Of a stretch of DNA of 64,000 bases, positions 1 to 64,000 are shown one piece after another. A model generated the notes under the pieces. That model was not told where the DNA came from, ran no database searches, and worked only from the letters and a program-made list of their open reading frames with translations. A program made the translations under genes and the position numbers. The stretch covers positions 434,001 through 498,000 of the forward strand of contig NZ_JARQWW010000003.1 in the NCBI RefSeq assembly GCF_029543125.1. Reading direction: 5' to 3'. This stretch comes from Caulobacter segnis. GTDB lineage: Bacteria > Pseudomonadota > Alphaproteobacteria > Caulobacterales > Caulobacteraceae. The first letter of the stretch is position 1. The number at the start of each line of letters is the position of its first letter.

Positions 1-715
1 CTCCGAGCAACTGCTCGACGATGTGCGCAGCTTCATTCGGCGATCCAGAGTGGACGGCGTGGTGGTGCTGCCGCCGCTGGCCGAGTTGTCCCAACTCCAT
101 CAGGTCATCGCCGAGACCGCGACCCCGAGCGTGTCGATCGCCTCGATCCCGATCGCCGGCGCCGACATGCTGGTCTCCATGGAGCGTCAGGCCGTCCAGA
201 TCCTGACGCGCCGCCTGATCGAAATGGGCCATCGCCGCATAGGGTTCATCTCAGGTCCGTCGAGGTTCATCTCGGCCCAGCAGCGACGTCTGGGCTTCCT
301 GGATGCATTGGCCGAATCTGGCTTGAGCCCGACGGTGATGAGTGAAGGCGATTACAGCTTCGAATCAGGCATCGCCTTCGGCAGGAGTCTGCTTGATTTG
401 CCCGATCCGCCGACCGCGGTCTTCGCCTCCAACGATTTCATGGCCGCGGGCGTGCTGAAGGCTTTGTCCGAGCGGGGGCTTTCTTCGCCGGGCCATCTGT
501 CGGTCGCGGGCTTTGACGACAGCAGCATCGCGCAGATGATTTCGCCCGCCCTGACAACCATCAACCGGCCCATGCGCGCCATGGCTCAAACCGCCGCGAA
601 ACGCCTGCTGGCAAGGATCGGAGCGGAGGAGGGAGAGCCTTCCATTCAAACCGCGCCGGATGAAATCACCCTGGAGCTTGTGGAGCGGGAAAGCACCGCC
701 CCGCCATCACGCTAG
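1..715 (+). CDS. LacI/GalR-family transcriptional regulator, 5'-truncated by the window edge
   Basis: The reading frame is open from base 2, so the true start and the DNA-binding helix-turn-helix lie upstream of the window. What is visible is the periplasmic-binding-protein-like effector domain of a LacI regulator: a 'SRVDGVVVLPP' strand early on, 'ILTRRLIEMGHRRIGFISG', 'AVFASNDFMAAGVLKAL', 'VAGFDDSSIAQMISPALTTI' and a C-terminal 'LELVERES' strand. These are typical of sugar-responsive repressors. It sits directly upstream of a TonB receptor and pectinolytic genes on the same strand, with two palindromes in the gap, so it probably represses that locus in response to a pectin breakdown product. 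The ligand cannot be read from the sequence. Confidence 0.9.
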   Translation, partial: SEQLLDDVRSFIRRSRVDGVVVLPPLAELSQLHQVIAETATPSVSIASIPIAGADMLVSMERQAVQILTRRLIEMGHRRIGFISGPSRFISAQQRRLGFLDALAESGLSPTVMSEGDYSFESGIAFGRSLLDLPDPPTAVFASNDFMAAGVLKALSERGLSSPGHLSVAGFDDSSIAQMISPALTTINRPMRAMAQTAAKRLLARIGAEEGEPSIQTAPDEITLELVERESTAPPSR

Positions 716-760
716 CAAATTCGGGCGGGATTTTTGCTCACCGCCGCGCAAAATGTTTCG

Positions 761-774
761 TGCCAGCGCTGGCA
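761..774. promoter_or_regulatory. 14-bp perfect palindrome, candidate LacI-family operator
   Basis: TGCCAGCGCTGGCA reads identically on both strands and is centred on CG, as is usual for LacI/GalR operators. It lies 46 bp after the regulator stop and just upstream of promoter-like hexamers for the TonB receptor. That it binds the neighbouring regulator is inferred from position. Confidence 0.5.
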
Positions 775-797
775 TATTCAGATTGACATGGCCGGCC

Positions 798-827
798 TTG
801 ACGCGCTTGCTGTGAGTAACGCTGAAT
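798..827 (+). promoter_or_regulatory. Candidate promoter for the pectin locus
   Basis: TTGACG at 798-803 is followed 17 bp later by GCTGAAT at 821-827, which loosely fits the alphaproteobacterial housekeeping pattern. An alternative -35 (TTGACA) begins at 783. The elements lie between the two palindromes. The assignment is tentative. Confidence 0.25.
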
Positions 828-861
828 AGCGAAAACAAAGCCGAGCTCGGGCATCGCTCGA

Positions 862-875
862 TGACACCGGTATCA
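862..875. promoter_or_regulatory. 14-bp near-perfect palindrome, second candidate operator
   Basis: TGACACCGGTATCA is palindromic except for one symmetric pair and is centred on ACCGGT. Its sequence differs from the palindrome at 761-774, so two different LacI-type proteins may act here. It ends directly at the purine-rich ribosome-binding tract of the small frame at 890. Confidence 0.45.
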
Positions 876-889
876 GGGGAGAGGAAACG

Positions 890-1048
890 ATGCGCCTTCA
901 AGGTGCCTGCATCGCTGCGCGCGATCTGTTTCGGGCCACGCCCGAAACGTCGAACTTCCTGCAGATGGTCAATGAAGCCCGCCCATTTCCCCTCCTGGGC
1001 TTCGGGGTCGATCGCGCGCGATTGATCCCCTTTCTATCGGCGACCTGA
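890..1048 (+). CDS. Candidate 52-aa leader peptide upstream of the TonB receptor
   Basis: An ATG at 890 follows a strong purine tract (GGGGAGAGG, about 5 nt spacing) and opens a 52-codon frame (MRLQGACIAARDL...) ending in TGA at 1046, 83 bp before the receptor start. No domain is recognisable. The frame contains a perfect hairpin at 928-948. It may be a translated leader or only an untranslated region with a fortuitous start; the good ribosome-binding site is the main support. Confidence 0.3.
   Translation: MRLQGACIAARDLFRATPETSNFLQMVNEARPFPLLGFGVDRARLIPFLSAT
928..948 (+). other. Perfect 9-bp stem-loop in the leader of the TonB receptor mRNA
   Basis: GTTTCGGGC, a 3-nt CAC loop, then GCCCGAAAC. 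There is no T-tract after it, so it is not a standard intrinsic terminator. It falls inside the small frame at 890-1048 and could be a leader structure. Confidence 0.4.
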
Positions 1049-1131
1049 GCTTGATCGGCTTGGGGGCAGAGGGGCCGGCGGAAACAACCGCCGCAATCAC
1101 AAGAAACAAGTTCAGGGAAAGAAGAGACGAC

Positions 1132-3975
1132 ATGAAAAAGTGCGATCAAGCGGGCAGGGGACAGCTGCGTCGCAACGCCGTTCTGCTGGGCACCAGCGCT
1201 GCGGCGGTCCTCATGCTGGCCGGCGCGGCTCACGCCCAGTCCGGCCCACAGGACGCCGAGGTTGAGGAAGTCGTTGTCACCGGCTTCCGCAGCAGCCTCG
1301 AAAAGGCGCTGGAGCTGAAGCGCGAAAGCACTGGCGCGGTGGACTCCATCGTCGCCGAAGACATCGCCAAGTTCCCCGACAACAACCTCGCCGAAGCCAT
1401 TCAGCGCGTGCCGGGCGTGTCGATCACGCGTGACGGCGGCGAAGGCCGCAACCTGTCGGTCCGGGGTCTCTCCGAAGAATTCACCCGCGTCCGCATCAAC
1501 GGCATCGAAGCGCAGGCCACGACTGGCTCGAGCCGCGGCCGCGGCTTCGACTTCAACGTGTTCGCCTCCGAACTCTTCAGCCAGATCGACGTGCGCAAGA
1601 CACCGTCGGCCGAAATCGATGAAGGTTCGCTCGGCGCCACCGTCGACCTGCGCACCGGCAAGCCGTTCGACTACAACGGCTTCAAGATCGCCGGCTCGGC
1701 CAAGATGGGCTACAGCGACCTGTCGAAGGACTACGACCCGCGCGTCGCGCTGCTGGTCAGCAACACCTTCTTCGACGACACCTTCGGCGCCCTGTTCTCG
1801 GCGGCCTACTCCGAACGCGGCATCCGCCAGAACGGGGTGAGCACCGGACAGTTCAACGTCGGTCCGGCTGACGGCGGCTTCTGCAACGTGGCCCAGCGCC
1901 CCGCGCTCTGCGCCGGCACCAACCCGGCCGCATATGACCTGGCCAGCGCTGCTACCACGCGCTATCCGCGTTTCCTGCGCTACCAGCAGTACGAGACCCA
2001 GACCAAGCGTCTGGGCCTGACCGGCGCCCTGCAATGGCGCCCCTCCGACCGCACCGAAGTCAGCCTCGATGTCATGTACTCGAAGTTCGAGGCCGAGCGT
2101 AACGAGCGCCAGCTGGAGTCGATCGGCCTGAGCCGCGGCGCCTCGCAGGGCGGCAAGCCTGAAACCGTGGTCCGCGACGCCGCCGTCAACGCCGACGGCA
2201 CGCTGGTCTATGCGCTGCTCGACAATGTCGACATCCGCTCGGAAAACTATCTGGACGTCTACGACACCCAGTTCACTCAGTGGACTCTCGCCGGCAAGCA
2301 CGAGTTCACTGATCGCTTCTCGGTGACCGGCACCGTAGGCTACGTGTCCAACGACTTCGACAATGCGCTCGACTACATCGCTCAGATGGACCGCATCAAT
2401 ACGGACGGTTACTCGTTCGATGCGCGCAACAGCCAGAACTTCCCGGCCATCAACTATGGGTTCGACGTCAAGGATCCGAACAACTGGTACATCGGCCCGA
2501 CCGTCACGGTCCCGGGCGGCACCGGCGCCACTGGCCCGGACATCCGTCTGCGTCCGAACTGGAACGACAACACCTTCAAGATCGCCCAGGCTCAGGCCCA
2601 GTACGAGCTGAACGACAGCCTGACCTTCAAGCTGGGTGGCAGCCTCAAGAAGTATGAGTTCGTCGGCACCGGTCAGCGTCTCGCTGCGGGCGAAGGCAAC
2701 ATTCCGGCCATTCCGGCCGGCTCCACCATGGCGACCCTCACCGAGCAATGGTGCGGGCTGCAGAAGCTGAATCTGCCGGCGGGCACGCCCAATTGCTGGG
2801 CCAGCCCGAACCGTGACGCCATCGCTCAGGCTTACGGCGTGTTCAGCAACACCGGCCGTTTCGCCCTGTCGAGCACGACGTCCAGCGCTCGTGGCGACAA
2901 CCGCTCGGTGGAGGAAGAGGATCAGGGCGCATTCGTCCAGGCCGACTTCAAGCATGAACTGTTCGGCCTGCCGGTCCGCGGCGACGTCGGCGTCCGCTAC
3001 GTGAAGACCAAGCAGAGCTCGACCTTCTTCTCGACGGTGCCGACCTCGGTGAACCCGGCGGGCTTCGAGCTGACGACTGTCGGCCGGTCCTACGAGGACA
3101 CCCTGCCGTCGCTGAACCTGGTGATCGAACCGCGCGAAGACGTCCTGGTCCGCTTCGGCGCCGCCAAGGTCATGTCGCGTCCGGGCCTCGGCGCCCTGTC
3201 GGCGGCCACCAACGTCAACGTCGCCGGCGGTTCGCGCACCGTGACCACCGGCAATCCGATGCTGGAGCCGTACCGCGCCAAGACCTTCGACGTGGCGGTG
3301 GAATGGTATCCGAGCCGCGGCGCCGTGGTGTCGGCCGCATTCTTCTACAAGGACATCAGCACCTACGTTCAGAACATCACGGTCGTCGCGCCGTACTCCA
3401 CGACCGGTCTCCCGGCGAGCCTGCTCACCGGTACGGGCGTGAACGTCAACGACGACTTCAGCATCTCCAACGTGGTCAACACGCCTGGCGGCCCGCTGAA
3501 GGGGGTGGAGCTGAACTACCAGCAGCCCCTGACCTTCCTGCCGTGGAAGTTCGAGAACCTCGGCGTTCTGTTGAACTACACCTTCGTGGACTCCGAGATC
3601 GACTACTTCCTGTCGTCGAGTTCGGCGGCCACCACGGTGACCCGCGATCTGCTGAACCTTTCGAAGAACGCCTATAACGGCACGATCTATTATGAAGACG
3701 GTCCGTTCCAGGCGCGCGTCTCGGCCGCTTACCGCGACAAGTATCTGACCGCGGTTCCGGCAGCGTACAACGTGGACGTGGCCGGCCGTCGCTCGACCCT
3801 GTTCGTCGACTTCTCGGCGTCCTACAAGTTCAACGACGACATCACGTTCAGCCTCGAAGGCATCAACCTCACCAACGAGAAGGACATCTCCTATCTCGAC
3901 TCCGAGGTGCAGCGGACCAACGACTACTTCCAGGTAGGCCGTCAGTTCTACCTGGGCGTCCGCTACAGCTTCTAG
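1132..3975 (+). CDS. TonB-dependent receptor (Xanthomonas/Caulobacter class), probable oligogalacturonide importer
   Basis: 947 aa. The ATG at 1132 was chosen because it follows a purine-rich tract and begins a clear signal peptide (MKKCDQ..., hydrophobic core, AHAQS cleavage region near residue 36). A TonB-box-like segment 'EVEEVVVTGFRSSLEKAL' is followed by the plug domain ('IVAEDIAKFPDNNLAEAIQR', 'VPGVSIT', 'VRGLSEEFTRVRINGIEA'). The rest is a 22-strand-type beta-barrel ending in 'FYLGVRYSF' with the terminal aromatic residue needed for outer-membrane assembly. The family imports oligosaccharides using TonB energy. Position ahead of pectate lyase, polygalacturonase and pectinesterase genes points to pectin oligomers. 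Expression is probably controlled by the LacI regulator at 1-715. Confidence 0.92.
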   Translation: MKKCDQAGRGQLRRNAVLLGTSAAAVLMLAGAAHAQSGPQDAEVEEVVVTGFRSSLEKALELKRESTGAVDSIVAEDIAKFPDNNLAEAIQRVPGVSITRDGGEGRNLSVRGLSEEFTRVRINGIEAQATTGSSRGRGFDFNVFASELFSQIDVRKTPSAEIDEGSLGATVDLRTGKPFDYNGFKIAGSAKMGYSDLSKDYDPRVALLVSNTFFDDTFGALFSAAYSERGIRQNGVSTGQFNVGPADGGFCNVAQRPALCAGTNPAAYDLASAATTRYPRFLRYQQYETQTKRLGLTGALQWRPSDRTEVSLDVMYSKFEAERNERQLESIGLSRGASQGGKPETVVRDAAVNADGTLVYALLDNVDIRSENYLDVYDTQFTQWTLAGKHEFTDRFSVTGTVGYVSNDFDNALDYIAQMDRINTDGYSFDARNSQNFPAINYGFDVKDPNNWYIGPTVTVPGGTGATGPDIRLRPNWNDNTFKIAQAQAQYELNDSLTFKLGGSLKKYEFVGTGQRLAAGEGNIPAIPAGSTMATLTEQWCGLQKLNLPAGTPNCWASPNRDAIAQAYGVFSNTGRFALSSTTSSARGDNRSVEEEDQGAFVQADFKHELFGLPVRGDVGVRYVKTKQSSTFFSTVPTSVNPAGFELTTVGRSYEDTLPSLNLVIEPREDVLVRFGAAKVMSRPGLGALSAATNVNVAGGSRTVTTGNPMLEPYRAKTFDVAVEWYPSRGAVVSAAFFYKDISTYVQNITVVAPYSTTGLPASLLTGTGVNVNDDFSISNVVNTPGGPLKGVELNYQQPLTFLPWKFENLGVLLNYTFVDSEIDYFLSSSSAATTVTRDLLNLSKNAYNGTIYYEDGPFQARVSAAYRDKYLTAVPAAYNVDVAGRRSTLFVDFSASYKFNDDITFSLEGINLTNEKDISYLDSEVQRTNDYFQVGRQFYLGVRYSF

Positions 3976-3983
3976 GACGATCC

Positions 3984-4020
3984 AAGGGCGGCCGGCCAAG
4001 TCGGCCGCCCTTTCTATTTT
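3984..4020 (+). terminator. Rho-independent terminator after the TonB receptor
   Basis: An 11-bp GC-rich stem (3984-3994 pairing with 4002-4012) with a 7-nt loop is followed by TTTCTATTTTT. It lies 8 nt after the receptor stop and would attenuate read-through into the pectinase genes, which could set different expression levels for receptor and enzymes. Confidence 0.85.
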
Positions 4021-4042
4021 TGCTTTGAGGGGAGACCTCCGC

Positions 4043-5185
4043 ATGCGCGCGCCTGTCGTCGCGGTGATCCTTGCCGCTTGCCCATTCATCACGGCTCACG
4101 CCGCTATGGCGCAGGTTCAGCATCCGGCGGCGCACCCGCCGCTCATTCCGTTCCCCAGTCCGTTCCAGCTTGAGGTCATGGCCAAGGCCCGCAAGGTCGG
4201 GACCTCGATGCCCGTCGGATGGTGGGATGGCATGGCTGCGAAACCTGCCGCTTGGTTCGCCTCTGACGAGGCGCGCGCCATCGGCGACAACATCATCTCC
4301 TGGCAGATCAGCGAGACCGGCGGATGGCCCGGCGGCGATGTGGTCACTCAGCCTTTCCGAGGGGCGGAGGGACAGATCGGCTGGCGGGGCCATTCCACCA
4401 GCCTCTACCGTTTCGATCAGATGCGCTTCCTGGCGCGTGTCTACGCCGCGACGGGTGAGGAGCGTTATCGCCAGTCGCTGGACACCGGGCTGAGCTATGT
4501 CCTTGATGCGCAGTACCCGAAGGGCAGCTGGCCCTACGGCTCGCATCCGTCGGTGGCCGCGCATAACGCCCGCTATGCGTCCTTCAACGACGACGCGATG
4601 GTGAAGGTCATGACCTTCGTCCGCGAGGTCGCCACCGATCCCATCTACGCCAAGGTTTCTCCGGGACGCCCCGCCCAGGCGCAGGCCGCCTTCGACAAGG
4701 GCGTGGCGTACATCCTGCGCGCCCAGATCGTCGCAGATGGGAAGCTGACGGCCTGGGGATCCCAGCACGACGAAGTCACCTATGAGCCGCGCATGGGCCG
4801 CATGTTCGAGCCGCCGTCGATCAGCGCCAACGAAAGCGCCGGCGTCCTGCTGCTGCTCATGAGCCTCGACAAGCCGAGCCCAGAAGTGGTGCGGGCCGTG
4901 GAAAGCGGTGTCGCCGGGTACAAGGCCACCGCTTTGAAGGGCGTTCGCATCGATCGCCCCGCCAACGGCGACCGCATCGCCGTGGCTGATCCGAAAGCCA
5001 AGCCGATCTGGGCGCGCTTCTACGAGATCCCCACCAACCGTCCGATCTTCGCCGGCCGCGACGGCATCGTCCGATACGATCTGAAGCCCGTCGAGCTGGA
5101 GCGCCGCGCTGGCTACGCCTGGTACGGCGACTGGGGCGACGTTGTAATCGCACGTTATCAGGAGTGGGCTCGGGCGCGAGCTTGA
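4043..5185 (+). CDS. Pectate lyase, polysaccharide lyase family 10 type
   Basis: 380 aa, exported (signal peptide about residues 1-24, ending near AAMAQ). The start at 4043 follows the ribosome-binding tract GAGGGGAGA at 4027. The core has PL10 hallmarks: 'WQISETGGWPGG' early, 'STSLYRFDQMRFLARVYAATG', 'DAQYPKGSWPYG', 'ASFNDDAMVKVM' and 'TAWGSQHDEVTYEPRMGR', followed by 'RFYEIPTNRPIFAGRDG' near the C-terminus. PL10 enzymes cleave polygalacturonate by calcium-dependent beta-elimination on an (alpha/alpha) toroid. The gene is 67 bp after the receptor, and its stop overlaps the ribosome-binding site of the following hydrolase, suggesting translational coupling. Family confidence is high; exact specificity is not visible. 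Confidence 0.88.
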   Translation: MRAPVVAVILAACPFITAHAAMAQVQHPAAHPPLIPFPSPFQLEVMAKARKVGTSMPVGWWDGMAAKPAAWFASDEARAIGDNIISWQISETGGWPGGDVVTQPFRGAEGQIGWRGHSTSLYRFDQMRFLARVYAATGEERYRQSLDTGLSYVLDAQYPKGSWPYGSHPSVAAHNARYASFNDDAMVKVMTFVREVATDPIYAKVSPGRPAQAQAAFDKGVAYILRAQIVADGKLTAWGSQHDEVTYEPRMGRMFEPPSISANESAGVLLLLMSLDKPSPEVVRAVESGVAGYKATALKGVRIDRPANGDRIAVADPKAKPIWARFYEIPTNRPIFAGRDGIVRYDLKPVELERRAGYAWYGDWGDVVIARYQEWARARA

Positions 5186-5196
5186 GGGGAAAAGTC

Positions 5197-7221
5197 ATGA
5201 AGATCAGGACATTCGCCGCAGGTCTTTCGCTGCTCGCTCTACTGGCCGGCGGCGCTCACGCGGCCGAGCCCACCGGTCGTGATCAGCTCATTCGTTACAT
5301 CGACGGCCTGGCGGACAGCCAGCTCAAGGCGCGCGAGGCGGAGCTGGCCGCTGTCGACACCTCTGCCAAGATGGACGCCCGCAAGGCCAAGCTGCGCCAG
5401 ACGATCCTGGACCTGATCGGCGGCCTGCCGGCCGAGCGCACGCCGTTGAAGGCGCGCATGACCGGCGGCTATCAGGCCGACGGCTATCGGGTGGAGAAGG
5501 TCGTTTACGAAAGCCTCCCGGGCTACTTCGTGACCGCGAATGTCTATGTGCCCACCGCCGGCAAGGGGCCATTTCCCGCCGTCCTGATCACGCCGGGCCA
5601 CTCGCCGGACGGCAAGGCCGGCGACCGCTTCGGCGGCAACCTCGCCAAGGCTGGAATCCTGGCTCTGATCTATGACGAGATCGGCATGGGCGAGCGGCTC
5701 CAGCACTACGATCCCGAACTCGGCGAGTCCAAGGTCGGCCGTCCGACTGGCGAGCATTCCATGGCCTACTGGCAGACCGTGCCGGTGGGGGACCACGTCT
5801 CGCGCTACTTCATCTGGGACGCCATGCGCGGGCTCGACTATCTGCAGGCCCGCGCAGACGTGGACGGCGCGCGGCTTGGCGCGCTGGGCTGTTCGGGCGG
5901 CGGGACGGTCACAGCCTTTCTCACCGCCCTAGACGAGCGGGTGAAGGCGGCGGCTTCGGCCTGCTACGTCAACACCTTCCGCCACGTACTTGCCGGCCCC
6001 GGCCCGCAGGAAGCGGAGCAGTCTCCGCCCGGATTCATTGCCGCCGGCCTCGACGTGCCGGACTGGGTGGAGCTGGCCGCGCCCAGGCCCTACGCCATCG
6101 TATCGACAGAAGCCGACTTCTTCCCGTTCGAGGGCGCGCGCACGGCTTATGAAGAGGCGCGCCGCATCTGGGGGCTCTACGGCGCCCAGGACCGCATCAG
6201 CTGGATCACCGGCCCGGGCGGTCACGGCAATCTGGCGCCTGTGGGCGACAAGATCGTGGGCTTCTTCAGCCGCTGGCTGAACAACGACACCACGCTGCGG
6301 CCCTTCGTGGACATCCGTCCGCCACGCCCGGAAGACAATCTGGTCACGGCCACGGGGCAGGTCTCCACCGCCCTGAAGGGCGTGACCCTGCAGCAGGTTA
6401 ACCAGGCCCGCGCTGCAAAGGTCGCTCCGGCCGCCAAGACGGCGATTCCGCTCGACCGCCTGCGCGCCGATATCCGCGCAGTCACGAACGCCCGCACGCC
6501 AGCCATCAAGCTGAGCGCCGGGCAGGGGACTTGCGTGCTCAGCGGCTCTCCCGCTGGCGATCTCCACTGCCGCCTGACCGGAACGCAGGGCGGCGGCAGG
6601 AAGCGCGCGCTGCTGATCACCGGCCGTCCTGAGCAGCTGGCCGCCGCCCGTGCGCAGACCGACGCCCTGGCCGCCAACGGATGGCTGGTCATGGAGCTGC
6701 CGGCGCGCGGTTCCGGCGGCACGGAGGAGATCAAGTCAGCGCTGCTTGGCGACTGGAACCTGCTGTCCCTGCGGGCGATGCTGGCGGGCGAAAGCGTGCT
6801 TGGCCTGCGCACGGATGACGTGACTGGCGCCGTCGCAGTCCTCAGCCAGCGTGATGATGTGCAGTCGGGGGTGGCGGTCTATGCGCTCGGCGCCATGGCC
6901 CCAGCGGCTTTGCACGCCGCGGTGCTCGATGAACGCATCACCAGCCTCACCCTAGACGGCGCCCTGGCCAGCTATCGTTTCGCGGTCGACCGTCCGATCC
7001 AGCGTGATCTGCCTGAGGTTCTGCCTTTTGGAGTCCTTCGCAAGTACGACCTGATCGACCTGACCACTTCGCTCGGCTCGCGCCCGGTCACCTGGATCAA
7101 TCCCGAAAACGGCGTGGGCGAGACCCTGCGCCAGGGTCAGTTCGAGGCGCTGTTCCGCGCCAAGCCGGCCACCGTCCGCTGGGCGTCACGCGGCGCCCGC
7201 GATCCCCTAGTCCTGCCTTAG
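5197..7221 (+). CDS. Exported two-domain alpha/beta hydrolase, probable carbohydrate (acetyl) esterase
   Basis: 674 aa with a signal peptide (residues about 1-23). Domain one (about 80-365) has a full catalytic set: Ser233 in GCSGG, Asp307 in 'STEADFF' and His343 in 'GPGGHGNL', arranged as in acetyl-xylan-esterase-like members of the prolyl oligopeptidase/dienelactone hydrolase group. Domain two (about 430-674) repeats an alpha/beta hydrolase layout ('RALLITGRPEQL', 'VAVYALGAMAP') but has no serine at the nucleophile elbow, so it looks inactive. ATG 5197 follows AGGGGA and overlaps the pectate lyase end. Context suggests removal of acetyl or methyl esters from pectin; the substrate is inferred. 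Confidence 0.8.
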   Translation: MKIRTFAAGLSLLALLAGGAHAAEPTGRDQLIRYIDGLADSQLKAREAELAAVDTSAKMDARKAKLRQTILDLIGGLPAERTPLKARMTGGYQADGYRVEKVVYESLPGYFVTANVYVPTAGKGPFPAVLITPGHSPDGKAGDRFGGNLAKAGILALIYDEIGMGERLQHYDPELGESKVGRPTGEHSMAYWQTVPVGDHVSRYFIWDAMRGLDYLQARADVDGARLGALGCSGGGTVTAFLTALDERVKAAASACYVNTFRHVLAGPGPQEAEQSPPGFIAAGLDVPDWVELAAPRPYAIVSTEADFFPFEGARTAYEEARRIWGLYGAQDRISWITGPGGHGNLAPVGDKIVGFFSRWLNNDTTLRPFVDIRPPRPEDNLVTATGQVSTALKGVTLQQVNQARAAKVAPAAKTAIPLDRLRADIRAVTNARTPAIKLSAGQGTCVLSGSPAGDLHCRLTGTQGGGRKRALLITGRPEQLAAARAQTDALAANGWLVMELPARGSGGTEEIKSALLGDWNLLSLRAMLAGESVLGLRTDDVTGAVAVLSQRDDVQSGVAVYALGAMAPAALHAAVLDERITSLTLDGALASYRFAVDRPIQRDLPEVLPFGVLRKYDLIDLTTSLGSRPVTWINPENGVGETLRQGQFEALFRAKPATVRWASRGARDPLVLP

Positions 7222-7239
7222 TCCGAGAAAGCCGTCGCC

Positions 7240-8685
7240 ATGCGTAACTCCTCCACTTCTTCGGCCCAGTCCAGCCGCCGCGCGTTCCTGGGCGCCGCGG
7301 GTCTCGGCGTCGTCGGCGCGGCCTTGGCCCCGGCCATCGCCAACGCTCAGAGCGCCAAGGGCCCGACGCCGCCGGCTTTGCCCGCCGCGTTCAAGCCGGC
7401 CAAGACCGGTGTGCGGATCGACCCCCGCGATTGGGGCGCCAAGGCGGACGGCAAGACCAACGACACCCATGCCGTTCAGCAGTCGCTCGACCGCTGCGCC
7501 GTGCTCGGCGGCGGCGAGGTGGTCCTGAGCGGCGGGACCTTCCTGGTCGGTGCTGTGCGCATCGGCTCCAACACCACCCTGCGTATCGAGGAAGGCGCTG
7601 TGTTGCAGGGCTCTTCCGACGTGGCCGACTACCCGGTAATCCAGGTGCGCTGGGAGGGCCGTTGGGTGCCAGGCTATATCGGCCTTGTCTGGGCTCAGGA
7701 CGCCAAGAATGTCGCCATCACCGGCAAGGGCAAGATCCTGGCGTCCAAGGATATTCACAAGCGCCTGGAGGAGAAGACCGGCCTGCGCCATCCGGCGCTG
7801 CTGGAGTTCGTCGAGGTTCAGGGCCTCAGCGTCACCGACGTGTGGACCGAGCAGAACGACATGTGGTCGATCCACCCAGTCTATTGCGAGGACGTGATCT
7901 TCCGCAACATGACGGTGAAGGGCGCGGCCGACGGCATCGACGTGGACTCCTGCCGCCGCGTGGTCATCGACAAGTGCGATTTCGACACGGTCGATGACTG
8001 CATCTCGCTGAAGTCCGGGCGCGGCATGGAAGGCAACGTCATCGCCCGGCCGACCGAGGACGTGACCATCACCGATTGCGTGTTCCGCGACCGCCGGTGG
8101 GCCTGTATCGGCATCGGCAGCGAGACGTCGGCCGGCATTCGCCGCGTGCTGGTGGAGCGCTGCAAGTGCCTGGCCGCCCACACCTTCGCCATCTACATCA
8201 AAAGCCGGCCGGGCCGGGGCGCCTTCATCGAGGACATCGTGATGCGCGACCTGGAGGTGGAGAACGCCGGCTACGGCTTCCTGCGCTTCAACTTCCTCGA
8301 CAGCGGCAAGCAGGACCAGTTCCCGGTGCCGGGCATGGACGGTGTTCCGACGGTCCGCAACTTCGTCTTCGAGCGCATCACGGTCAAAGACGTGCCGGTG
8401 CTGGTGGAGGGCGTTCAGGTCCATCCCGACAAGCCGCTGGACGGCTTCGTCTTCCGGGATGTGAAGGGCACGGCGGGCCGTGGCATCACCCTGGCCAATG
8501 CTCGCAACGTGACGCTGGAGAACATCAATGTGAACGTCTTCAGCGGCCCCAAGCTGGCCGTCGACAACGTCACGGGCAAGGGGCTGGAGGGGGCGGCGCG
8601 GCTGATCCCCACCGAGCGTCCCGCGCCGATCCCGGCGCCGGCGACGCCCTATCGGCTGGGCATGACGACCGGCCGTCCGAACTAG
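7240..8685 (+). CDS. Glycoside hydrolase family 28 polygalacturonase-like enzyme, Tat-exported
   Basis: 481 aa with a twin-arginine signal (SSRRAFLGAAG, residues 11-21). A right-handed beta-helix follows. The three catalytic aspartates expected for GH28 are present: Asp231 in 'ADGIDVDSC' (NTD position) and Asp252/Asp253 in 'VDDCISLKSG'. 'GIGSETSAG' (291-299) matches the conserved GS segment, and 'IYIKSRPGRG' the RIK substrate-binding motif. The histidine normally just before the GS segment appears to be replaced by Trp287. The gene lies 18 bp after the hydrolase and 16-22 bp before the pectinesterase. GH28 enzymes hydrolyse alpha-1,4-galacturonosyl links; exo versus endo action cannot be told. 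Confidence 0.88.
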   Translation: MRNSSTSSAQSSRRAFLGAAGLGVVGAALAPAIANAQSAKGPTPPALPAAFKPAKTGVRIDPRDWGAKADGKTNDTHAVQQSLDRCAVLGGGEVVLSGGTFLVGAVRIGSNTTLRIEEGAVLQGSSDVADYPVIQVRWEGRWVPGYIGLVWAQDAKNVAITGKGKILASKDIHKRLEEKTGLRHPALLEFVEVQGLSVTDVWTEQNDMWSIHPVYCEDVIFRNMTVKGAADGIDVDSCRRVVIDKCDFDTVDDCISLKSGRGMEGNVIARPTEDVTITDCVFRDRRWACIGIGSETSAGIRRVLVERCKCLAAHTFAIYIKSRPGRGAFIEDIVMRDLEVENAGYGFLRFNFLDSGKQDQFPVPGMDGVPTVRNFVFERITVKDVPVLVEGVQVHPDKPLDGFVFRDVKGTAGRGITLANARNVTLENINVNVFSGPKLAVDNVTGKGLEGAARLIPTERPAPIPAPATPYRLGMTTGRPN

Positions 8686-8707
8686 AACGGGTGAGGGGGG
8701 CATGCTG

Positions 8708-11086
8708 ATGAAACCAATTGCTGGTCTGAGCTTCGGCCTGCTCCTCGCGCTCGCGCCTGCCGCGATCCATGCCCAGGACACCCTGGTGGGCATGGGCCAC
8801 ATCAATGGCTACACCGGCGTGGTCTTCGACACCCGCAACGAGCGGTACGACTATCTCGTCGACGCCTCGCTGCCTGAAGATCCCGCCGCCCGGCGCTATC
8901 GTACGGTCGAGGCGGCTTATGCCGCGGCTCCGGCGGGCACGCCCGGCAAGCCGACGGTGATCGGCATCAGGCCAGACGTCTATCTGCTGCCCGGCAAGAA
9001 CCTGACGCCGGGCCTCGTCATCACCAAGCCGAACATCACGCTGCTCGGCCTGACCGACGACCGCCGCAAGGTGGTGCTGGCCGACAATCGGGGCAACCAG
9101 CAAGGCGCGGGCGTGCTGGGCGCGTCGAACAACGGCTTCACCATGATCGTCGACGCCGACGGCTTCTCGGCGATCAATCTGACGATCCTTAACTACTGCA
9201 ACACCGACTACGACTATCCAGGCGACCCGTCGAAGAGCCTGAAGAAGCGCTCGGACGTCATCACCCAGGCCGTGGCCCTGGAGGCCAAGGGCGACCGGCA
9301 CGTCTATTCCCACGTGGCCATCCTCAGCCGCCTGGACACGCTCTTCACCCGCACCAAGCGCTCCTACTTCACCCACGTCTATGTGGAGGGAACCGACGAC
9401 TTCATCGGTGGCGGCGCGGCCAGCGTGTGGGAGGATTCCGAGGTCCACTTCATCAACGGCGGCGGCGTGATGTGGGCCAGCGGCGTGACCTTCATCCGCA
9501 CGGTCTTCAAGGCCGAAAAGCCCATGCAGTTCTACAAGATCAGCGGCCCGCCGGTGGCGCTGATAGACTCCGTCCTGCCGAACACCCAGGTGGCCTGGTA
9601 CGCCTGGAAGGCGCCGGAACACGCAGGCGCCTATTCCCTGACGTACCGGACGCGTCATGTCGACGGTCGGCCGGCGGAGATCATCGACAGCATCGTCGGG
9701 TCCGAGCGCCGGGTCCTGTCCCGTGAGCTGTCGGCCGAGGAGGCGAAGGCCTTCAATCCCTGGAACATCCTGCGCGCGACGCCGGAGGGCGTTGAGGACG
9801 GCTGGGATCCGGCGGGCGTGCGCGAGAAGCACGCGGGCGAGCAGCCTTCGGTGTTCCGCATGGTCATGAACGGCGAAGCCTCGCGCATCCGCACCGGTGA
9901 GAAGGGCGCGGTGCTTTCGGTGAACGTCCAGCCGGCGGCGGCGCAGTCACAGCCCATCCGCTGGTCCACGCGGTCCAAGCTCGTGAAGCTCAGCGCTGTA
10001 GAAGGGCGCGAGATCACGGTCTCCGGCGCCAACACGACCGACCAGGTTGAGATGGTGGCGGTCGATGCGATCGCGGCCAACGGCATGAAGGCCACCGCTC
10101 ATGTCCGTGTAGAGCCCGCCTATGGCCCGTCGCCGACGTTCACCTCCGCGCCAAGAATGTCGTCGCCTTCGGGTGGGGTCCTTTCGGTGAACTACGGCCT
10201 GAACCTGTCGCCGCGTCGGCGGGATCAGTCTCTGGTGAGCTGGTCATTGTGTGACGATCGCGCCTGCGGATCATCGCGCCCGGTTGCGGTGTCGCGAGGC
10301 GGCGAGCCTCTGAAGCGGCTGCCGCTGACAGCAGGCATGATTGGCGGCTACCTGCGCGCCGAGATCGCGCCGAAGCATGACCTGAGCGAGGCGGGCCCTT
10401 CCGTCAGCGTCGTCAGCGCCAACCCGGTTGCTGCGCGCGACGTGTCGGCTGGCGGGGTCGATCCTGACTTCCGCTCCTTCGTCGAAGCCGTTGATTTGCC
10501 CCAGAAAGGTGGCCTCTGGTCGCTGACCGGCGCCTGGTCGGTCGTCGAGCCGCAGAGCGACAACGGTCGTTGGGGCCTGCGCGTGGGACCGAAGATCAGC
10601 ACCGCGATCTATGGCGCGGATCGGCCCGTGGGCGATATGGACCTCACGGTGACCCTGGACCCGGATAAGGGGGAAGGGCAGGGCTTCTCGATCCCGGGAT
10701 CGCCCGAGGACGCCAAGGGGCCGCGCGGCGACATCCTGTTCAAGTATGATCCGAAGACCCAGACCGGTTATGCCCTGCGCATGTGGCGCACGACCCAGTC
10801 GGCCACGGCGACGATGTTCCAGCTTTACCGGATCGTCGACGGCAAGGGTCAGCCGCTGGACGACGCGCAGCAGCTGACGGGCGTCTTCAAGCCATCGACC
10901 ACCATCAAGATCTCCGTGCGCGGCGACAAGGTCTCCGTTCAAGGGGCCAATACGGTGGACGGCGAGACCTTGAGCCTGGACGGCAGGATCACCCAGAACA
11001 GCTTCGGTGGCGGTGGCGTCTACTGGACCGCGTCGGGCCTCGGCGGCTCCACCGTGATCCGACAGTTCAAGATCACCTACCCTTAA
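8708..11086 (+). CDS. Pectinesterase-like protein (CE8) with a long C-terminal extension
   Basis: 792 aa from the ATG at 8708, which is well spaced from the GGTGAGGGGGG tract; an ATG at 8702 is possible. A signal peptide ends near 'AIHAQD'. Residues about 60-380 form a CE8 beta-helix: 'YRTVEAAYAAAP', Gln187 in 'QAVALEAKG', Asp210 in 'SRLDTLF' (the QDTL position) and Asp231 in 'GTDDFIGGGAA' (the GTVDFIFG position). About 400 residues follow, including an Ig-like segment near 400-470 and a jelly-roll-like region ('LWSLTGAWSVVEPQSDNG', 'FKPSTTIKISVRGDKVSV') that may bind carbohydrate. CE8 enzymes demethylate pectin so lyases and hydrolases can act. It converges on the efflux operon with a 4-nt overlap of the stops. 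Confidence 0.8.
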   Translation: MKPIAGLSFGLLLALAPAAIHAQDTLVGMGHINGYTGVVFDTRNERYDYLVDASLPEDPAARRYRTVEAAYAAAPAGTPGKPTVIGIRPDVYLLPGKNLTPGLVITKPNITLLGLTDDRRKVVLADNRGNQQGAGVLGASNNGFTMIVDADGFSAINLTILNYCNTDYDYPGDPSKSLKKRSDVITQAVALEAKGDRHVYSHVAILSRLDTLFTRTKRSYFTHVYVEGTDDFIGGGAASVWEDSEVHFINGGGVMWASGVTFIRTVFKAEKPMQFYKISGPPVALIDSVLPNTQVAWYAWKAPEHAGAYSLTYRTRHVDGRPAEIIDSIVGSERRVLSRELSAEEAKAFNPWNILRATPEGVEDGWDPAGVREKHAGEQPSVFRMVMNGEASRIRTGEKGAVLSVNVQPAAAQSQPIRWSTRSKLVKLSAVEGREITVSGANTTDQVEMVAVDAIAANGMKATAHVRVEPAYGPSPTFTSAPRMSSPSGGVLSVNYGLNLSPRRRDQSLVSWSLCDDRACGSSRPVAVSRGGEPLKRLPLTAGMIGGYLRAEIAPKHDLSEAGPSVSVVSANPVAARDVSAGGVDPDFRSFVEAVDLPQKGGLWSLTGAWSVVEPQSDNGRWGLRVGPKISTAIYGADRPVGDMDLTVTLDPDKGEGQGFSIPGSPEDAKGPRGDILFKYDPKTQTGYALRMWRTTQSATATMFQLYRIVDGKGQPLDDAQQLTGVFKPSTTIKISVRGDKVSVQGANTVDGETLSLDGRITQNSFGGGGVYWTASGLGGSTVIRQFKITYP

Positions 11087-12495
11087 GGCGCCGGATCGGC
11101 GGCTGGCGTCAGCCCGCCTTGCGCGCGGACAAGGTCCGCGGCCAGGATCAACTGGCGAGTGCGCAGCTCGATCAGGGCGCTTTGCGCGGCCAGCGAAGCG
11201 GTCTGGGCGGTCACGACCTCCACATAGTCGGCGGCGCCGTCGCGATACCGATCTAGGGCGATCTCCTCCGCCCGCCGTGCGGCTTCGGTCGCGGTCGTCT
11301 GATGGGTGATCTGGGCGGCCATGCGGCGCGCTGAAACAAGATCGTCCTCGACCTCGCCAAAGGCGGTCAGGACCGTCTGACGGTAGTCCGCCGCGGCCTC
11401 GTCATATTGAGCCTGGCTGATGCGCACGCCGGCGCGGCGTCGTCCGCCGTCGAACAGGATGGCGGCGGCCGAAAGCGGACCTAGCGCCCAATAGCGGTTC
11501 GGCGTCGTCAGCAACTCGCCATGGCTGGTCTGGAAGCCGGCCGCGGCGCCTAGGGTGATGCTCGGAAAGTAGGCTGTCCTCGCCACGCCGATGGCGGCGT
11601 TGGCGGCGGCCACGCGTCGCTCGGCCGCCTGGATGTCGGGGCGGCGCTCCAGCACGGCGGAAGGCAGGCTGACCGGCACGGCGGGCGCAGGGGGCTGAAG
11701 GCTGGAGGCGGCCAGGCTGAAGACGCCGGGGACCTCGCCGATCAGAATGGCCACGGCGTGCTCGGCTTCGGCCCGGCGTGCGGCCACCGCCTCCACCTCC
11801 GCCCGGGCGGTGGAAAGCTGGCTCTGCGCCTGGGCCACTTCGACCCCCGACGCCAGACCGCCATCGTGACGGGTCGAGGTCAGGTCGAAGGCCCGCTGAT
11901 AGGCTTCGACCGTGACGTCGAGAAGCTCAGCGCGGGCATCAAGGCCACGCAGCTCGAAATAGGCCGCCGCCAGCTGCATCTGCAGCCCAAGCCTTACGGC
12001 GGCGAGGTCATGGCCGGCGGCTTCAGCCAAAGCTCTGGCCTGCCGTGACTGGCCCCGGATGCGGCCGAACAGATCGAGCTCGTAGCTCAAGGACGCGCCG
12101 ACTGAGGCGTCGTTGTAGGTGACGGAGTTGTTCGCCTGGGGCCGGCCGGCCGAAAGCCGGTTCCGTTCCGCGGCCCCCCCCACGCCGATCGAAGGCCAGA
12201 AGCCGCCCCGCGCTCGCGCCAGAGCGGCGGAGGCTTCGGTGTATCGGGCGGCGGCTGCGGCCAGGGAGGGATTGGCGCTCTCGATCCGCGCTTCAAGCCC
12301 GCTGAGGGTGGGATCGCCAAACATCTCCCACCAGCGATCCGCTGGCGAGGCAACAGCGCCGCCGGCCGGAACCCAGGCGCCGCCTTCCTTGAACGCCTGG
12401 CCGATCTGGATGGCGGGCGGCGCATAGGGCGCGGCGATGGCTGGGACCGCGCCCAGCAACAGGCTGGCGGCTAGCAGCGCCGAGCTTAACCTCAT
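11083..12495 (-). CDS. RND efflux outer-membrane channel (OprM/NodT type)
   Basis: 470 aa with a signal peptide (LLLGAVPAIAAP). Two tandem outer-membrane efflux repeats are seen: 'WWEMFGDPTLSGLEARI' then 'AGVRISQAQYDEAAADYRQ', and long helices rich in Ala/Gln such as 'ATEAARRAEEIALDRYRDG'. No lipobox cysteine is visible. It is the last gene of a three-gene operon; its start overlaps the adaptor stop by 4 nt. It would form the TolC-like exit duct for the pump encoded upstream. Its 3' end overlaps the convergent pectinesterase, leaving no room for an intergenic terminator. Confidence 0.9.
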   Translation of the reverse strand: MRLSSALLAASLLLGAVPAIAAPYAPPAIQIGQAFKEGGAWVPAGGAVASPADRWWEMFGDPTLSGLEARIESANPSLAAAAARYTEASAALARARGGFWPSIGVGGAAERNRLSAGRPQANNSVTYNDASVGASLSYELDLFGRIRGQSRQARALAEAAGHDLAAVRLGLQMQLAAAYFELRGLDARAELLDVTVEAYQRAFDLTSTRHDGGLASGVEVAQAQSQLSTARAEVEAVAARRAEAEHAVAILIGEVPGVFSLAASSLQPPAPAVPVSLPSAVLERRPDIQAAERRVAAANAAIGVARTAYFPSITLGAAAGFQTSHGELLTTPNRYWALGPLSAAAILFDGGRRRAGVRISQAQYDEAAADYRQTVLTAFGEVEDDLVSARRMAAQITHQTTATEAARRAEEIALDRYRDGAADYVEVVTAQTASLAAQSALIELRTRQLILAADLVRAQGGLTPAADPAP

Positions 12496-13634
12496 TGCTC
12501 GGCGCTCTTGGCCAGGCGCACCGGATCGCCGTCCTGAAGCGCTTCGGGCGGGTTGTCGATCACGTCATCCTTGGCGGTGAGGCCCGCGGCGATCTCCACG
12601 GTAGCGCCGTGGTCGCGGCCGATTGAGACCTTGCGCAGCACCGCGCGCCCATTGGCGCCGCGCAGCGCCACCTGAGCGCCGTCAGCGCCGATGATCAGAG
12701 CGCTGGGGGGCAAGGTGACCGCACTCGCGGCCCCGGTGATGGTGAACTCGGCCTGGGCGAAGGCGCCGGGTTTCAGGGCTCGATCGGCGTTGGCGGCCTG
12801 CAATTCGACGAGCACCGTGCCGGACGACGGCTCCACGGCGCCCGCGTCGCGCGTCACCAAGGCCGTAAAATCGCGGCCGGGATATTCGGGCAGGTTGAGC
12901 GCCACCTGCTGACCCGGCTTCACCCGCGCAGCGTAGAGCTGCGGCACCCGGACGAAGGCGCGGATTCGGCTGACGTCTGAGACGGTGAAGAGGGGAGGCG
13001 ACCCCGCCGCTCCTGCCGCGACCAAGGCGCCGATCTGAGCGTTGCGCGTGGTGACGACCCCGTCGAAGGGCGCCACGAGACGCGTGAACCCCATCAGGGC
13101 TTCAAGACGGGCCACATTGGCGCGGGCCGCATCCGCCGCCGCGGTCCGGGCGGCCAGATCGCCCAGCTTTTCATCCGCCGCCTGTCGGGACACGGCGTCC
13201 TTGGCGACCATGGCGTTCCAGCGCTCGGCGGTCGTCGCCGCAAGCTGCCTGTTGGCCTGGGCCGTCTGCAGCTCGGCGCGTGCGGCGATCAGTTGCTGCT
13301 CAACTTCCGGCGCATCGAGGATCGCCAGCACCTGGCCCTCCCGCACGGTCTGCCCGATATCGACCGCCCAACTGCGCACATAGCCGCTCGTCCGGGCATA
13401 GATCGGCGCGGTGTTGAGCGCCTGGAGCGTGGCGGGCAGCCGCAGTACATCGCTGGCGTCCGCCGCCTTGGGGTGGATGACGGTAACCGTCGGCACGGCC
13501 TGGTCCGCCGTCCAGGCGGCCAGCTTACGCTGCTGGTTCATCCGCAAGGCGACGCCGGTCCCGACGGCCACCACGGCGATGACGCCGGCGATGATCATCC
13601 ACCGCGTCTGCCGGCTGTTGTCGGGCTTAAGCAT
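12492..13634 (-). CDS. RND efflux periplasmic adaptor (HlyD/MFP family)
   Basis: 380 aa. An N-terminal membrane anchor (about residues 12-30, 'MIIAGVIAVVAVGTGVAL') is followed by a beta-barrel and lipoyl half ('TAPIYARTSGYVRSWAVDIG'), an alpha-hairpin ('AELQTAQANRQLAATTAERW'), the second lipoyl half ('FTRLVAPFDGVVTTRNAQIG') and the membrane-proximal domain ending 'ALQDGDPVRL'. It bridges the inner-membrane pump and the outer-membrane channel. Its start overlaps the pump stop by 8 nt and its stop overlaps the channel start by 4 nt, so the three proteins are translationally coupled. Confidence 0.9.
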   Translation of the reverse strand: MLKPDNSRQTRWMIIAGVIAVVAVGTGVALRMNQQRKLAAWTADQAVPTVTVIHPKAADASDVLRLPATLQALNTAPIYARTSGYVRSWAVDIGQTVREGQVLAILDAPEVEQQLIAARAELQTAQANRQLAATTAERWNAMVAKDAVSRQAADEKLGDLAARTAAADAARANVARLEALMGFTRLVAPFDGVVTTRNAQIGALVAAGAAGSPPLFTVSDVSRIRAFVRVPQLYAARVKPGQQVALNLPEYPGRDFTALVTRDAGAVEPSSGTVLVELQAANADRALKPGAFAQAEFTITGAASAVTLPPSALIIGADGAQVALRGANGRAVLRKVSIGRDHGATVEIAAGLTAKDDVIDNPPEALQDGDPVRLAKSAEQ

Positions 13635-16600
13635 CCGCTTGCTCCATAACCGCGCCGGGCTCGCGGCGACGGTTCACGATAGAAAACACGACCGGCACGA
13701 ACAGCAGGGTCGCGAAAGTAGCGACGATCAGGCCACCGATCACCGCCCGACCGAGCGGCGCGTTCTGCTCGCCCCCTTCACCCATGCCGATGGCCATGGG
13801 GGCCATGCCGATGATCATGGCCAGGGCCGTCATCAGCACGGGGCGGAAGCGTACCATGCCGGCCTCCAACGCCGCCTGGACGGCGTTCCCGACCACGGCG
13901 AAACGTTCCTTGGCGAAGCTGACCAGCAGCACGGAGTTGGCGGTCGCCACCCCCATGCACATGATCGCGCCGGTCAGGGCCGGCACCGACAGCGTCGTGC
14001 CGGTAAGGAAGAGGATCCAGACGATGCCGGCGATGGCGCCGGGCAGAGCCATGATGATGACGAAGGCGTCGAGCCAGCTTTGGAAATTCACCACCACTAG
14101 CAGGTAGATCAGCACGATCGCCCCGATCAGGCCAAAGCCCAACCAAGTGAAGGCCGTGCTCATGGTCTGATATTGGCCGCGCAGTGTGACCGTGCTGCCC
14201 TTGGGCGCTTCCTTCTCCAGGTCCTTCAGCACCGCCTTGATGTCGTCCGCCACCGCACCCAGATCGCGCCCGTTTGTGGCGGCGTAGATATTGGTCATGT
14301 TGGCGATGTTGTAGTGCGAGACCAACGCCGCCGAATTGCTGCGCGTGACCTCGCCGATGCCGCCCAAGAGCTGTGACGTCTGGCCGGCGCCCGTGCCCGT
14401 CACCGGCAGATTCATCAGGTCGTCGAGCGTGCTCACCCGATGCTCCGCCGCCTGCGCCACCACGGAATAGGACACGCCGTTCTCCGGGTTCAGGAAGAAC
14501 ACCGGCGCGGTTTGGCCCGTGCCGGCGAGCGAGGTCGCCACGCTGGCGGTGACGTCTCTTTCCGTCAGACCGAATTGCCCGATGCGGCTGCGATCCACGT
14601 TCACATTGAGCTGCGGATAGCGCGAGGACTGCTGGATGCGCGCATCGGCGACGCCGGGAATGGCCGTGATACGCCGCAGGATCTTGCGGGCGTAGGCCTC
14701 GTTGGCGGCGCTGTTGCGGCCCACGATCTGGATGTCGATGGGGGCCGGCGTGCCGAAGTTGAGGATCTGGCTGGTGATGTCGGCTGGCAGGAAGGCGAAC
14801 TGCGTGCCGGGGAAGGCGCGGGGCAGTTCTTCGCGCAGCTTGCGGACATACTCCTCCGTCGGCTGATGGCCCTTGGCCAGCTGCACCAGGATGTCGCCGT
14901 CCTGCGGGCCGATGGTGCCGGAGTTGTTGTAGATCGCATTGATCGAGCTGACCGGCAGGCCGATGTTGTCGACGATCGACAGCACGTCGTCCTGAGGAAC
15001 GATCTGGCGGATCTTGCGGGTGATCCGGTCGAAGTGGGCGGAGGTCTCCTCCAGCCGCGACCCCACCGGCGCACGCACGTGGATCGCCATGGCGCCTGCA
15101 TCCACCGCCGGGAAGAAGTTGCGCCCCAGGAACGGCGTGAGCAGTAGCGACGCCAGCACGACGCCGATGAAGATCAGGGTGAAGGGGCGGGGAGCCGCGA
15201 GAATCTTCTCCAGCGCCTGCCCATAGGTCGTGCGGAAGGCCTCGAACCGGCGCTCGAAACCGCGTTGGAACCGCACGAACGGATTGGCCGGCGGCGTTGC
15301 GGGATCATGCACGCCCCCATGCACATGCGGCTTCAGCAAGTACATCGACAGCGTCGGCACCAGGGTGCGCGACAGGACGAACGACGCCGCCATGGCGAAG
15401 ATCACGGCCAGGGCCATGGGTACGAAGAGGAAGCCCGCCACGCCGGGCAGGAAGAACATAGGCACGAAAACAATGCAGATGCAGAGCAGGGACACAAAGG
15501 CTGGCACGACGATCTGCTGAGCCCCGTCGAGGATCGCCTGACGAACCGGCTTTCCTTGCTCCAGGTGCCAGTTGATGTTCTCGATCGTGACCGTTGCGTC
15601 GTCGACCAGGATGCCGACGGCGAGGCTGAGGCCGCCCAGGGTCATGATGTTCAGGGTATTGCCTGTCGCCGCCAACGCCGCGATGGCAGCCAGAACCGCC
15701 AGCGGGATCGAAACGGCGATGATCGCCGTCGAGCGCCAGGAGCCGAGGAACAACAGGATCATCAGAGAGGTGAGGGCGGCGGCGATCACCCCTTCGTGCA
15801 TAACGGCCTCGACCGCGGCGCGAACGAAGACGGATTGGTCGCCTATGGGAACGATCTTCAGTTCCTCGGGCAGCGTCTCCTGCAGCTTGGGCAGCATGCC
15901 CTTGATCCCGTCGACGATGGCCAGGGTCGAGGTCGCGCCGTTCTTCAGGATGGTCACGACGACAGACCGGCCGCCGTCCACATGCACCACGTTGGTCTGT
16001 TGCGCCGAGCCATCGCGCACGAAGGCCACGTCGCGCAGATAGATGGTCGCGCCGTCGACCACCTTCACCGGCAGGTCGTTCATGTCCTTGATCGAAGCCG
16101 GAGCGTTGTTCAGCTTCACCGCGTACTGGTAGGTGCCGATCTTGGCGAAGCCCGCCGGATTGATCTGCATCTGTGCGGCGATGGCCAGGCTGACGTCCTG
16201 GGCTGACAGGCCCTTGGACTGCAGCGCCTGGGGGTCCAGATCGATCTGGACCTGGCGCTGACGCCCGCCGGAGGGAAGGGGGATCGCCGCCCCCGGCACG
16301 GTGACGAGGATCGGACGGATCTGGTTCTGGCCCAGGTCGAAGAGCTGGCCTTCCGACATGCCCTTGCCGGCCAGGGCCAATTGCAGGATCGGGACGGTAG
16401 AGGCGTCGTAGTTGATGATCAGCGGCGGCTGAACGCCCGGAGGCATCTGACGCAGCACACTTTGCGAGACCGCCGTGATCTGGGCGGTGGCGGTGCGGAC
16501 ATCGGCCCCGGGCTGCAGGAAGACCTTGACCACGCCGATGCCCGGCATGGCCTGGCTTTCCACGTGTTCGATGTTGTTCACCGCCGTGGTCAGGGTGCGT

Positions 16601-16839
16601 TCGTACGGCGTGATGATCCGGCCGGCCATCTCCTGGGGCGACAGGCCCTGGTACTGCCAGGCGACCCCGACCACGGGCACCTTGATCGCCGGGAAGATGT
16701 CGATGGGCGTACGCAGCGCCGCCAAAATCCCGATGATGGTGATCAGGATCGCCATGACGATGAAGGTCAACGGCCGCGTGAGCGCGGTCCTCACGATGGC
16801 GATCAAGGAATGAGCCTGTCTACGTCTTGGGGCATGCAA
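13627..16839 (-). CDS. RND multidrug efflux permease (HAE1-like)
   Basis: About 1060 aa, the usual length for a 12-TM RND pump. Landmarks: 'RTPIDIFPAIKVPVVGVAWQ' after TM1, 'LAVGILVDDATVTIENINW' in TM4 with the paired aspartates of proton relay in drug-exporting RND pumps, and 'CMGVATANSVLLVSFAKER' near the C-terminus. It exports amphiphilic compounds using the proton gradient; the substrate is unknown. The start is uncertain: TTG at 16837-16839 gives the longest frame, and a TTG near 16806 (before 'IAIVRTALTRPLTF') is more in line with family N-termini. It is the first gene of the operon; the promoter should lie in the 530-bp gap upstream. Confidence 0.9.
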   Translation of the reverse strand: MHAPRRRQAHSLIAIVRTALTRPLTFIVMAILITIIGILAALRTPIDIFPAIKVPVVGVAWQYQGLSPQEMAGRIITPYERTLTTAVNNIEHVESQAMPGIGVVKVFLQPGADVRTATAQITAVSQSVLRQMPPGVQPPLIINYDASTVPILQLALAGKGMSEGQLFDLGQNQIRPILVTVPGAAIPLPSGGRQRQVQIDLDPQALQSKGLSAQDVSLAIAAQMQINPAGFAKIGTYQYAVKLNNAPASIKDMNDLPVKVVDGATIYLRDVAFVRDGSAQQTNVVHVDGGRSVVVTILKNGATSTLAIVDGIKGMLPKLQETLPEELKIVPIGDQSVFVRAAVEAVMHEGVIAAALTSLMILLFLGSWRSTAIIAVSIPLAVLAAIAALAATGNTLNIMTLGGLSLAVGILVDDATVTIENINWHLEQGKPVRQAILDGAQQIVVPAFVSLLCICIVFVPMFFLPGVAGFLFVPMALAVIFAMAASFVLSRTLVPTLSMYLLKPHVHGGVHDPATPPANPFVRFQRGFERRFEAFRTTYGQALEKILAAPRPFTLIFIGVVLASLLLTPFLGRNFFPAVDAGAMAIHVRAPVGSRLEETSAHFDRITRKIRQIVPQDDVLSIVDNIGLPVSSINAIYNNSGTIGPQDGDILVQLAKGHQPTEEYVRKLREELPRAFPGTQFAFLPADITSQILNFGTPAPIDIQIVGRNSAANEAYARKILRRITAIPGVADARIQQSSRYPQLNVNVDRSRIGQFGLTERDVTASVATSLAGTGQTAPVFFLNPENGVSYSVVAQAAEHRVSTLDDLMNLPVTGTGAGQTSQLLGGIGEVTRSNSAALVSHYNIANMTNIYAATNGRDLGAVADDIKAVLKDLEKEAPKGSTVTLRGQYQTMSTAFTWLGFGLIGAIVLIYLLVVVNFQSWLDAFVIIMALPGAIAGIVWILFLTGTTLSVPALTGAIMCMGVATANSVLLVSFAKERFAVVGNAVQAALEAGMVRFRPVLMTALAMIIGMAPMAIGMGEGGEQNAPLGRAVIGGLIVATFATLLFVPVVFSIVNRRREPGAVMEQADA

Positions 16840-17371
16840 CTAAGGACGGCTGACGCCGCAAAAGCCTCACCTGGCGAACTGTCGTGACCTGCATCGTCGT
16901 CCCAGCTTCCCCGGTGCGCGAAGCAGTCATCGTATACTATCGTGAACATGTTCGCCGAAACGGCGCCAAAAAATCCTGCAAGCCGCGCGAGCCTCCTTTC
17001 ACAGAGGCGATTTCGGCGCCCGTCCGCCGGGCGGCCGGACCGCCATACCGCCTCGATCTTGGGCGCCTTGAGGGCTTGCCGGGCGCAATCTAGCGCAAGG
17101 CTTCGGGCTCTTCGGGATGATAGCGGCCCGCGTTCGTACTCACAGGAATGACCCTGAGGGCATTTGAGGGAGCGCCATGGGATTGAGACACGCAGCGGGC
17201 GCGCCGGCACGCGGAGCTTCATCGCGCCTTGCCGGCGGATCTTGCGAGCACGATGACGTTCCGGTGATCGCTCTCATTGAGATTTGAAGCGACCAGTCAG
17301 CAGTTCATCCGGCTGTGAAGCAGCCGGAGAACGTGTGGGCAGCTCATGTGAAGTACGCTGGAGAAGCGTCC
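16840..17371. other. Intergenic region upstream of the efflux operon
   Basis: Holds the presumed promoter of the efflux operon (minus strand) and the 3' flank of the hybrid kinase. A 7-bp perfect stem with a 5-nt loop lies at 17309-17327 (CCGGCTG/CAGCCGG) but lacks a T-tract. Open frames here have no recognisable domain. No regulator gene is present. Confidence 0.4.
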
Positions 17372-20107
17372 TCAATTCAAGGACGGCGCGATCATGGCGC
17401 CAATGCGGTGGCCAAGCTCGTCGATATCGAAAGGCTTGGTGATCATCTGCATCCCGGCGTCCAGGAATGTCGTCTGATCCACCGCGGCGAGCGCATAGCC
17501 GGTGATGAACAATACCGGCAGGCCGGGGCGGCTTTCCCGGGCGATCTCGGCGAGCTGGCGCCCGTTCAGCCCGGGCAGGCCCACATCGGTGACCAGAAGA
17601 TCGATCTTGTCCTGGCTGGCGAGGAGGGGCAGGGCGTGGTCGGCGTCGGGCGCCTCCAGCCCGCGATAGCCGAGCTCCTGGAGGACCTGGAGGACGAGCA
17701 GGCGCACTGACGGGTCGTCCTCCACCACAAGCACGGTCTCGCCGCGCCCCTGTTGCGGCGTGCCTGCAGGCGCCGACGGCGTCTCCACAGCGCCGCTGTG
17801 ACGCGGCAGCAGCAGGCGCACGGTGGTGCCCTTTCCTTCGAGGCTGTCGATGCGGACCGCGCCGTTCAACTGCTGCATGTAGCCATAGATCATCGAAAGA
17901 CCCAGGCCGGTGCCCTGGCCGATAGGCTTGGTGGTGTAGAAGGGCTCGAACACCTTGGCGACCACGTCACGCGACATCCCCATGCCGGTGTCGGAGACTG
18001 AAACCTCGACATACTCGCCCGGCTTGGCCGCCTCGGCGGGATCAAGATCGCTTGCGCCAAGCGTGCGGTTGGCGACGCTGATCGCCAGCCGTCCGCCCCT
18101 CGGCATGGCGTCGCGAGCATTGATGGCGAGATTCAGGATCGCGCTTTCCAGCTGACTGGGATCGGCGGCGGCGTGCCACAGCTCTGCCGGCAGGCTGGTC
18201 TCGACCACGACCTGTTCGCCCATGGTGCGCGACATCAGCTCGCTCATGGAGGCCACAAGCGCCCCGACGTCGGTCGCACGGGTGTCCAGGGATTGCCGGC
18301 GCGAGAAGGCGAGCAGGCGGTGGGTCAGGGCGGCTGCGCGCTGACCAGATTGAGACGCCGCCTCCAGGAACCGCTCGGCGTCTTGCGGGCGGCCCGTCTG
18401 CAGTCGCTTTCGCACCATGTCGATGCCGCCAAGAATACCGGTCAGCATATTGTTGAAATCGTGGGCGATGCCGCCGGTGAGCTGGCCCACCGCCTCCATC
18501 TTCTGGCTTTGGCGCAGCTGGTCCTCAAGCGCCCGTCTCTGGGTCAGATCGCGACCCGAGCCGAAGATCGCGCCGGCTTCACCCGTCACGGTCCAGCTGA
18601 TCCATCGCCAGTCGCCGTCAGGCCCGAGCATTCGGCAATCAAATTCAGCGGCGATCCCTTGACTGGCGGCGGCGCGCAGATGGCTGCGCGCCGCCTCGGC
18701 GTCATCGGGGTGGATGAGCGCGGTGACCATGGCGCCCAGCAGATCGTTGTGGTCCTTACCCAGAACCGTCGACCAAGCGGGATTGAGCGCTGTGAAGCGT
18801 CCCTGGTTGGAGGCTACGAACAAGAGGTCGCGCGATAGATTCCAGATGCGGTCACGCTCCTGGGTCCGTTCGACGATGCTCTCTTCCAGACTTTCAGTCA
18901 GAATCCGCAGTCTGGCCTCGGCGAGCTTGGCGTCGGTGACGTCGTAGATGACGCCCGTGAAGCTGCCGCCGTCGCCGGCGGCGTGTGCCTGATGCTCGCC
19001 GCGAACCGTCAGCCAGCGCTCCTGACCATCATTGGCGCGTCGGATCCGGACAGCCTTCTGAGTGACGTCGGCCTCGCTCCAGTTGCCTATCAGGGGCGGG
19101 TCGTCGGCATGAACCAGGCTGTTGATCGTACGCACAGGCAGGCTGTCGGCCGGGTGAAGCCCCAACAAGCGGCAAAACTGCTCTGACACCTCCACGGTGC
19201 CAAAGCCGCTCAGATACTCAAAAGTGCCGACGCCGCCGGCCGATTGGGCGACGCGAAGACGCTCTTCGACACGCTTCTGATCAGTTATATCGGCAAGCAC
19301 GCCCGAGAAGCGGATCGGGCGGTCGCCTTCATCCAGCCATGTGCGCCCACGAGCGGAGACCCAACGAAGGGCGCCGTCCGGGCCGACGATCCGATAGTCG
19401 CGTGCAAAGACTTCGGCGCCGTTCATCATCCCGGCCACCGCGATCTTCATGCGCAGAACATCGTCGGGATGCATCGGCTCGTAGAACGCGCTTGCCGGAA
19501 GGCCCGCCGCCGCCTTGGCCGGATCAAGGCCGTAAAGAGCGGCGAAACGGACGTCCGCCACCAGCACGTTCGAGGCGATGTCCCATTCCCAGGCGCCGGC
19601 GCCGCCCGTGATCGGCCGACCGAGGCGAGCGCCCGTTCCAGCTGCCTCCTGCGGGGGATGAGGTTCTATCTGTTCTGGCGGGATGGGCGACAGGATCGAA
19701 AGGTGGAAGGCGGTCTGATCAACCTCGTCGACGAGGCGGGTGACCGCCAGCCGGCACCAGAACGGCGTACCGTCTCCATGGCGCAACTGGATGTCGCTGC
19801 GCGCGCTCTTGGTCCTCTCGAGGTCCTCTTCGAGCGCTGCGACGACCGCCGGGTCACTGGCGTCGCTCAGCAGGATGCGCGCGCTCTGGCCGGCCAGATC
19901 AACGGCTTTGTGGCCTGTCAAAGCTTCGAACGCGGCGTTGGCGAAGACGATAGGCTCGCCTGTGCGGCTCGGATCGCTGACGCATAAGGCGGCGCCGCTG
20001 GCTGAGAAGGCGTCAAACAGCGGGCCGCCGAGGGCGCGCAGCCGCGCGACGGCGTCCGCCTGGCGGGCGGCGTCGCTTTCCTGCACGGGAGCTTCGCTTT
20101 GGACCAT
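17372..20107 (-). CDS. Hybrid sensor histidine kinase with four PAS domains and a receiver
   Basis: 911 aa, no transmembrane segment. PAS domains lie at about 30-140, 165-278, 285-395 and 420-525. The dimerisation/phosphoacceptor region has His549 in 'TGGIAHDFNNML'; the ATPase domain has 'NLAINARDAMPRGG' and 'GTGLGLSMIYGYMQQLNG'; the C-terminal receiver (about 785-905) has 'VLVVEDDPSVR', 'DLLVTDVGLPGLNG' and 'MITKPFD'. The first PAS resembles a LOV domain ('RHGDGTPFWCRLAV') but reads GQSAR where LOV has GRNCR, so the flavin-binding cysteine is absent. It starts 2 nt after the CheC stop and ends the chemotaxis operon, suggesting it modifies or shares phosphate with that pathway. Confidence 0.9.
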   Translation of the reverse strand: MVQSEAPVQESDAARQADAVARLRALGGPLFDAFSASGAALCVSDPSRTGEPIVFANAAFEALTGHKAVDLAGQSARILLSDASDPAVVAALEEDLERTKSARSDIQLRHGDGTPFWCRLAVTRLVDEVDQTAFHLSILSPIPPEQIEPHPPQEAAGTGARLGRPITGGAGAWEWDIASNVLVADVRFAALYGLDPAKAAAGLPASAFYEPMHPDDVLRMKIAVAGMMNGAEVFARDYRIVGPDGALRWVSARGRTWLDEGDRPIRFSGVLADITDQKRVEERLRVAQSAGGVGTFEYLSGFGTVEVSEQFCRLLGLHPADSLPVRTINSLVHADDPPLIGNWSEADVTQKAVRIRRANDGQERWLTVRGEHQAHAAGDGGSFTGVIYDVTDAKLAEARLRILTESLEESIVERTQERDRIWNLSRDLLFVASNQGRFTALNPAWSTVLGKDHNDLLGAMVTALIHPDDAEAARSHLRAAASQGIAAEFDCRMLGPDGDWRWISWTVTGEAGAIFGSGRDLTQRRALEDQLRQSQKMEAVGQLTGGIAHDFNNMLTGILGGIDMVRKRLQTGRPQDAERFLEAASQSGQRAAALTHRLLAFSRRQSLDTRATDVGALVASMSELMSRTMGEQVVVETSLPAELWHAAADPSQLESAILNLAINARDAMPRGGRLAISVANRTLGASDLDPAEAAKPGEYVEVSVSDTGMGMSRDVVAKVFEPFYTTKPIGQGTGLGLSMIYGYMQQLNGAVRIDSLEGKGTTVRLLLPRHSGAVETPSAPAGTPQQGRGETVLVVEDDPSVRLLVLQVLQELGYRGLEAPDADHALPLLASQDKIDLLVTDVGLPGLNGRQLAEIARESRPGLPVLFITGYALAAVDQTTFLDAGMQMITKPFDIDELGHRIGAMIAPSLN

Positions 20108-20109
20108 GG

Positions 20110-20742
20110 TCAGTCGGCGGTCACACGGGCGATGAAGTCTGCGATCAGTCTCCGCAGGGCCTCCAGGGAGGGCAGGTCCATCAGCATGGCGATGTAGCCA
20201 CGGATGTCGCGGTCGTTGATCGCGAAGTTGATGTAAAGGAAGAGCACCACACCTTCCTCGCCGGGCTGGGTGCTGCTGTTGAAGAGCACCAGGCCGTCGC
20301 CGCGGATCACTTCGGGCAGCGACATGGTCAGGGGCTCCTGCAGCATGTTGGCCATGGTCGCCAAGCAGCTGTTGAGAACCACATTACCGGTCTCGGCCAG
20401 GGCTTCTTGCTCCATCTCGGCCGTTTCTTGCGGCGACAGGGCGCCGCCGCTCACCGCGTGAACCAGAGACAAGCTGTTGGCCTGCGGGAAAATCAGCAGG
20501 GCCCGCCCGGAGAAGACGCCTTCGAAGTCCTGACGAACGGCGACGAGCTCGCCATGCTCGCGCTCGCGGATCAGGGCGGCGGCGCCAGTACGGCTGACCA
20601 CCTCGACGGAAGGAACCGAGAGGAGGACCTGTTCGCCGACCATCTTGCGCAGACTGGCGGCGGCGCGGCTGACGCCGATATTGACCAGTTCGGTGAGCGC
20701 GTCGCGCTCAAGAACCTCCAGTTCGATCTGCCCCTGCGCCAT
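20110..20742 (-). CDS. cheC: CheC-family chemotaxis phosphatase
   Basis: 210 aa. Two copies of the CheC/CheX active-site pattern are visible: 'RDALTELVNIGVSRAAASL' near the N-terminus and 'QEALAETGNVVLNSCLATMA' in the middle, both carrying the Glu-x2-Asn pair that dephosphorylates CheY-P. The ATG at 20742 overlaps the stop of the response regulator upstream (TGATG); a GTG at 20745 is also possible. Coupling to the CheY-like gene supports it acting on that receiver. No CheD gene, the usual CheC partner, is in the cluster. Confidence 0.85.
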   Translation of the reverse strand: MAQGQIELEVLERDALTELVNIGVSRAAASLRKMVGEQVLLSVPSVEVVSRTGAAALIREREHGELVAVRQDFEGVFSGRALLIFPQANSLSLVHAVSGGALSPQETAEMEQEALAETGNVVLNSCLATMANMLQEPLTMSLPEVIRGDGLVLFNSSTQPGEEGVVLFLYINFAINDRDIRGYIAMLMDLPSLEALRRLIADFIARVTAD

Positions 20743-21122
20743 CACCGGGCGGCCTTGAGGCGCAGTGCGGCGCCCGAGATGAAGCCGCGAAGGCTGTCTT
20801 CAGTGACAGGCTTCGGGATGAAGGTCGCATTGGCGGCGCGCGCGCGCGCCACGATCTCATCTTGAATATTGGCGGTCGCGACGGCGATCGGCATCTGCGG
20901 ATACTTCTCACGCAGCTCCTCGGCCAGAGACAGACCGTCTCGCCCAGGCATGTTGTAATCGATCATGACCACGTCCACCTGCTCGGCGCCGATCACTTGC
21001 AAGGCGTCTTCAGCGCTGGCGGCTTCGATGCGGGCCCAGTCGGGCTGCAGGGCGTCGAGCGCCTTGGACACCACGATCCGCGCAAGCTTGCTGTCATCGA
21101 CGATGAGAACAGTCGTCCCCAT
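20742..21122 (-). CDS. Single-domain CheY-like response regulator
   Basis: 126 aa. Start at 21122 because AAAGGAG lies at proper spacing upstream; a longer frame to 21257 has no supporting motif. Receiver residues: acidic pair in 'VLIVDDSKLAR', phospho-Asp in 'VDVVMIDYNMPGRDG', the switch threonine region 'PIAVATANIQDE' and Lys in 'FIPKPVTEDSL'. It would take phosphate from CheA and be dephosphorylated by the adjacent CheC. Flagellar-switch binding cannot be judged. Confidence 0.9.
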   Translation of the reverse strand: MGTTVLIVDDSKLARIVVSKALDALQPDWARIEAASAEDALQVIGAEQVDVVMIDYNMPGRDGLSLAEELREKYPQMPIAVATANIQDEIVARARAANATFIPKPVTEDSLRGFISGAALRLKAAR

Positions 21123-21156
21123 GATTTGTTGCTCCTTTGGCCGATCTTCGGCCGAC

Positions 21157-21420
21157 CTATACCTCGCCCTGGTCGGGCTGTCGTTGTGCTCGCAGGGCAG
21201 GGGCGATCCAGTCCCGGACAAAGGGATCGGCCGCCTCGCCGATGATGGTGGGACCAAAGACGAGCAACGCTTGCGTCACCGCACTATGCAGGCCGTCACA
21301 TGATGAAATGTCTACAGTCTCGAACCGGCCGCTTTGTAGCAGCACTGTCAGGGGCTCTGCGTCCTCCACCCGACACAGGCCTTCAAGCCGGATATTTGCG
21401 CCGTCCTCGATGATGCTCAT
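21157..21420 (-). CDS. Small STAS-domain protein
   Basis: 87 aa with the strand-helix pattern of STAS/MlaB-like anti-sigma-antagonist domains: 'IRLEGLCRVEDAEPL', 'FETVDISSCDGLHSAVTQAL' and 'LLVFGPTIIG'. The serine in 'DISSC' sits where partner kinases phosphorylate SpoIIAA-type proteins. Its start overlaps the CheA stop by 4 nt. STAS proteins of this type recur in alternative chemotaxis clusters; its partner is unknown. Confidence 0.7.
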   Translation of the reverse strand: MSIIEDGANIRLEGLCRVEDAEPLTVLLQSGRFETVDISSCDGLHSAVTQALLVFGPTIIGEAADPFVRDWIAPALRAQRQPDQGEV

Positions 21421-23258
21421 CGCGCCAGGCTCTCCACATCAAGGACCAGCAGCGCAAGCCCGTCGGCCGTGGTGACCGAGCCGACGAAGCCTGGAGCTCC
21501 CGCCATCAGACCTGTCAGGGGTTTCACCGCAGCATCGAGCCGCCCGATCACGCCGTCTACGACCAACAGGGCGCCGCGTTGCAGCTGCAGAACCGTCAGC
21601 GTGGTTGAGCCCGATCGGCGCTGGGCGCCCACAAGATCGGCCAAATGAACGGCGTCGGCCGCTTGTCCGCTGTCGATCCGGGCGCTCCTTTCCACCGCGG
21701 CCAGAGGAACAGCGTAGCGCGCCTGGCCGCACACCACGAGCGCCAACGGCGTCAGCATGATGGAGGCCGGCATGATCAGCGTGATCGTTGTGCCCTGACC
21801 CGTGGTGCTGCGCACCTGCACGCGTCCTCCCAACTGAGCGATTGCGGCGCGCACCGCATCCATTCCCACGCCTCGCCCCGAGATGGCGCCAGCCGTGCGA
21901 GCGGTGGTGAAGCCAGGATGGAAGATCAGCTCTAACAAGGCGTCCGGATCGAGCTGATCGGCGCTGCGCGCGTCGAGCACGCCTCGCGCCACAGCTCGCG
22001 CGCGGATGGCGCCCAGGTTCACGCCAGCGCCGTCGTCCTTGATGTCGATGGCGACTTCGCCCGCCTGACGGCGGGCCACAACATGCAAAGCGCCCATCTG
22101 AGGCTTGCCGCTGGCTGCGCGCTCGGACGCAGGCTCAAGGCCATGATCCATGGCGTTGCGCAAAATGTGCAAAAGCGGATCGAACAGTCCGTCCACGACA
22201 CTGCGATCCAACTCCAACGCACCGCCCGAAAGCGTGAGGGCGGCGGGTTTGTTCAGGGTTTGCGACAAGGAGCGGACGACGCGGGGCAAGCGCTCGAGCA
22301 GTCCGGACAGAGGAACCAGCCGCGCCTGACCGATCACCGCGCGCAGTTCTTCGGACAGGCGATCCACCCGGCCCAGCCTTGCGGACAGGCCGCTTGCGAG
22401 GTCATGACCGCCAGGCAGATGCTCCACCTGACGCGCTAGATCCATGAGGCCGTTGCGCGCCGCGGTGAGCTCCTCGGTCAATCGGGCCATCTCGTCCAGC
22501 CGCTCGGCGGACAGGCGCACCGTGCGTGCGGCCTGACTTTCGGGCGAGCGAGCCTCCGGCGCCCCGGGCTCCAGAGACGCAGCCTCCAGAGCCCCGGCTT
22601 CTGGCATGGCGCTCGTCGTCAGGTCGACCTGATCGGCCACAAGGGCCAGCGCCTTTGCGATCACCTCCGGCGGAGCGCTGGAGGCGGCGTCGAGGACGAG
22701 GCGGCAATGAAAGGGGTCGTAGAGCGCGCCCGAGGCTTGATCACGAAGGCTGATCCGCAGAGCAGTCAGATGCGGCACGGCCTTGATGATCGCCAGGGGG
22801 TCGTCGCCGGCGAAATAGGCGTCCTCACGCGGAACGTAATGAATGCGCGTCACGCCGGGCCGAGTGAGGTCGTCGTAGCGCCCTGCGCGGGTCAGCGTCG
22901 AGCCGGCGTCTGCGGCGCGTTCGGCTGCGTCGGCGGGCAAGGCGCCATAGGCCGCCAGATGCTCGAGCCAGTCCTCGATGAGATCGACGATGCGAAGAAG
23001 AGGGAGTTGATCAGCCCTTTGGAGGAGGCCGGTCTTGCGCGCCGCCTCAAGGCGGTCTTCAGCTACGTGCAGCATCTGGCCCATCGGCGCCAGATCAAAC
23101 AGGCCGGTGGAGCCTTTGAGCGTATGAACCGCCCGAAAGCAGGCCTCCAGCGCGTGGGCGTCGTCGGCGGCGACGGACAGGCGCTCGAGCGCGCGGGCAG
23201 CCTCACGCCGCTGGTCGCGCCCCTCGATCAGGAACTGCTCCAGAAGGGCGTCCATCAC
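21417..23258 (-). CDS. cheA: Chemotaxis histidine kinase CheA
   Basis: 613 aa. The N-terminal Hpt domain carries the phosphorylated histidine in 'FRAVHTLKGSTGLFDL'. A linker rich in Ala/Glu/Pro (about 220-245) replaces a recognisable P2 domain. Dimerisation (about 245-300), ATPase ('ILRNAMDHGLEPASER', 'ISGRGVGMDAVRAAIAQL', 'STTGQGTTITLIMPAS') and a C-terminal CheW-like domain ('YAVPLAAVERSARID') follow. It couples chemoreceptor state to phosphorylation of the CheY-like protein and CheB. Start overlaps the CheR stop by 4 nt (ATGA). Confidence 0.93.
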   Translation of the reverse strand: MMDALLEQFLIEGRDQRREAARALERLSVAADDAHALEACFRAVHTLKGSTGLFDLAPMGQMLHVAEDRLEAARKTGLLQRADQLPLLRIVDLIEDWLEHLAAYGALPADAAERAADAGSTLTRAGRYDDLTRPGVTRIHYVPREDAYFAGDDPLAIIKAVPHLTALRISLRDQASGALYDPFHCRLVLDAASSAPPEVIAKALALVADQVDLTTSAMPEAGALEAASLEPGAPEARSPESQAARTVRLSAERLDEMARLTEELTAARNGLMDLARQVEHLPGGHDLASGLSARLGRVDRLSEELRAVIGQARLVPLSGLLERLPRVVRSLSQTLNKPAALTLSGGALELDRSVVDGLFDPLLHILRNAMDHGLEPASERAASGKPQMGALHVVARRQAGEVAIDIKDDGAGVNLGAIRARAVARGVLDARSADQLDPDALLELIFHPGFTTARTAGAISGRGVGMDAVRAAIAQLGGRVQVRSTTGQGTTITLIMPASIMLTPLALVVCGQARYAVPLAAVERSARIDSGQAADAVHLADLVGAQRRSGSTTLTVLQLQRGALLVVDGVIGRLDAAVKPLTGLMAGAPGFVGSVTTADGLALLVLDVESLAR

Positions 23259-24085
23259 CGCACCGCCCGCTGGTAGACGGTGGCGTCCTTGAAGCGGCGC
23301 GTGACGAACCGGTCGTTGATGCGGGTCATCGCCTCGCTGTGGCCAAGACAGACATAGCCGCCCGGCGCCAGGCGGTCATAAAGGTTGTCCGCCGCCTTTT
23401 GCCGCGCGGCCTCATCGAAATAGATCAGCACGTTGCGGCAGAAGATGATGTCGAACAGACCTTGGCGCTGGAGGCTGGCGGCGTCGATAAGGTTGGCGAA
23501 GGTGAAGGTCACAGACTCGCGCAGGTCGTCGATGATCTTGCGCCTGTGTCGGCGCAGCGGCTCGAAGTAGGTCTCCAGAGCCGGTTCCGGGAGGCGGGCC
23601 AAGGCGCGTTCGCCATAGAGGCCGGCACGGGCGGCCTCGAGCGCGTCGGTGTCTATGTCCGAGCCGACGATCTCCACATTGTAGGCATCGACCATCCGCC
23701 AGTTGTCCAAAAGCCACAGGGCGATGGAGTAGGCTTCTTCGCCGGTAGAGCAGGGCGCCGACCAGATGCGGATTTTGTCCCCCGGCCGCCGTGTGGCGGC
23801 GATGTCGGGGAGCAGATCGTTCACCATGCAGGCGAACTGGTGCTCTTCGCGATAGAAGTAGGTTTCATTGACGGTGAAGGCGTTGATCAGGTTCTCGCGT
23901 TCGCCAGGGTCGCGGGCCAGGCGGGCGAAGTAGTTGTCGAAGACTTGGTCGCCCACTGCATCCATGCGGCTGAAGACGCGGCGCTCAACGTAGTAGCGTC
24001 GCGACTCGCCGAAGTTCATGCCTGTCCAGCGCAGCATCTCGCCACAAAGCCGTGTCAGGTCAGGAGCAGACAGATGGCCGCTCAT
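23255..24085 (-). CDS. cheR: Chemoreceptor glutamate methyltransferase CheR
   Basis: 276 aa from the ATG at 24085, which overlaps the CheB stop as ATGA; a start at 24100 is less likely. The N-terminal helical domain ('YYVERRVFSRMDAVG', 'FTVNETYFYREEHQF') precedes the SAM-binding domain: 'IWSAPCSTGEEAYSIALWLL', 'EIVGSDIDTDAL', 'FDIIFCRNVLIYFD' and 'APGGYVCLGHSE'. It methylates receptor glutamates with S-adenosylmethionine, counteracting CheB, for adaptation of the MCP encoded in the same operon. Confidence 0.94.
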   Translation of the reverse strand: MSGHLSAPDLTRLCGEMLRWTGMNFGESRRYYVERRVFSRMDAVGDQVFDNYFARLARDPGERENLINAFTVNETYFYREEHQFACMVNDLLPDIAATRRPGDKIRIWSAPCSTGEEAYSIALWLLDNWRMVDAYNVEIVGSDIDTDALEAARAGLYGERALARLPEPALETYFEPLRRHRRKIIDDLRESVTFTFANLIDAASLQRQGLFDIIFCRNVLIYFDEAARQKAADNLYDRLAPGGYVCLGHSEAMTRINDRFVTRRFKDATVYQRAVR

Positions 24086-25149
24086 GACGCAGAAATCCAA
24101 TCGACGATCTGATCGGCCATTTTCTCCAGGTCGAGAATCTCATCGGCGCCGCCGAGGCGCGCCAGAACGCCCGGCATGCCCCAGACGACCGCGCTTTCCT
24201 GTGACTGTGCGATCGTGCGTCCGCCGGCCTGGCGGATGGCGGCCAGGCTCGCTGCGCCGTCGTCGCCCATGCCTGTGAGGAGGACGCCGATGAGTTTTGA
24301 GGCGTCAAGGTTAGCCAGGGCGGAGGCGGCGAGGCGGTCGACGCTGGGGTGCCAGCGGAGCGCGCGGTCGGAAGGAGCGGGGAGGGCGACGAGGCTCTCG
24401 CCACGTCGCGAAACGATCATGTCGGCGTCGCCGCGGGCGATATAGACGCGCCCTGTCTCGAGTACGGTGGGGGCGATGACCTCCAGAACCTGAAGCTCGC
24501 AAAGACCGTCCAGACGCCGCGCAAGCGACCCTGTGAAGGCGGCGGGCATGTGCTGAGCCACGACGACGGGCCAGGGCAGATCTTCAGGCAGTCCGCCGAG
24601 CACGGCCTCAAGCGCGGGCGGCCCGCCCGTGGAGGCGCCTACGATGATCAGGCCCGGACCGGTGTCGAGGCTGAACGTCCTGCGCCGCGCAAGGCTGGCG
24701 GTTTTCCGGGGGCGGCCCCTGACGGAGGTGCTTTGCAAGGCTCTTGCCCGCTTCGGCTGCGCCGCGGCAGCCGCGCGCACCTTGTCCACCACCAGAGGCG
24801 CCAGCTCATCGATGTGCAGGCTGGCCGGTCCCCCGGGCTTGGGAACAAAGTCGATCGCGCCGCGCTCAAGCGCGTTCAACGTGGTTTCAGCGCCTTGCTG
24901 GGTGAGCGAGGAGACCATCACCACAGGTCTGGGCCGCTCGACCATGAGCCGCTCCAGAACCTGCAGTCCATCCAGGCGCGGCATCTGAACGTCGAGAGTG
25001 ATGACGTCCGGCGAGAAGGCGTCCGCCATTTGCAGCGCTTCAATGCCGTCGCGCGCGAAGGCCAGTTCAAAGCCCTCCGCCTCTGACAAGATCTCACCCA
25101 GCACGCGACGCATCAGCGGTGAGTCATCGACGATGAGCACCTTGATCAT
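24082..25149 (-). CDS. cheB: Chemotaxis methylesterase/deamidase CheB
   Basis: 355 aa. The start at 25149 gives 'MIKVLIVDDSPLMRRV' and overlaps the CheW stop (ATGA). The receiver has phospho-Asp in 'DVITLDVQMPRLDGLQVL'. The esterase domain has Ser in 'IIVGASTGGPPALEAVLGGL', His in 'PVVVAQHMPAAFTGSLARRL' and Asp in 'LLTGMGDDGAASLAAI'. It removes methyl groups added by CheR when phosphorylated by CheA. Confidence 0.94.
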   Translation of the reverse strand: MIKVLIVDDSPLMRRVLGEILSEAEGFELAFARDGIEALQMADAFSPDVITLDVQMPRLDGLQVLERLMVERPRPVVMVSSLTQQGAETTLNALERGAIDFVPKPGGPASLHIDELAPLVVDKVRAAAAAQPKRARALQSTSVRGRPRKTASLARRRTFSLDTGPGLIIVGASTGGPPALEAVLGGLPEDLPWPVVVAQHMPAAFTGSLARRLDGLCELQVLEVIAPTVLETGRVYIARGDADMIVSRRGESLVALPAPSDRALRWHPSVDRLAASALANLDASKLIGVLLTGMGDDGAASLAAIRQAGGRTIAQSQESAVVWGMPGVLARLGGADEILDLEKMADQIVDWISAS

Positions 25150-25544
25150 TTGGCCGTCCGCGCTTGGCGCCAAGCTTGATCGAACGCCTCGCCCAACACA
25201 CGCTCAAGATCGAACGGGCGTGTCACGCCGTCTGTCTCGACACTGCACGAGGCGTCATCGCCGGCTTCCATGAGCGCCTCCACCTCGTCGATCACCAATC
25301 CGACGCGCGGTTCGACGAGAACCACAAGCCGGCTGCCGCCGGTGCTGACGCATCCGTCGATGAGGCGCGCCAGGTCGACAACGGGCGTCAGCTCGCCTCG
25401 CAGCACGGCCAGCCCCAATGCTGCAGGCGGCCCGTTGGGCAGCGTCGTCATCTCCGGAAGATCGAGGACCTCGCGCACACGCGCGACATCGAGTGTCATC
25501 CGATGCTGTCCGGCCAGGACGCTTAGACGTCGCGAAGCAGCCAT
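25146..25544 (-). CDS. cheW: CheW-like coupling protein
   Basis: 132 aa, a single CheW domain: 'LAGQHRMTLDVARVREVLDL', 'GLAVLRGELTPVVDLARLI' and 'RLVVLVEPRVGLVIDEVEAL' follow the fold of CheW/CheA regulatory domains. It links the soluble receptor to CheA. It begins 2 nt after the MCP stop and overlaps CheB by 4 nt. Sequence beyond the core strands is divergent from housekeeping CheW proteins. Confidence 0.85.
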   Translation of the reverse strand: MAASRRLSVLAGQHRMTLDVARVREVLDLPEMTTLPNGPPAALGLAVLRGELTPVVDLARLIDGCVSTGGSRLVVLVEPRVGLVIDEVEALMEAGDDASCSVETDGVTRPFDLERVLGEAFDQAWRQARTAK

Positions 25545-25546
25545 GA

Positions 25547-27451
25547 TCAGCCAGCGGGCGCTGCGAGCGCTTGCGCGAGCAGGGCGACCTCTTCGATCGC
25601 CGCGGCCAAGTCTTCTGCGCCACGCGCCTGCTCGCGCGCCGCGCCCGCCACCTGAAACGCCGCGCCTCCGGCCTGATCGGCGGCTGAGGCGATCTGGGCG
25701 ACGCCGGCGCCGACCTGGCTGACGGCGCGCAAGATCACATCAGCGCCCTGACTGATTTCATCCGCGCCTTCCAGGAGGGTGTCGATATCGGCGGCCATGA
25801 CGCCCAGACGCTCCAGAACAATCGCGTTGCGAGCGACTTCCGCCTCTGCGGCGCGGGCGATCGTCTCCAGGTCGCGGCGGATGCGGCCCGCCTCCAGTCC
25901 AACCCCGTCCACCAGGTCCTTGACCTGGTCGGCGTTGCGGCTGGCGGTGTCCGCCAGAGTGCGGACGTCAGCTGCGACAAGTTTAAAGGCGAGGCCGGCT
26001 TCGCCGGCGCGCGCGGCCTCCACGGCACCGCTGGTGGCGAGCATTGTGGTGCGCAAGGCCAGCAGGATGATGGCGTCGCTGGCCTTGGCGATGCGGCGCG
26101 ATCCGCCTTCAAGGGCGTCGACCAGGAGGACTACAGCGTCCGTTTCTTCACGGGCGCGCGCCACCGCGGCGATCATGCGCTCCACATCGGCGCGACTGCG
26201 CAAGAGCAGGGCGCGCGTGGCCTGCGCGCGCGCCTGGGTCTGACGGGCGCGGGCGGCTGCGATCTGAGCCGACTCCTGGATCTGGTCCATGGCCGCAGAG
26301 GCTTCCTGGGTGGCGCTCGCCTGCGACTGGGCTCCTCGATTGATCTGGTCGGCGGCTACGAGGATTTGGCTTGCGGAGCCGGACAGCTCCTGAATGACCG
26401 CCGAAAGCTCTTCGGCCGCGGCTGAGATCGCCGTGACCGCCTCGGGCGTGACCGTTCCGGCGGCGATCTGATCGGTCATTCCTGAAAGCTCGGCCGCGGC
26501 CTCTTCGGATTGTTCGAGCGAGCTCGTCTGTTGTTCGACCGCCGCCTGCGCCTCGGCGGCGGCGGCGGCCTGTTCTTCGGCGGCGCTGGCGATCACTTCG
26601 CTGCCGCGTTTGGCCTGCTCGATGGCGGCGGCGGAGTCGATGGCGGCGGTGAGGACCGCTTCGCTGTCCAGGCGCAAGGCGATCAGATCATCGCCGATCT
26701 GCGCGAGCAAATCAGTGACGCCCTTGGCCTGTCCAGCCTCGACGGCGGCGAGGTCGGCGGCGGCGCCGAGACGGGCGACGATTTCCTGCACGCCGGCGTC
26801 GATCGTTCGGCTTATGCCCCCGATGTCGTTTGACCGGTACCGAGCGGCGTCGGCCAAGGCGCGGATTTCGTCGGCGATCACCGTAAAGCCTTGGCCCGCG
26901 TCCGCGGCGCGGTCGGCTTCGATCGCCGCGTTCAGGGCCAGAAGGTTGGTCTGCTCGGCGATGTCGGCGACCCCGGCCATTAGGGCCTCGATCCGCTGGG
27001 CATGGGCCTTTAGGGCGGCGACCATTTCGACGCTTTGGATCTGCCGACGGGCGTTTTGGGCGACCGCCTCCACCGAAGCGGTCACCGCCCGACGTGATTC
27101 GGCCGCCAGCTCCTGCAGCGCCAAGGTGCGCTGACGCGCGGCGTCGGCGCGTGTTCGCGCCTGTTCGAAAGCCGCGCCCATGGTAGTCACGGCGGCCATC
27201 GACTCTTGAGCGGCCGAAGCAGCTTCCTCTGCGCCGGAGGCGATGACGGTCAGGGCCTGACCCAGTTCGGCCGCGGCGCCGGCGGCTTCGGCCAGGCCGC
27301 CCGCAAGCTCCAGGGTCGCAGCGCCGATGCGTTCATGGGCGCTTGTCGTTCGGGTCAGGGGGCGGCGACGGGGAGGCGAGGCGGGCTCTTGCGCAACGGA
27401 TGAGGCGGCTCGGCGGCCGGATAAGGCCGATTTCTTCACCAACGCCATCAT
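25547..27451 (-). CDS. Soluble methyl-accepting chemotaxis protein with tandem signalling hairpins
   Basis: 634 aa, no signal peptide or membrane helix, almost wholly Ala/Glu-rich coiled coil. A canonical receptor tip lies at about 165-205 ('[20 protein letters not shown]' then '[16 protein letters not shown]'). A second, divergent tip lies at about 465-510 ('[19 protein letters not shown]' then '[20 protein letters not shown]'). Two hairpins in one chain without a ligand-binding domain are unusual. ATG 27451 or 27448 may be used. It is the first gene of the operon and presumably feeds a cytoplasmic signal to the CheA downstream; the stimulus is unknown. Confidence 0.88.
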
Positions 27452-28036
27452 CGCCCCCTGTGCATCGCTGCGCGATCCATACGCGCGATCACGGCAAAGG
27501 GCAGCGTAAATCGGCGTTCTTCAGCCGAGCCGACGAAAAGATGGATCTGATGAAACGTCGTCTGCACAGTCGCCGCCCCAGCGACACCCGCCGCACTACG
27601 GGCAGGAGCTAAACTCAAGGCGAAGCTTGTGGTTCCCTTGATCGAAGGGAACGCGTCGCTGTTTTCCTTGGAAATCTGGGAAGTTCAGGTTCGGCCCGAT
27701 GTCTGGCGTTTAACTTTCCCAGGGCCTCGTCACGTCATTGCCGGCGGCCGATCATTCGCGTGCAGGCCACAAGCGCGTCTTCAAGGGCAGCCTGCCGCGA
27801 CGCGAGTGAGACAAGCTGGATTTGGCGCTCCGACAAGACTGACACGATGATGCTCCGTTGCGTCGCGCCCGCAAATGTGGACAGGAAGATTGGGCAAGAG
27901 GTGGAGCGCCATGCTTGCGCTCACTGGAAGCTGCTCCTTCAGGCCGTACGCTGCCAGGGGCGACCTGCCTGAGGCGTCAATCACGGCCGAGATTTCCGAT
28001 AATATATATTAGACGCTAAATGGATGGGGCCGTCCA
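27452..28036. other. Gene-poor region upstream of the chemotaxis operon
   Basis: Presumed promoter region of the chemotaxis operon (minus strand) plus about 500 bp in which no recognisable gene is seen. Short frames on both strands (for example 27781-27984 on -) lack family features. The local AT-rich stretch near 28003-28020 marks the change into the mobile-element-derived sequence that follows. Confidence 0.4.
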
Positions 28037-28139
28037 GGCGACGTCCCTGCTCATCACTGACCATAATAGATGCCCCATTTAATTGATGCGGCTTTTGGCA
28101 CCGGAATAGATGCCGCTTTTCGCCAAAATAGATGCGGCA
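28037..28139 (-). mobile_element. Solo terminal end of an IS21-like insertion sequence, copy A
   Basis: Three AATAGATGC-type repeats and one ATTGATGC variant are spaced about 20 bp apart. Read on -, the block starts with TG, runs through repeats of the form GCATCTATT, and ends in a start-like 'MVSDEQGRRL', which resembles the N-terminus of IS21-family IstA as I recall it. The frame then diverges, so only the end and about 10 codons remain. A near-identical block lies at 38489-38587 in the same orientation (7 mismatches and a 3-nt gap over about 100 bp). The repeat is certain; the IS21 assignment is probable. Confidence 0.6.
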
Positions 28140-28188
28140 TTGTCCCGGCCCGGAGAACGAAGACACCGCCATCGCCCAGGTCGCGACT

Positions 28189-28320
28189 GTCCCGAAACTC
28201 GTCCGATGCGGAGGTTTCGCGACTTTGATTTCGCTACAGAGTTCTCGGACGCACCTACCCGGAAATATTTCAACGATGCGTCGCCGGCAGCTGCTGTCCG
28301 GAAAACGTAGGTTTTTCGGA
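28189..28320 (-). other. Decayed resolvase res-like site
   Basis: Read on -, this segment aligns with the res region ahead of the serine resolvase at 48502. It shares the paired 12-mers (here GTCCCGAAACTC at 28189-28200 and GAGTTCTCGGAC at 28239-28250), the central TTTGATTTCGC stretch and a distal TTTTCCGGACAGC. It is inverted relative to the intact site and has no resolvase gene next to it. It is best read as the remnant of a related Tn5053-like element. Confidence 0.55.
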
Positions 28321-28446
28321 CGCGGGCTACAGTGGAGCATGTCCGCCTAGGAGCCGCCATGATTCAGAAGGGCTTTACATAGGTGATGCCGGCGCGAACG
28401 TTGGAGTCGTCACCGCGCGCCGTCACGCGTGTCGTTGCATAGCCAA

Positions 28447-28791
28447 CTACTGACAAAGTTCGACCAGATCGGACGGGACTGGCATCGGCGCTTCAGCTGG
28501 TACATCAGCGCCCCCGGTATTGCCGACGGGCAAGCGTCCCATCCACGACAGTAAGCCACCCGCCGCCAGGCGGATTATCTGCCCCCTCACCTCGCGCCAG
28601 TCACGCCGGCGCAAGCCGACTTTCAGCATCGTCCAATGGGCCCAGCTATGAGCTCCGGCCGAAGGTTGACCCAGGATGTGTGCGCGCTCCAGGCGCCGAA
28701 AGGCCTCGTCAAGATCGCCTTTGGCCAACGCCTCCTTCGCCAAGGCGGCCTCGTCGCGATAGGCGGCCAACCGTTTCGGCTTGAGCGTCAT
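28447..28791 (-). CDS. DUF3703-type protein of a metal-resistance operon
   Basis: 114 aa. Start at 28791 because it overlaps the upstream CDF stop (ATGA) and begins 'MTLKPKRLAAYRDEAALAKE'; the upstream extension is out of family. The sequence is a helical repeat-like domain: 'GDLDEAFRRLERAHILGQ', 'HSWAHWTMLKVGLRRRDW' and 'IIRLAAGGLLSWMGRLPVGN'. It matches my recollection of DUF3703, small proteins found downstream of cation efflux genes. The His and Trp residues are suggestive of metal handling, but no function is established. Last gene of the metal operon. Confidence 0.65.
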   Translation of the reverse strand: MTLKPKRLAAYRDEAALAKEALAKGDLDEAFRRLERAHILGQPSAGAHSWAHWTMLKVGLRRRDWREVRGQIIRLAAGGLLSWMGRLPVGNTGGADVPAEAPMPVPSDLVELCQ

Positions 28792-29453
28792 GCCGCGGCT
28801 CCAGCGGCGCTCCGCTCCTCGCGCGCCTGCAGGGTGATCTGCCAAGCCGAGCGAAGGAAAATCACGGCCAGGAAGACGCCGACAATCAGGTCGGGCCAGC
28901 GCGAGCCCGTCAAGCTGACCACAAGACCAGTGAACGCCACGGCGATGCATTGGATGACATCGTTGCGGGTGCAGAGCCAAACCGAGCGGACATTGGCGTC
29001 GCCGTCGCGGTATCGAAGTAGGAGCAGCGCGGCGAGCAGATTGGCGGCGATGCCGAACAGTCCTGCGCCAGAAATCGCGAAGCCCTCAGGCTCCGCGCCC
29101 GACACCAGTCGCCAAACGGCGATGCCGACGACGCTGGCCGCCAAGAGCGCCAGGCTGGCGCTCTTGATGAAAGCCGCATTGGTCCGGGCCGCGACGCTTC
29201 TGCCAATCACCCAGAGGCTAAGGCCATAGGTGGCTGCATCGGCCGCGAAATCCAGTGAGTTGGCCGCAAGCGTCGTCGATTGCGCCACCAGACTTCCGAC
29301 CGCGACCACCACGAACCCCACGAGGTTGATGGCGATCACCGCCGCAAGAATGCGCCGGTAGGCCTTCGAGGCGCCATCGAAGCGAACGGTCTGGCCGCAG
29401 CAAGACGATCCGGCGGAAGGCGTGGTGGATTTGGTGGTTGAGCAGCTTGTCAT
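28788..29453 (-). CDS. Cation diffusion facilitator (short form)
   Basis: 221 aa with about six membrane helices. Metal-site helices are recognisable: 'NSLDFAADAATYGLSL' (Asn/Asp-x3-Asp in TM2) and 'CTRNDVIQCIAVAFTG' (Asn-Asp in TM5). The N-terminus is Cys/Ser/Thr-rich ('MTSCSTTKSTTPSAGSSCCG'), possibly metal-binding. It lacks the cytoplasmic C-terminal domain of full-length CDF proteins. It would export Zn, Co or Cd by proton antiport. Overlaps both neighbours by 4 nt. Confidence 0.8.
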   Translation of the reverse strand: MTSCSTTKSTTPSAGSSCCGQTVRFDGASKAYRRILAAVIAINLVGFVVVAVGSLVAQSTTLAANSLDFAADAATYGLSLWVIGRSVAARTNAAFIKSASLALLAASVVGIAVWRLVSGAEPEGFAISGAGLFGIAANLLAALLLLRYRDGDANVRSVWLCTRNDVIQCIAVAFTGLVVSLTGSRWPDLIVGVFLAVIFLRSAWQITLQAREERSAAGAAA

Positions 29454-31507
29454 GCCTGCACCCTGCGCCCTGTAGCTGGTACAGGGTCAAGTTCGTCATT
29501 GGCCGTCATCGGATCGCGGTAAGCCAGCAGGCGAAGGGCGTTGAATACCACCAACAAGGTCGACCCCTCGTGCATCATCACAGCCGGCCCGATCCCCAGA
29601 CCCATGATCGTCGCGGGCACCAGTATCGCCACGACGCCGAGGCTGACGAAGACGTTCTGGCGGATGATCCGCCGTGTGCCGCGGCTTAAGCCCACCGCGA
29701 ACGGCAGATGAGCGAGATCATCGGCCATCAGCGCTACGTCCGCTGTCTCGAGCGCGACGTCCGAACCGGCCGCCCCCATGGCGACGCCGACCGTCGCACT
29801 GGCCATGGCCGGGGCGTCATTGACCCCGTCGCCGACCATGGCGACCTTGTCCTCACCGGCGAGCTTCTTTATCGCCGCCACCTTGTCCTCGGGCATCAGG
29901 TCGCCCCAGGCCTCGTCGAGCCCAACCTCCCTGGCGATGGCGTCGGCGACCTTCTGGTTATCGCCCGAGATCATGATCATGCGGCTGACGCCCAGCTTGT
30001 GCAGCTTTGCAAGCGCGGCCTTCGCCGAGGCCCTTGGCGTGTCCATCAGGCCGATGGCGCCAAGGTCCCTCCCCGCCCTGCGCACCACCATGGTCGTACG
30101 GCCCGCCTCGCGAAGCTTGGCGATGGCATTCTTGGCGACTGCATCCAGCGCGGGCACGCCGTCCGCACCGAACATCTCAGCCTTGCCGATCCAGACGGTG
30201 TCTCCATCGATCTTCGCGGCGACGCCCTTGCCCGTGAAGCTGCGAAGATCGGTCGCCACAGGAAAGGTCTGCTCGCCCAGACGTTTACGCCCATCCCTGA
30301 CGATCGCTTGGGCGAGCGGATGGTCGCTCATAGCCTCGACCGCCACCGCCACAGCCAGAAGCTCCTGCTCGGTCGCGCCCTCGACCGCAACGATGTCGGT
30401 GATCCGCGGACGCCCCTCGGTCAGAGTTCCGGTCTTGTCGAAGGCGATGGCTTTGAGCGAGCCAAGGTTCTCCAGAGGCGCGCCGCCCTTGACGAGCACC
30501 CCGCCACGCGCCGCCCGAGCGACGCCGGACAGCACGGCGCTGGGCGTGGCGATGGCCAGGGCGCAGGGGCTTGCCGCCACGAGGACGGCCATGGCGCGGT
30601 AGAAGCTGTCGGTGAAAGGCTCATCCACGACCACCCAGGCGAAGAGCAGAAGAACGGCGGTGATCAGCACGGCGGGGACGAAGAACCGTTCGAAACGTTC
30701 GGTGAACCGCTGGGTCGGCGACTTCTGGGTCTCCGCCTCGCTGACCATCTTGACGACCTTGGCCAGGGCGGTCTCGTCCGAGCGACGGGTCACCTCGATC
30801 TCGATCACCGCGCCGCCGTTGATCGTGCCGGCGAACACCCGGCTCGCAGCGTCGAGAGAGTCTGGTCGTTCGCGGGCTATAGCCGGGTCAGCCACGGGTG
30901 ATTTGTCGACGGGGATGCTTTCGCCAGTGACCGGAGCCTGGTTGATCGCGCTGGCGCCTTTGGTGACGAAGCCGTCGGCCGCCAGCCGCTCGTTGGGACG
31001 AATGATGACGGTGTCGCCGACCACCAGCTCCTGCACCGCAATCTCGAGAGTTTGCCCTTCCCGACGGACGGTGGCGGTGTCGGGCGCAAGTTCGGCCAAC
31101 GCCTCGATGGCGCGCTTTGCGCGCCCCATGGCATAGTGCTCGAGCGCATGGCCTAGGCTGAAGAGGAAGAGCAGCAAGGCGCCTTCGGCCCATTCCCCAA
31201 GCGCGGCCGCGCCCATGGCGGCGACCAGCATCAGGGTGTCGATCTCGAACTTCCTGTGCTTGAGGTTCTCAAGAGCCTCGCGCGTCGTAAAGAAGCCGCC
31301 GAAGCCGTAGGCTGCAATATAGCAGGCCATCGGCAACGCGCCCGGTGCGCCAGAGACGAGCTTTTCGACAGCAAAGCCCATGCCCAGCAAGGCGCCGCAA
31401 GCCAGGGCGAAGATTAGTTCGGTGTTGGCGCCGAGGAGGCCAGCGTGGGCGTGTTCGTCTTCGGAACCGGAAGACGCAACGTGATCTTGGTGGTTCTGGT
31501 CGGCCAT
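29450..31507 (-). CDS. P1B-4-type heavy-metal ATPase (Co/Zn/Fe class)
   Basis: 685 aa from the ATG at 31507, which shares a base with the upstream stop (TGATG). The His-rich N-terminus ('NHQDHVASSGSEDEHAHAG') has no CXXC domain. Landmarks: TM motif SPC at 313-315 instead of CPC, phosphorylation site DKTGT at 357-361, 'VTGESIPVDK', hinge 'GDGVNDAPAMASATVGVAMG' and a late-TM 'HEGSTLLVVFNALRLL'. SPC plus HEGS/T defines the P1B-4 subgroup, often linked to cobalt, zinc or iron export. It acts in the inner membrane, complementing the envelope-spanning Czc pump in the same operon. Confidence 0.9.
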   Translation of the reverse strand: MADQNHQDHVASSGSEDEHAHAGLLGANTELIFALACGALLGMGFAVEKLVSGAPGALPMACYIAAYGFGGFFTTREALENLKHRKFEIDTLMLVAAMGAAALGEWAEGALLLFLFSLGHALEHYAMGRAKRAIEALAELAPDTATVRREGQTLEIAVQELVVGDTVIIRPNERLAADGFVTKGASAINQAPVTGESIPVDKSPVADPAIARERPDSLDAASRVFAGTINGGAVIEIEVTRRSDETALAKVVKMVSEAETQKSPTQRFTERFERFFVPAVLITAVLLLFAWVVVDEPFTDSFYRAMAVLVAASPCALAIATPSAVLSGVARAARGGVLVKGGAPLENLGSLKAIAFDKTGTLTEGRPRITDIVAVEGATEQELLAVAVAVEAMSDHPLAQAIVRDGRKRLGEQTFPVATDLRSFTGKGVAAKIDGDTVWIGKAEMFGADGVPALDAVAKNAIAKLREAGRTTMVVRRAGRDLGAIGLMDTPRASAKAALAKLHKLGVSRMIMISGDNQKVADAIAREVGLDEAWGDLMPEDKVAAIKKLAGEDKVAMVGDGVNDAPAMASATVGVAMGAAGSDVALETADVALMADDLAHLPFAVGLSRGTRRIIRQNVFVSLGVVAILVPATIMGLGIGPAVMMHEGSTLLVVFNALRLLAYRDPMTANDELDPVPATGRRVQA

Positions 31508-32109
31508 CAGCGGCCCTCCCCTTGCCTGTCGGACTCGCGACGCGCGTCCTGAAGAATTTCGACGCCGCCCTTCAACGCTATGGCGGCGACGAGGACGCCA
31601 ATCGCCAGGTCGGGCCAGGCTTGGCCTGTGAGCATGACCAGCGCGCCAGCCAGGAGGATGCCGCCGTTTGAGGCGAAATCGTTCAGACTGAAGGTCTCGG
31701 CCGCACGCATGTTCACATCCTTGCCGCCCTGCCGTTTGACGAGGATCAGGCAGACGAGGTTCACGACGGCGGCGACTAGGGCCAGGACCATCATCGTGCC
31801 GCCGACAGGCTCGGTTCCGACGACCCAGCGGCGGACGGCGTCGGCCACCACGCCCACGGCGAAGATCAGCAGCATGATCCCTGACAGGCGGGCGGCGCCG
31901 CGCTTCCACCTGCCCGCCCTGCCCACAGCCAGAAAGCTGATCAGATAGACCGCCGCGTCCGAGCCGTTGTCGACGGCGTTGGCGAGCAGCGCGCTGGAGT
32001 CAGCGACGACGCCGCCAACTCCAAGCCCGCCCGCAAGGGCCGCGTTGAGGAGGAACACCGTCGCCAGCGTCTTGCGCTGGCGACGTTCCGATTGCGCCTT
32101 GGTCGTCAT
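31507..32109 (-). CDS. Cation diffusion facilitator (short form), second copy
   Basis: 200 aa, about six TM helices. 'NAVDNGSDAAVYLISF' in TM2 and 'TFSLNDFASNGGILLAG' in TM5 carry the metal-site residues of CDF exporters. Like the copy at 28788 it lacks the C-terminal cytoplasmic domain, yet the two differ clearly in sequence, so this is not a recent duplication. Start overlaps the CzcA stop (ATGA) and its stop shares a base with the P-type ATPase start. Confidence 0.8.
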   Translation of the reverse strand: MTTKAQSERRQRKTLATVFLLNAALAGGLGVGGVVADSSALLANAVDNGSDAAVYLISFLAVGRAGRWKRGAARLSGIMLLIFAVGVVADAVRRWVVGTEPVGGTMMVLALVAAVVNLVCLILVKRQGGKDVNMRAAETFSLNDFASNGGILLAGALVMLTGQAWPDLAIGVLVAAIALKGGVEILQDARRESDRQGEGR

Positions 32110-35100
32110 TCCTCGATCGCCTTTGGCTTGCGACGGCGAGCCGCCACGGCGGCGAAGGTCGGCAAGACCAGCAAGGTCAAAGCCGTGGACGTCAGCAGCC
32201 CGCCGATCACGACCGTGGCCAGGGGCTTTTGCACCTCGGCGCCGGCGCCGTGGGCGATGGCCATGGGGATAAAGCCAACGATGGCGACCAGAGCGGTTGT
32301 GAGCACGGCGCGCAGGCGGCTTGTCGCCCCCTCAACGGCGGCCTCGACGCTGGCGACACCCCTGTCGAGGCGTTCACGGATGGCTTGCATGAGGACAAGG
32401 CCGTTGAGGGTGGCCACGCCCGAGACGGCGATGAAGCCGACCGCCGCAGATACCGAGAACGGCATGCCGCGCAAGACAAGCGCCAGCGCGCCCCCGATCA
32501 GCGCCAAGGGCACGCAAGCGAACACCAGTCCGGCTTCGGCGAATGAGCCCAGCGCCATGAACAGCAGCAGCCCGATAAGGACGAACACGACCGGGATCAC
32601 CAGCCCCAGGCGCTGTTCGGCCCGCTTGAGATTCTCGAACTGCCCGCCCCACTCCAGACGCACGCCGGCCGGCAAGGCGATCTGATCGACCTTGCCTTGA
32701 GCCTCAGCGACGAAGCCGCCCAGATCGCGGCCGCGCACATTGGCCTGCACAACCATGCGGCGGCTGCCATTGTTGCGGCTGATCTGGTTGGGTCCCTCAG
32801 CGGTTTCGATACGCGCCACCGACGACAGCGGCACGGTGACTCCACTGGCCGACACGATCGGCAGCGCCGCCAGACTGGCCGGGTCGTTGCGAGCCGTCTC
32901 CGGCAGGCGCACGACAACGTCGAAGCGGCGGTCGCCCTCGAAAATCCGACCGGCTTGCGCACCGCCGATCGCAGCCGAGACCGCATCGCTGACATCGCCG
33001 GCGGTGAGGCCGTAGTTGGCGGCCGCGAACCGATCGACGCTGATGGTCAAGGTGGGAAGTCCCGAGGCCTGCTCCACACGAACGTCGGCCGAACCGCTGG
33101 TCTGGCGAAGCTGACCGGCCACCTGATCGGCGACCTTTTGCAAAGTGGCGAAGTCATCGCCATAGACGAGGACGGCAAGGTCGGTCCGCACGCCCGAGAT
33201 CAGCTCGTTGAACCGCAGCTCGATCGGCTGGCTGAATTCAAAGCTGTTGCCGATCTGGAGCGAAGCCTCCTTCTCGATCCGCGCGATGAGGTCTTCCTTG
33301 GGAAGCTTGGAGTCGGGCCAGTCGCTGCGGTCCTTCAGCACGATGACGCTGTCGGAGATGTTCGGCGGCATGGGGTCGACCGCCGCCTCGGCCGTGCCGG
33401 TGCGCGAGAACATGGTCTCGACCTCGGGCTGTGCCGTGATGGCGCGCTCCAGGGCCATCTGCATGGCCAGCGACTGCTCCAGGGACGCCGACGGCACGCG
33501 CAGCGCCTGCATGGCGATGTCGCCTTCATCGAGGGTCGGGATGAACTCTCGACCAAGGGTCGCAAAAGCCAGACCTCCGACAACGAGCGCCCCGAGGGCC
33601 GAGATAAGGACGACCTTGGGACGCGCCACGGCCGCAGATATGGCCGGTTCGATCCAGCGCCGCGCAAAGCGGATGACCAGGGTCTCGTGCTCCTCGGCTT
33701 CGCCGTTCGACGCGACATGGACACTCTTGGGCTCACGCACCAGCAGCGCTGTCATGGCAGGCACGAAAGTGAAGGAGAAGATGAAGGCCCCGATCAGGGC
33801 GAGCATCACTGTGGCGCCCATGGGGATGAAGGTCTTGCCCTCGACGCCTTCCAGCAGAAGGAGCGGCGTGAAGACCAGAAGAATGATCAGCTGGCCGAAG
33901 GCGGCCGGCTTGACCATCTGGCCGGCCGCCTTGCCCGCGGCTTCAAAGCGCTCCTTGCGGGTCAAAGCGCGCCCCAGGTCAGCACGTCTTTGCGCCAGCA
34001 CCAGCAGGGTGTTCTCGACGACGACAACCGCCCCGTCGACCAGCAGCCCAAAGTCGAGAGCGCCAAGGCTCATCAAATTGCCGCTGATGCCAAAGCGGTT
34101 CATGCCGATGACGGCGAAGAGGAAGCTGATGGGGATCATCAGCGCCGTGATGCTGGCGGCGCGGATGTTGCCCAGCAGCAGGAAGAGCACGACGACCACC
34201 AGTAGCGCGCCTTCGGTGAGATTGCGCGCCACGGTCTTGATGGTGGAGTTCACCAGGGCCGAGCGGTCAAGGACCGTCACCGCCTCGATGCCTGGCGGCA
34301 GGGTCTTGCGCACTTCCTCCAACCGCTCGCCCGCCGCCTGGGCGACCGTGCGGCTATTGCCGCCTGCGATCATCAGAGCGGTGCCAAGCACCGCCTCGTG
34401 CCCGTCGCGGCTGGCGCCGCCAAGCCTGGGCGCCTGGCCGATCTCGACAGTCGCCACATCAGCCACGCGCACCACCAGGCCGTTGCGGTTGGTGACCGGA
34501 GCTTGGGCGAGGTCTTCGGTGCGAAGCGCCAGGGCGTCGGTGCGCACCACGAGCTGTTCGCCCGCCCGCTGCACATAGCCGGCGCCGGCCTGCATGTTGG
34601 CCCGATCCAGGGCTGTGATCAGGTCCTGCAGTCCAAGTCCGTAGGAAGACAGGCGCGCGACGTCCGGCCGGACCGCATACTCCTTGACGTAGCCGCCGAC
34701 GGTGTCGACGCCGGCAAGGCCCTTGGCGGTGCGCATTTGCGGCGCGACGATCCAATCTTGGACCGTGCGCAGATAGGTGGCGCGCTGCTCGGGCGTGGCG
34801 AGCCGGTCCCCTTCCGGCGTCAGATAGGCGCCGTCAGATTGCCAGCCCGGCTTGCCGTTGCGAGCCAGGGCGCGATTGAACGGCTTATAGTCCACCGTCC
34901 ACATGAGGACTTCGCCCAGGCCGGTGGTGATCGGCGCTAGGGCGGGCTCGACGCCCTCTGGAAGGCGCTCGCGCGCCTGGGCCATCCGTTCGGCCACCTG
35001 CTGGCGGGCGAAGTAGATGTCCGTCTTGTCGTTGAAGATCACGGTGATCTGGCTAAAGCCGTTGCGGCTGAGCGATCGCGTGCTGGTGAGGCCGGGAATG

Positions 35101-35324
35101 CCGGCCATGGCGGTTTCCAGAGGATAGGTGACTTGGCGTTCGATCTGTTCGGGAGCCAGCGCCGGCGCGACCGTCGTGATCTGGACTTGGCGGTTGGTGA
35201 TGTCCGGAACAGCGTCGATCGGCAGTCTCGTCAGCTCGAAGAGGCCGTAGGAGGCCAAGACGGCGACGATGAGGACGACGAACCACCTGAGGCGGACGGA
35301 AAGTTCGATGATGGGTTTGAACAT
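32106..35324 (-). CDS. czcA: Heavy-metal RND efflux pump CzcA
   Basis: 1072 aa. TM1 region 'LSVRLRWFVVLIVAVLASYG' and 'LTRLPIDAVPDITNRQVQI' are typical of heavy-metal RND pumps. TM4 reads 'LDFGLLVDGAVVVVENTLL', with the two Asp and one Glu of divalent-cation HME-RND transporters. It drives Co/Zn/Cd export across both membranes with the adaptor and channel encoded upstream. 11 bp separate it from CzcB, and it overlaps the following CDF gene by 4 nt. Confidence 0.93.
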   Translation of the reverse strand: MFKPIIELSVRLRWFVVLIVAVLASYGLFELTRLPIDAVPDITNRQVQITTVAPALAPEQIERQVTYPLETAMAGIPGLTSTRSLSRNGFSQITVIFNDKTDIYFARQQVAERMAQARERLPEGVEPALAPITTGLGEVLMWTVDYKPFNRALARNGKPGWQSDGAYLTPEGDRLATPEQRATYLRTVQDWIVAPQMRTAKGLAGVDTVGGYVKEYAVRPDVARLSSYGLGLQDLITALDRANMQAGAGYVQRAGEQLVVRTDALALRTEDLAQAPVTNRNGLVVRVADVATVEIGQAPRLGGASRDGHEAVLGTALMIAGGNSRTVAQAAGERLEEVRKTLPPGIEAVTVLDRSALVNSTIKTVARNLTEGALLVVVVLFLLLGNIRAASITALMIPISFLFAVIGMNRFGISGNLMSLGALDFGLLVDGAVVVVENTLLVLAQRRADLGRALTRKERFEAAGKAAGQMVKPAAFGQLIILLVFTPLLLLEGVEGKTFIPMGATVMLALIGAFIFSFTFVPAMTALLVREPKSVHVASNGEAEEHETLVIRFARRWIEPAISAAVARPKVVLISALGALVVGGLAFATLGREFIPTLDEGDIAMQALRVPSASLEQSLAMQMALERAITAQPEVETMFSRTGTAEAAVDPMPPNISDSVIVLKDRSDWPDSKLPKEDLIARIEKEASLQIGNSFEFSQPIELRFNELISGVRTDLAVLVYGDDFATLQKVADQVAGQLRQTSGSADVRVEQASGLPTLTISVDRFAAANYGLTAGDVSDAVSAAIGGAQAGRIFEGDRRFDVVVRLPETARNDPASLAALPIVSASGVTVPLSSVARIETAEGPNQISRNNGSRRMVVQANVRGRDLGGFVAEAQGKVDQIALPAGVRLEWGGQFENLKRAEQRLGLVIPVVFVLIGLLLFMALGSFAEAGLVFACVPLALIGGALALVLRGMPFSVSAAVGFIAVSGVATLNGLVLMQAIRERLDRGVASVEAAVEGATSRLRAVLTTALVAIVGFIPMAIAHGAGAEVQKPLATVVIGGLLTSTALTLLVLPTFAAVAARRRKPKAIEE

Positions 35325-35335
35325 GGGCCTGCTCC

Positions 35336-36490
35336 CTAGTGCCCATGCCCGGCTTCGCCCTTGGAGAGCTCAGCCTTCAGCAAAAAGGTGTTGGTGGAAG
35401 CGATCCGCTCTTGTCCGGTGAGGCCGCTGACGATCTCGGTTCGACCCTCAGCCTGACGGCCGACGACGACTGGGCGAGCCCGAAAGCCCTCCTTGACCTG
35501 CACGAACACGACCGGCCCGCTCTCCAGGGTCTGGATGGCGTCAGCCGGAACGGTCAAGCCTTGGTCGCCAGTCTGGGTGACGACCGCTCCGGTGACGGCG
35601 GCGCCCGCCGGCGGAAGCACCGCGCTTGCCGCTCTGGCGCGTATCACCGCCGCGCCGCTTTGCGGCGTGGCGTTGGCGGCGACCCCGGTCACTTCGGCCT
35701 GGAAGTCGCCGGCCGGTCCGGTGACGCGGATAGCCGAACCCACCTTCACCTGGTTGGCGAGGCCGGCTGGCGCGTTGAACACCAGCTCCACGCGGGTCGG
35801 GTCGGTGACTTCGGCCACCACGCCGCCCTGGGCGACGAAGCCGCCAGGTCCGACCTGAACGCCGGTGACGACGCCAGAGATCGGGCTGGTGATGCTCAGA
35901 CGCCCCGACGCATTTGGCGATCCGGCGGCGCTGGTCCTAGCTCGCGCCGCCTGGGCGGCGGCGGCGGCGGCGGCGTGTTGTGCGCGTGAGGCCTCAACCT
36001 CCTGCCGAGCCACCACGCCCTGGTCGGCCAGGTTGCGGTTGCGCTGGTAGACCAGACGCGCAGCTTCGGCCTGGGCCGACGCCGCCGAGACGTCGGCCGC
36101 GAGCGATGCTGCGTCGCCGCTGACCAGGGTGACCAGCGGCTGACCCGCCCGGACCGTTTGCCCGGCCGCCACCAGAACACGTTCGACACGACCGGCCACG
36201 GCGGCGCCAGCTGCTGCCCTGGCGTCGACCATGGCCTCGACGCGGCCCGAGACGCGGGTTTCGGCGCCGCCGCCCCTGCCGACGGTGACGACAGCGATGC
36301 GTGAGGCTTCGATTTGCTGCGCATCGAGGGCGATCACGCCTTCAGGGGCTTTGGGCTCTGAGGCCTCGCCGGACTGCGGCGCCTGCGCGTCCGCCGGTGG
36401 ATGCTGTTCACGCGGCCAGTTGAAGGCCACGCCCGCAGCGACGACAGCCGCCACACTTGCTCCGATCAGGAGGCTTTTGGAGAGTTTCAT
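35336..36490 (-). CDS. czcB: Heavy-metal RND periplasmic adaptor CzcB
   Basis: 384 aa. An N-terminal anchor (about residues 7-25) is followed by an Ala-rich lipoyl/hairpin core ('VAGRVERVLVAAGQTVRAGQ', 'AQAARARTSAAGSPNASG', 'ITSPISGVVTGVQVGPGG') and a beta-barrel ('GLTVPADAIQTLESGPVVFV'). The C-terminus ends in GEAGHGH, a possible metal ligand set. It joins CzcA to CzcC. Start overlaps the CzcC stop (ATGA). Confidence 0.9.
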   Translation of the reverse strand: MKLSKSLLIGASVAAVVAAGVAFNWPREQHPPADAQAPQSGEASEPKAPEGVIALDAQQIEASRIAVVTVGRGGGAETRVSGRVEAMVDARAAAGAAVAGRVERVLVAAGQTVRAGQPLVTLVSGDAASLAADVSAASAQAEAARLVYQRNRNLADQGVVARQEVEASRAQHAAAAAAAQAARARTSAAGSPNASGRLSITSPISGVVTGVQVGPGGFVAQGGVVAEVTDPTRVELVFNAPAGLANQVKVGSAIRVTGPAGDFQAEVTGVAANATPQSGAAVIRARAASAVLPPAGAAVTGAVVTQTGDQGLTVPADAIQTLESGPVVFVQVKEGFRARPVVVGRQAEGRTEIVSGLTGQERIASTNTFLLKAELSKGEAGHGH

Positions 36491-37743
36491 TGAGATGAGC
36501 CTTGGTAAGGGGCGCGGCCTTCCAGGCGCGCCAGATCGATTTCAGCGCGGACGCGCGTGAGACGGGCTTCGACAGCGGTCGTGCGCGCGTCGATCAGGGC
36601 CGACCGTGTCGTTCGCAGCTCAAGTTGTGAGATGCGCCCGGCCTCAAAGCCGATGCGTGACAGACGGTAGGCTTCCTGAGCTGTGGCGACGCCCACGTCG
36701 GTGGCCTGCACGCGTGAGCTCGACGCCCGAAGACGCGCGCTCGCCGCCGCATAGCCCGCCGCCGCGTCCTGACGCGCCGAGGACAGCCTTGCGTCTGCCG
36801 CCCGGTACTCGGCCTGTGCGGCCCGCAGATTACCCCGGTTCCGATCGAACAGAGGAAGCGGCATGCTGACGCCGAACACGACGGCCGCCGTATCATCGAC
36901 TTCGAACCGCCGCACACCGACATTGGCGGTAATATCGGGCATGGCGCGCACACGCTCCACGGCGATGGCCCGCTCGGCCGCGAGACGCTCAGCCTCAGCC
37001 ACCTGCACCGACGGGGGTGTCGATGACCCATCGCCACGTTGCGCTGGGCTAAGATCCAGGAGGCTTACCTCGACGCTCGTGACAGGTTCTGCCAACAGGG
37101 CGACGGCTCGCAGACGAGCGAAGGCTGCGTCCCTTTCGGCGAGCGCTTCATCGCGCGCGGCGGCAGCCGCAGCCGACTGGCTTTGCGCCTGGACACCCCG
37201 GAGGGCCGGTTCACGCCCCTCCTCCACCTGCAGGCGCGCAGCTTTGGTGTCCGCTTCGGTAAGCGACAGGGCCTCATCTGCAAGGAGGTAGCGGCGCTGA
37301 GCGGCCTCGGCTTCGGCATAGACCAACGCAAGGCGGCCGGCCGCATCGAACGCGGCCAGATCGCGGCGGCGGGCGGCAGCCCCGGCTTCGGCTCTGGCGG
37401 CGTCGATACGAATGCCCCGCCGCCCCCAAAGCTCCAGTTGTTGGCTGACCGACAAGGTCGTCTCGGCCGCGTTGAAGCCAGAGTAAGCACCCCGCCCCAG
37501 CACGTTCTCTGCATCAAGGCCGAGCGTAGGGTTGGGTCGAGCGCGAGCCTGGAGGAGCCGTCCTTCGGCGGCGTCCTGAAGAGCGGCCGCTTCTTGCGCG
37601 GCTGGTGTTTGATCGAGCCGCTTCAGGAGGTCCTGAAACGGGGGCGCGGGTTCAGCCCAGGCAGGGCTGGTGAGCGCGGTCGCTAGAGCGATCCACGCGC
37701 AGCCGGCCGCAAAGCGCGGCGGCCGCCGAAATACGGATGACAT
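36487..37743 (-). CDS. czcC: Heavy-metal RND outer-membrane channel CzcC
   Basis: 418 aa with a signal peptide ('ALATALTSPAWAEPAPPF'). Two outer-membrane-factor repeats are seen: 'ARPNPTLGLDAENVLGRG' with 'SVSQQLELWGRRGIRIDAA', and 'PLFDRNRGNLRAAQAEYRAA' with 'AYRLSRIGFEAGRISQLEL'. The PLF-x-R-N-G-N segment is typical of CzcC. It forms the exit duct of the Czc complex and lies 52 bp after the CzcI-like gene. Confidence 0.9.
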   Translation of the reverse strand: MSSVFRRPPRFAAGCAWIALATALTSPAWAEPAPPFQDLLKRLDQTPAAQEAAALQDAAEGRLLQARARPNPTLGLDAENVLGRGAYSGFNAAETTLSVSQQLELWGRRGIRIDAARAEAGAAARRRDLAAFDAAGRLALVYAEAEAAQRRYLLADEALSLTEADTKAARLQVEEGREPALRGVQAQSQSAAAAAARDEALAERDAAFARLRAVALLAEPVTSVEVSLLDLSPAQRGDGSSTPPSVQVAEAERLAAERAIAVERVRAMPDITANVGVRRFEVDDTAAVVFGVSMPLPLFDRNRGNLRAAQAEYRAADARLSSARQDAAAGYAAASARLRASSSRVQATDVGVATAQEAYRLSRIGFEAGRISQLELRTTRSALIDARTTAVEARLTRVRAEIDLARLEGRAPYQGSSQ

Positions 37744-37795
37744 GATTGGAGTCCCAAAGAGCTGACACGAGACGCGCTCATCGGCGCGGCGGCGG

Positions 37796-38149
37796 TCAGG
37801 CCTTGGGTGGGCGCTTCAGGCCTTCGGGTGTAATCGAGGCGAGCGCCGGATCCGCCATGAGCGGACGATCGTTGGCGCCGACCAGCGTCAGCGTCTCAGT
37901 GGCGATGAACTCGCCCCGGAGAGACGAGCCGTGGTGGCAATGTCCATGCGCGCAGACGGCGTGATCCGCCCCTGCTCCACCGTGGTCGCCGCCCTTAGGT
38001 CCGTGATCAGAGGAGACATGCTCAGCCGCCGCAACGGGCGACTCTGGCGCGCAGGTGACAGCGTCGATGACAGGCGCAGCGACGAACACGGCGACCACGA
38101 GGGTCAGCGCCGCGATCAGCCGCTTAAAGCTTGCGATCGTCCGGTCCAT
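37796..38149 (-). CDS. Small exported His-rich protein, CzcI-like
   Basis: 117 aa from the ATG at 38149 (a GTG at 38158 is possible). A hydrophobic signal or anchor at about 10-30 ('LIAALTLVVAVFVAAPVI') is followed by a His-rich stretch ('HVSSDHGPKGGDHGGAGADH' then 'CAHGHCHHG') likely to bind divalent metals in the periplasm. First gene of the metal operon, in the position and with the size of CzcI/CzcE-type periplasmic proteins. Sequence identity to any known family could not be checked. Confidence 0.65.
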   Translation of the reverse strand: MDRTIASFKRLIAALTLVVAVFVAAPVIDAVTCAPESPVAAAEHVSSDHGPKGGDHGGAGADHAVCAHGHCHHGSSLRGEFIATETLTLVGANDRPLMADPALASITPEGLKRPPKA

Positions 38150-38187
38150 AGCCGCCACGTAGTAAGCGTCGAGTGCTTTGGCAATGC

Positions 38188-38226
38188 GTTATAAGTTACC
38201 GCACGCCTGTATGTTATAAGATACAG
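38188..38226 (-). promoter_or_regulatory. Candidate operator/promoter of the metal operon
   Basis: A 20-bp palindrome with one mismatched pair at 38207-38226 (CTGTAT, GTTATAAG, ATACAG) is preceded by a second GTTATAAG copy at 38188-38195, about 25 bp away. Read on -, each contains TTATAAC, which could serve as a -10. It lies 39-77 bp upstream of the first gene. No metal sensor gene is in the island, so the regulator must be elsewhere. Confidence 0.5.
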
Positions 38227-38488
38227 TAGGCGAGCCGGCAGCGATCCGCGGCGACATCAAGTAGTTCGTAGATTCTAGGTCTATGTTTGACGGGGATTAG
38301 AAAACACCGCGCCTCGTGCTGAACAACAGACTGGCGCGTACGGCGCCCCGGGCCACTAAGCCACATCTAGCACCTGATCTTGCGCGTCAATTGCCGCGAA
38401 ATTTCTGACCGAGTGCGATCCTCGTATCGACGATGGTCGCTTCAAATGCAGCATCAATTCCAGTGAAACTACGCATCTATTGTAGTAG
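38227..38488. other. Intergenic sequence between the metal operon and IS21-like end B
   Basis: No gene or clear repeat is seen in this stretch. It separates the metal operon's promoter region from the IS-derived end. Confidence 0.3.
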
Positions 38489-38587
38489 GCGACGCTGCTC
38501 CTCACTGACCAAAATAGATGCCCCATTCTATTGATGCGGCTTTTCGCACCGGAATAGATGCGGCTTTTGGCCAAAATAGATGCGGCA
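38489..38587 (-). mobile_element. Solo terminal end of an IS21-like insertion sequence, copy B
   Basis: Same block as at 28037-28139 and in the same orientation: AATAGATGC repeats and a terminal TG (read on -). A start-like frame 'LVSEEQRRLLQ' terminates at once. Both copies break off just after the RRL codons, so they are parallel truncations. Together they bracket the 10.3-kb metal island, and this copy abuts the tyrosine recombinase gene. Confidence 0.6.
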
Positions 38588-38601
38588 TCTAGTCTCTCAC
38601 G

Positions 38602-39546
38602 TCAGAGACGTAAGAGACTTACATCGATGGACGCATGGGCTTCCCGATCATAGCGCCGCGTGAGGTTTACGCTGGAGTGACCAGCAAGCTGTTGAGCACC
38701 TCGTAGGTCTCCGCCGCTCTCGAGGTAGTTCGTAAGGCTCGCTGCGCGGAATGAATGGCTAGAGATCCCTTCACCATCGATGCCCAACTCTTTGAAGCGC
38801 CTGGTGATGATTGACCAAGTCTCCTGGCGTAAAAGCCTCTTCCCGGATTTCGACGGAAAAAGCGGTGTATCGGGACCGTCGAGATATGGATGGACGTCAA
38901 GGTAGGCATCGAGGATCGTGCTGAACTGTAGCCCAATTGCGAGTCGCCGAACTTGTCTCCGGCTGTTTTGGACGAGCAGGCAACGTGTGCCCCCAATGTC
39001 AGCAATCGTCCCAATGTTGAGGCCGGTGAGCTCGGAAGCTCTGATCGCGGTGAAGTAAAAGGTGGCGAAGATTGCCCTGTCACGGATATCGAGCCATGTC
39101 TCTGTGGGCATCGCTTCAAGCAGCATCTTTATCTGATTGCGATCGAGCGCCGTAGTTGCGGGCGCTTTCTCCAAACGCGGGGGCTTAATGCCCCACGTTG
39201 GATTGACCTGAGACGGCTCGTATATCCTGAGCCGTCGGTAGAAGTGAGCGATTGCAGCTAGACGTTGCCTCCGCGTCGCCGTCGTAACACCAGCTTCGGC
39301 AGCAGCGTCATCCCAGGCTCTAACGATGGCATCAGTGACATGCTGCGCCGCGCCGACCTCTGCGACCTGCGGCGAGGAGAAGAAATAACGGAGCGCCAAC
39401 CGATACGCACTGACGGTGCTTGGCGGCGTGCCTGGATCGAATAGGTTCGACCATGTCTCCTGGACTGCGGAGCTGCTCACGGACAGCACAGGCGGATCGA
39501 CTGGTACGTACGTCCTGCTACGTTGCCCCCCTGCCCGCTGAGCCAT
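38602..39546 (-). CDS. Tyrosine recombinase (phage-integrase family)
   Basis: 314 aa from ATG 39546, preceded by AGGTGG. The N-terminal SAM-like DNA-binding domain spans about 28-110. The catalytic set is complete: Arg169 ('FTAIRASELTGL'), His264-x2-Arg267 ('SHSFRAAS'), His290 ('LAGHSSVNL') and nucleophile Tyr299 ('RRYDREAH'). It is a functional-looking site-specific recombinase of XerC/integrase type. It sits 15 bp from an IS21-like end and between the metal and defence regions. Whether it moves either block is unknown; no attachment site was recognised. Confidence 0.88.
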   Translation of the reverse strand: MAQRAGGQRSRTYVPVDPPVLSVSSSAVQETWSNLFDPGTPPSTVSAYRLALRYFFSSPQVAEVGAAQHVTDAIVRAWDDAAAEAGVTTATRRQRLAAIAHFYRRLRIYEPSQVNPTWGIKPPRLEKAPATTALDRNQIKMLLEAMPTETWLDIRDRAIFATFYFTAIRASELTGLNIGTIADIGGTRCLLVQNSRRQVRRLAIGLQFSTILDAYLDVHPYLDGPDTPLFPSKSGKRLLRQETWSIITRRFKELGIDGEGISSHSFRAASLTNYLESGGDLRGAQQLAGHSSVNLTRRYDREAHASIDVSLLRL

Positions 39547-39650
39547 CACCACCTCGCTGGAAGATCGTCGGAGGGTATCTAGATTCGGGATTCGGCAGCG
39601 CTCTCGTATGCATTATGCTGCTGTCGGATTTGATCGGTTGAGGCAGGGCC

Positions 39651-39809
39651 ATGAAGTCAACGCGATCGAACTCGCGCACTTTTCGAGTGCTCGGGGTCAC
39701 CTATGACGGCGTCGCCATTATAAAACCCCCGCGATCGACTCGGTTCACCATGGCCGAGTTGAAAGCCGCGATCACATCAGTTCGGGCGAAGGCCGCGGCG
39801 CCCACATAA
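39651..39809 (+). CDS. Small hypothetical protein (52 aa)
   Basis: The frame begins MKSTRSNSRTFRVLG, continues 'VTYDGVAIIKPPRSTRFT' and ends 'ELKAAITSVRAKAAAPT'. The mix of a short beta hairpin and a basic C-terminal helix looks protein-like. The start follows GAGGCAGGG. It may be a small regulator, but no family is recognised. Confidence 0.4.
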   Translation: MKSTRSNSRTFRVLGVTYDGVAIIKPPRSTRFTMAELKAAITSVRAKAAAPT

Positions 39810-40138
39810 CCCTTCCCCGCCACACGCGTGTTTAGGCGCTATAGGCCTTCAAGCCGGCTCGTCCAGAGGCGATGGAGGCCCGCTTCCCCGATCTCGCACA
39901 GGCCCTCCGCCACGCCCTGGCGTGGTCCCAGCGAAACCTTGCTTGCGCGCATCGACGCGGGTCCGGCCAGCAGAGGGCGACTACGATCTAAGTGACGCTG
40001 CGTCCTCCACAATCGGACGATCTCGACCAACAGTGGTGCAGATCGCGCTTGCGCAAGCTGGTCGGCCTTCGTTGATTGCGAGTTTACACTTTGGCGATTG
40101 CGGTTGACTAAGCGCGGTAGGCGTGGTCAATATGGCGC
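39810..40138. other. Intergenic region upstream of the AAA/protease pair
   Basis: About 330 bp with no recognisable gene. It should contain the promoter of the ATPase/subtilase operon. No clear inverted repeat or transposon terminus was found. Confidence 0.35.
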
Positions 40139-41272
40139 ATGACAGTTGACACCGCCACGCTTCTTGAGATTTTCGATGCCGCCTTGGAGGCGGACTACAC
40201 CCGCGTACGCCGGGTGGGCAACCGCGTGGCGCGCGCCTTGGCGGAAAGTGGTGATGCCGCCGGCGCCAAAGCGCTCCAGGCCGCGCTCAAGCAGCGCGCA
40301 ATTCCGCTTCAGGCCAGTGGATATGCGGAAGCTCTGCCGCGCGACGCCGGGTCGAGACTGCCGCTTGTCGAAGAAGGTCAGTGGCCCACGACGCCCGCTT
40401 TTCTAAACGAACAGTCTGGCAAGACGGTCGCTCGGTTCCTAGAGGACGCCGCCAATATCGACCTTTTGGCGCGCGAGGGCGTGGCGACCCGCCTGGGCTT
40501 GTTGATGCACGGTCCGCCGGGATCCGGGAAGTCTCTGCTCGCCGGTCACATCGCGGCGCGTTTGCAGCGTCCGTTCTATATCGTCAGGCTGGACTCGATG
40601 ATCTCCTCGCGGTTGGGCGAGACCGCCAAAAACATCCGCGGCGTGTTCGAGTTTATCCCGCAACGCAACGCCGTCCTTTTCCTCGATGAAATGGACGCCA
40701 TCGCCAAGGTGCGCGATGACCGACATGAGCTCGGAGAACTCAAGCGGGTTGTAAATACCGTTCTGCAAGGTCTGGATTCTCTATCCGATGACGTCGTGGT
40801 CGTGGGCGCAACCAATCACGCTCATCTGCTTGACCCCGCGATCTGGCGGCGCTTCCCCTACAAGCTCGCTCTAGACATGCCGGAAGAGGACGTGCGGCGC
40901 GAGATGTGGGCGCGGTTCCTTTATGGGGACGCAACCGGGCCCGATCTTGAGGTCGCCCTGTTGTCGCGACTGTCGGCCGGGCTCAGCGGCGCAGACATCG
41001 AGAACATCGCCCTCGGCGCGCGGCGTCGCGCCATCCTCGACGGCGCGCCGCTCGCCCTAGCGCAGGTCTTTAACGCGGTCACGCTCTCGCGACCCGGCGC
41101 GCCCGAGCTCGTCCATGACGGTGACTTGTCAGCCGAGGAGAAGAAGCGCCTCGCCGCGCGACTGCGCGACAGCGGCGAGATGACTGTCACCGATATCGCC
41201 AAACTGCTCGGCGTCAGCCGTCAGATGGCACACCGATATCTCGGAAGCCAGGAGCCGACCGATGCCCGCTGA
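40139..41272 (+). CDS. AAA+ ATPase of an IetAS-like defence/toxin-antitoxin pair
   Basis: 377 aa. Single AAA+ module: Walker A GPPGSGKS (125-132), Walker B 'VLFLDEMDAI' (179-188), sensor-1 GATN (223-226) and an arginine-finger segment 'IWRRFP' (235-240), with FtsH/spastin-like layout. An N-terminal helical region (1-100) is unrecognised. The last 30 residues form a helix-turn-helix ('MTVTDIAKLLGVSRQMAHRY'), suggesting DNA binding or autoregulation. It overlaps the subtilase gene by 11 nt. AAA ATPase plus subtilase pairs are known as IetAS, described as a plasmid incompatibility toxin-antitoxin and as an anti-phage system. Assignment rests on pairing and motifs. Confidence 0.75.
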   Translation: MTVDTATLLEIFDAALEADYTRVRRVGNRVARALAESGDAAGAKALQAALKQRAIPLQASGYAEALPRDAGSRLPLVEEGQWPTTPAFLNEQSGKTVARFLEDAANIDLLAREGVATRLGLLMHGPPGSGKSLLAGHIAARLQRPFYIVRLDSMISSRLGETAKNIRGVFEFIPQRNAVLFLDEMDAIAKVRDDRHELGELKRVVNTVLQGLDSLSDDVVVVGATNHAHLLDPAIWRRFPYKLALDMPEEDVRREMWARFLYGDATGPDLEVALLSRLSAGLSGADIENIALGARRRAILDGAPLALAQVFNAVTLSRPGAPELVHDGDLSAEEKKRLAARLRDSGEMTVTDIAKLLGVSRQMAHRYLGSQEPTDAR

Positions 41273-43496
41273 CGCCCGCCCTCTCCTCAATCCGGTTCTA
41301 CGCTTCACCAAGGAGCCCAGCCCCAAACGTGTCACTGGCGGCGGTAAAAACGCCCGGGCGATCCTGAGTTCTCGCCTTGGCGCGCAACGCGCACGTCTGG
41401 CTCGTGAGTTTCGAGGGCTGGCGGCGACAGCGCCGGACGCGCCACGCTTCAACGGCCGCGTGGTCGTGTACGCCGCGATGTTCGACGACTCACTCGCCCC
41501 AAGCTACACGCCTAAAGACTTCCTTTCCCCCGAACGTGGCGCGCGCCTGATCGCCCCATTCCGCTCCGGCTATTTGGTCGAGGTCGAGACAGCGTGGTTG
41601 CCTCGCCTCGCCGCTGCGGCGGAGGCGACGGACCGCACCGTGGATATGGTGGATCTATCGCGTATCCAGGGCGTGCGCTTTTTCGATGAGGCCGATCCCT
41701 CGGGCCTCCGCAGTCTCGACGAGGCGTGGGCGGCCGCTCCGAAGCTTCAAGGCGGTCGCGCCTTCTTGGCCTGGTTCATGCCCCTGCACGACGACGAGGC
41801 AGGCGAGGCGCTGCTGGATCGCCTGGAGGCTCTGCGCGACGGTGTCATCGAAGCCGCGCCGAACCTGCTCGCCGACCTCGGGATCGACCTATCCGAAGCG
41901 CCCACTCTTTTACAACGGGGGGTGCGCATCGCTGCAGGACAGGATCGCTTCAGCCTCGCTCTGAGGGCCTATCGTCAGGAGAAGCGGGCCGTCACGACCG
42001 TGATTGTGCCCACGCGACTGGCGCTTACCAAACTGGCGGCATCTGGCACAGTCTATCGACTTGAACCTATCGCACCGATCGCTTCTACCGCGCCCGGAGA
42101 AGGGGTAGAGCCGGACCGGCCGTTGCCGAAAACCATGGCTGCCCTGCCCATCGTTGGCGTCGTCGACGGGGGGCTGACCGCCGGCTCCTACGCAGCGGCC
42201 GAAGCCTGGCGCGCTCCGCCGTTTGTAGCAAATAGCCTCGCCGATACGGCGCACGGCAATCGGGTTACGTCTCTGGTCGTCCAGGGGCACGACTGGAACA
42301 ACAATCTGGTGCTTCCACCGCTTTATTGCCAGATCGGCATTGTTCAAGCGGTTCCGCGCAAGGACGCTGGCGTCTTGCTCGATCCGCAAGAGTTCTTAGC
42401 CTATCTCGATCTGGTGATGGCGGCCTACCCGGACACCAAGGTCTGGAACTTTTCGATGAACCAGCCGGCCTCCTGCGACCCTGAGGCCGTTAGCTATCTC
42501 GGACACGGCATCGCACTGCTTGCACGCAAGCACGATGTCCTGCCGGTTATTTCCGTGGGCAACAAACCGGGCGCCCTCCTGCAGCCGCCGGCGGACTGCG
42601 AAGCGGCGCTCACCGTTGGCGGACGGGCTCATAATGATGACGGCGCCGTCGCGGGCGCTTGTCCTGTGAGTCTGACTGGACCTGGGCCATCGAGCATGTT
42701 GAAGCCCGACTTGTCGCATTTTTCTAGCGTGCGGGTCCTCGGCGGGCTGCTGACGCAGGGATCGAGCTTCGCCACAGCCCTCACCTCACCTCTCGCGGCC
42801 CATACAGCGCAGCGCTTGCGCGATCCGAGGCCCGACTTGGTGAAAGGACTTCTCCTGCATCGCGCCGACGGCATAGGACACGACGCCGCTTTTGGTTTCG
42901 GCGCCCCTGGTCCGACCCTGCCTTGGGACTGCGCACCCGGCTACGTCACCATGCAGTGGACGGCACGTCTCCGTCCCGGCGCCGCTTACTATTGGGATTT
43001 GCCGATCCCGCCAGCGCTACGCAAAACCGGAAAGCTGCGCGGCGAAGGCAAGCTCACTGCCATCCTCAACCCGCACCCGATGGTAACGGACATCGGCGGA
43101 CCGAACTATTTCAGCGCCCGTGTCGAGACCGCGCTCCAGCTCCAGCGCGGCGGAAAGAACCACAATCTGCTGGGCGGTCTGGAAACCGGTCAGGCGACGG
43201 AAGCCGAGGCACGGGCTCAAGATCATAAGTGGAGCCCCGTACGCCAGCATGCGCGAGCCTTTCAAGGGGTCTCATTCGACGGCGAGACGCTGAAAGTATA
43301 TGCGCGCACCTATGTCCGCGACCTATACCTCCACGGATTGACCGCGACTGAAGAAGTTCCGGCAATGGAGGTAGTCTTCATCCTAACCCTTTCGTCCGGC
43401 AATCCGGCTGACGACATCTACAACGAATTGCGCGATCAGCTCGGTTCCTTCGTCGAAACCTCTGTGATTCAGATCGACGCCGACATTGAGGTCTGA
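41262..43496 (+). CDS. Subtilisin-like (S8) serine protease, IetS-like
   Basis: 744 aa, no signal peptide, so cytoplasmic. The S8 triad is visible: Asp302 in 'PIVGVVDGGL', His331 in 'ADTAHGNRVTSLV', oxyanion Asn433 in 'ISVGNKPG' and Ser502 in 'LTQGSSFATALTSP'. The N-terminal 290 residues and C-terminal 200 residues match nothing I recognise and may bind the ATPase or a trigger. In IetAS-type pairs the protease is the effector held in check or targeted by the ATPase. Start ATG at 41262 lies inside the ATPase 3' end, implying fixed stoichiometry by translational coupling. Confidence 0.78.
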   Translation: MPADARPLLNPVLRFTKEPSPKRVTGGGKNARAILSSRLGAQRARLAREFRGLAATAPDAPRFNGRVVVYAAMFDDSLAPSYTPKDFLSPERGARLIAPFRSGYLVEVETAWLPRLAAAAEATDRTVDMVDLSRIQGVRFFDEADPSGLRSLDEAWAAAPKLQGGRAFLAWFMPLHDDEAGEALLDRLEALRDGVIEAAPNLLADLGIDLSEAPTLLQRGVRIAAGQDRFSLALRAYRQEKRAVTTVIVPTRLALTKLAASGTVYRLEPIAPIASTAPGEGVEPDRPLPKTMAALPIVGVVDGGLTAGSYAAAEAWRAPPFVANSLADTAHGNRVTSLVVQGHDWNNNLVLPPLYCQIGIVQAVPRKDAGVLLDPQEFLAYLDLVMAAYPDTKVWNFSMNQPASCDPEAVSYLGHGIALLARKHDVLPVISVGNKPGALLQPPADCEAALTVGGRAHNDDGAVAGACPVSLTGPGPSSMLKPDLSHFSSVRVLGGLLTQGSSFATALTSPLAAHTAQRLRDPRPDLVKGLLLHRADGIGHDAAFGFGAPGPTLPWDCAPGYVTMQWTARLRPGAAYYWDLPIPPALRKTGKLRGEGKLTAILNPHPMVTDIGGPNYFSARVETALQLQRGGKNHNLLGGLETGQATEAEARAQDHKWSPVRQHARAFQGVSFDGETLKVYARTYVRDLYLHGLTATEEVPAMEVVFILTLSSGNPADDIYNELRDQLGSFVETSVIQIDADIEV

Positions 43497-43618
43497 GGCT
43501 TTGCCGGTTCGGCTCTGCGCCAACTCCAGACATTCAGCTCTGGCGTAAACCTGACGTCCGCGGGCGCGGAGCCAGGTCGGTGTGAACGAGGTGCTCTTGC
43601 ATCCGCTGTGCGCCAACA

Positions 43619-44197
43619 TCAGCCCTGCAGGTCGGACATCTCGCGACGGAGAAAGTCGAGGCCGTAGGCGGCGAGGGCCACTGCGGCGAAGGTCTCGCCT
43701 AGATCGTAGTTGTAGCCGTCTGGAACAGCATGGAGCTGGCCCCGCTCCATGACGGGCTGCAGCCGAAGGTGCTCCGGCAAGAAGGAGATGAACGGTGGCG
43801 GGTCATCGCAGGTCGGCGTGTACGTGTATATCCGCCTGCCATCCCCCTCGGTTCGGACGCTCTCCTCATACCCACCGAAGGCGCCCACCGCGATGATGCT
43901 TTCCTGCGGCGCACTAATCGGCGCGACGCCATGCTCGTCGGCGTTTCGGGCGGCCCAAAGGTAGGCGAGCGCCGAATCGGCGGCCACGCGAGTGATCGGA
44001 GCGGCGTAAGCCTTGGACCTCCTGCGCCCAGCTGCCTCGCAGCGGTTCAAGGCGCGACGCCAGTGGATGAGGTAATCTTCCCAAGCGGACCTGGCACTTT
44101 CGAAGGATGCAGCGGCGGCCAGGGCCTCGTAGGCTTGGATCGCGCGATCCGCCGACGCACGCGCCGGATCAAGGTCGGCAGGCGAATTGGCCGTCAC
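43619..44197 (-). CDS. HEPN-like protein coupled to the nuclease-STAND gene
   Basis: 192 aa from a GTG at 44197 whose bases overlap the upstream stop (GTGA); a longer upstream frame is antisense to the neighbour and implausible. Helix-rich N-terminus, then 'ALAYLWAARNADEHG' with the canonical HEPN ribonuclease pattern Arg84-Asn85-x3-His89. Later segments 'IYTYTPTCDDPPPFISFLPE' and 'ETFAAVALAAYGLDFLRREM' complete a HEPN-like helical layout. HEPN proteins of toxin and defence systems are metal-independent RNases or dimerisation modules. Coupling to the STAND protein suggests a shared function; this is inference. Confidence 0.6.
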   Translation of the reverse strand: MTANSPADLDPARASADRAIQAYEALAAAASFESARSAWEDYLIHWRRALNRCEAAGRRRSKAYAAPITRVAADSALAYLWAARNADEHGVAPISAPQESIIAVGAFGGYEESVRTEGDGRRIYTYTPTCDDPPPFISFLPEHLRLQPVMERGQLHAVPDGYNYDLGETFAAVALAAYGLDFLRREMSDLQG

Positions 44198-47100
44198 GCG
44201 CCCGCATACCTGTCGCGCAAGTACGCCATCGCCTGCTCGCCAAGCACGACATCCACATATGGGGCTGCGGCTATAAGTACATCTGCGAGGAGCTGCCCGC
44301 CCTCCCGATCGGACGCCAAGGCCTTCTCGATGGCCTCGCTCGCCGAAGACGGATTGAGGAGTGCAAATCTCTGGTGCTGGAGCACGAACGACCACTTGCG
44401 CCGCGCCCAGTCTGTAATCAGCGCATCGGAGGGTTCCTTGAACGCCGGGTTTTCGAGCCACCCAAGCAGATAGAAGCCAGCGACGAAAAGCTCTGCTGGG
44501 GCCACGGCTTGCTGATCGGCCAACTTGCGCCAGGCGCCGACGACCACAGCGGCGCGGTCCGTGCGCTCGTCGTTGAACCGCTGCCAACCCTCCGGATAGC
44601 CAAGGTCATGCAGGTGGCGCGAGACCTCCTGAACCGTCGCGATGGCGTTGGTGCGACCACTCAGAGCGCCCGTCAGCAGCACATAGACCAGAACACCATC
44701 GACCAAGTCCGCGGCGCTGCCCGCAGCATTCGGTCCTGGCGCTGGAATGGGACCCGCTACCGCCTCCAGATGCTCGGGCCGCGACGCACCTTGATCGCTC
44801 AGCCAGAGCCGAATGCGCAGGTAGTCTTCGGCTGCGCGAGCAAGCTGATGCATGTCCCAGCAAATTGCGGCGTTATCCACGCGACGGCGAGCGGCCAACG
44901 CCTCGCATTCCAAGACGACCTTGCCCTTGAGGCGATCTTCCAGCCGAACCGCTTGGCCGGCCTTCCCTCCAATGGCCTCGTCGGCCTCGGCGATCAGGTA
45001 CCAGGCCGCCTCAATCGGGGCCACCGGCTGCGTCGCGAAATCGGGGTCAGGATCAGGATTGCTGCAAGATCCTGACGGGACCTGCTGGTCCTCGTCGCTG
45101 CCGAACGATGTCCCCGTGAGCGACGAACACAGACACATCGTTGCGTGCCCGACGACCCTATGGACGTACTTGGCGCGCAAGGAGCTTTCCGGATCGATCC
45201 GTTCGAGACCTTCCAGGCTTCGCGCCATCAGACCGACAGCCTCGACAGGATCACCCTCGCGAGAAGCCGCGACCGCCGCGTCCGCCAAAAGACCGACCGC
45301 CATCGGCGCCATGGTTTCGGAGTTCACATTCGATGCAGCCAGGTGAGCGGCTTCAAACCATTGCCGGGCATCAGAAAACCGTCCGAGTTCACCGGCGCAG
45401 ATCCCCGCTTCGCGGAGCACAAATGCGCGCTCGACACCATCGCCTTGCAGATCGTCGATAAAGCTCTCAATCAGCTCCAGCGCCTGAGCGTGATTTCGGC
45501 CGCGATAGAAAAGCTTGGCTCGGGCCCGGGAAATCGCGACGCTGGAGCCGAACTTTTCCTCGGCTGCCTTCAGCACCGCAAGCGCATCGGATTTGTGCTC
45601 CAGGTACTCGTCGTACATCACGGCTTGCGCGATCAGAGCCTGCTGCGCCAGGGCCGGCTCCTTCCACGTCTCCGCCATCGTGGCCATCCTGGCGTACGAC
45701 CCTGCGGCGGCGGCGGCGTCCAACGTCCCCTTGTCATTGTCCGCCACCCAAGCGCGGCTGACGAGAAGCGCTCGGTCGTCGCGATCGGCGTTGACGCCGG
45801 CCAGCAGATCACGGCGACGCTCGGCGGGAAGCCGGTCCAGAAGGTTGAACGTGTGTTCCAAGGCGTCGACGGAGGGGACGCCCATCGCAAGGTTCATGAA
45901 CATGAACCCCAAGATGTTATCCGGCCGGTCCTTTCCACCCGCTTTGTACTCAGCGACGAGGGCTTCCAGATCGGGACGGCTTTGCATTAATGACGCGAAG
46001 CGCGAGAGGTAGGTCACCCAGTCTGGAACATCGCGAGCGAACGCCTTCGACATGAGAATCTTGCTCAAGGCCATAACCTCGAGCTGCTCGCGCCGCTTTT
46101 CCTCGATTGCGGCGCTCTCCCGCTCAAAAGCCTCCCAGATCACCCCAAGCGGGCCGCCGGCGGGCGCCTCGGCCTCGACAATCAACTGAGCGAGCCGAAG
46201 AAGTTGGCTGACCACGAGATCGGCCGGAAAAATCGGACCGTCCGTCTTGAGCGCCCTCAGCGGCATCAACCAGGTCGATAGCGAAGGAAGTTGATTGATC
46301 GACGTGCCCAATATCGCCAGTGCGATCTTCGTCAGCACAGAAGGAGATGGCGCGGCCAAAGCATGGACCAGCGCGACCCCAACTTGGGTCACATCGAGAC
46401 CACCTTCCGGGGTCAATCGATCGGCGACGAAACTATGAACTGAAGACTGCTCGGCCTGCGTCAAGTTGACCGCGCCGCAACCGATCAGAAGCGGTGACAG
46501 GCGCAGTTTCCCGTCCGCCAGTCGATCGATCCACGGTCCTATGAGACCGTCGATATGAGCGCCGGCGTCAGGGATAGGCGGCGGCAGCGCTGCAAGTTCT
46601 ATCGCCATCGAGCGATCGAAGCGCCCCATCATCAGCCCAAGGCGATTGATCAGGTTGCGCGCGTCCGGCGCGGCTGCCCTGATCAGCCGGCGACGAGCCG
46701 CATCGCGTTCATCACCCAACGCAAGGTCGCCGATACTCATGGCGGTCAGGTCATCACCGCCCTGGGCGGTCCATCGCCGGCGGCGAAGATCGGCGATCAA
46801 GGCCTGGACGAGCTGGGGGTGGCCAGGCCCGCTGGCGAGATAGATTTTTCGCGTCCAAAGATCCGGATCGCCGTCAGCATCGGCGACAAGCTGGGCCACC
46901 TCCGCGACGGACAGATGCCCGATCAGAACCTCCGAATCCGCGCGCAAGCCCATGGCATCGCGCACCCGAGCGGACGGTCGCGTGTAGCTGGTGATGACGA
47001 TCCGGCGATCTCGCCGGCGCAAGGCGGCGATCAGCCGAGCAAGGCCGCGTTCGACCGACGGGTTCGTGTGGTCGTTGAGATCGTCGAGGACGATCCCGTC

Positions 47101-48186
47101 AAAGATATTGGTGGCGGTGACGCCGACAAGCTCATCCAGCCTGGCCTCAAGCTCACGCCCCTCGAGATTGTACAGGTCGGCGATCCGCCAATCGCCGCCC
47201 ACAGCGTCGCAGCCAAGCCGGACGAGCAAGGATTTGCCGGTTCCGGTTCCCCCATGGATCCACGCCGCACTTTCCTCGCCAAGGGCCCGAAGGACTTCAC
47301 CGACCGCGAGGGTTCGATGCGCCAGAATTGACGGGAGCGGCGTCGCGCTGAGCGAGGGCAGCATTGGCCTGGGTGCAGCGGCGACGCGGCCCTGCGCCTG
47401 AGCAAGGAGAGTTTCCATCTGGCGGCGCGGCAAATTGATCGTGGCTGCCGCCTCAACCCGGCTCGTCAGATCCGACGCTGAAAGCGCTCGCAAACCCGGC
47501 TCGATCACGGTGCGCAGGGCCGCCACAAGGAGCGTATCGCCCAACTGTCGCGCCTCTTGGGGCGTCAGCTCATGACGCGATCCAAGGCTGAGCAACGCAA
47601 GGTCGAATTCCTGTTGGACAGTCGCCATGTCAGGCCGCCCCACGTCCCAGTGGATGCGGCTGAGCATGTCCTCCCGAAGCTCGACGTCATTACGCTTATC
47701 TATGAACTCTTTTGTTTCAGGCTTAAGGGCGAGACCGTCGAGCACCTTTCGCAGTGGAGCCACGTCCGCGCCGGCCGCAGCCTTGCGCCAATACTCCAGC
47801 CCCGCGATACCGGATGGCCGATCGGCCTTTGCACGCTCAAGGCCGATCTCGGCCGTCGAAAGAAATCGAACCCTCACTGTGCGGCTTGGGTTTCGGTCGA
47901 TGAGATCAACCAGGGAGTCGATCGCTGCGATGACATCGCCGTGTCGCAGCGTCAGGCTGGCCGAAGCCGCCGTGTCCTTGACCTGGACGGCGTCCAGCGC
48001 TTGGCGGGTGGCGACCGCATAGTCCTCCGCCACTTCGAGATGGAGCGTTTCATCTGGCTTCAGGTCCATCCAGGCCAGAGCGCTCAGATAGATCTGGTAG
48101 GCATATCCCCGGATCGAGGCGATCGCCTCGCGCGACGGATCCCCCGTTACGGGCTCGACCAGCCTTTCTCCGGCGGAAAAAACCAA
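44194..48186 (-). CDS. Large STAND NTPase with N-terminal nuclease-like domain and C-terminal helical repeats (Avs-like)
   Basis: 1330 aa. Residues 27-80 read 'GYAYQIYLSALAWMDL', Glu51/Glu54-Asp55 and Gln68-Val-Lys70, the E...QxK layout of DUF4297/Cap4-type PD-(D/E)xK nucleases. A P-loop NTPase follows: Walker A GGTGTGKS (312-319), Walker B 'GIVLDDL' (364-370), then a sensor-like 'RRIVITSYTRPSAR'. Residues about 560-1330 are helical, TPR-like repeats ('LEHTFNLLDRLPAERRR', 'EAGICAGELGRFSDARQWFE'). Effector-STAND-repeat is the plan of Avs and related antiviral sensors, where repeats bind a viral protein and trigger the effector. Its stop overlaps the HEPN-like gene. No close named family recognised. 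Confidence 0.75.
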   Translation of the reverse strand: MVFSAGERLVEPVTGDPSREAIASIRGYAYQIYLSALAWMDLKPDETLHLEVAEDYAVATRQALDAVQVKDTAASASLTLRHGDVIAAIDSLVDLIDRNPSRTVRVRFLSTAEIGLERAKADRPSGIAGLEYWRKAAAGADVAPLRKVLDGLALKPETKEFIDKRNDVELREDMLSRIHWDVGRPDMATVQQEFDLALLSLGSRHELTPQEARQLGDTLLVAALRTVIEPGLRALSASDLTSRVEAAATINLPRRQMETLLAQAQGRVAAAPRPMLPSLSATPLPSILAHRTLAVGEVLRALGEESAAWIHGGTGTGKSLLVRLGCDAVGGDWRIADLYNLEGRELEARLDELVGVTATNIFDGIVLDDLNDHTNPSVERGLARLIAALRRRDRRIVITSYTRPSARVRDAMGLRADSEVLIGHLSVAEVAQLVADADGDPDLWTRKIYLASGPGHPQLVQALIADLRRRRWTAQGGDDLTAMSIGDLALGDERDAARRRLIRAAAPDARNLINRLGLMMGRFDRSMAIELAALPPPIPDAGAHIDGLIGPWIDRLADGKLRLSPLLIGCGAVNLTQAEQSSVHSFVADRLTPEGGLDVTQVGVALVHALAAPSPSVLTKIALAILGTSINQLPSLSTWLMPLRALKTDGPIFPADLVVSQLLRLAQLIVEAEAPAGGPLGVIWEAFERESAAIEEKRREQLEVMALSKILMSKAFARDVPDWVTYLSRFASLMQSRPDLEALVAEYKAGGKDRPDNILGFMFMNLAMGVPSVDALEHTFNLLDRLPAERRRDLLAGVNADRDDRALLVSRAWVADNDKGTLDAAAAAGSYARMATMAETWKEPALAQQALIAQAVMYDEYLEHKSDALAVLKAAEEKFGSSVAISRARAKLFYRGRNHAQALELIESFIDDLQGDGVERAFVLREAGICAGELGRFSDARQWFEAAHLAASNVNSETMAPMAVGLLADAAVAASREGDPVEAVGLMARSLEGLERIDPESSLRAKYVHRVVGHATMCLCSSLTGTSFGSDEDQQVPSGSCSNPDPDPDFATQPVAPIEAAWYLIAEADEAIGGKAGQAVRLEDRLKGKVVLECEALAARRRVDNAAICWDMHQLARAAEDYLRIRLWLSDQGASRPEHLEAVAGPIPAPGPNAAGSAADLVDGVLVYVLLTGALSGRTNAIATVQEVSRHLHDLGYPEGWQRFNDERTDRAAVVVGAWRKLADQQAVAPAELFVAGFYLLGWLENPAFKEPSDALITDWARRKWSFVLQHQRFALLNPSSASEAIEKALASDREGGQLLADVLIAAAPYVDVVLGEQAMAYLRDRYAGA

Positions 48187-48375
48187 ATCTCGCCCCTAGA
48201 ATCGCGTTCGCTGCACTTTTCGCATTTCCGCGACCAAGACGTCGAGGACCGCCGTTCTTCCGCTGCTCATCGCCCCATTGAACTATCACCGCCCTGTCCA
48301 CCCGGACGCCGATCTGGTCGTAGCACGCGAGCCAGCGACGCCCTCGCCCGATCGCCGGTCTCTAAAACCACCCTT

Positions 48376-48491
48376 TTCCGGACAGCGAAACGGATTGGAC
48401 TCCCGATCAAATAAAATCGGCTGCCCCCAGTCCGAAAACTCTGTTGCGAAATCAAAGGCTCGAAACTTGCGTTCCGGACGAGTTTTCGGAC
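48376..48491 (+). other. res recombination site of the serine resolvase
   Basis: Immediately upstream of the resolvase ATG. A perfect 12-bp inverted repeat GTCCGAAAACTC (48430-48441) / GAGTTTTCGGAC (48480-48491) flanks an imperfect repeat around 48460. A further TTTTCCGGACAGC lies at about 48376. Several inverted subsites beside a resolvase gene are the expected res layout, and the site may double as its operator. A decayed inverted counterpart is at 28189-28320. Confidence 0.7.
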
Positions 48492-48501
48492 TTTGTTGCG
48501 T

Positions 48502-49056
48502 ATGCTCATCGGCTACGCCCGCGTCTCGACGAACGAACAGAACCTCGACCTTCAGAAGGACGCGCTTCTGGCGGCGGGTTGCGAACGCATTTTCGAGGAG
48601 AAGGTCAGCGGCAGCCGTGAGGACCGGACGTCGCTAAGCGCTGCACTCTCCCACCTGAGGGCTGGCGACACGCTCGTTGTGTGGAAGCTCGACCGCCTGG
48701 GGCGCACTGTCCGTCAGCTCGTCGAGTTGGTGAGCAAGCTCGAAAAGCGGGGCGTCCACTTTGCGAGCCTCACCGACCGGATCGACACCTCGACCGCCTC
48801 CGGCCGCTTCTTCTTCCACGTAATGGCGGCGCTAGCGGAGATGGAGCGCGACTTAGTCCGCGACCGTACGCGCGCGGGCCTGGCAGCTGCTAAGGCGCGC
48901 GGGCGCCACGGCGGCCGGCCCCTAAAACTCTCTGGTTTGCAAATCGAGCATGCCAGGCGCCTCCTGGCCGACCCGACGATCACCGGAACGGATGTGGCGA
49001 GAACTCTGGGGGTTGCCCGGTCGACGCTTTACCGTTCAGTCGGAAAGGCTATTTGA
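48502..49056 (+). CDS. tniR: Serine resolvase (TniR-type) of the Tn5053-like module
   Basis: 184 aa from the ATG at 48502. Catalytic domain begins 'MLIGYARVSTNEQNLDLQ' with Arg7 and nucleophile Ser9; 'DTLVVWKLDRLGRTVRQLVE' and 'RFFFHVMAALAEMERDLVRD' follow. The C-terminal helix-turn-helix reads 'ITGTDVARTLGVARSTLYR'. It resolves transposition cointegrates at the res site just upstream. It faces tniQ across a cluster of four small genes on the other strand and overlaps the last of these by 8 nt. Confidence 0.92.
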   Translation: MLIGYARVSTNEQNLDLQKDALLAAGCERIFEEKVSGSREDRTSLSAALSHLRAGDTLVVWKLDRLGRTVRQLVELVSKLEKRGVHFASLTDRIDTSTASGRFFFHVMAALAEMERDLVRDRTRAGLAAAKARGRHGGRPLKLSGLQIEHARRLLADPTITGTDVARTLGVARSTLYRSVGKAI

Positions 49057-49261
49057 CCGTCGGGACCAGAGCCGCGCTGAAACGGAGGCCGAGCGCGGCT
49101 AGAGCTTTGAGAACCCGCGACAGGCTTGGATCGCGTCGGTGCATGAGAGGCAGGCCCTTGTTAGCCAGCATCCCGTTCAAAGCATTCCTGACGCTACAAG
49201 CGTCGGCTTGCGCCAGCGCTTCGTTCAAGTCGTCGTAGAGGTCGCGTTGTGTCGACGCCAC
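49049..49261 (-). CDS. Small antitoxin-like regulator (70 aa)
   Basis: GTG start at 49261, 8 nt after the preceding small gene. The sequence 'DLNEALAQADACSVRNALNG' and 'DPSLSRVLKALAALGLRFSA' resembles the C-terminal part of addiction-module antidote (HigA-like) proteins, which end with a similar 'LKALRALGLRL' helix. The helix-turn-helix itself is not clear. It ends inside the convergent resolvase gene (8-nt overlap). Weak family call; likely a real gene because of its operon position. Confidence 0.5.
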   Translation of the reverse strand: MASTQRDLYDDLNEALAQADACSVRNALNGMLANKGLPLMHRRDPSLSRVLKALAALGLRFSAALVPTVK

Positions 49262-49269
49262 GGCAAACC

Positions 49270-49434
49270 CTATTTCTTCGTTTCCCGTTTGTCGGACGCA
49301 CGGTCCGCCGCAAGCGCTTCGATAGTGAGATCACGCAGCCCTCGAACGGTGGCCGTAATAGGCATGAGCGCAGCGCGAAAGGCCAGCCGTGCCTCTTGGA
49401 GGATGAATGTCCGGATCGTCGAAAGATCGCCCAT
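49270..49434 (-). CDS. Small hypothetical protein (54 aa)
   Basis: ATG 49434 has an excellent ribosome-binding site (AGGAGA, 7 nt spacing) that overlaps the stop of the gene before it. Protein: 'MGDLSTIRTFILQEARLAFR' then 'TVRGLRDLTIEALAADRASD', ending in a Lys-rich tail. Probably two amphipathic helices. No family recognised. Sits in a four-gene string between tniQ and the resolvase. Confidence 0.6.
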   Translation of the reverse strand: MGDLSTIRTFILQEARLAFRAALMPITATVRGLRDLTIEALAADRASDKRETKK

Positions 49435-49445
49435 CGACGTATCTC

Positions 49446-49601
49446 CTAAAGTCTCGCGTCCGGGGTGGAGATTGCGGCCTCACGCTCGTCTTTGACGTTG
49501 CTTCTTAGGCTCTCAACCCGCTTCACCAGGAACCAGGCAGAAATTCCGGCCAGGATCACTATGGGCGTCATAGCAATCATGGCTATGTCGAAGCTGCTCA
49601 T
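49446..49601 (-). CDS. Small single-pass membrane protein (51 aa)
   Basis: ATG 49601 begins 'MSSFDIAMIAMTPIVILAGI', one membrane helix at about 5-27 followed by a charged tail ('VKRVESLRSNVKDEREAA'). The start is 12 nt after the preceding stop with ACAGGG as ribosome-binding site. Size and topology resemble small membrane toxins or holin-like peptides, but this is only a structural likeness. Confidence 0.6.
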   Translation of the reverse strand: MSSFDIAMIAMTPIVILAGISAWFLVKRVESLRSNVKDEREAAISTPDARL

Positions 49602-49613
49602 CGACGAACCCTG

Positions 49614-50021
49614 TCACCTAACGGCGTCGGTCAACTGCAAATCGGCCCCATACTCCTCCAGGACTGTTGTCAGCACAACATTGGAGGCAAACTGCTCGCG
49701 CCTATCCAGCTCAGCCTTGAGCTGCCGATGGAAAGAAGGCTCCAACCAAAGTGTAATCTGGGTGGCCGACGTCGGAGGCCCCCTTAAGAAGGGCTCATCA
49801 GGCAAGCGGTCGGCCACAAAACGAGCGAGTGCTGACTGATAAAGATCGTTGACCCGTTCGCCGCGCTCGAGCGCGATCGCACGCATGCGTCGATGCAGCA
49901 GGGCTGGCAGGCGCACGGAGAGGGCGACCCTCCCCTGCTCAGCAAATGATTTTGGTTTCGCGGCCGACGGCATTGCCGAATCAGAAACTGCGTCGGCCCA
50001 ATTATCAAGGGCGCTCAACAT
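49614..50021 (-). CDS. Protein with two ribbon-helix-helix-like segments
   Basis: 135 aa. 'GRVALSVRLPALLHRRMRAI' with 'VNDLYQSALARFVADRL' forms one RHH-like unit, and 'ATQITLWLEPSFHRQLKAEL' with 'ASNVVLTTVLEEYGADL' a second. Such proteins bind DNA as dimers; two units in one chain could bind as a monomer. The start at 50021 lies 17 nt inside the tniQ 3' end; the next ATG (about 49973) is an alternative. It may regulate the tni operon or the small genes downstream. Confidence 0.6.
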   Translation of the reverse strand: MLSALDNWADAVSDSAMPSAAKPKSFAEQGRVALSVRLPALLHRRMRAIALERGERVNDLYQSALARFVADRLPDEPFLRGPPTSATQITLWLEPSFHRQLKAELDRREQFASNVVLTTVLEEYGADLQLTDAVR

Positions 50022-50997
50022 ACAGCTGGCCGTGCATATGAACTCGACGGCTCAAATGTGCGATCACCATATCGTTCAGGGGGGGCGGCCACTGCCTGCG
50101 CATACAGTCGAGCATACGCAGCTGGAACGGCGTCATCTCGTTGATCGCCACGGACCAGGGCGACGCCATGGTTCGCGTAAGGTTGCGGGTTGAAGCTCCG
50201 TACAGCCCCGCCTCCCAAACCCTCATGGTGGCGGTGAGCTCGGCTGAAGGGCGACAGAGCAACAGCGCCGCAGCGACTAGAGCGTGGCTGCGCATGGTCG
50301 CGCCGAGAGTGCTTAGCGCCTCGAGATCAGCTGCCAGACTGCACGCCGTGGAGCGCCTCAGGCGCTCACGAGAGACCCAGTCGCTGAGGCTCCAGAAGAA
50401 GCCACGATCCGAGACCAAGACAAGAGCGAGATCGAGACCGACGCGGCGAACCATCTCGGGTTCACTCACAAGGAAATGGCCTGGCGCCCGATTGCTGAGG
50501 CCCATCATCACCGATTGAAACTGCAAAACCAGGTCGGGCACCGGAAAGGCGTGTCGCTCCACTTCGACATTGGTCGGCCGACGACGCGGCAAAAACTCCT
50601 CGCCAACTTCTGAGAGCAGGCAAGCATGGTCGGGACAGGCGGCCGCGAAAACGCTGTTGTCGCGCGCCCGTAAAACCGTGCGGCCAATGCGGTCATGGTC
50701 AAGCTGAGCGTAGTGAAGGCAGATCTGCCAGCGTTTGGTGCGGCCGGGGTTGAGTCGGTATTGAGCTAGCGGCTGGGCCCTGCAGGCCTGAGCGACAATG
50801 CTGCGCAGCTGCGGGACCGTGGTTTCGGCGCCCTTTGCCAGTAGCCTGAGAAGTGACTCCTCCGGCCGCCAGTCCAAATCCCCGGCAGGACGGTCGATCA
50901 GGGCCGCGATCGATGTGCCCTGCCCGCGCGCGATGGCGTGGATCCATCCGCTAAGCAATTCGCCTGGTTCAGGGCTCGCGGCGTAGGCGAACAGCAT
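50005..50997 (-). CDS. tniQ: TniQ transposition accessory protein
   Basis: 330 aa. 'PEPGELLSGWIHAIARGQG' near the N-terminus and 'FAAACPDHACLLSEVGEEFL' (zinc-finger-like CPxHxxL) are the recognisable TniQ features. The region after about 170 is helical. TniQ proteins of Tn5053/Tn402 and Tn7-like elements assist target selection with TniB and TniA. It lies 6 nt after the TniB stop. Only one CPDH-type half finger is seen, so zinc binding is uncertain. Confidence 0.82.
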   Translation of the reverse strand: MLFAYAASPEPGELLSGWIHAIARGQGTSIAALIDRPAGDLDWRPEESLLRLLAKGAETTVPQLRSIVAQACRAQPLAQYRLNPGRTKRWQICLHYAQLDHDRIGRTVLRARDNSVFAAACPDHACLLSEVGEEFLPRRRPTNVEVERHAFPVPDLVLQFQSVMMGLSNRAPGHFLVSEPEMVRRVGLDLALVLVSDRGFFWSLSDWVSRERLRRSTACSLAADLEALSTLGATMRSHALVAAALLLCRPSAELTATMRVWEAGLYGASTRNLTRTMASPWSVAINEMTPFQLRMLDCMRRQWPPPLNDMVIAHLSRRVHMHGQLYVERP

Positions 50998-51003
50998 TGG
51001 CGG

Positions 51004-51927
51004 TCAACCGCGCCGACGGCGGTCACGGGCCGACTCGCGGGCCTCGCTCGCGGTGGGGATGAAAGCGCGACCTCCCCTCGCCGCTTCCAATTCGTGGACG
51101 CTGATGACCTCGGAGCCTGTCTTGATAGCGATCCGAGCAGCGTCTTGGAGCAACATCACAGCGTCGTGGGTGATGTCGCCACCGTCGTCGAAGACGCGCT
51201 CGATCAGCGCTCGGTTGACCACAGTGGGGAGACGCAGGGGCATGCCTGCGAGGTACGCGGCTATAAACCCACTGTACTCAGATTTGCACGGCCAGGGCTC
51301 CATCAAGATTCGGCGAAAGCGCCGATTGAGCTGGATATCTTCGTCCAGTACATTCGCCACTACTTCAGTGCCAGCTAGCACCACAGGGACCATTGTCTCG
51401 TTGGTCAGCCACTTCAGCGCATGGCGAAAAGCAATGACCGCAGAGCGGGGGAAATCATCGACGTTGCCAGTCTCGTCGAGGATGATCACCCGCGTGCCAG
51501 CCTCCTCGAGAAGTTCGACAAGTTTGCGAAAGCGAGCGCCTGTCGACCGAGGTAACGCAAGCTTGTATCCGAGCTTTCTGATCATCTCTTCGATGAGCCA
51601 AGGAATGCTCGGTTCAGCCGGGTATTGCAGATACAACACCGGCACCTTGAGCATGCCCTGCTTGTCGCGGTAACTGGGGTGACGTTCCTGGAAGCTCTTC
51701 AGAATGAACGTCTTGCCGATGCCTGGTGGCCCCAGAAGCGCCAGGCCGACGGCGCGGAGCGTCTGCTTCCTTCGATACTGGATTTCGAGCTCTTCACCGA
51801 CGAATAGGAAGGTCGGCGTAGCGACGATCCGGTCCTCATCGATGTACCGCAGGCGTGCCTTGTCGGAGCGTGCTGCAATCCTTGCGATACGCGGATCCAG
51901 ATGTGGATACGGGTTCTCCGTCGTCAT
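51004..51927 (-). CDS. tniB: TniB AAA+ transposition regulator
   Basis: 307 aa. Start at 51927 overlaps the TniA stop (ATGA). Walker A GPPGIGKT (66-73) in 'AVGLALLGPPGIGKTFIL', Walker B 'VIILDE' (147-152), sensor 'PVVLAGTEVVANVL' and a C-terminal lid. It belongs to the TniB/MuB/TnsC class, which forms ATP filaments on target DNA and recruits the transposase. Length matches intact TniB. Confidence 0.9.
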   Translation of the reverse strand: MTTENPYPHLDPRIARIAARSDKARLRYIDEDRIVATPTFLFVGEELEIQYRRKQTLRAVGLALLGPPGIGKTFILKSFQERHPSYRDKQGMLKVPVLYLQYPAEPSIPWLIEEMIRKLGYKLALPRSTGARFRKLVELLEEAGTRVIILDETGNVDDFPRSAVIAFRHALKWLTNETMVPVVLAGTEVVANVLDEDIQLNRRFRRILMEPWPCKSEYSGFIAAYLAGMPLRLPTVVNRALIERVFDDGGDITHDAVMLLQDAARIAIKTGSEVISVHELEAARGGRAFIPTASEARESARDRRRRG

Positions 51928-53606
51928 CGCGACCACCATTGATAGGTTGGAATGATGAGGGCGTCGTCCGGCTGTTCTTCCAAAGGCCCTTCGACCCGAA
52001 CGTCTCGATCCTGCGGCGCCTGTGCGGCCATAGGCGCTGGTTTGAAATCGGCGAAGCGGCGGTCATCCGCTGCGTGACGGGCTCGAAGCCGGGTTGGGCC
52101 GCGCGGAGGCGTGACGTCGGCTATGGCTGGCGATGGCGTCCATAGGTGGTTGGTGTCGCGCGCCACCTTCAGCTGAGAGAGCAAGGCGCTGTCGCGAAGC
52201 CCGCGGGCGCTGGCGCGCTCGCCCTTTCGCCACTCTTTGTAGCCGTAGAAATCCGTCGGCGCGGTCGTATGTACGACGCGTGGGACAGGCGCTGGCGGCT
52301 GACCGTCACGCAAGAGCCAGACTTGGCTGATGTCCCTCGGGTCGAACGCCACCTCAACCTCTTTGACGCCCTCCAATTTCAGAACCGCGACCTCAGTCGA
52401 GCGATAGAGTCCCCCGAGGCATTTCAGGCCTTCAAAGCCGATCTTCGGAAACCGACGTGGCAGAAAATGGATGAAGGTCTCGAAGGGGCTGATGGGCACC
52501 TGGGCCATGACCCCAGGCTGGCCGATCGCCGCCTCCCAAAGCGCTAGAGGCGGCGGCTTCATGCCCTCGTAGGTCTCGTTGTTGTGCGCTGTGACGATGT
52601 TGAGCATCTGGCGTTGCGCCTGCTCGAACGTCATCTCCGTGGGTCGACGACCTCCGTGAGCCTCGAGATGCTGTGGGTTGCTGAGCGTCGCGCCCTGGAG
52701 TCGGTGGATCTGCTCCTTCCACACGCCAAAAACCCGCTCGATGTGAGGCCGCTTGTCCGGATCGCCGGGCGGGCCAATGACGAGCTCGCCGCCGCGCTTA
52801 GCCAGCGCGGCTCTGAGCCCCTCGCTTTCGAACTCCCCGTCGGCCAGCAACTGCAGCGGAGTGCCGTGCGGCTCCCACGTGCCAGGAAGATCGTACTGCT
52901 GCAGGAGCTTCGTCTTCGGCACGGACATCAGCGCCATCGCAAGCGCCACCGTCGAACTGCTCGGTCGCAGCGGCGATAAGAATGCCGCAAGGGTCACACC
53001 AGTGCACAGATCCTTGGCAGCGGTGACAGTCGGCCGAAGTGCGACCCGACGAGATCCGATGTCGAACCAGACGTGGGCATCGAAGATCGTATGATCGATC
53101 ATCACGATCTCCAGCGGTCTGCTGGCTGTGATCTCACCGCGTTGCAGAGCCACGTTACGATCGCCATGCCGGCCGTAGCGGGCACGCTGGAAATGCGGGA
53201 AATTTTTGGCTTCCACCGCCTTGGCGAGGCGGCGTGCCGAAGAAGGCTTGGGCTGCTCCTCAATGGGCAACCCTTCGGCGATCAGCGCGCCCTCGATCTC
53301 ACGGGCCGTTAGCGAGAAGTTCTGCGGATGACGGGCCGCTCGATAGACTTCCCTTTCGATGACCTGATGTACGAGCGGCGCGAATTTGCTCGTTCCCTTC
53401 TTGCGCCCACGCTGCCGTGGTCGCCACGCGTCGTAATTCTGATGCTGGCGGGCCCTCCGTATATCGCGGCGGAGTGTGTCGATCGAGATGTTGAGTTCTG
53501 CTGCCGCAGCGCTGAAGTCTCCCCAGCCAAGCAGCCCTGACACGAACTTGCGAGCGGCCATGAAGCGCTTCGGCAGGTTCTCATCCCACGCCCTCTGGCC
53601 AGCCAT
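51924..53606 (-). CDS. tniA: TniA DDE-type transposase (Tn5053/Tn402-like)
   Basis: 560 aa. N-terminal helix-turn-helix ('AAAAELNISIDTLRRDIRRA'), then an RNase-H-like integrase core with Asp171 in 'IVMIDHTIFDAHVWFD', Asp256 in 'QLLADGEFESEG' and Glu290 in 'DKRPHIERVFGVWKEQ', then a Mu-type C-terminal beta-barrel. All three catalytic acids are present, so the element may be active. It is the first gene of the tni operon; the transposon end should lie just upstream (right) of 53606. Confidence 0.92.
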   Translation of the reverse strand: MAGQRAWDENLPKRFMAARKFVSGLLGWGDFSAAAAELNISIDTLRRDIRRARQHQNYDAWRPRQRGRKKGTSKFAPLVHQVIEREVYRAARHPQNFSLTAREIEGALIAEGLPIEEQPKPSSARRLAKAVEAKNFPHFQRARYGRHGDRNVALQRGEITASRPLEIVMIDHTIFDAHVWFDIGSRRVALRPTVTAAKDLCTGVTLAAFLSPLRPSSSTVALAMALMSVPKTKLLQQYDLPGTWEPHGTPLQLLADGEFESEGLRAALAKRGGELVIGPPGDPDKRPHIERVFGVWKEQIHRLQGATLSNPQHLEAHGGRRPTEMTFEQAQRQMLNIVTAHNNETYEGMKPPPLALWEAAIGQPGVMAQVPISPFETFIHFLPRRFPKIGFEGLKCLGGLYRSTEVAVLKLEGVKEVEVAFDPRDISQVWLLRDGQPPAPVPRVVHTTAPTDFYGYKEWRKGERASARGLRDSALLSQLKVARDTNHLWTPSPAIADVTPPRGPTRLRARHAADDRRFADFKPAPMAAQAPQDRDVRVEGPLEEQPDDALIIPTYQWWSR

Positions 53607-54042
53607 AGGCGCTCCCTCTCAGTAAAGCGGCACAAATCAAATGCCGATTCATTATGTGAGAGTCAATATCGGAGTCGACACGTGGAACTGGCAATTCATA
53701 CACCGCGCAGGGTATATTTGCGGTTCTATGTCATGGGCCTTCTAGTGCCTTTACATTGCTCAGGTGATAATTTGCGTGATGCGAAATACATGGGCTAATC
53801 TCAGGTGCAGTGTCAGTCTTCCAGAAGCCCTTTGGGTCGCGCCCTGATCCCCAGTAAAGCGCAAGGTGACGACCAGTGGACTTCATCAGACCCGATCGCA
53901 GTTGCGTCATGATGCGATAGTCTCGATCATAAACTGAACACGTGTTGGTCACCCGACCGCGGAACGGCTCAGTCCAAATTCCATCGAACGGCGGTCTCGA
54001 CGTCGGCCCTCCGACTCAACGATGCTGGCGACGGAGTGGCAG
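53607..54042. other. Intergenic region containing the presumed right end of the tni transposon
   Basis: Should hold the tniA promoter and transposase-binding repeats. A candidate terminus reading TGTCGACTCC on - starts at 53680, but no matching inverted partner was found to the left. A short frame on - at 53731-53952 contains 'GRHLALYWGSGRDPKGFW', possibly a gene fragment. Confidence 0.35.
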
Positions 54043-54678
54043 ATGACATCAGAAGAAATCTTGTCGTGGTCGACGGTGGGAGCGAGCGTTGCGACCGCGC
54101 TGTCCTCCGCAGTCCTGACGTTCCTCACCTGGTTGCTGTTTAAAGCGACAAAGCGAATGGCCGAAGCCACGAGCGAGCCGACCATCACCGCTACGCTTGA
54201 GCCGAGCCGCTGGTCGATGATCCATATGGAGCTGTGCATCCAGAATGGCGGAACCGGGCCTGCTTACGACGTTCAAATTTCATTTGATCCGCCGTTGAGC
54301 AGGACCGACGACCGTGGACAATCCGTGCCCCTTCCTATCAACAGCATCAGTGTGCTGCGGCCGGGTCAGGTGCTCCAGAACTTCGTTGGCGAAGGAGCTG
54401 GGCTGATAGGCAACGCTTACAACGTGGCTATCCGTTACCGAGCGAAGCCTGCCGGCAGGATGCTCTTGTTCAGCTATCGGCTTTCCCTTGAACACTATCG
54501 CGATTTTATCCAGCTCGGCAGCGGCGACCCCTCGGTCAAAACCGCGGAAGAGCTCAAGAGGCTGCGCGAAGTTATGGATCGTTTCCGCCAGGGCCGGACC
54601 AAGGTCGATGTCTTCACGCAGAAGGATCGGAGTGCTGAGCATGATGCTCTGCGGCGCAGGCTTGAAGGTGGCGAGTAG
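54043..54678 (+). CDS. Hypothetical protein with one N-terminal membrane helix
   Basis: 211 aa from ATG 54043 (ribosome-binding GGAG 7 nt upstream; an ATG at 54022 is possible). One membrane helix at about 10-32 ('VATALSSAVLTFLTWLLF') is followed by a beta-rich domain ('TITATLEPSRWSMIHMELCI', 'NGGTGPAYDVQISFDPPLS') that looks like an immunoglobulin-like fold, and a charged helical C-terminus. Family not recognised. The next gene, HEPN-like, starts 59 bp later on the same strand, so they may be an operon. Confidence 0.65.
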   Translation: MTSEEILSWSTVGASVATALSSAVLTFLTWLLFKATKRMAEATSEPTITATLEPSRWSMIHMELCIQNGGTGPAYDVQISFDPPLSRTDDRGQSVPLPINSISVLRPGQVLQNFVGEGAGLIGNAYNVAIRYRAKPAGRMLLFSYRLSLEHYRDFIQLGSGDPSVKTAEELKRLREVMDRFRQGRTKVDVFTQKDRSAEHDALRRRLEGGE

Positions 54679-54737
54679 CCGATCTGAGACTAGCGCCCGT
54701 CCACTCGTTGGGCAGGCTCCACCTACAGGTCCTTCAA

Positions 54738-55304
54738 ATGATAGCGATCGCTGAACGCATCGAGATGATGACCCGCAACGTAATCGCGGGGTGCCTACAC
54801 TACGATTTATGGGCAGCGCACATCAGACAGGAAGGCTGGGATCGGTCAGAGCTCTATCGCGAGACCATGCCCGATCTGTGGTCGGTAACTTCCCTCGCCC
54901 ACCGGTACGCCTTCTACAATCGCTTTGGCGCGGCCTACGTTCAGAGCAAGGGCAACAACACCCTGCCCCGTCTCGTACGCGAGGTCGCGGAGACGGGCAT
55001 GGGAGACCTCACGGCGGGTCGGGCCGCGCTCGCCGAAGCCGAGCCGATCTTTGAAAAGATACGACACCTGAGGAATAACATTTACGCACACCAATCCGCG
55101 AAGCTGCGGGTCGCACAAGTGTATGCCGAGGCTGAGTTCACGCTGGATGAGGCCGCCAAGGTCTCGACTCTATCTGTGGACGTGGTGAATGGTCTCCGGG
55201 ACGCAGTCGGGCTCGATGCGGTCGAGCCCAGCCGCTCACATCTGGATCAGTTTGAGGCTATGCTGATAGCGTTGGACGCCTTCGATCCTGGCTTGATCTC
55301 GTGA
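54738..55304 (+). CDS. HEPN/AbiU2-like protein
   Basis: 188 aa, mainly helical. 'EPIFEKIRHLRNNIYAHQSA' carries Arg112-Asn113...His118, the R-N-x4-H variant typical of AbiU2-type HEPN proteins. 'MTRNVIAGCLHYDLWAA' and 'LDQFEAMLIALDAFDPGL' flank it. AbiU2 proteins are linked to abortive phage infection; many relatives are uncharacterised. ATG 54738 was chosen over an upstream TTG. It lies just outside the tni module and may be host sequence or another defence remnant. Confidence 0.6.
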   Translation: MIAIAERIEMMTRNVIAGCLHYDLWAAHIRQEGWDRSELYRETMPDLWSVTSLAHRYAFYNRFGAAYVQSKGNNTLPRLVREVAETGMGDLTAGRAALAEAEPIFEKIRHLRNNIYAHQSAKLRVAQVYAEAEFTLDEAAKVSTLSVDVVNGLRDAVGLDAVEPSRSHLDQFEAMLIALDAFDPGLIS

Positions 55305-55456
55305 CTCAGCATGCCGCGCCGACTGCATATCCGCAGCCCTAGCATGGTGCTCAGTCGTTGGCCGAAGAACGCCGGCGCGTGGTGATCGAGACCTAGCTGG
55401 GCGCCGGCCTCAGCCCACCGACTACGGCTACAGCTGGCGTCCGTCGGGCAGCCATT

Positions 55457-55850
55457 ACGGCGCGGGTTTGTCCTCCCCGCGATACTGGGCATCAGATACC
55501 TGTTCCATCAAATCGACCGACTTGCCGTTGAGTACCTCGGCGATGGCGGGTGGCTCATCGGGCTGGCGAGGCCCGCCCCGTGCCAGTGACGCTGACTGCG
55601 AGCTATGGTGACGATGTCGCCGGGCCGAACCCCTTGAACCGCATCGCCTTCGGCCTGCACGCGGCCGATGCCCTCGGTGATGATCAGGGTCTGACCCAAC
55701 GGGTGCGTGTGCCAAGAGAAGTGCGGGCACCAGCGCTGAAGCGCACTAGGGCGCCCGCGGCGCGCCCCGGGCTTGGGCCGCGAAGGGGCCGGACACTTCG
55801 ACCTGTCCGGGGAAGTTCTCCGCCGGCCCCTGTGAGGCTTTTAGTCACCT
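55457..55850 (-). pseudogene. Cupin-domain protein, disrupted by several frameshifts
   Basis: Pieces of one cupin protein appear in order but in changing frames: 'ENFPGQVEVSGPFAAQARGA', then 'GALVRFSAGARTS', then 'WHTHPLGQTLIITEGIGRVQ' with 'VRPGDIVTIARSQRHWHGAG', then 'IAEVLNGKSVDLMEQVSDAQ'. The H-x-H and HWHG metal ligands of the cupin barrel survive. At least three frame changes mean no complete product. Such single-domain cupins are often redox-related; loss here is presumably neutral. Confidence 0.65.
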
Positions 55851-56006
55851 GAAAAGGAGCACCATTTATGGTGCGATTAGGCGCCCCTATCCTGTTGAAG
55901 CGGCCTAGAAGCTGCATCTATTACGAGAATATGGGGCATCAAATGCGGTCGGTGACGCTGCTTCAAAGACGGCTTGCCGGTTGATCGCCTCGACCCACGT
56001 GCTTTG

Positions 56007-56429
56007 ATGGACGCCATGCAGGTCACGACACTCGATTTTGCACCGGACGGTCAAAGCCGCTGGGCCGGCATGGGCGATTACATTCTGCGTTCGCCTGACG
56101 GCGGTCACGAAATTGCGCTGCGCTACTTGGGCGAACCGCCCCACGGCGATAGCTACCATGAGCTCCAGGTCGATGGCGTGAAGCTCCCTGGTTATGCCTG
56201 GGTCTGCAATTTCGCCTTCACGCCGGATTCGAAGTTCCTGGCCGCAAATTGGATGGCCGAATGTTATGAACGAAGGACCGTCGTTATAGACGTTCATGAG
56301 CGGCGTTTTGCGGTTCTTCCCGAGCACCTTGTGAACTTTGCGTTCAGCGAGGAGCAATTGGTCGGAATCGGCGAGAGTGTCGGGAGTTCCTTTTCGATTG
56401 CAGCGGTTGGAGAGTGGACGCGCTTTTGA
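56007..56429 (+). CDS. Hypothetical beta-rich protein (about 140 aa)
   Basis: ATG at 56007 or 56016; a TTG at 55974 would add 11 residues. Repeated short beta segments: 'TTLDFAPDGQSRWAGMGDYI', 'LRSPDGGHEIALRYLGEPPH', 'NFAFTPDSKFLAANWMAECY' and 'RRTVVIDVHERRFAVLPEHL' suggest a small beta-propeller-like or WD40-like fold. No family name can be given. It converges on the nitrate operon. Confidence 0.6.
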   Translation: MDAMQVTTLDFAPDGQSRWAGMGDYILRSPDGGHEIALRYLGEPPHGDSYHELQVDGVKLPGYAWVCNFAFTPDSKFLAANWMAECYERRTVVIDVHERRFAVLPEHLVNFAFSEEQLVGIGESVGSSFSIAAVGEWTRF

Positions 56430-56527
56430 TGGGCATCGGCTCTCGAGCAGTCCACGTGCAGCAGCGTGCAAAGCGGCGGGCCGGTGCGCGTTCTCAAGAA
56501 GCGCGGGGACGCCATTGAATTTACTCA

Positions 56528-56989
56528 CTAAATAATGCCGAACTCGCGCATTGCCGGCACGAAGTTGACGTTGTCGTGGTTGTCTCGGGTCAGTTTCAGC
56601 AGCGCGAACCGCTGCAATTCGGTGAGGCCGGACCACTGTGCTGGCGCCGGCGGTGAAGCCTTGATCGATCGGGCGTGGATGGCGACGATTTCGGGGACGC
56701 TGTCAGACTGCTCCCACAGGGGCTCTGGCGGGTTGGTCAATGCACCAGCCACCTCCCCTGCACGGCACGCCACCAGCTCAACGAGCAGGCGTCGATAGTC
56801 GCCGATCTCCCGGTGTGTTCGGCAGGGCGTCCGCAGCAGTTGCTGGCGATCGTCCAGCGTGAACCGGCTCCACTGTCGAAGCGTGAGCTTGATCGCCACC
56901 CGGTCGAGCTTCATGCGGACCGCCATAGGTATGCATCTCAAGCTGGCGACGAAGTCGCTTTCGAAGGCGAACAGTTGCTCATCGCTCAT
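56528..56989 (-). CDS. Nitrate-reductase-associated protein
   Basis: 153 aa. 'FAFESDFVASLRCIPMAVRM' and 'KLDRVAIKLTLRQWSRFTLD' match the conserved N-terminal pattern of the nitrate reductase associated protein family, small helical proteins encoded with assimilatory nitrate reductases. Its start overlaps the CobA stop (ATGA). It is the last gene of the nitrate operon and may aid assembly of NasA; the role is inferred from family and context. Confidence 0.8.
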   Translation of the reverse strand: MSDEQLFAFESDFVASLRCIPMAVRMKLDRVAIKLTLRQWSRFTLDDRQQLLRTPCRTHREIGDYRRLLVELVACRAGEVAGALTNPPEPLWEQSDSVPEIVAIHARSIKASPPAPAQWSGLTELQRFALLKLTRDNHDNVNFVPAMREFGII

Positions 56990-57771
56990 AGGCGGGCTTC
57001 CTTGTCGGCTTGGAGGAATGTCGTCGCTCGCCAGGCCGAGGAGCGCGCCGCCACCTCGCCCACGATCACGACCACGGGACCATCGAGGTCTTCGGCGGCA
57101 AGCTGCGCCGGAAGCTCGGAGAGCGTGCCGCCGATCGCGCGTGCCGTGGCCCGGCCAGCATTTTCAATCGCGAGCACCGGAGTAGAACCGCGCCTTCCGG
57201 CCGCGATCAGGCGTGCTGAGGCTTCGGCCAGTTTCGAGCGCCCCATATAGAGCGCCAGCGTGGTCTCTCGATCCGAAGCGCCTGCCCACCCCTCTTCCGT
57301 GAGCCGGCCGTCAGCCGTGGTCGCCGTGGCGATCACCAGGCGACGGGCTTCGGCGCGATGGGTCAAAGGCACGTCGAACTGGGCTGCGGCGGCGCAGGCG
57401 GCGGTCACGCCGGGCACGACGTCGACGTCTATCTGGTGGGCGCGAAGGAAGGCCGCCTCCTCCCCTACCCGACCGAAAATCGACGGATCTCCCCCCTTGA
57501 GGCGAACGACCGTCAGGCCCCGCCTGGCCAGCCGAAGCATCAGGCGATTGATGGTCTCCTGCTTCATGCTCGTGCGCCCTGCCCGCTTGCCCGTCTGGAT
57601 CTTGAGGCAGGCGGCCGGGGCGAGGCTGATGACGTCGTCGCAGACGAGAGCGTCATAGAGTACCGCCTGAGCGCTTCGGATATGGCGAAGCGCCCGAACG
57701 GTGAGCAGGTCCGCGGCTCCCGGACCCGCGCCCACCAGGCTGACCCTGCCGACAGCCTTTTCACGCGGCAT
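56986..57771 (-). CDS. cobA: Uroporphyrinogen-III C-methyltransferase (siroheme synthesis)
   Basis: 261 aa. SUMT signatures: 'VSLVGAGPGAADLLTVRALR' at the N-terminus, 'VVRLKGGDPSIFGRVGEEAA' and 'DVVPGVTAACAAAAQFDVPL'. It methylates uroporphyrinogen III twice using SAM to give precorrin-2, the siroheme precursor needed by nitrite reductase NirB. It has no CysG oxidase/chelatase part, so those steps are elsewhere. Start overlaps the NasA stop by 11 nt. Confidence 0.93.
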   Translation of the reverse strand: MPREKAVGRVSLVGAGPGAADLLTVRALRHIRSAQAVLYDALVCDDVISLAPAACLKIQTGKRAGRTSMKQETINRLMLRLARRGLTVVRLKGGDPSIFGRVGEEAAFLRAHQIDVDVVPGVTAACAAAAQFDVPLTHRAEARRLVIATATTADGRLTEEGWAGASDRETTLALYMGRSKLAEASARLIAAGRRGSTPVLAIENAGRATARAIGGTLSELPAQLAAEDLDGPVVVIVGEVAARSSAWRATTFLQADKEARL

Positions 57772-60424
57772 CTTGATTCGCCATGACGAGGGTCTCCTTG
57801 AGGATGCGGGCGATTTGCGGCCGGCAGGATCCGCAGGCCGAGCCGGCGGCCGTGGCGTCGGCGACGGTGTCGACGTCCCGTGCTCCGGCTCTGGCGGCGG
57901 CCACGATCTTGTCGGCGCGGACGCCGCGGCAGGCGCAGACGACCGGGGAATTGGAGTGCGGCTGGCCCGGCGCGCGTCCGATCAGCAGGTTGAGGCGGTC
58001 GAGGTCATCGAGGCAGGGCTTCTCGAAGAGCTGCGTCAGCCATTCACGAGGCGGAAGCCGGCCCCCGGTCGTTGCAAAGAACACCCGGTCCAGCCGCCCC
58101 TCGTTCAGATAGGCCTCCCTGAGGCTGCCCGCGGAGGCGTCTTCCAGCCGAAGAACATCGCGCCCGGCGCCTTCGACGAGCCGTCGCCGAAGGGCCTCTC
58201 GCTCGCGAACGTCGCCGCGACCGGCGAACTCGTGCAGGTGACAGCCGTCCTGAGTGATACGGCGCCAGATCAGGTCGCCGGACATCGAAAGTTCTGGCCG
58301 GCGGCCGATATAGAACCCGCGCCAGGTGTCCCTGTAGGGACGCACACGCGCAGGGGTGTGCTTGAACTCCGGCTGGCCCGATCGCGGGTCGACGGCGGCG
58401 GCGACAAGCGGATTGACCCGGCCGGATGCCGCGTAGGCGCTTGTCCAATGCATCGGCATGAAGGCGCAGCCCGGCGTCTGACGATCTGTGAGGCGCGCCA
58501 CGACAACCGCCTCGCCGCTGCGCGTCTGCACGCGCGTCAGCTGTCCGTCGCATACGCCCGAGGCGGCGGCGTCGTCAGGATGCAGCTCCACGAAGGGTTC
58601 CGGCTCGTTACGGCAGAGCTCCGGAGCAAGGCCGGTGCGCGTCAGGGTGTGCCAGTGATCGCGCACCCGGCCGGTGTTGAGCGCCAGGGGATAGACCTCG
58701 CAAACCTCCCGGGCCGGTCCTCGCGGGCGCACCGGGTTCATCCTTCCGCGGCCGTCGGCTGTCTCGAAGCGACCATCGGTAAAGAGGCGCGGGGTTCCGC
58801 CTGCGGCGGTGACCGGCCACTGGACCGGCTCCAGCGCGTCATAGGATTGGGGCGTCATCCCGGTCAGCCCGGCAAGATTGAGCGTGCGCCCGTCGTTCTC
58901 ATAGGCCGTCAGGCGCGCCCATTCTCGGAAAATCTGTGCCGGCGAGCGCCAGTTGAAGCCGTCGGCGAATCCCATGGCCTGCGCCACGTCGGCGATGATC
59001 CTCCAGTCCGCCCTTGCTTCTCCGGGCGCTTCGAAAAGCGCCCGCTGACGGGAGATGCGCCGCTCCGAGTTTGTGACCGTTCCATCCTTTTCGCCCCAGG
59101 CCAGGGCCGGCAGGGCGACATCGGCGAAGGCCAGGGTGTCCGTGTCCGCCATGACGTCGGAGACGACCACGAACGGACAGGCCTTGAGCGCCTGGCGCAC
59201 CCTGTGCGCATCGGGCAGGCTGACGGCCGGGTTGGTCGCCATGATCCAAAGGGCTTTGATGCGGCCGTCGGCCGCCGCCTCGAACATGTCGACCGCCTTG
59301 AGGCCCGGCGTCGCCGCTATCGTCGGGGCGCCCCAGAAACGCTTGACCCTGCGCCGCGCGGCCTCATCGAAGTCCATGTGGGCGGCCAGGGTCGTGGCCA
59401 TGCCGCCGGTCTCGCGTCCGCCCATGGCGTTGGGCTGGCCGGTGATCGAGAACGGACAGGCGCCAGGCTTGCCGATGCGGCCCGTGGCCAGATGGGCGTT
59501 GATGATGGCGAGGCCTTTAGCGACGCCCTGGGCCGACTGATTGGCGCCCATGGAAAACAGGCTGACCGTCCGGGGCGTTCGGGCGAAGAGTGCGTAGAAG
59601 CGCTCCAGATCCGCAATCTTCAAGCCGCAGTCGACGGCCACCGACGCGATCGACTGATCGTCCTGCGCCAGCGCTTGCTCGACCTCATTCAGCCCGTTGA
59701 CATGATCGTTGATGAACCCGCGATCGATGGCGCCGCGCCGGATCAGGTCGGCCAGAAGGCCGTTCCATAGCCGCACGTCCGTCTGGGGGTGGAGCGCCAG
59801 GTGCAGGTCCGCCATCTCGGCGGTGTCGGTCCGTCGCGGATCAATGACCACATGCTGCTGGCCGCAGGCCTTTGCCGCCTCCATGCGCCGATAGAGCACA
59901 GGATGCGTCCAGGCGGCGTTATGGCCGCTGAAGACGACAAGATCGGCGATCTCCAGGTCCTCGTAGCAGCCCGGCACCAGATCGGCGCCGAAGGCCAGCT
60001 TGTGAGCGACCACGGCCGAAGCCATGCACAGGCGCGAGTTGGTGTCGATGTTGCCTGAGCCGATGAAGCCCTTCATCAGCTTGTTGGCTGCGTAATAGTC
60101 TTCTGTGAGCAGCTGGCCTGAGACATAGAAGCCGACGGCGTCGGGCCCATGGCGGTCGATTGTTTCACGAAAACGCTGCCCGACGAGCCCCGCGGCCTCC
60201 TTCCATGAGGCCCGCCGCCGGCCGATCGATGGGTGCAGCAGGCGGCCATCGAGGCCGACCGTAGAGCCCAGCGCGGCGCCCTTCGAGCAAAGCCGCCCCA
60301 GGTTGGCCGGGTGAGCCGCATCGCCGGAAGCCTTCAGGAGGCGGTCCCGTGGCGACACGGCCAGGCCACAGCCGACGCCGCAGTAGGGGCAGGTCGTGCG
60401 CACCGGGCCCCCTTCCCCGTCCAT
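57761..60424 (-). CDS. nasA: Assimilatory nitrate reductase catalytic subunit NasA
   Basis: 887 aa from ATG 60424, one base after the NirD stop. The N-terminal 4Fe-4S site is Cys12, Cys15, Cys19 ('TTCPYCGVGCGL') and Cys46. Molybdopterin domains follow ('GSGNIDTNSRLCMASAVVAH', 'SMGANQSAQGVAKGLAIIN', 'GRVRDHWHTLTRTGL'). A C-terminal BFD-like [2Fe-2S] domain is present ('VVCACRGVRADKIVAAARAG', 'GSACGSCRPQIARIL'). It reduces nitrate to nitrite in the cytoplasm, and the fused ferredoxin domain probably receives electrons. Confidence 0.93.
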   Translation of the reverse strand: MDGEGGPVRTTCPYCGVGCGLAVSPRDRLLKASGDAAHPANLGRLCSKGAALGSTVGLDGRLLHPSIGRRRASWKEAAGLVGQRFRETIDRHGPDAVGFYVSGQLLTEDYYAANKLMKGFIGSGNIDTNSRLCMASAVVAHKLAFGADLVPGCYEDLEIADLVVFSGHNAAWTHPVLYRRMEAAKACGQQHVVIDPRRTDTAEMADLHLALHPQTDVRLWNGLLADLIRRGAIDRGFINDHVNGLNEVEQALAQDDQSIASVAVDCGLKIADLERFYALFARTPRTVSLFSMGANQSAQGVAKGLAIINAHLATGRIGKPGACPFSITGQPNAMGGRETGGMATTLAAHMDFDEAARRRVKRFWGAPTIAATPGLKAVDMFEAAADGRIKALWIMATNPAVSLPDAHRVRQALKACPFVVVSDVMADTDTLAFADVALPALAWGEKDGTVTNSERRISRQRALFEAPGEARADWRIIADVAQAMGFADGFNWRSPAQIFREWARLTAYENDGRTLNLAGLTGMTPQSYDALEPVQWPVTAAGGTPRLFTDGRFETADGRGRMNPVRPRGPAREVCEVYPLALNTGRVRDHWHTLTRTGLAPELCRNEPEPFVELHPDDAAASGVCDGQLTRVQTRSGEAVVVARLTDRQTPGCAFMPMHWTSAYAASGRVNPLVAAAVDPRSGQPEFKHTPARVRPYRDTWRGFYIGRRPELSMSGDLIWRRITQDGCHLHEFAGRGDVREREALRRRLVEGAGRDVLRLEDASAGSLREAYLNEGRLDRVFFATTGGRLPPREWLTQLFEKPCLDDLDRLNLLIGRAPGQPHSNSPVVCACRGVRADKIVAAARAGARDVDTVADATAAGSACGSCRPQIARILKETLVMANQDAA

Positions 60425-60425
60425 G

Positions 60426-60761
60426 TCAGATCCGCCCCAGCAAAAGACGGCCCAGTTCCACGCGCAGCGGCACCTTGGGCGCACAGCCCTTTCCGTGGTC
60501 GGCGCCCATGGGCTCGCCGGTGGCCAGGTCGATGTTCCACCCGTGGAGAGGACAGGCGACCGCACGACCGTGGACAATGCCCTGGCTCAAGGGACCGCCC
60601 TTGTGCGGGCAGGCGTCCTTCAGGGCGAAGACGGCTCCGTCTCCGGTGCGGAAGATGGCGATATCGCCATCGGCTGTGGGCACCCGCCTTGCGCCTCGCA
60701 ACGGGATATCGGTGACGGCCCCCACGTCCGTCCAGACGATCGTGTCCAGTGTGAGCGTCAT
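60426..60761 (-). CDS. nirD: Nitrite reductase small subunit NirD (Rieske-type)
   Basis: 111 aa. Start ATG 60761 overlaps the NirB stop (ATGA); the upstream extension is not family-like. The Rieske motifs are intact: Cys51-x-His53 ('ACPHKGGPLSQG') and Cys70-x2-His73 ('ACPLHGWNIDLATG'). It partners with NirB in NADH-dependent reduction of nitrite to ammonium. Confidence 0.92.
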   Translation of the reverse strand: MTLTLDTIVWTDVGAVTDIPLRGARRVPTADGDIAIFRTGDGAVFALKDACPHKGGPLSQGIVHGRAVACPLHGWNIDLATGEPMGADHGKGCAPKVPLRVELGRLLLGRI

Positions 60762-63208
60762 GCCGGGGCGAACTCCATGCGGCGGCTGAGCGGATTGAAT
60801 TCGTCGGCGTCGCGGCCTGCCACGCGCTCGGCCCAGGGGTCGATCCTTGAAAAGCGCTGCGAATAGGCGAAGCGGTCGTAGAGCGCCTGGCGCAGGCCCT
60901 CGTCCTCTACATGCCGGCGGATGTGCTCGAGGCCGACCCGATCCACCCACTTGTAGATGCGCTCCAGGTAAAAGCCCTCCTCACGATAGAGCTGGGTCGC
61001 CGCGCAGATCACCCAAAGGGCCTCGCGCTCTCCGACGGCCTTGGTCAGCAGTTGCGTGCCCTGGATGTGCAGCCCGGCAGCGCCGCCGATGTGGATCTCG
61101 TAACCGCTGTCGACGCAGACCACGCCGATGTCCTTGCAGGTGGCTTCGGCGCAGTTTCGAGGGCAGCCCGAGACCGCAAGCTTCAGCTTGGCGGGGGTCC
61201 AGGAGCCCCACATGAACTTCTCAAGCCGCACCCCAAGGCCGGTGGAGTCCTGCGTGCCGAACCTGCACCAGTCGGATCCCACGCAGGTTTTGACGGTGCG
61301 CAGGCCTTTTGCGTAGGCGTGTCCGCTGACCAAGCCCGCAGCGTTCAGATCTGACCAGACCGCCGGGAGGTCATCCTTGCGCACGCCAAGAAGATCGATG
61401 CGCTGGCCGCCGGTCACCTTCACCGACGGGATAGCGAACTTATCGACCACATCGGCGATGGCGCGAAGTTCCGCGGCGCTGGTCATGCCGCCCCACATGC
61501 GGGGGACGACCGAATAGGTGCCGTCCTTTTGGATGTTGGCGTGGACGCGCTCATTGATGAAGCGCGACTGCTTGTCGTCGCGGTACTCGCCGGGCCAGGC
61601 GCAGAGCAGGTAGTAGTTCAGCGCCGGCCGGCAGCTGGCGCAGCCGTCGGGGGTGGTCCACTCCAAGGCCTGAAAGACCGCGTGCAGCGATTTGAGCCCG
61701 AGATCCACGATCGCTCGCCGGGCATGCTCATGGCCATGATGCGTGCAGCCGCAGACCGGCTTTGGACCCGCCTGCGTCTTGAACCCGTCGCCCAAGGTGA
61801 GCTTGAGCAGCTTCTCAACGAGGGGCGTGCAGGAGCCGCAGGAAGCCGAGGCCTTGGTGACAGCCTTGACCGCATCAAGCGTATTGAGGCCTTGGCCCGT
61901 AACCGCCGCTACGATCGCGCCCTTGCAGACGCCGTTGCAGCCGCAGACTTCGGTGTCGTCGGCCATGGCTGCAACGGCCGCGCTAGGGTCCAGACCTCGA
62001 AGGCCCTCCGTGGCGGCCTGACCGAAAATCAGGGTTTCTCGCATATCGGAGACCGCGGCGCCCGAGCGCATGAGGTCAAAGTACCAGCCGCCGTCGGCCG
62101 CCTCCCCAAAGAGCACCGCGCCGGCGAGGCGCCCCTCTTCTATAACGAGGCGCTTGTAGACGCCGCGCCCGGCGTCCCGAAAGACGATGTCCTCGCAGCC
62201 TTCACCGCCGGCGAAGCGGCCCGCCGAGAAGACTTCGACGCCTGAGACCTTCAGGCGTGTCGACAGCACCGTGCCTTCATAGGCGCCAAGACCGCCGGTG
62301 AGCCCGAGGGCGAGGCTCTTGCACATCTCCCAGATGGGCGCGACGAGCCCATAGATCTGGCCGCGGTGCTCAACGCATTCGCCGACGGCGAATATGTTCG
62401 GATCGGACGTACGCATGGCGTCGTCGACGACCACGCCGCGACCGATCTCAAGACCGGCGGCCCGGGCGAGCGCCACGTTCGGACGGATGCCGACCGCGAG
62501 AACGAGAAGCTCGCAAGGCAAGGTGCGGCCATCCTTCAATCGAAGGCCGGCCACTTGGCCATCGCGCCCGACAATTTCTTCGGATTGGGCGCCAAGGACG
62601 GTCTCGACGCCGCGAGCGCCAAGCGCTTCGGCGAGAAGATGGCCGGCCGACGGATCAAGTTGGCGCTCCATGAGCACGTCCATCAGATGGACGACGGTGG
62701 CCTCCATGCCCCTCCTGGCAAGACCGTAGGCCGCTTCGATCCCCAAGAGCCCGCCGCCGATCACCACGGCCCTGCCGCCTGCGTCCGCGGCCGCGACCAT
62801 GGCGTCGACGTCATCGAGGTCACGGAAGGCCACCACGCCTTTCAAGCCGATCCCCGGCAGGGGCAATCTGACGGGATCGGATCCTGTGGCGAGGATCAGC
62901 TTGTCGTAGGGCGCCGTGATGTCCCCTGCCCTGACCTGACGGGCCTGTGCGTCTATGGCGTCCACGGCTCGGCCGGCGTGCAGGGTGATGTTGTTGTCCT
63001 GGTACCAGGACAGGTCATTGATGATGATGTCCTCGAACCGCTTCTCGCCGGCCAGCACGGGCGACAGCATGATGCGGTCGTAGTTCACCCGGGGTTCGGC
63101 CCCGAAAATGGTGATCTCATAGCGGTCCGGGTCGCGCTTGAGAACTTCCTGAACCGCGCGGCATCCGGCCATGCCATTGCCGATGACGACGAGCTTTTGC
63201 TTGACCAT
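60758..63208 (-). CDS. nirB: NADH-dependent nitrite reductase large subunit NirB
   Basis: 816 aa. Start at 63208, preceded by AGGAGTACCGCC. FAD/NAD domains ('MVKQKLVVIGNGMAGCRAVQ', 'GRAVVIGGGLLGIEAAYGLA', 'PNIFAVGECVEHRGQIYGL'), two BFD-like 2Fe-2S segments ('CGCNGVCKGAIV', 'SASCGSCTPLVEKLL'; 'CGCTHHGHEHARRAI', 'DGCASCRPALNYYLL') and the siroheme/4Fe-4S region with Cys residues in 'KTCVGSDWCRFGTQDS' and 'AVSGCPRNCAEATCKDIG'. It reduces nitrite to ammonium. Siroheme supply is helped by CobA in the same operon. Confidence 0.94.
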   Translation of the reverse strand: MVKQKLVVIGNGMAGCRAVQEVLKRDPDRYEITIFGAEPRVNYDRIMLSPVLAGEKRFEDIIINDLSWYQDNNITLHAGRAVDAIDAQARQVRAGDITAPYDKLILATGSDPVRLPLPGIGLKGVVAFRDLDDVDAMVAAADAGGRAVVIGGGLLGIEAAYGLARRGMEATVVHLMDVLMERQLDPSAGHLLAEALGARGVETVLGAQSEEIVGRDGQVAGLRLKDGRTLPCELLVLAVGIRPNVALARAAGLEIGRGVVVDDAMRTSDPNIFAVGECVEHRGQIYGLVAPIWEMCKSLALGLTGGLGAYEGTVLSTRLKVSGVEVFSAGRFAGGEGCEDIVFRDAGRGVYKRLVIEEGRLAGAVLFGEAADGGWYFDLMRSGAAVSDMRETLIFGQAATEGLRGLDPSAAVAAMADDTEVCGCNGVCKGAIVAAVTGQGLNTLDAVKAVTKASASCGSCTPLVEKLLKLTLGDGFKTQAGPKPVCGCTHHGHEHARRAIVDLGLKSLHAVFQALEWTTPDGCASCRPALNYYLLCAWPGEYRDDKQSRFINERVHANIQKDGTYSVVPRMWGGMTSAAELRAIADVVDKFAIPSVKVTGGQRIDLLGVRKDDLPAVWSDLNAAGLVSGHAYAKGLRTVKTCVGSDWCRFGTQDSTGLGVRLEKFMWGSWTPAKLKLAVSGCPRNCAEATCKDIGVVCVDSGYEIHIGGAAGLHIQGTQLLTKAVGEREALWVICAATQLYREEGFYLERIYKWVDRVGLEHIRRHVEDEGLRQALYDRFAYSQRFSRIDPWAERVAGRDADEFNPLSRRMEFAPA

Positions 63209-63218
63209 GGCGGTACTC

Positions 63219-64000
63219 CTAGAGGCGCAGCGGCGCGGCGGCCGGACCGGATATCCCCGCCCATGTGCGCCTCCACCGGCCCTTGACCCCCGTGAGGCCA
63301 AGGAGCGCGATGAGGCAAAGCAGGGAGAAGGCCAAGATGCCGGCCTGATAGGATCCGGTCGCCTGTTTGGCCCAGCCCAGGCTGGAGGCGAGGTAGAAGC
63401 CCCCCAGCCCTCCGGTCATGCCCACTAGTCCGGTGACGACGCCGATCTCCTTGCCAAAGCGCTGAGGCGCAAGCTGGAAGACTGCTCCATTGCCGGCGCC
63501 CAGGACGATCATGGCCGACATGAGAACCATCAGAGCCATGTGCTCGTCGGCGGCTTGGAAGCTGGCCGCGGCTAGCAGCAAGGCGGCGAGCAGGTAGACA
63601 GCCGTCAAGGTGCGCACGCCGCCGAACCGGTCAGCCAGGCCTCCCCCGACCGGGCGGGCGAAGGAGCCGGCAAACACGCACGCGGCGGTGAACAAGCCGG
63701 CGGTCACGGCCGGCAGACCATATTCGGCGTTGAAGTAGATCGTCAGCGAGGACGACAGCCCCACAAAACCGCCGAAAGTGACGCCGTAGAGCGCCATGAG
63801 CCACCAGGCGTCCTTGATCTTGAGGACCTCAAGATACTGGGCGAGCGCCTTTGGCTGAGGCCGCGCCGGCGGGTCCTTGGCGAAGACCGCAAAGACGATG
63901 AAGGCGACCATCAGGGGCGCGACGGCCAGCCCGATGACGTTGGTCCATCCGAAGGCCTGCGCGAGCCCCGGCGCAAAGAGCGCCGCCAGAGCGGTTCCGG
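63219..64000 (-). CDS. NarK/NasA-type nitrate/nitrite MFS transporter, 5' end beyond the window
   Basis: At least 260 aa visible; the frame is open to the right edge, so the N-terminus is missing. 'GTALAALFAPGLAQAFGW' is a typical MFS nitrate-porter helix; the C-terminal half shows 'FTAACVFAGSFARPVGGGLA', 'DRFGGVRTLTAVYLLAALLL' and 'GKEIGVVTGLVGMTGGLGGF', the last matching the nitrate signature loop of NarK proteins. It imports nitrate and/or exports nitrite. It lies 10 bp upstream of NirB and leads this part of the nitrate operon. Confidence 0.88.
   Translation of the reverse strand, partial: GTALAALFAPGLAQAFGWTNVIGLAVAPLMVAFIVFAVFAKDPPARPQPKALAQYLEVLKIKDAWWLMALYGVTFGGFVGLSSSLTIYFNAEYGLPAVTAGLFTAACVFAGSFARPVGGGLADRFGGVRTLTAVYLLAALLLAAASFQAADEHMALMVLMSAMIVLGAGNGAVFQLAPQRFGKEIGVVTGLVGMTGGLGGFYLASSLGWAKQATGSYQAGILAFSLLCLIALLGLTGVKGRWRRTWAGISGPAAAPLRL

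Follow-up and report, generated by a model that had tools for sequence, protein, structure and literature searches.

An orphan res site carried by a czc unit in a metal island of Caulobacter segnis

The window analysed here, a stretch of 64,000 nucleotides from Caulobacter segnis, contains a metal island with two related res sites of serine resolvases about 20 kb apart. The left one is, judged from its sequence, a complete orphan res: sites I, II and III are present in this order, over roughly the 120-140 bp expected of a three-subsite res, upstream of the position at which a resolvase gene would start, and the cognate gene itself is missing. It lies in a czc (cation-efflux) unit (unit 1), the extent of which is given by comparison with a plasmid copy, and the right one lies in an adjoining unit (unit 2) together with a resolvase gene and tni genes (Table 1). 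Each res site thus has a mobile unit of its own, the two units standing in tandem; this corrects the earlier reading of the island, and the site once called decayed carries the better crossover site of the two. We regard it as probable that the left copy is a complete res whose resolvase gene is missing, start codon included, and that it has become the passenger of a czc unit that was itself probably moved in trans.

Table 1 Features of the two mobile units and their res sites (positions in the window)
Feature	Position	Strand	Evidence
Unit 1, czc/cation-efflux genes and orphan res	28049..38502	.	10,454-bp ungapped match, 96.8%, NZ_CP114872.1
Left end of unit 1, four AATAGATGC-type iterons	28049..28140	+	Repeat D1 with 38490-38588, 91%
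Expected position of resolvase ATG, reads CTG	28177..28179	-	Spacing from AAATCAAA; model match ends there
Orphan res of a serine resolvase with three subsites, resolvase direction leftward	28181..28322	-	nhmmer, five-relative model
Sites II and III of orphan res	28189..28250	-	82% over 62 nt to 48430-48491; 27.0 bits, sites II-III model
Site I (crossover) of orphan res, GTCCGAAAAACC-TA-CGTTTTCCGGAC, dyad 10/12	28296..28321	-	Site I matrix, five relatives
Right end of unit 1, inverted iterons, GGCGACG	38446..38494	-	
Left end of unit 2	38490..38588	+	91% to 28042-28140
XerC/D-like tyrosine recombinase, may mobilise both units	38602..39552	-	Pfam Phage_integrase 87.9 bits
Site I of right res, GTCTCTAAAACC-AC-CCTTTTCCGGAC, dyad 7/12	48358..48383	+	Site I matrix
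Sites II and III of right res	48430..48493	+	nhmmer 31.3 bits; 32.6 bits, sites II-III model
Serine resolvase (tniR-type) beside right res	48502..49056	+	Pfam Resolvase 162 bits
tniQ (weak)	50005-50997	-	TniQ 18.5 bits, below 27-bit cutoff
tniB	51004-51939	-	Pfam TniB 116 bits
tniA	51924-53606	-	Pfam Mu-transpos_C 26.1 bits, above cutoff; integrase core domain not listed
Right end of unit 2, inverted iterons, GGTGACGCTGCT	55911..55962	-	Similarity to other unit ends

The left res site and its missing resolvase gene

Local alignment of positions 28150-28345 with the reverse complement of 48340-48520 gave a score of 98, whereas 2000 dinucleotide shuffles averaged 21.1 (sd 3.4) and reached 43 at most, and the same-strand alignment of the two regions scored 31, which is inside the shuffle range. 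The aligned parts include the 62-nt block 28189-28250/48430-48491 (82% identity), which was the longest inverted pair found by a repeat search of 27-56 kb, and the distal 13-mer GCTGTCCGGAAAA, positions 28293-28305 being identical to the reverse complement of 48374-48386. The order of the blocks is kept, and the approximately 45 bp separating them, located between sites I and II, align poorly. The comparison confirms homology of the two res sequences in inverted orientation, as the first-pass annotation had proposed from their likeness, common block order and opposite orientation, and their alignment score lies above that of all 2000 shuffles; the coordinates proposed for the left copy (28189-28320) were nearly exact, the profile match described below running from 28322 to 28181.

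For the assignment of subsites, relatives of the unit 2 resolvase were collected (39 loci on genome contigs; 55 of 390 family genomes matched at 1e-40) and 61 distinct upstream regions were examined. Five Caulobacter regions with recognised sites I, II and III (L064, L008/L035, L065/L011, L062/L009 and L061/L010) served to build a profile without either window copy; L063, which has sites II and III only, and L066/L012, where a 73% identical resolvase is found without a similar res, were omitted. A seven-sequence MAFFT alignment misplaced site I of both window copies, and the profile together with a site I matrix was used instead.

With nhmmer, the left res matched 144 of the 149 profile positions, from 5 to 148, at 31.3 bits (E = 5.6e-9); the match of the right res covered 64 positions, from 79 to 142, also at 31.3 bits (E = 5.3e-9), with weak additional matches on the other strand at the left site I (15.1 bits) and at the right site I (5.1 bits, E = 0.62). 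With a split model of site I, the left copy scored 18.0 bits on one strand and 7.6 bits on the opposite one; for the right copy the score was 10.1 bits, on the other strand. By the site I matrix, the left site scored 32.5 and 26.7 bits depending on orientation, ranking first and second among 127,950 positions, and the right site 19.1 bits (rank 3) and 6.4 bits (rank 6). The left site I is dyad-symmetric around a central 2-bp overlap, with 10 of 12 paired positions as compared to 7 of 12 in the right copy and 8 or 9 in the five relatives, and a symmetry of at least 10 of 12 occurred in 8 of 63,974 windows. AAATCAAA lies 77 bp from the centre of site I in the left copy, 78 bp in the right copy and 78-79 bp in the five relatives. 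As indicated by alignment with the relatives, the remaining block of the left copy presumably divides into sites II and III. The description of the left copy as decayed is contradicted by the coverage of almost the entire profile, by a site I that outscores the right one and by the kept spacing of the subsites. The left res is thus complete, yet it is not nearer the consensus throughout, since the profile totals are equal and the right copy is ahead at sites II-III (Table 1).

The profile stopped just short of the start codon, and a model extended by 90 nt of coding sequence was therefore built to locate the end of the similarity. The right copy matched this model up to position 238 of 239 (93.4 bits), and the match of the left copy ended at position 152 (32.3 bits), which corresponds to window position 28177, the start codon. 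The codon expected there begins 52 nt past the first base of AAATCAAA, the ATG of the relatives being located at 51-52 nt. As the similarity ends at the start codon in the left copy and continues in the right one, the left copy is a complete res from which the resolvase gene is gone. A tblastn search of 28049-38502 with the right resolvase yielded a best E value of 0.82, which bears out the earlier observation that there is no resolvase beside the left copy; since the cognate gene is absent and its start position reads CTG, we term this res an orphan. An insertion of a res-hunting tni element at the left site was also considered and rejected: it would split the res, yet the spacing between sites I and II is intact. 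Insertions of tni elements at res fall mostly between these two sites (PMC12217951).

Two mobile units in tandem

A blastn search of 72,556 plasmid records with 28010-28345 gave a single match, plasmid NZ_CP114872.1 of Caulobacter sp. NIBR2454 (99.7% identity over 297 bp). The match to this plasmid extends through unit 1 and breaks off at both ends of 28049-38502; the boundaries of the unit would lie at about 28052-38494. The same stretch, at the coordinates of the plasmid, is carried by contig C2 of genome G245, and these two copies of unit 1, in the window and on the plasmid, were the only ones found in the plasmid records and family genomes searched. No recombinase was found in unit 1 (28049-38502). 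None of the listed literature matches on Caulobacter czc units described the unit by its title.

The window and plasmid copies of unit 1 form a mosaic, with 2 mismatches in 28049-29165, about 5% divergence in 29.2-35.5 kb and none in 36.05-38.05 kb, and this pattern with a divergent middle (29166-35500) suggests homologous recombination between czc units. Selection on the left site was rejected as an explanation of its conservation: because the unit is a mosaic and the neighbouring 1.1 kb is as identical between the copies as the site, the identity of the latter is uninformative on selection. Directly left of the czc unit on the plasmid (locus L003, 12768-18005), an annotated integrase pair is found together with a large open reading frame and a repeat of about 53 bp that occurs twice, as if another tyrosine-recombinase element had inserted beside the unit.

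The ends of both units carry iterons (Table 1). In unit 1, the left res lies inward of the left iteron block, at a distance of about 40 bp. The right end of unit 2 aligned with a score of 39 to the right end of unit 1 and with a score of 44 to each of the inverted left ends (0 of 1000 base shuffles in each case). The junction sequence is GGCGACGTCCCTGCTCATCACTGACC at 28.03 kb, GGCGACGCTGCTCCTCACTGACC at 38.49 kb and GGTGACGCTGCTTCAAAGACGG at 55.95 kb, and on the plasmid unit 1 is flanked by GGGCGCA and GGGCGCC in place of the CTGCTC motif. These sequences suggest a tyrosine recombinase whose overlap, of about 6 bp, is variable, and by which two units may have accreted at one site; the variable overlap and a mobilisation in trans are suggested because no recombinase was found in unit 1 and its flanking motif on the plasmid is different. 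From its position beside the iteron end, the XerC/D-like protein of unit 2 is the candidate mobiliser of both units. The earlier proposal of successive insertions at one hotspot was right in outline, the junction repeats delimiting an island of 28-56 kb. In genome G257, the matches to window positions 27992-28023 and 56007-56434 are separated by about 180-200 bp, as would fit a single insertion locus. Outside the island the window has only about 50 bp between these stretches; the intervening sequence in G257 has diverged and is too long for a clean empty site. Alignment of the joined flanks to G257 brought no gain over the right flank alone, and the near-empty site rests on the two separate matches.

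Unit 2 (38.50-55.96 kb) comprises the tyrosine recombinase, an IteA/IteS-like pair, the resolvase and tniQBA. Two proteins encoded at 40139-43496, an AAA ATPase and an S8 peptidase, resemble the anti-phage proteins IteA (302 bits) and IteS (155 bits), with scores below the NCBIfam cutoffs. A protein of 1330 amino acids adjoining the resolvase (44194-48186) has weak matches, mainly to TPR, and is possibly a defence protein. Between resolvase and tniQ, a small open reading frame (49614-50021) with a weak ribbon-helix-helix antitoxin match is located; it is found at the same place in locus L009, and a weaker match lies near the tni genes of L093.

In the tni block of unit 2 (50005..53606, minus strand), the order and the neighbours of the candidate tniA and tniQ genes fit Tn5053/Tn402, the res-site hunters, and TniB and a resolvase, both expected in this family, are present. 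Terminal repeats with 5-bp duplications were not found in the stretches searched: the best pair of TGT...ACA inverted repeats matched at 15 of 25 positions and had no 5-bp duplication (right ends in 53606-54099 against left ends in 28000-50099), and 53600-54030, compared against the complete locus L009 in search of the end of the tni element, had no match there. In the right copy the resolvase gene faces tniQ, an arrangement that Tn5053 is not known to have.

Relatives of the resolvase and the origin of the left site

The left res is probably that of a serine resolvase of the same clade as the one in unit 2. In the likely ancestor, czc genes stood beside a res/resolvase pair, from which the left res would have been inherited; the resolvase gene would then have been lost from its start codon onward, leaving the res as a passenger at the left end of the czc unit. 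This unit was probably moved in trans by a tyrosine recombinase of the type encoded by the neighbouring unit and integrated in tandem, which we consider probable because the ends of unit 1 match those of the neighbouring unit encoding such a recombinase.

Searches with the left site retrieved 3 of 390 family genomes, including its own, and 1 of 357 class genomes, again its own; one of the family matches (72%) lies in front of the resolvase of locus L008. At this locus (L035/L008), the nearest found to such an ancestor, a frame-disrupted resolvase with a left-type res is accompanied by czcA on the 3' side of the resolvase. Because disrupted resolvase, res and a nearby czcA occur together there, the res/resolvase module and metal genes have met elsewhere; the layout differs from that of the window, in which the czc genes lie beyond site I. 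A locus with czc genes, a left-type res and a resolvase in the right order was not found.

According to the first-pass annotation, the left copy is decayed and stems from an older, Tn5053-like (tni) transposon that occupied the left edge of the island. The type of the res, which is that of the tni-linked right copy, and the location of cargo beyond site I in both copies agree with such an origin. The closest resolvases are found at seven distinct loci, six of them with a similar res, and tni genes adjoin two of these resolvases (L009, and L093, which is the locus of L064). At the other five (L010, L011, L012, L035 and L092), however, none were found by tblastn with the window proteins, a search that divergent ones could escape, and Pfam scans of ten open reading frames detected no tni in L010, L011 and L012. 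The left site is, moreover, not decayed; a tblastn search of unit 1 with the tni proteins of the window detected no remains of tniA, tniB, tniQ or the resolvase gene (tniR), the lowest E value being 0.12, and the unit is also present on a plasmid in which tni genes were not detected: in 36 kb of NZ_CP114872.1, the window resolvase and tni proteins were unmatched at 1e-5 (tblastn), and the listed genes, a table that is incomplete, include neither a resolvase nor tni. An origin from a decayed tni transposon is therefore unlikely, and for the ancestor with czc genes, res and resolvase proposed here, the identity of a Tn5053-like transposon is possible.

The left site is a known kind of leftover, an orphan res on a non-autonomous element, on a carrier of a different sort. 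IS101 and the TIMEs are non-autonomous elements derived from Tn3, some of which contain an orphan res; they share with the left copy a res that lacks a resolvase of its own and a carrier that has to be moved in trans; IS101 functions, poorly, with the resolvases of Tn3 and Tn1000 (PMC4133298), and TIME244 has a putative Tn21-type res with three subsites (PMC13367494). These elements are miniature, whereas the left copy is carried by a metal unit that measures about 10.4 kb, outside their size range, and the ends of unit 1 carry iterons and resemble ends beside a tyrosine recombinase. SGI1 likewise has an island-borne Tn3-like res upstream of a resolvase gene (PMC12217951), but there an integron interrupts the res and the resolvase gene survives, whereas the left copy has an unbroken res and lacks the gene.

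Possible use of the orphan res

The resolvase of unit 2 could bind the left site. It is the only protein of its genome to be matched by the resolvase query at E <= 1e-8 and would provide a candidate for a function of the orphan res as a working part of the czc unit, in which resolvases of neighbouring elements resolve multimers or cointegrates in trans. The three subsites and their spacing, which are kept, and the precedent of IS101 (PMC4133298; PMC13367494) speak for such a use. In G245, on the other hand, the best match shares only 42% identity with the resolvase, and the site may be idle there; the conservation of the site is not above that of the flanking genes, and two copies of the unit are all that the searches recovered. 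We consider this use doubtful, and slightly more so the combination in which the czc unit would borrow two recombinases, a tyrosine recombinase for tandem integration and, via the orphan res, a serine resolvase for multimers or tandem copies. The significance of a complete orphan res lies in its being a possible target for resolvases and res-site-hunting transposons from other elements, and such sites therefore mark places of possible further insertions or exchanges. The practical value of this is modest.

The inverted orientation of the two sites had also raised the prospect of low-level inversion, and inversion in vivo between inverted res sites is possible (PMC13367494); cleavage occurs at the central 2 bp of the crossover site (PMC12217951). 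These dinucleotides are TA in the left copy and AC in the right one, the right site I is the poorer of the two, and the intervening 20 kb span the boundary of two mobile units. Unequal crossover dinucleotides give mismatched exchanged ends. A role of the two sites as an inversion switch for this segment is thus highly improbable, and, since the crossover dinucleotides differ, stable or productive exchange between the left and right sites appears unlikely.
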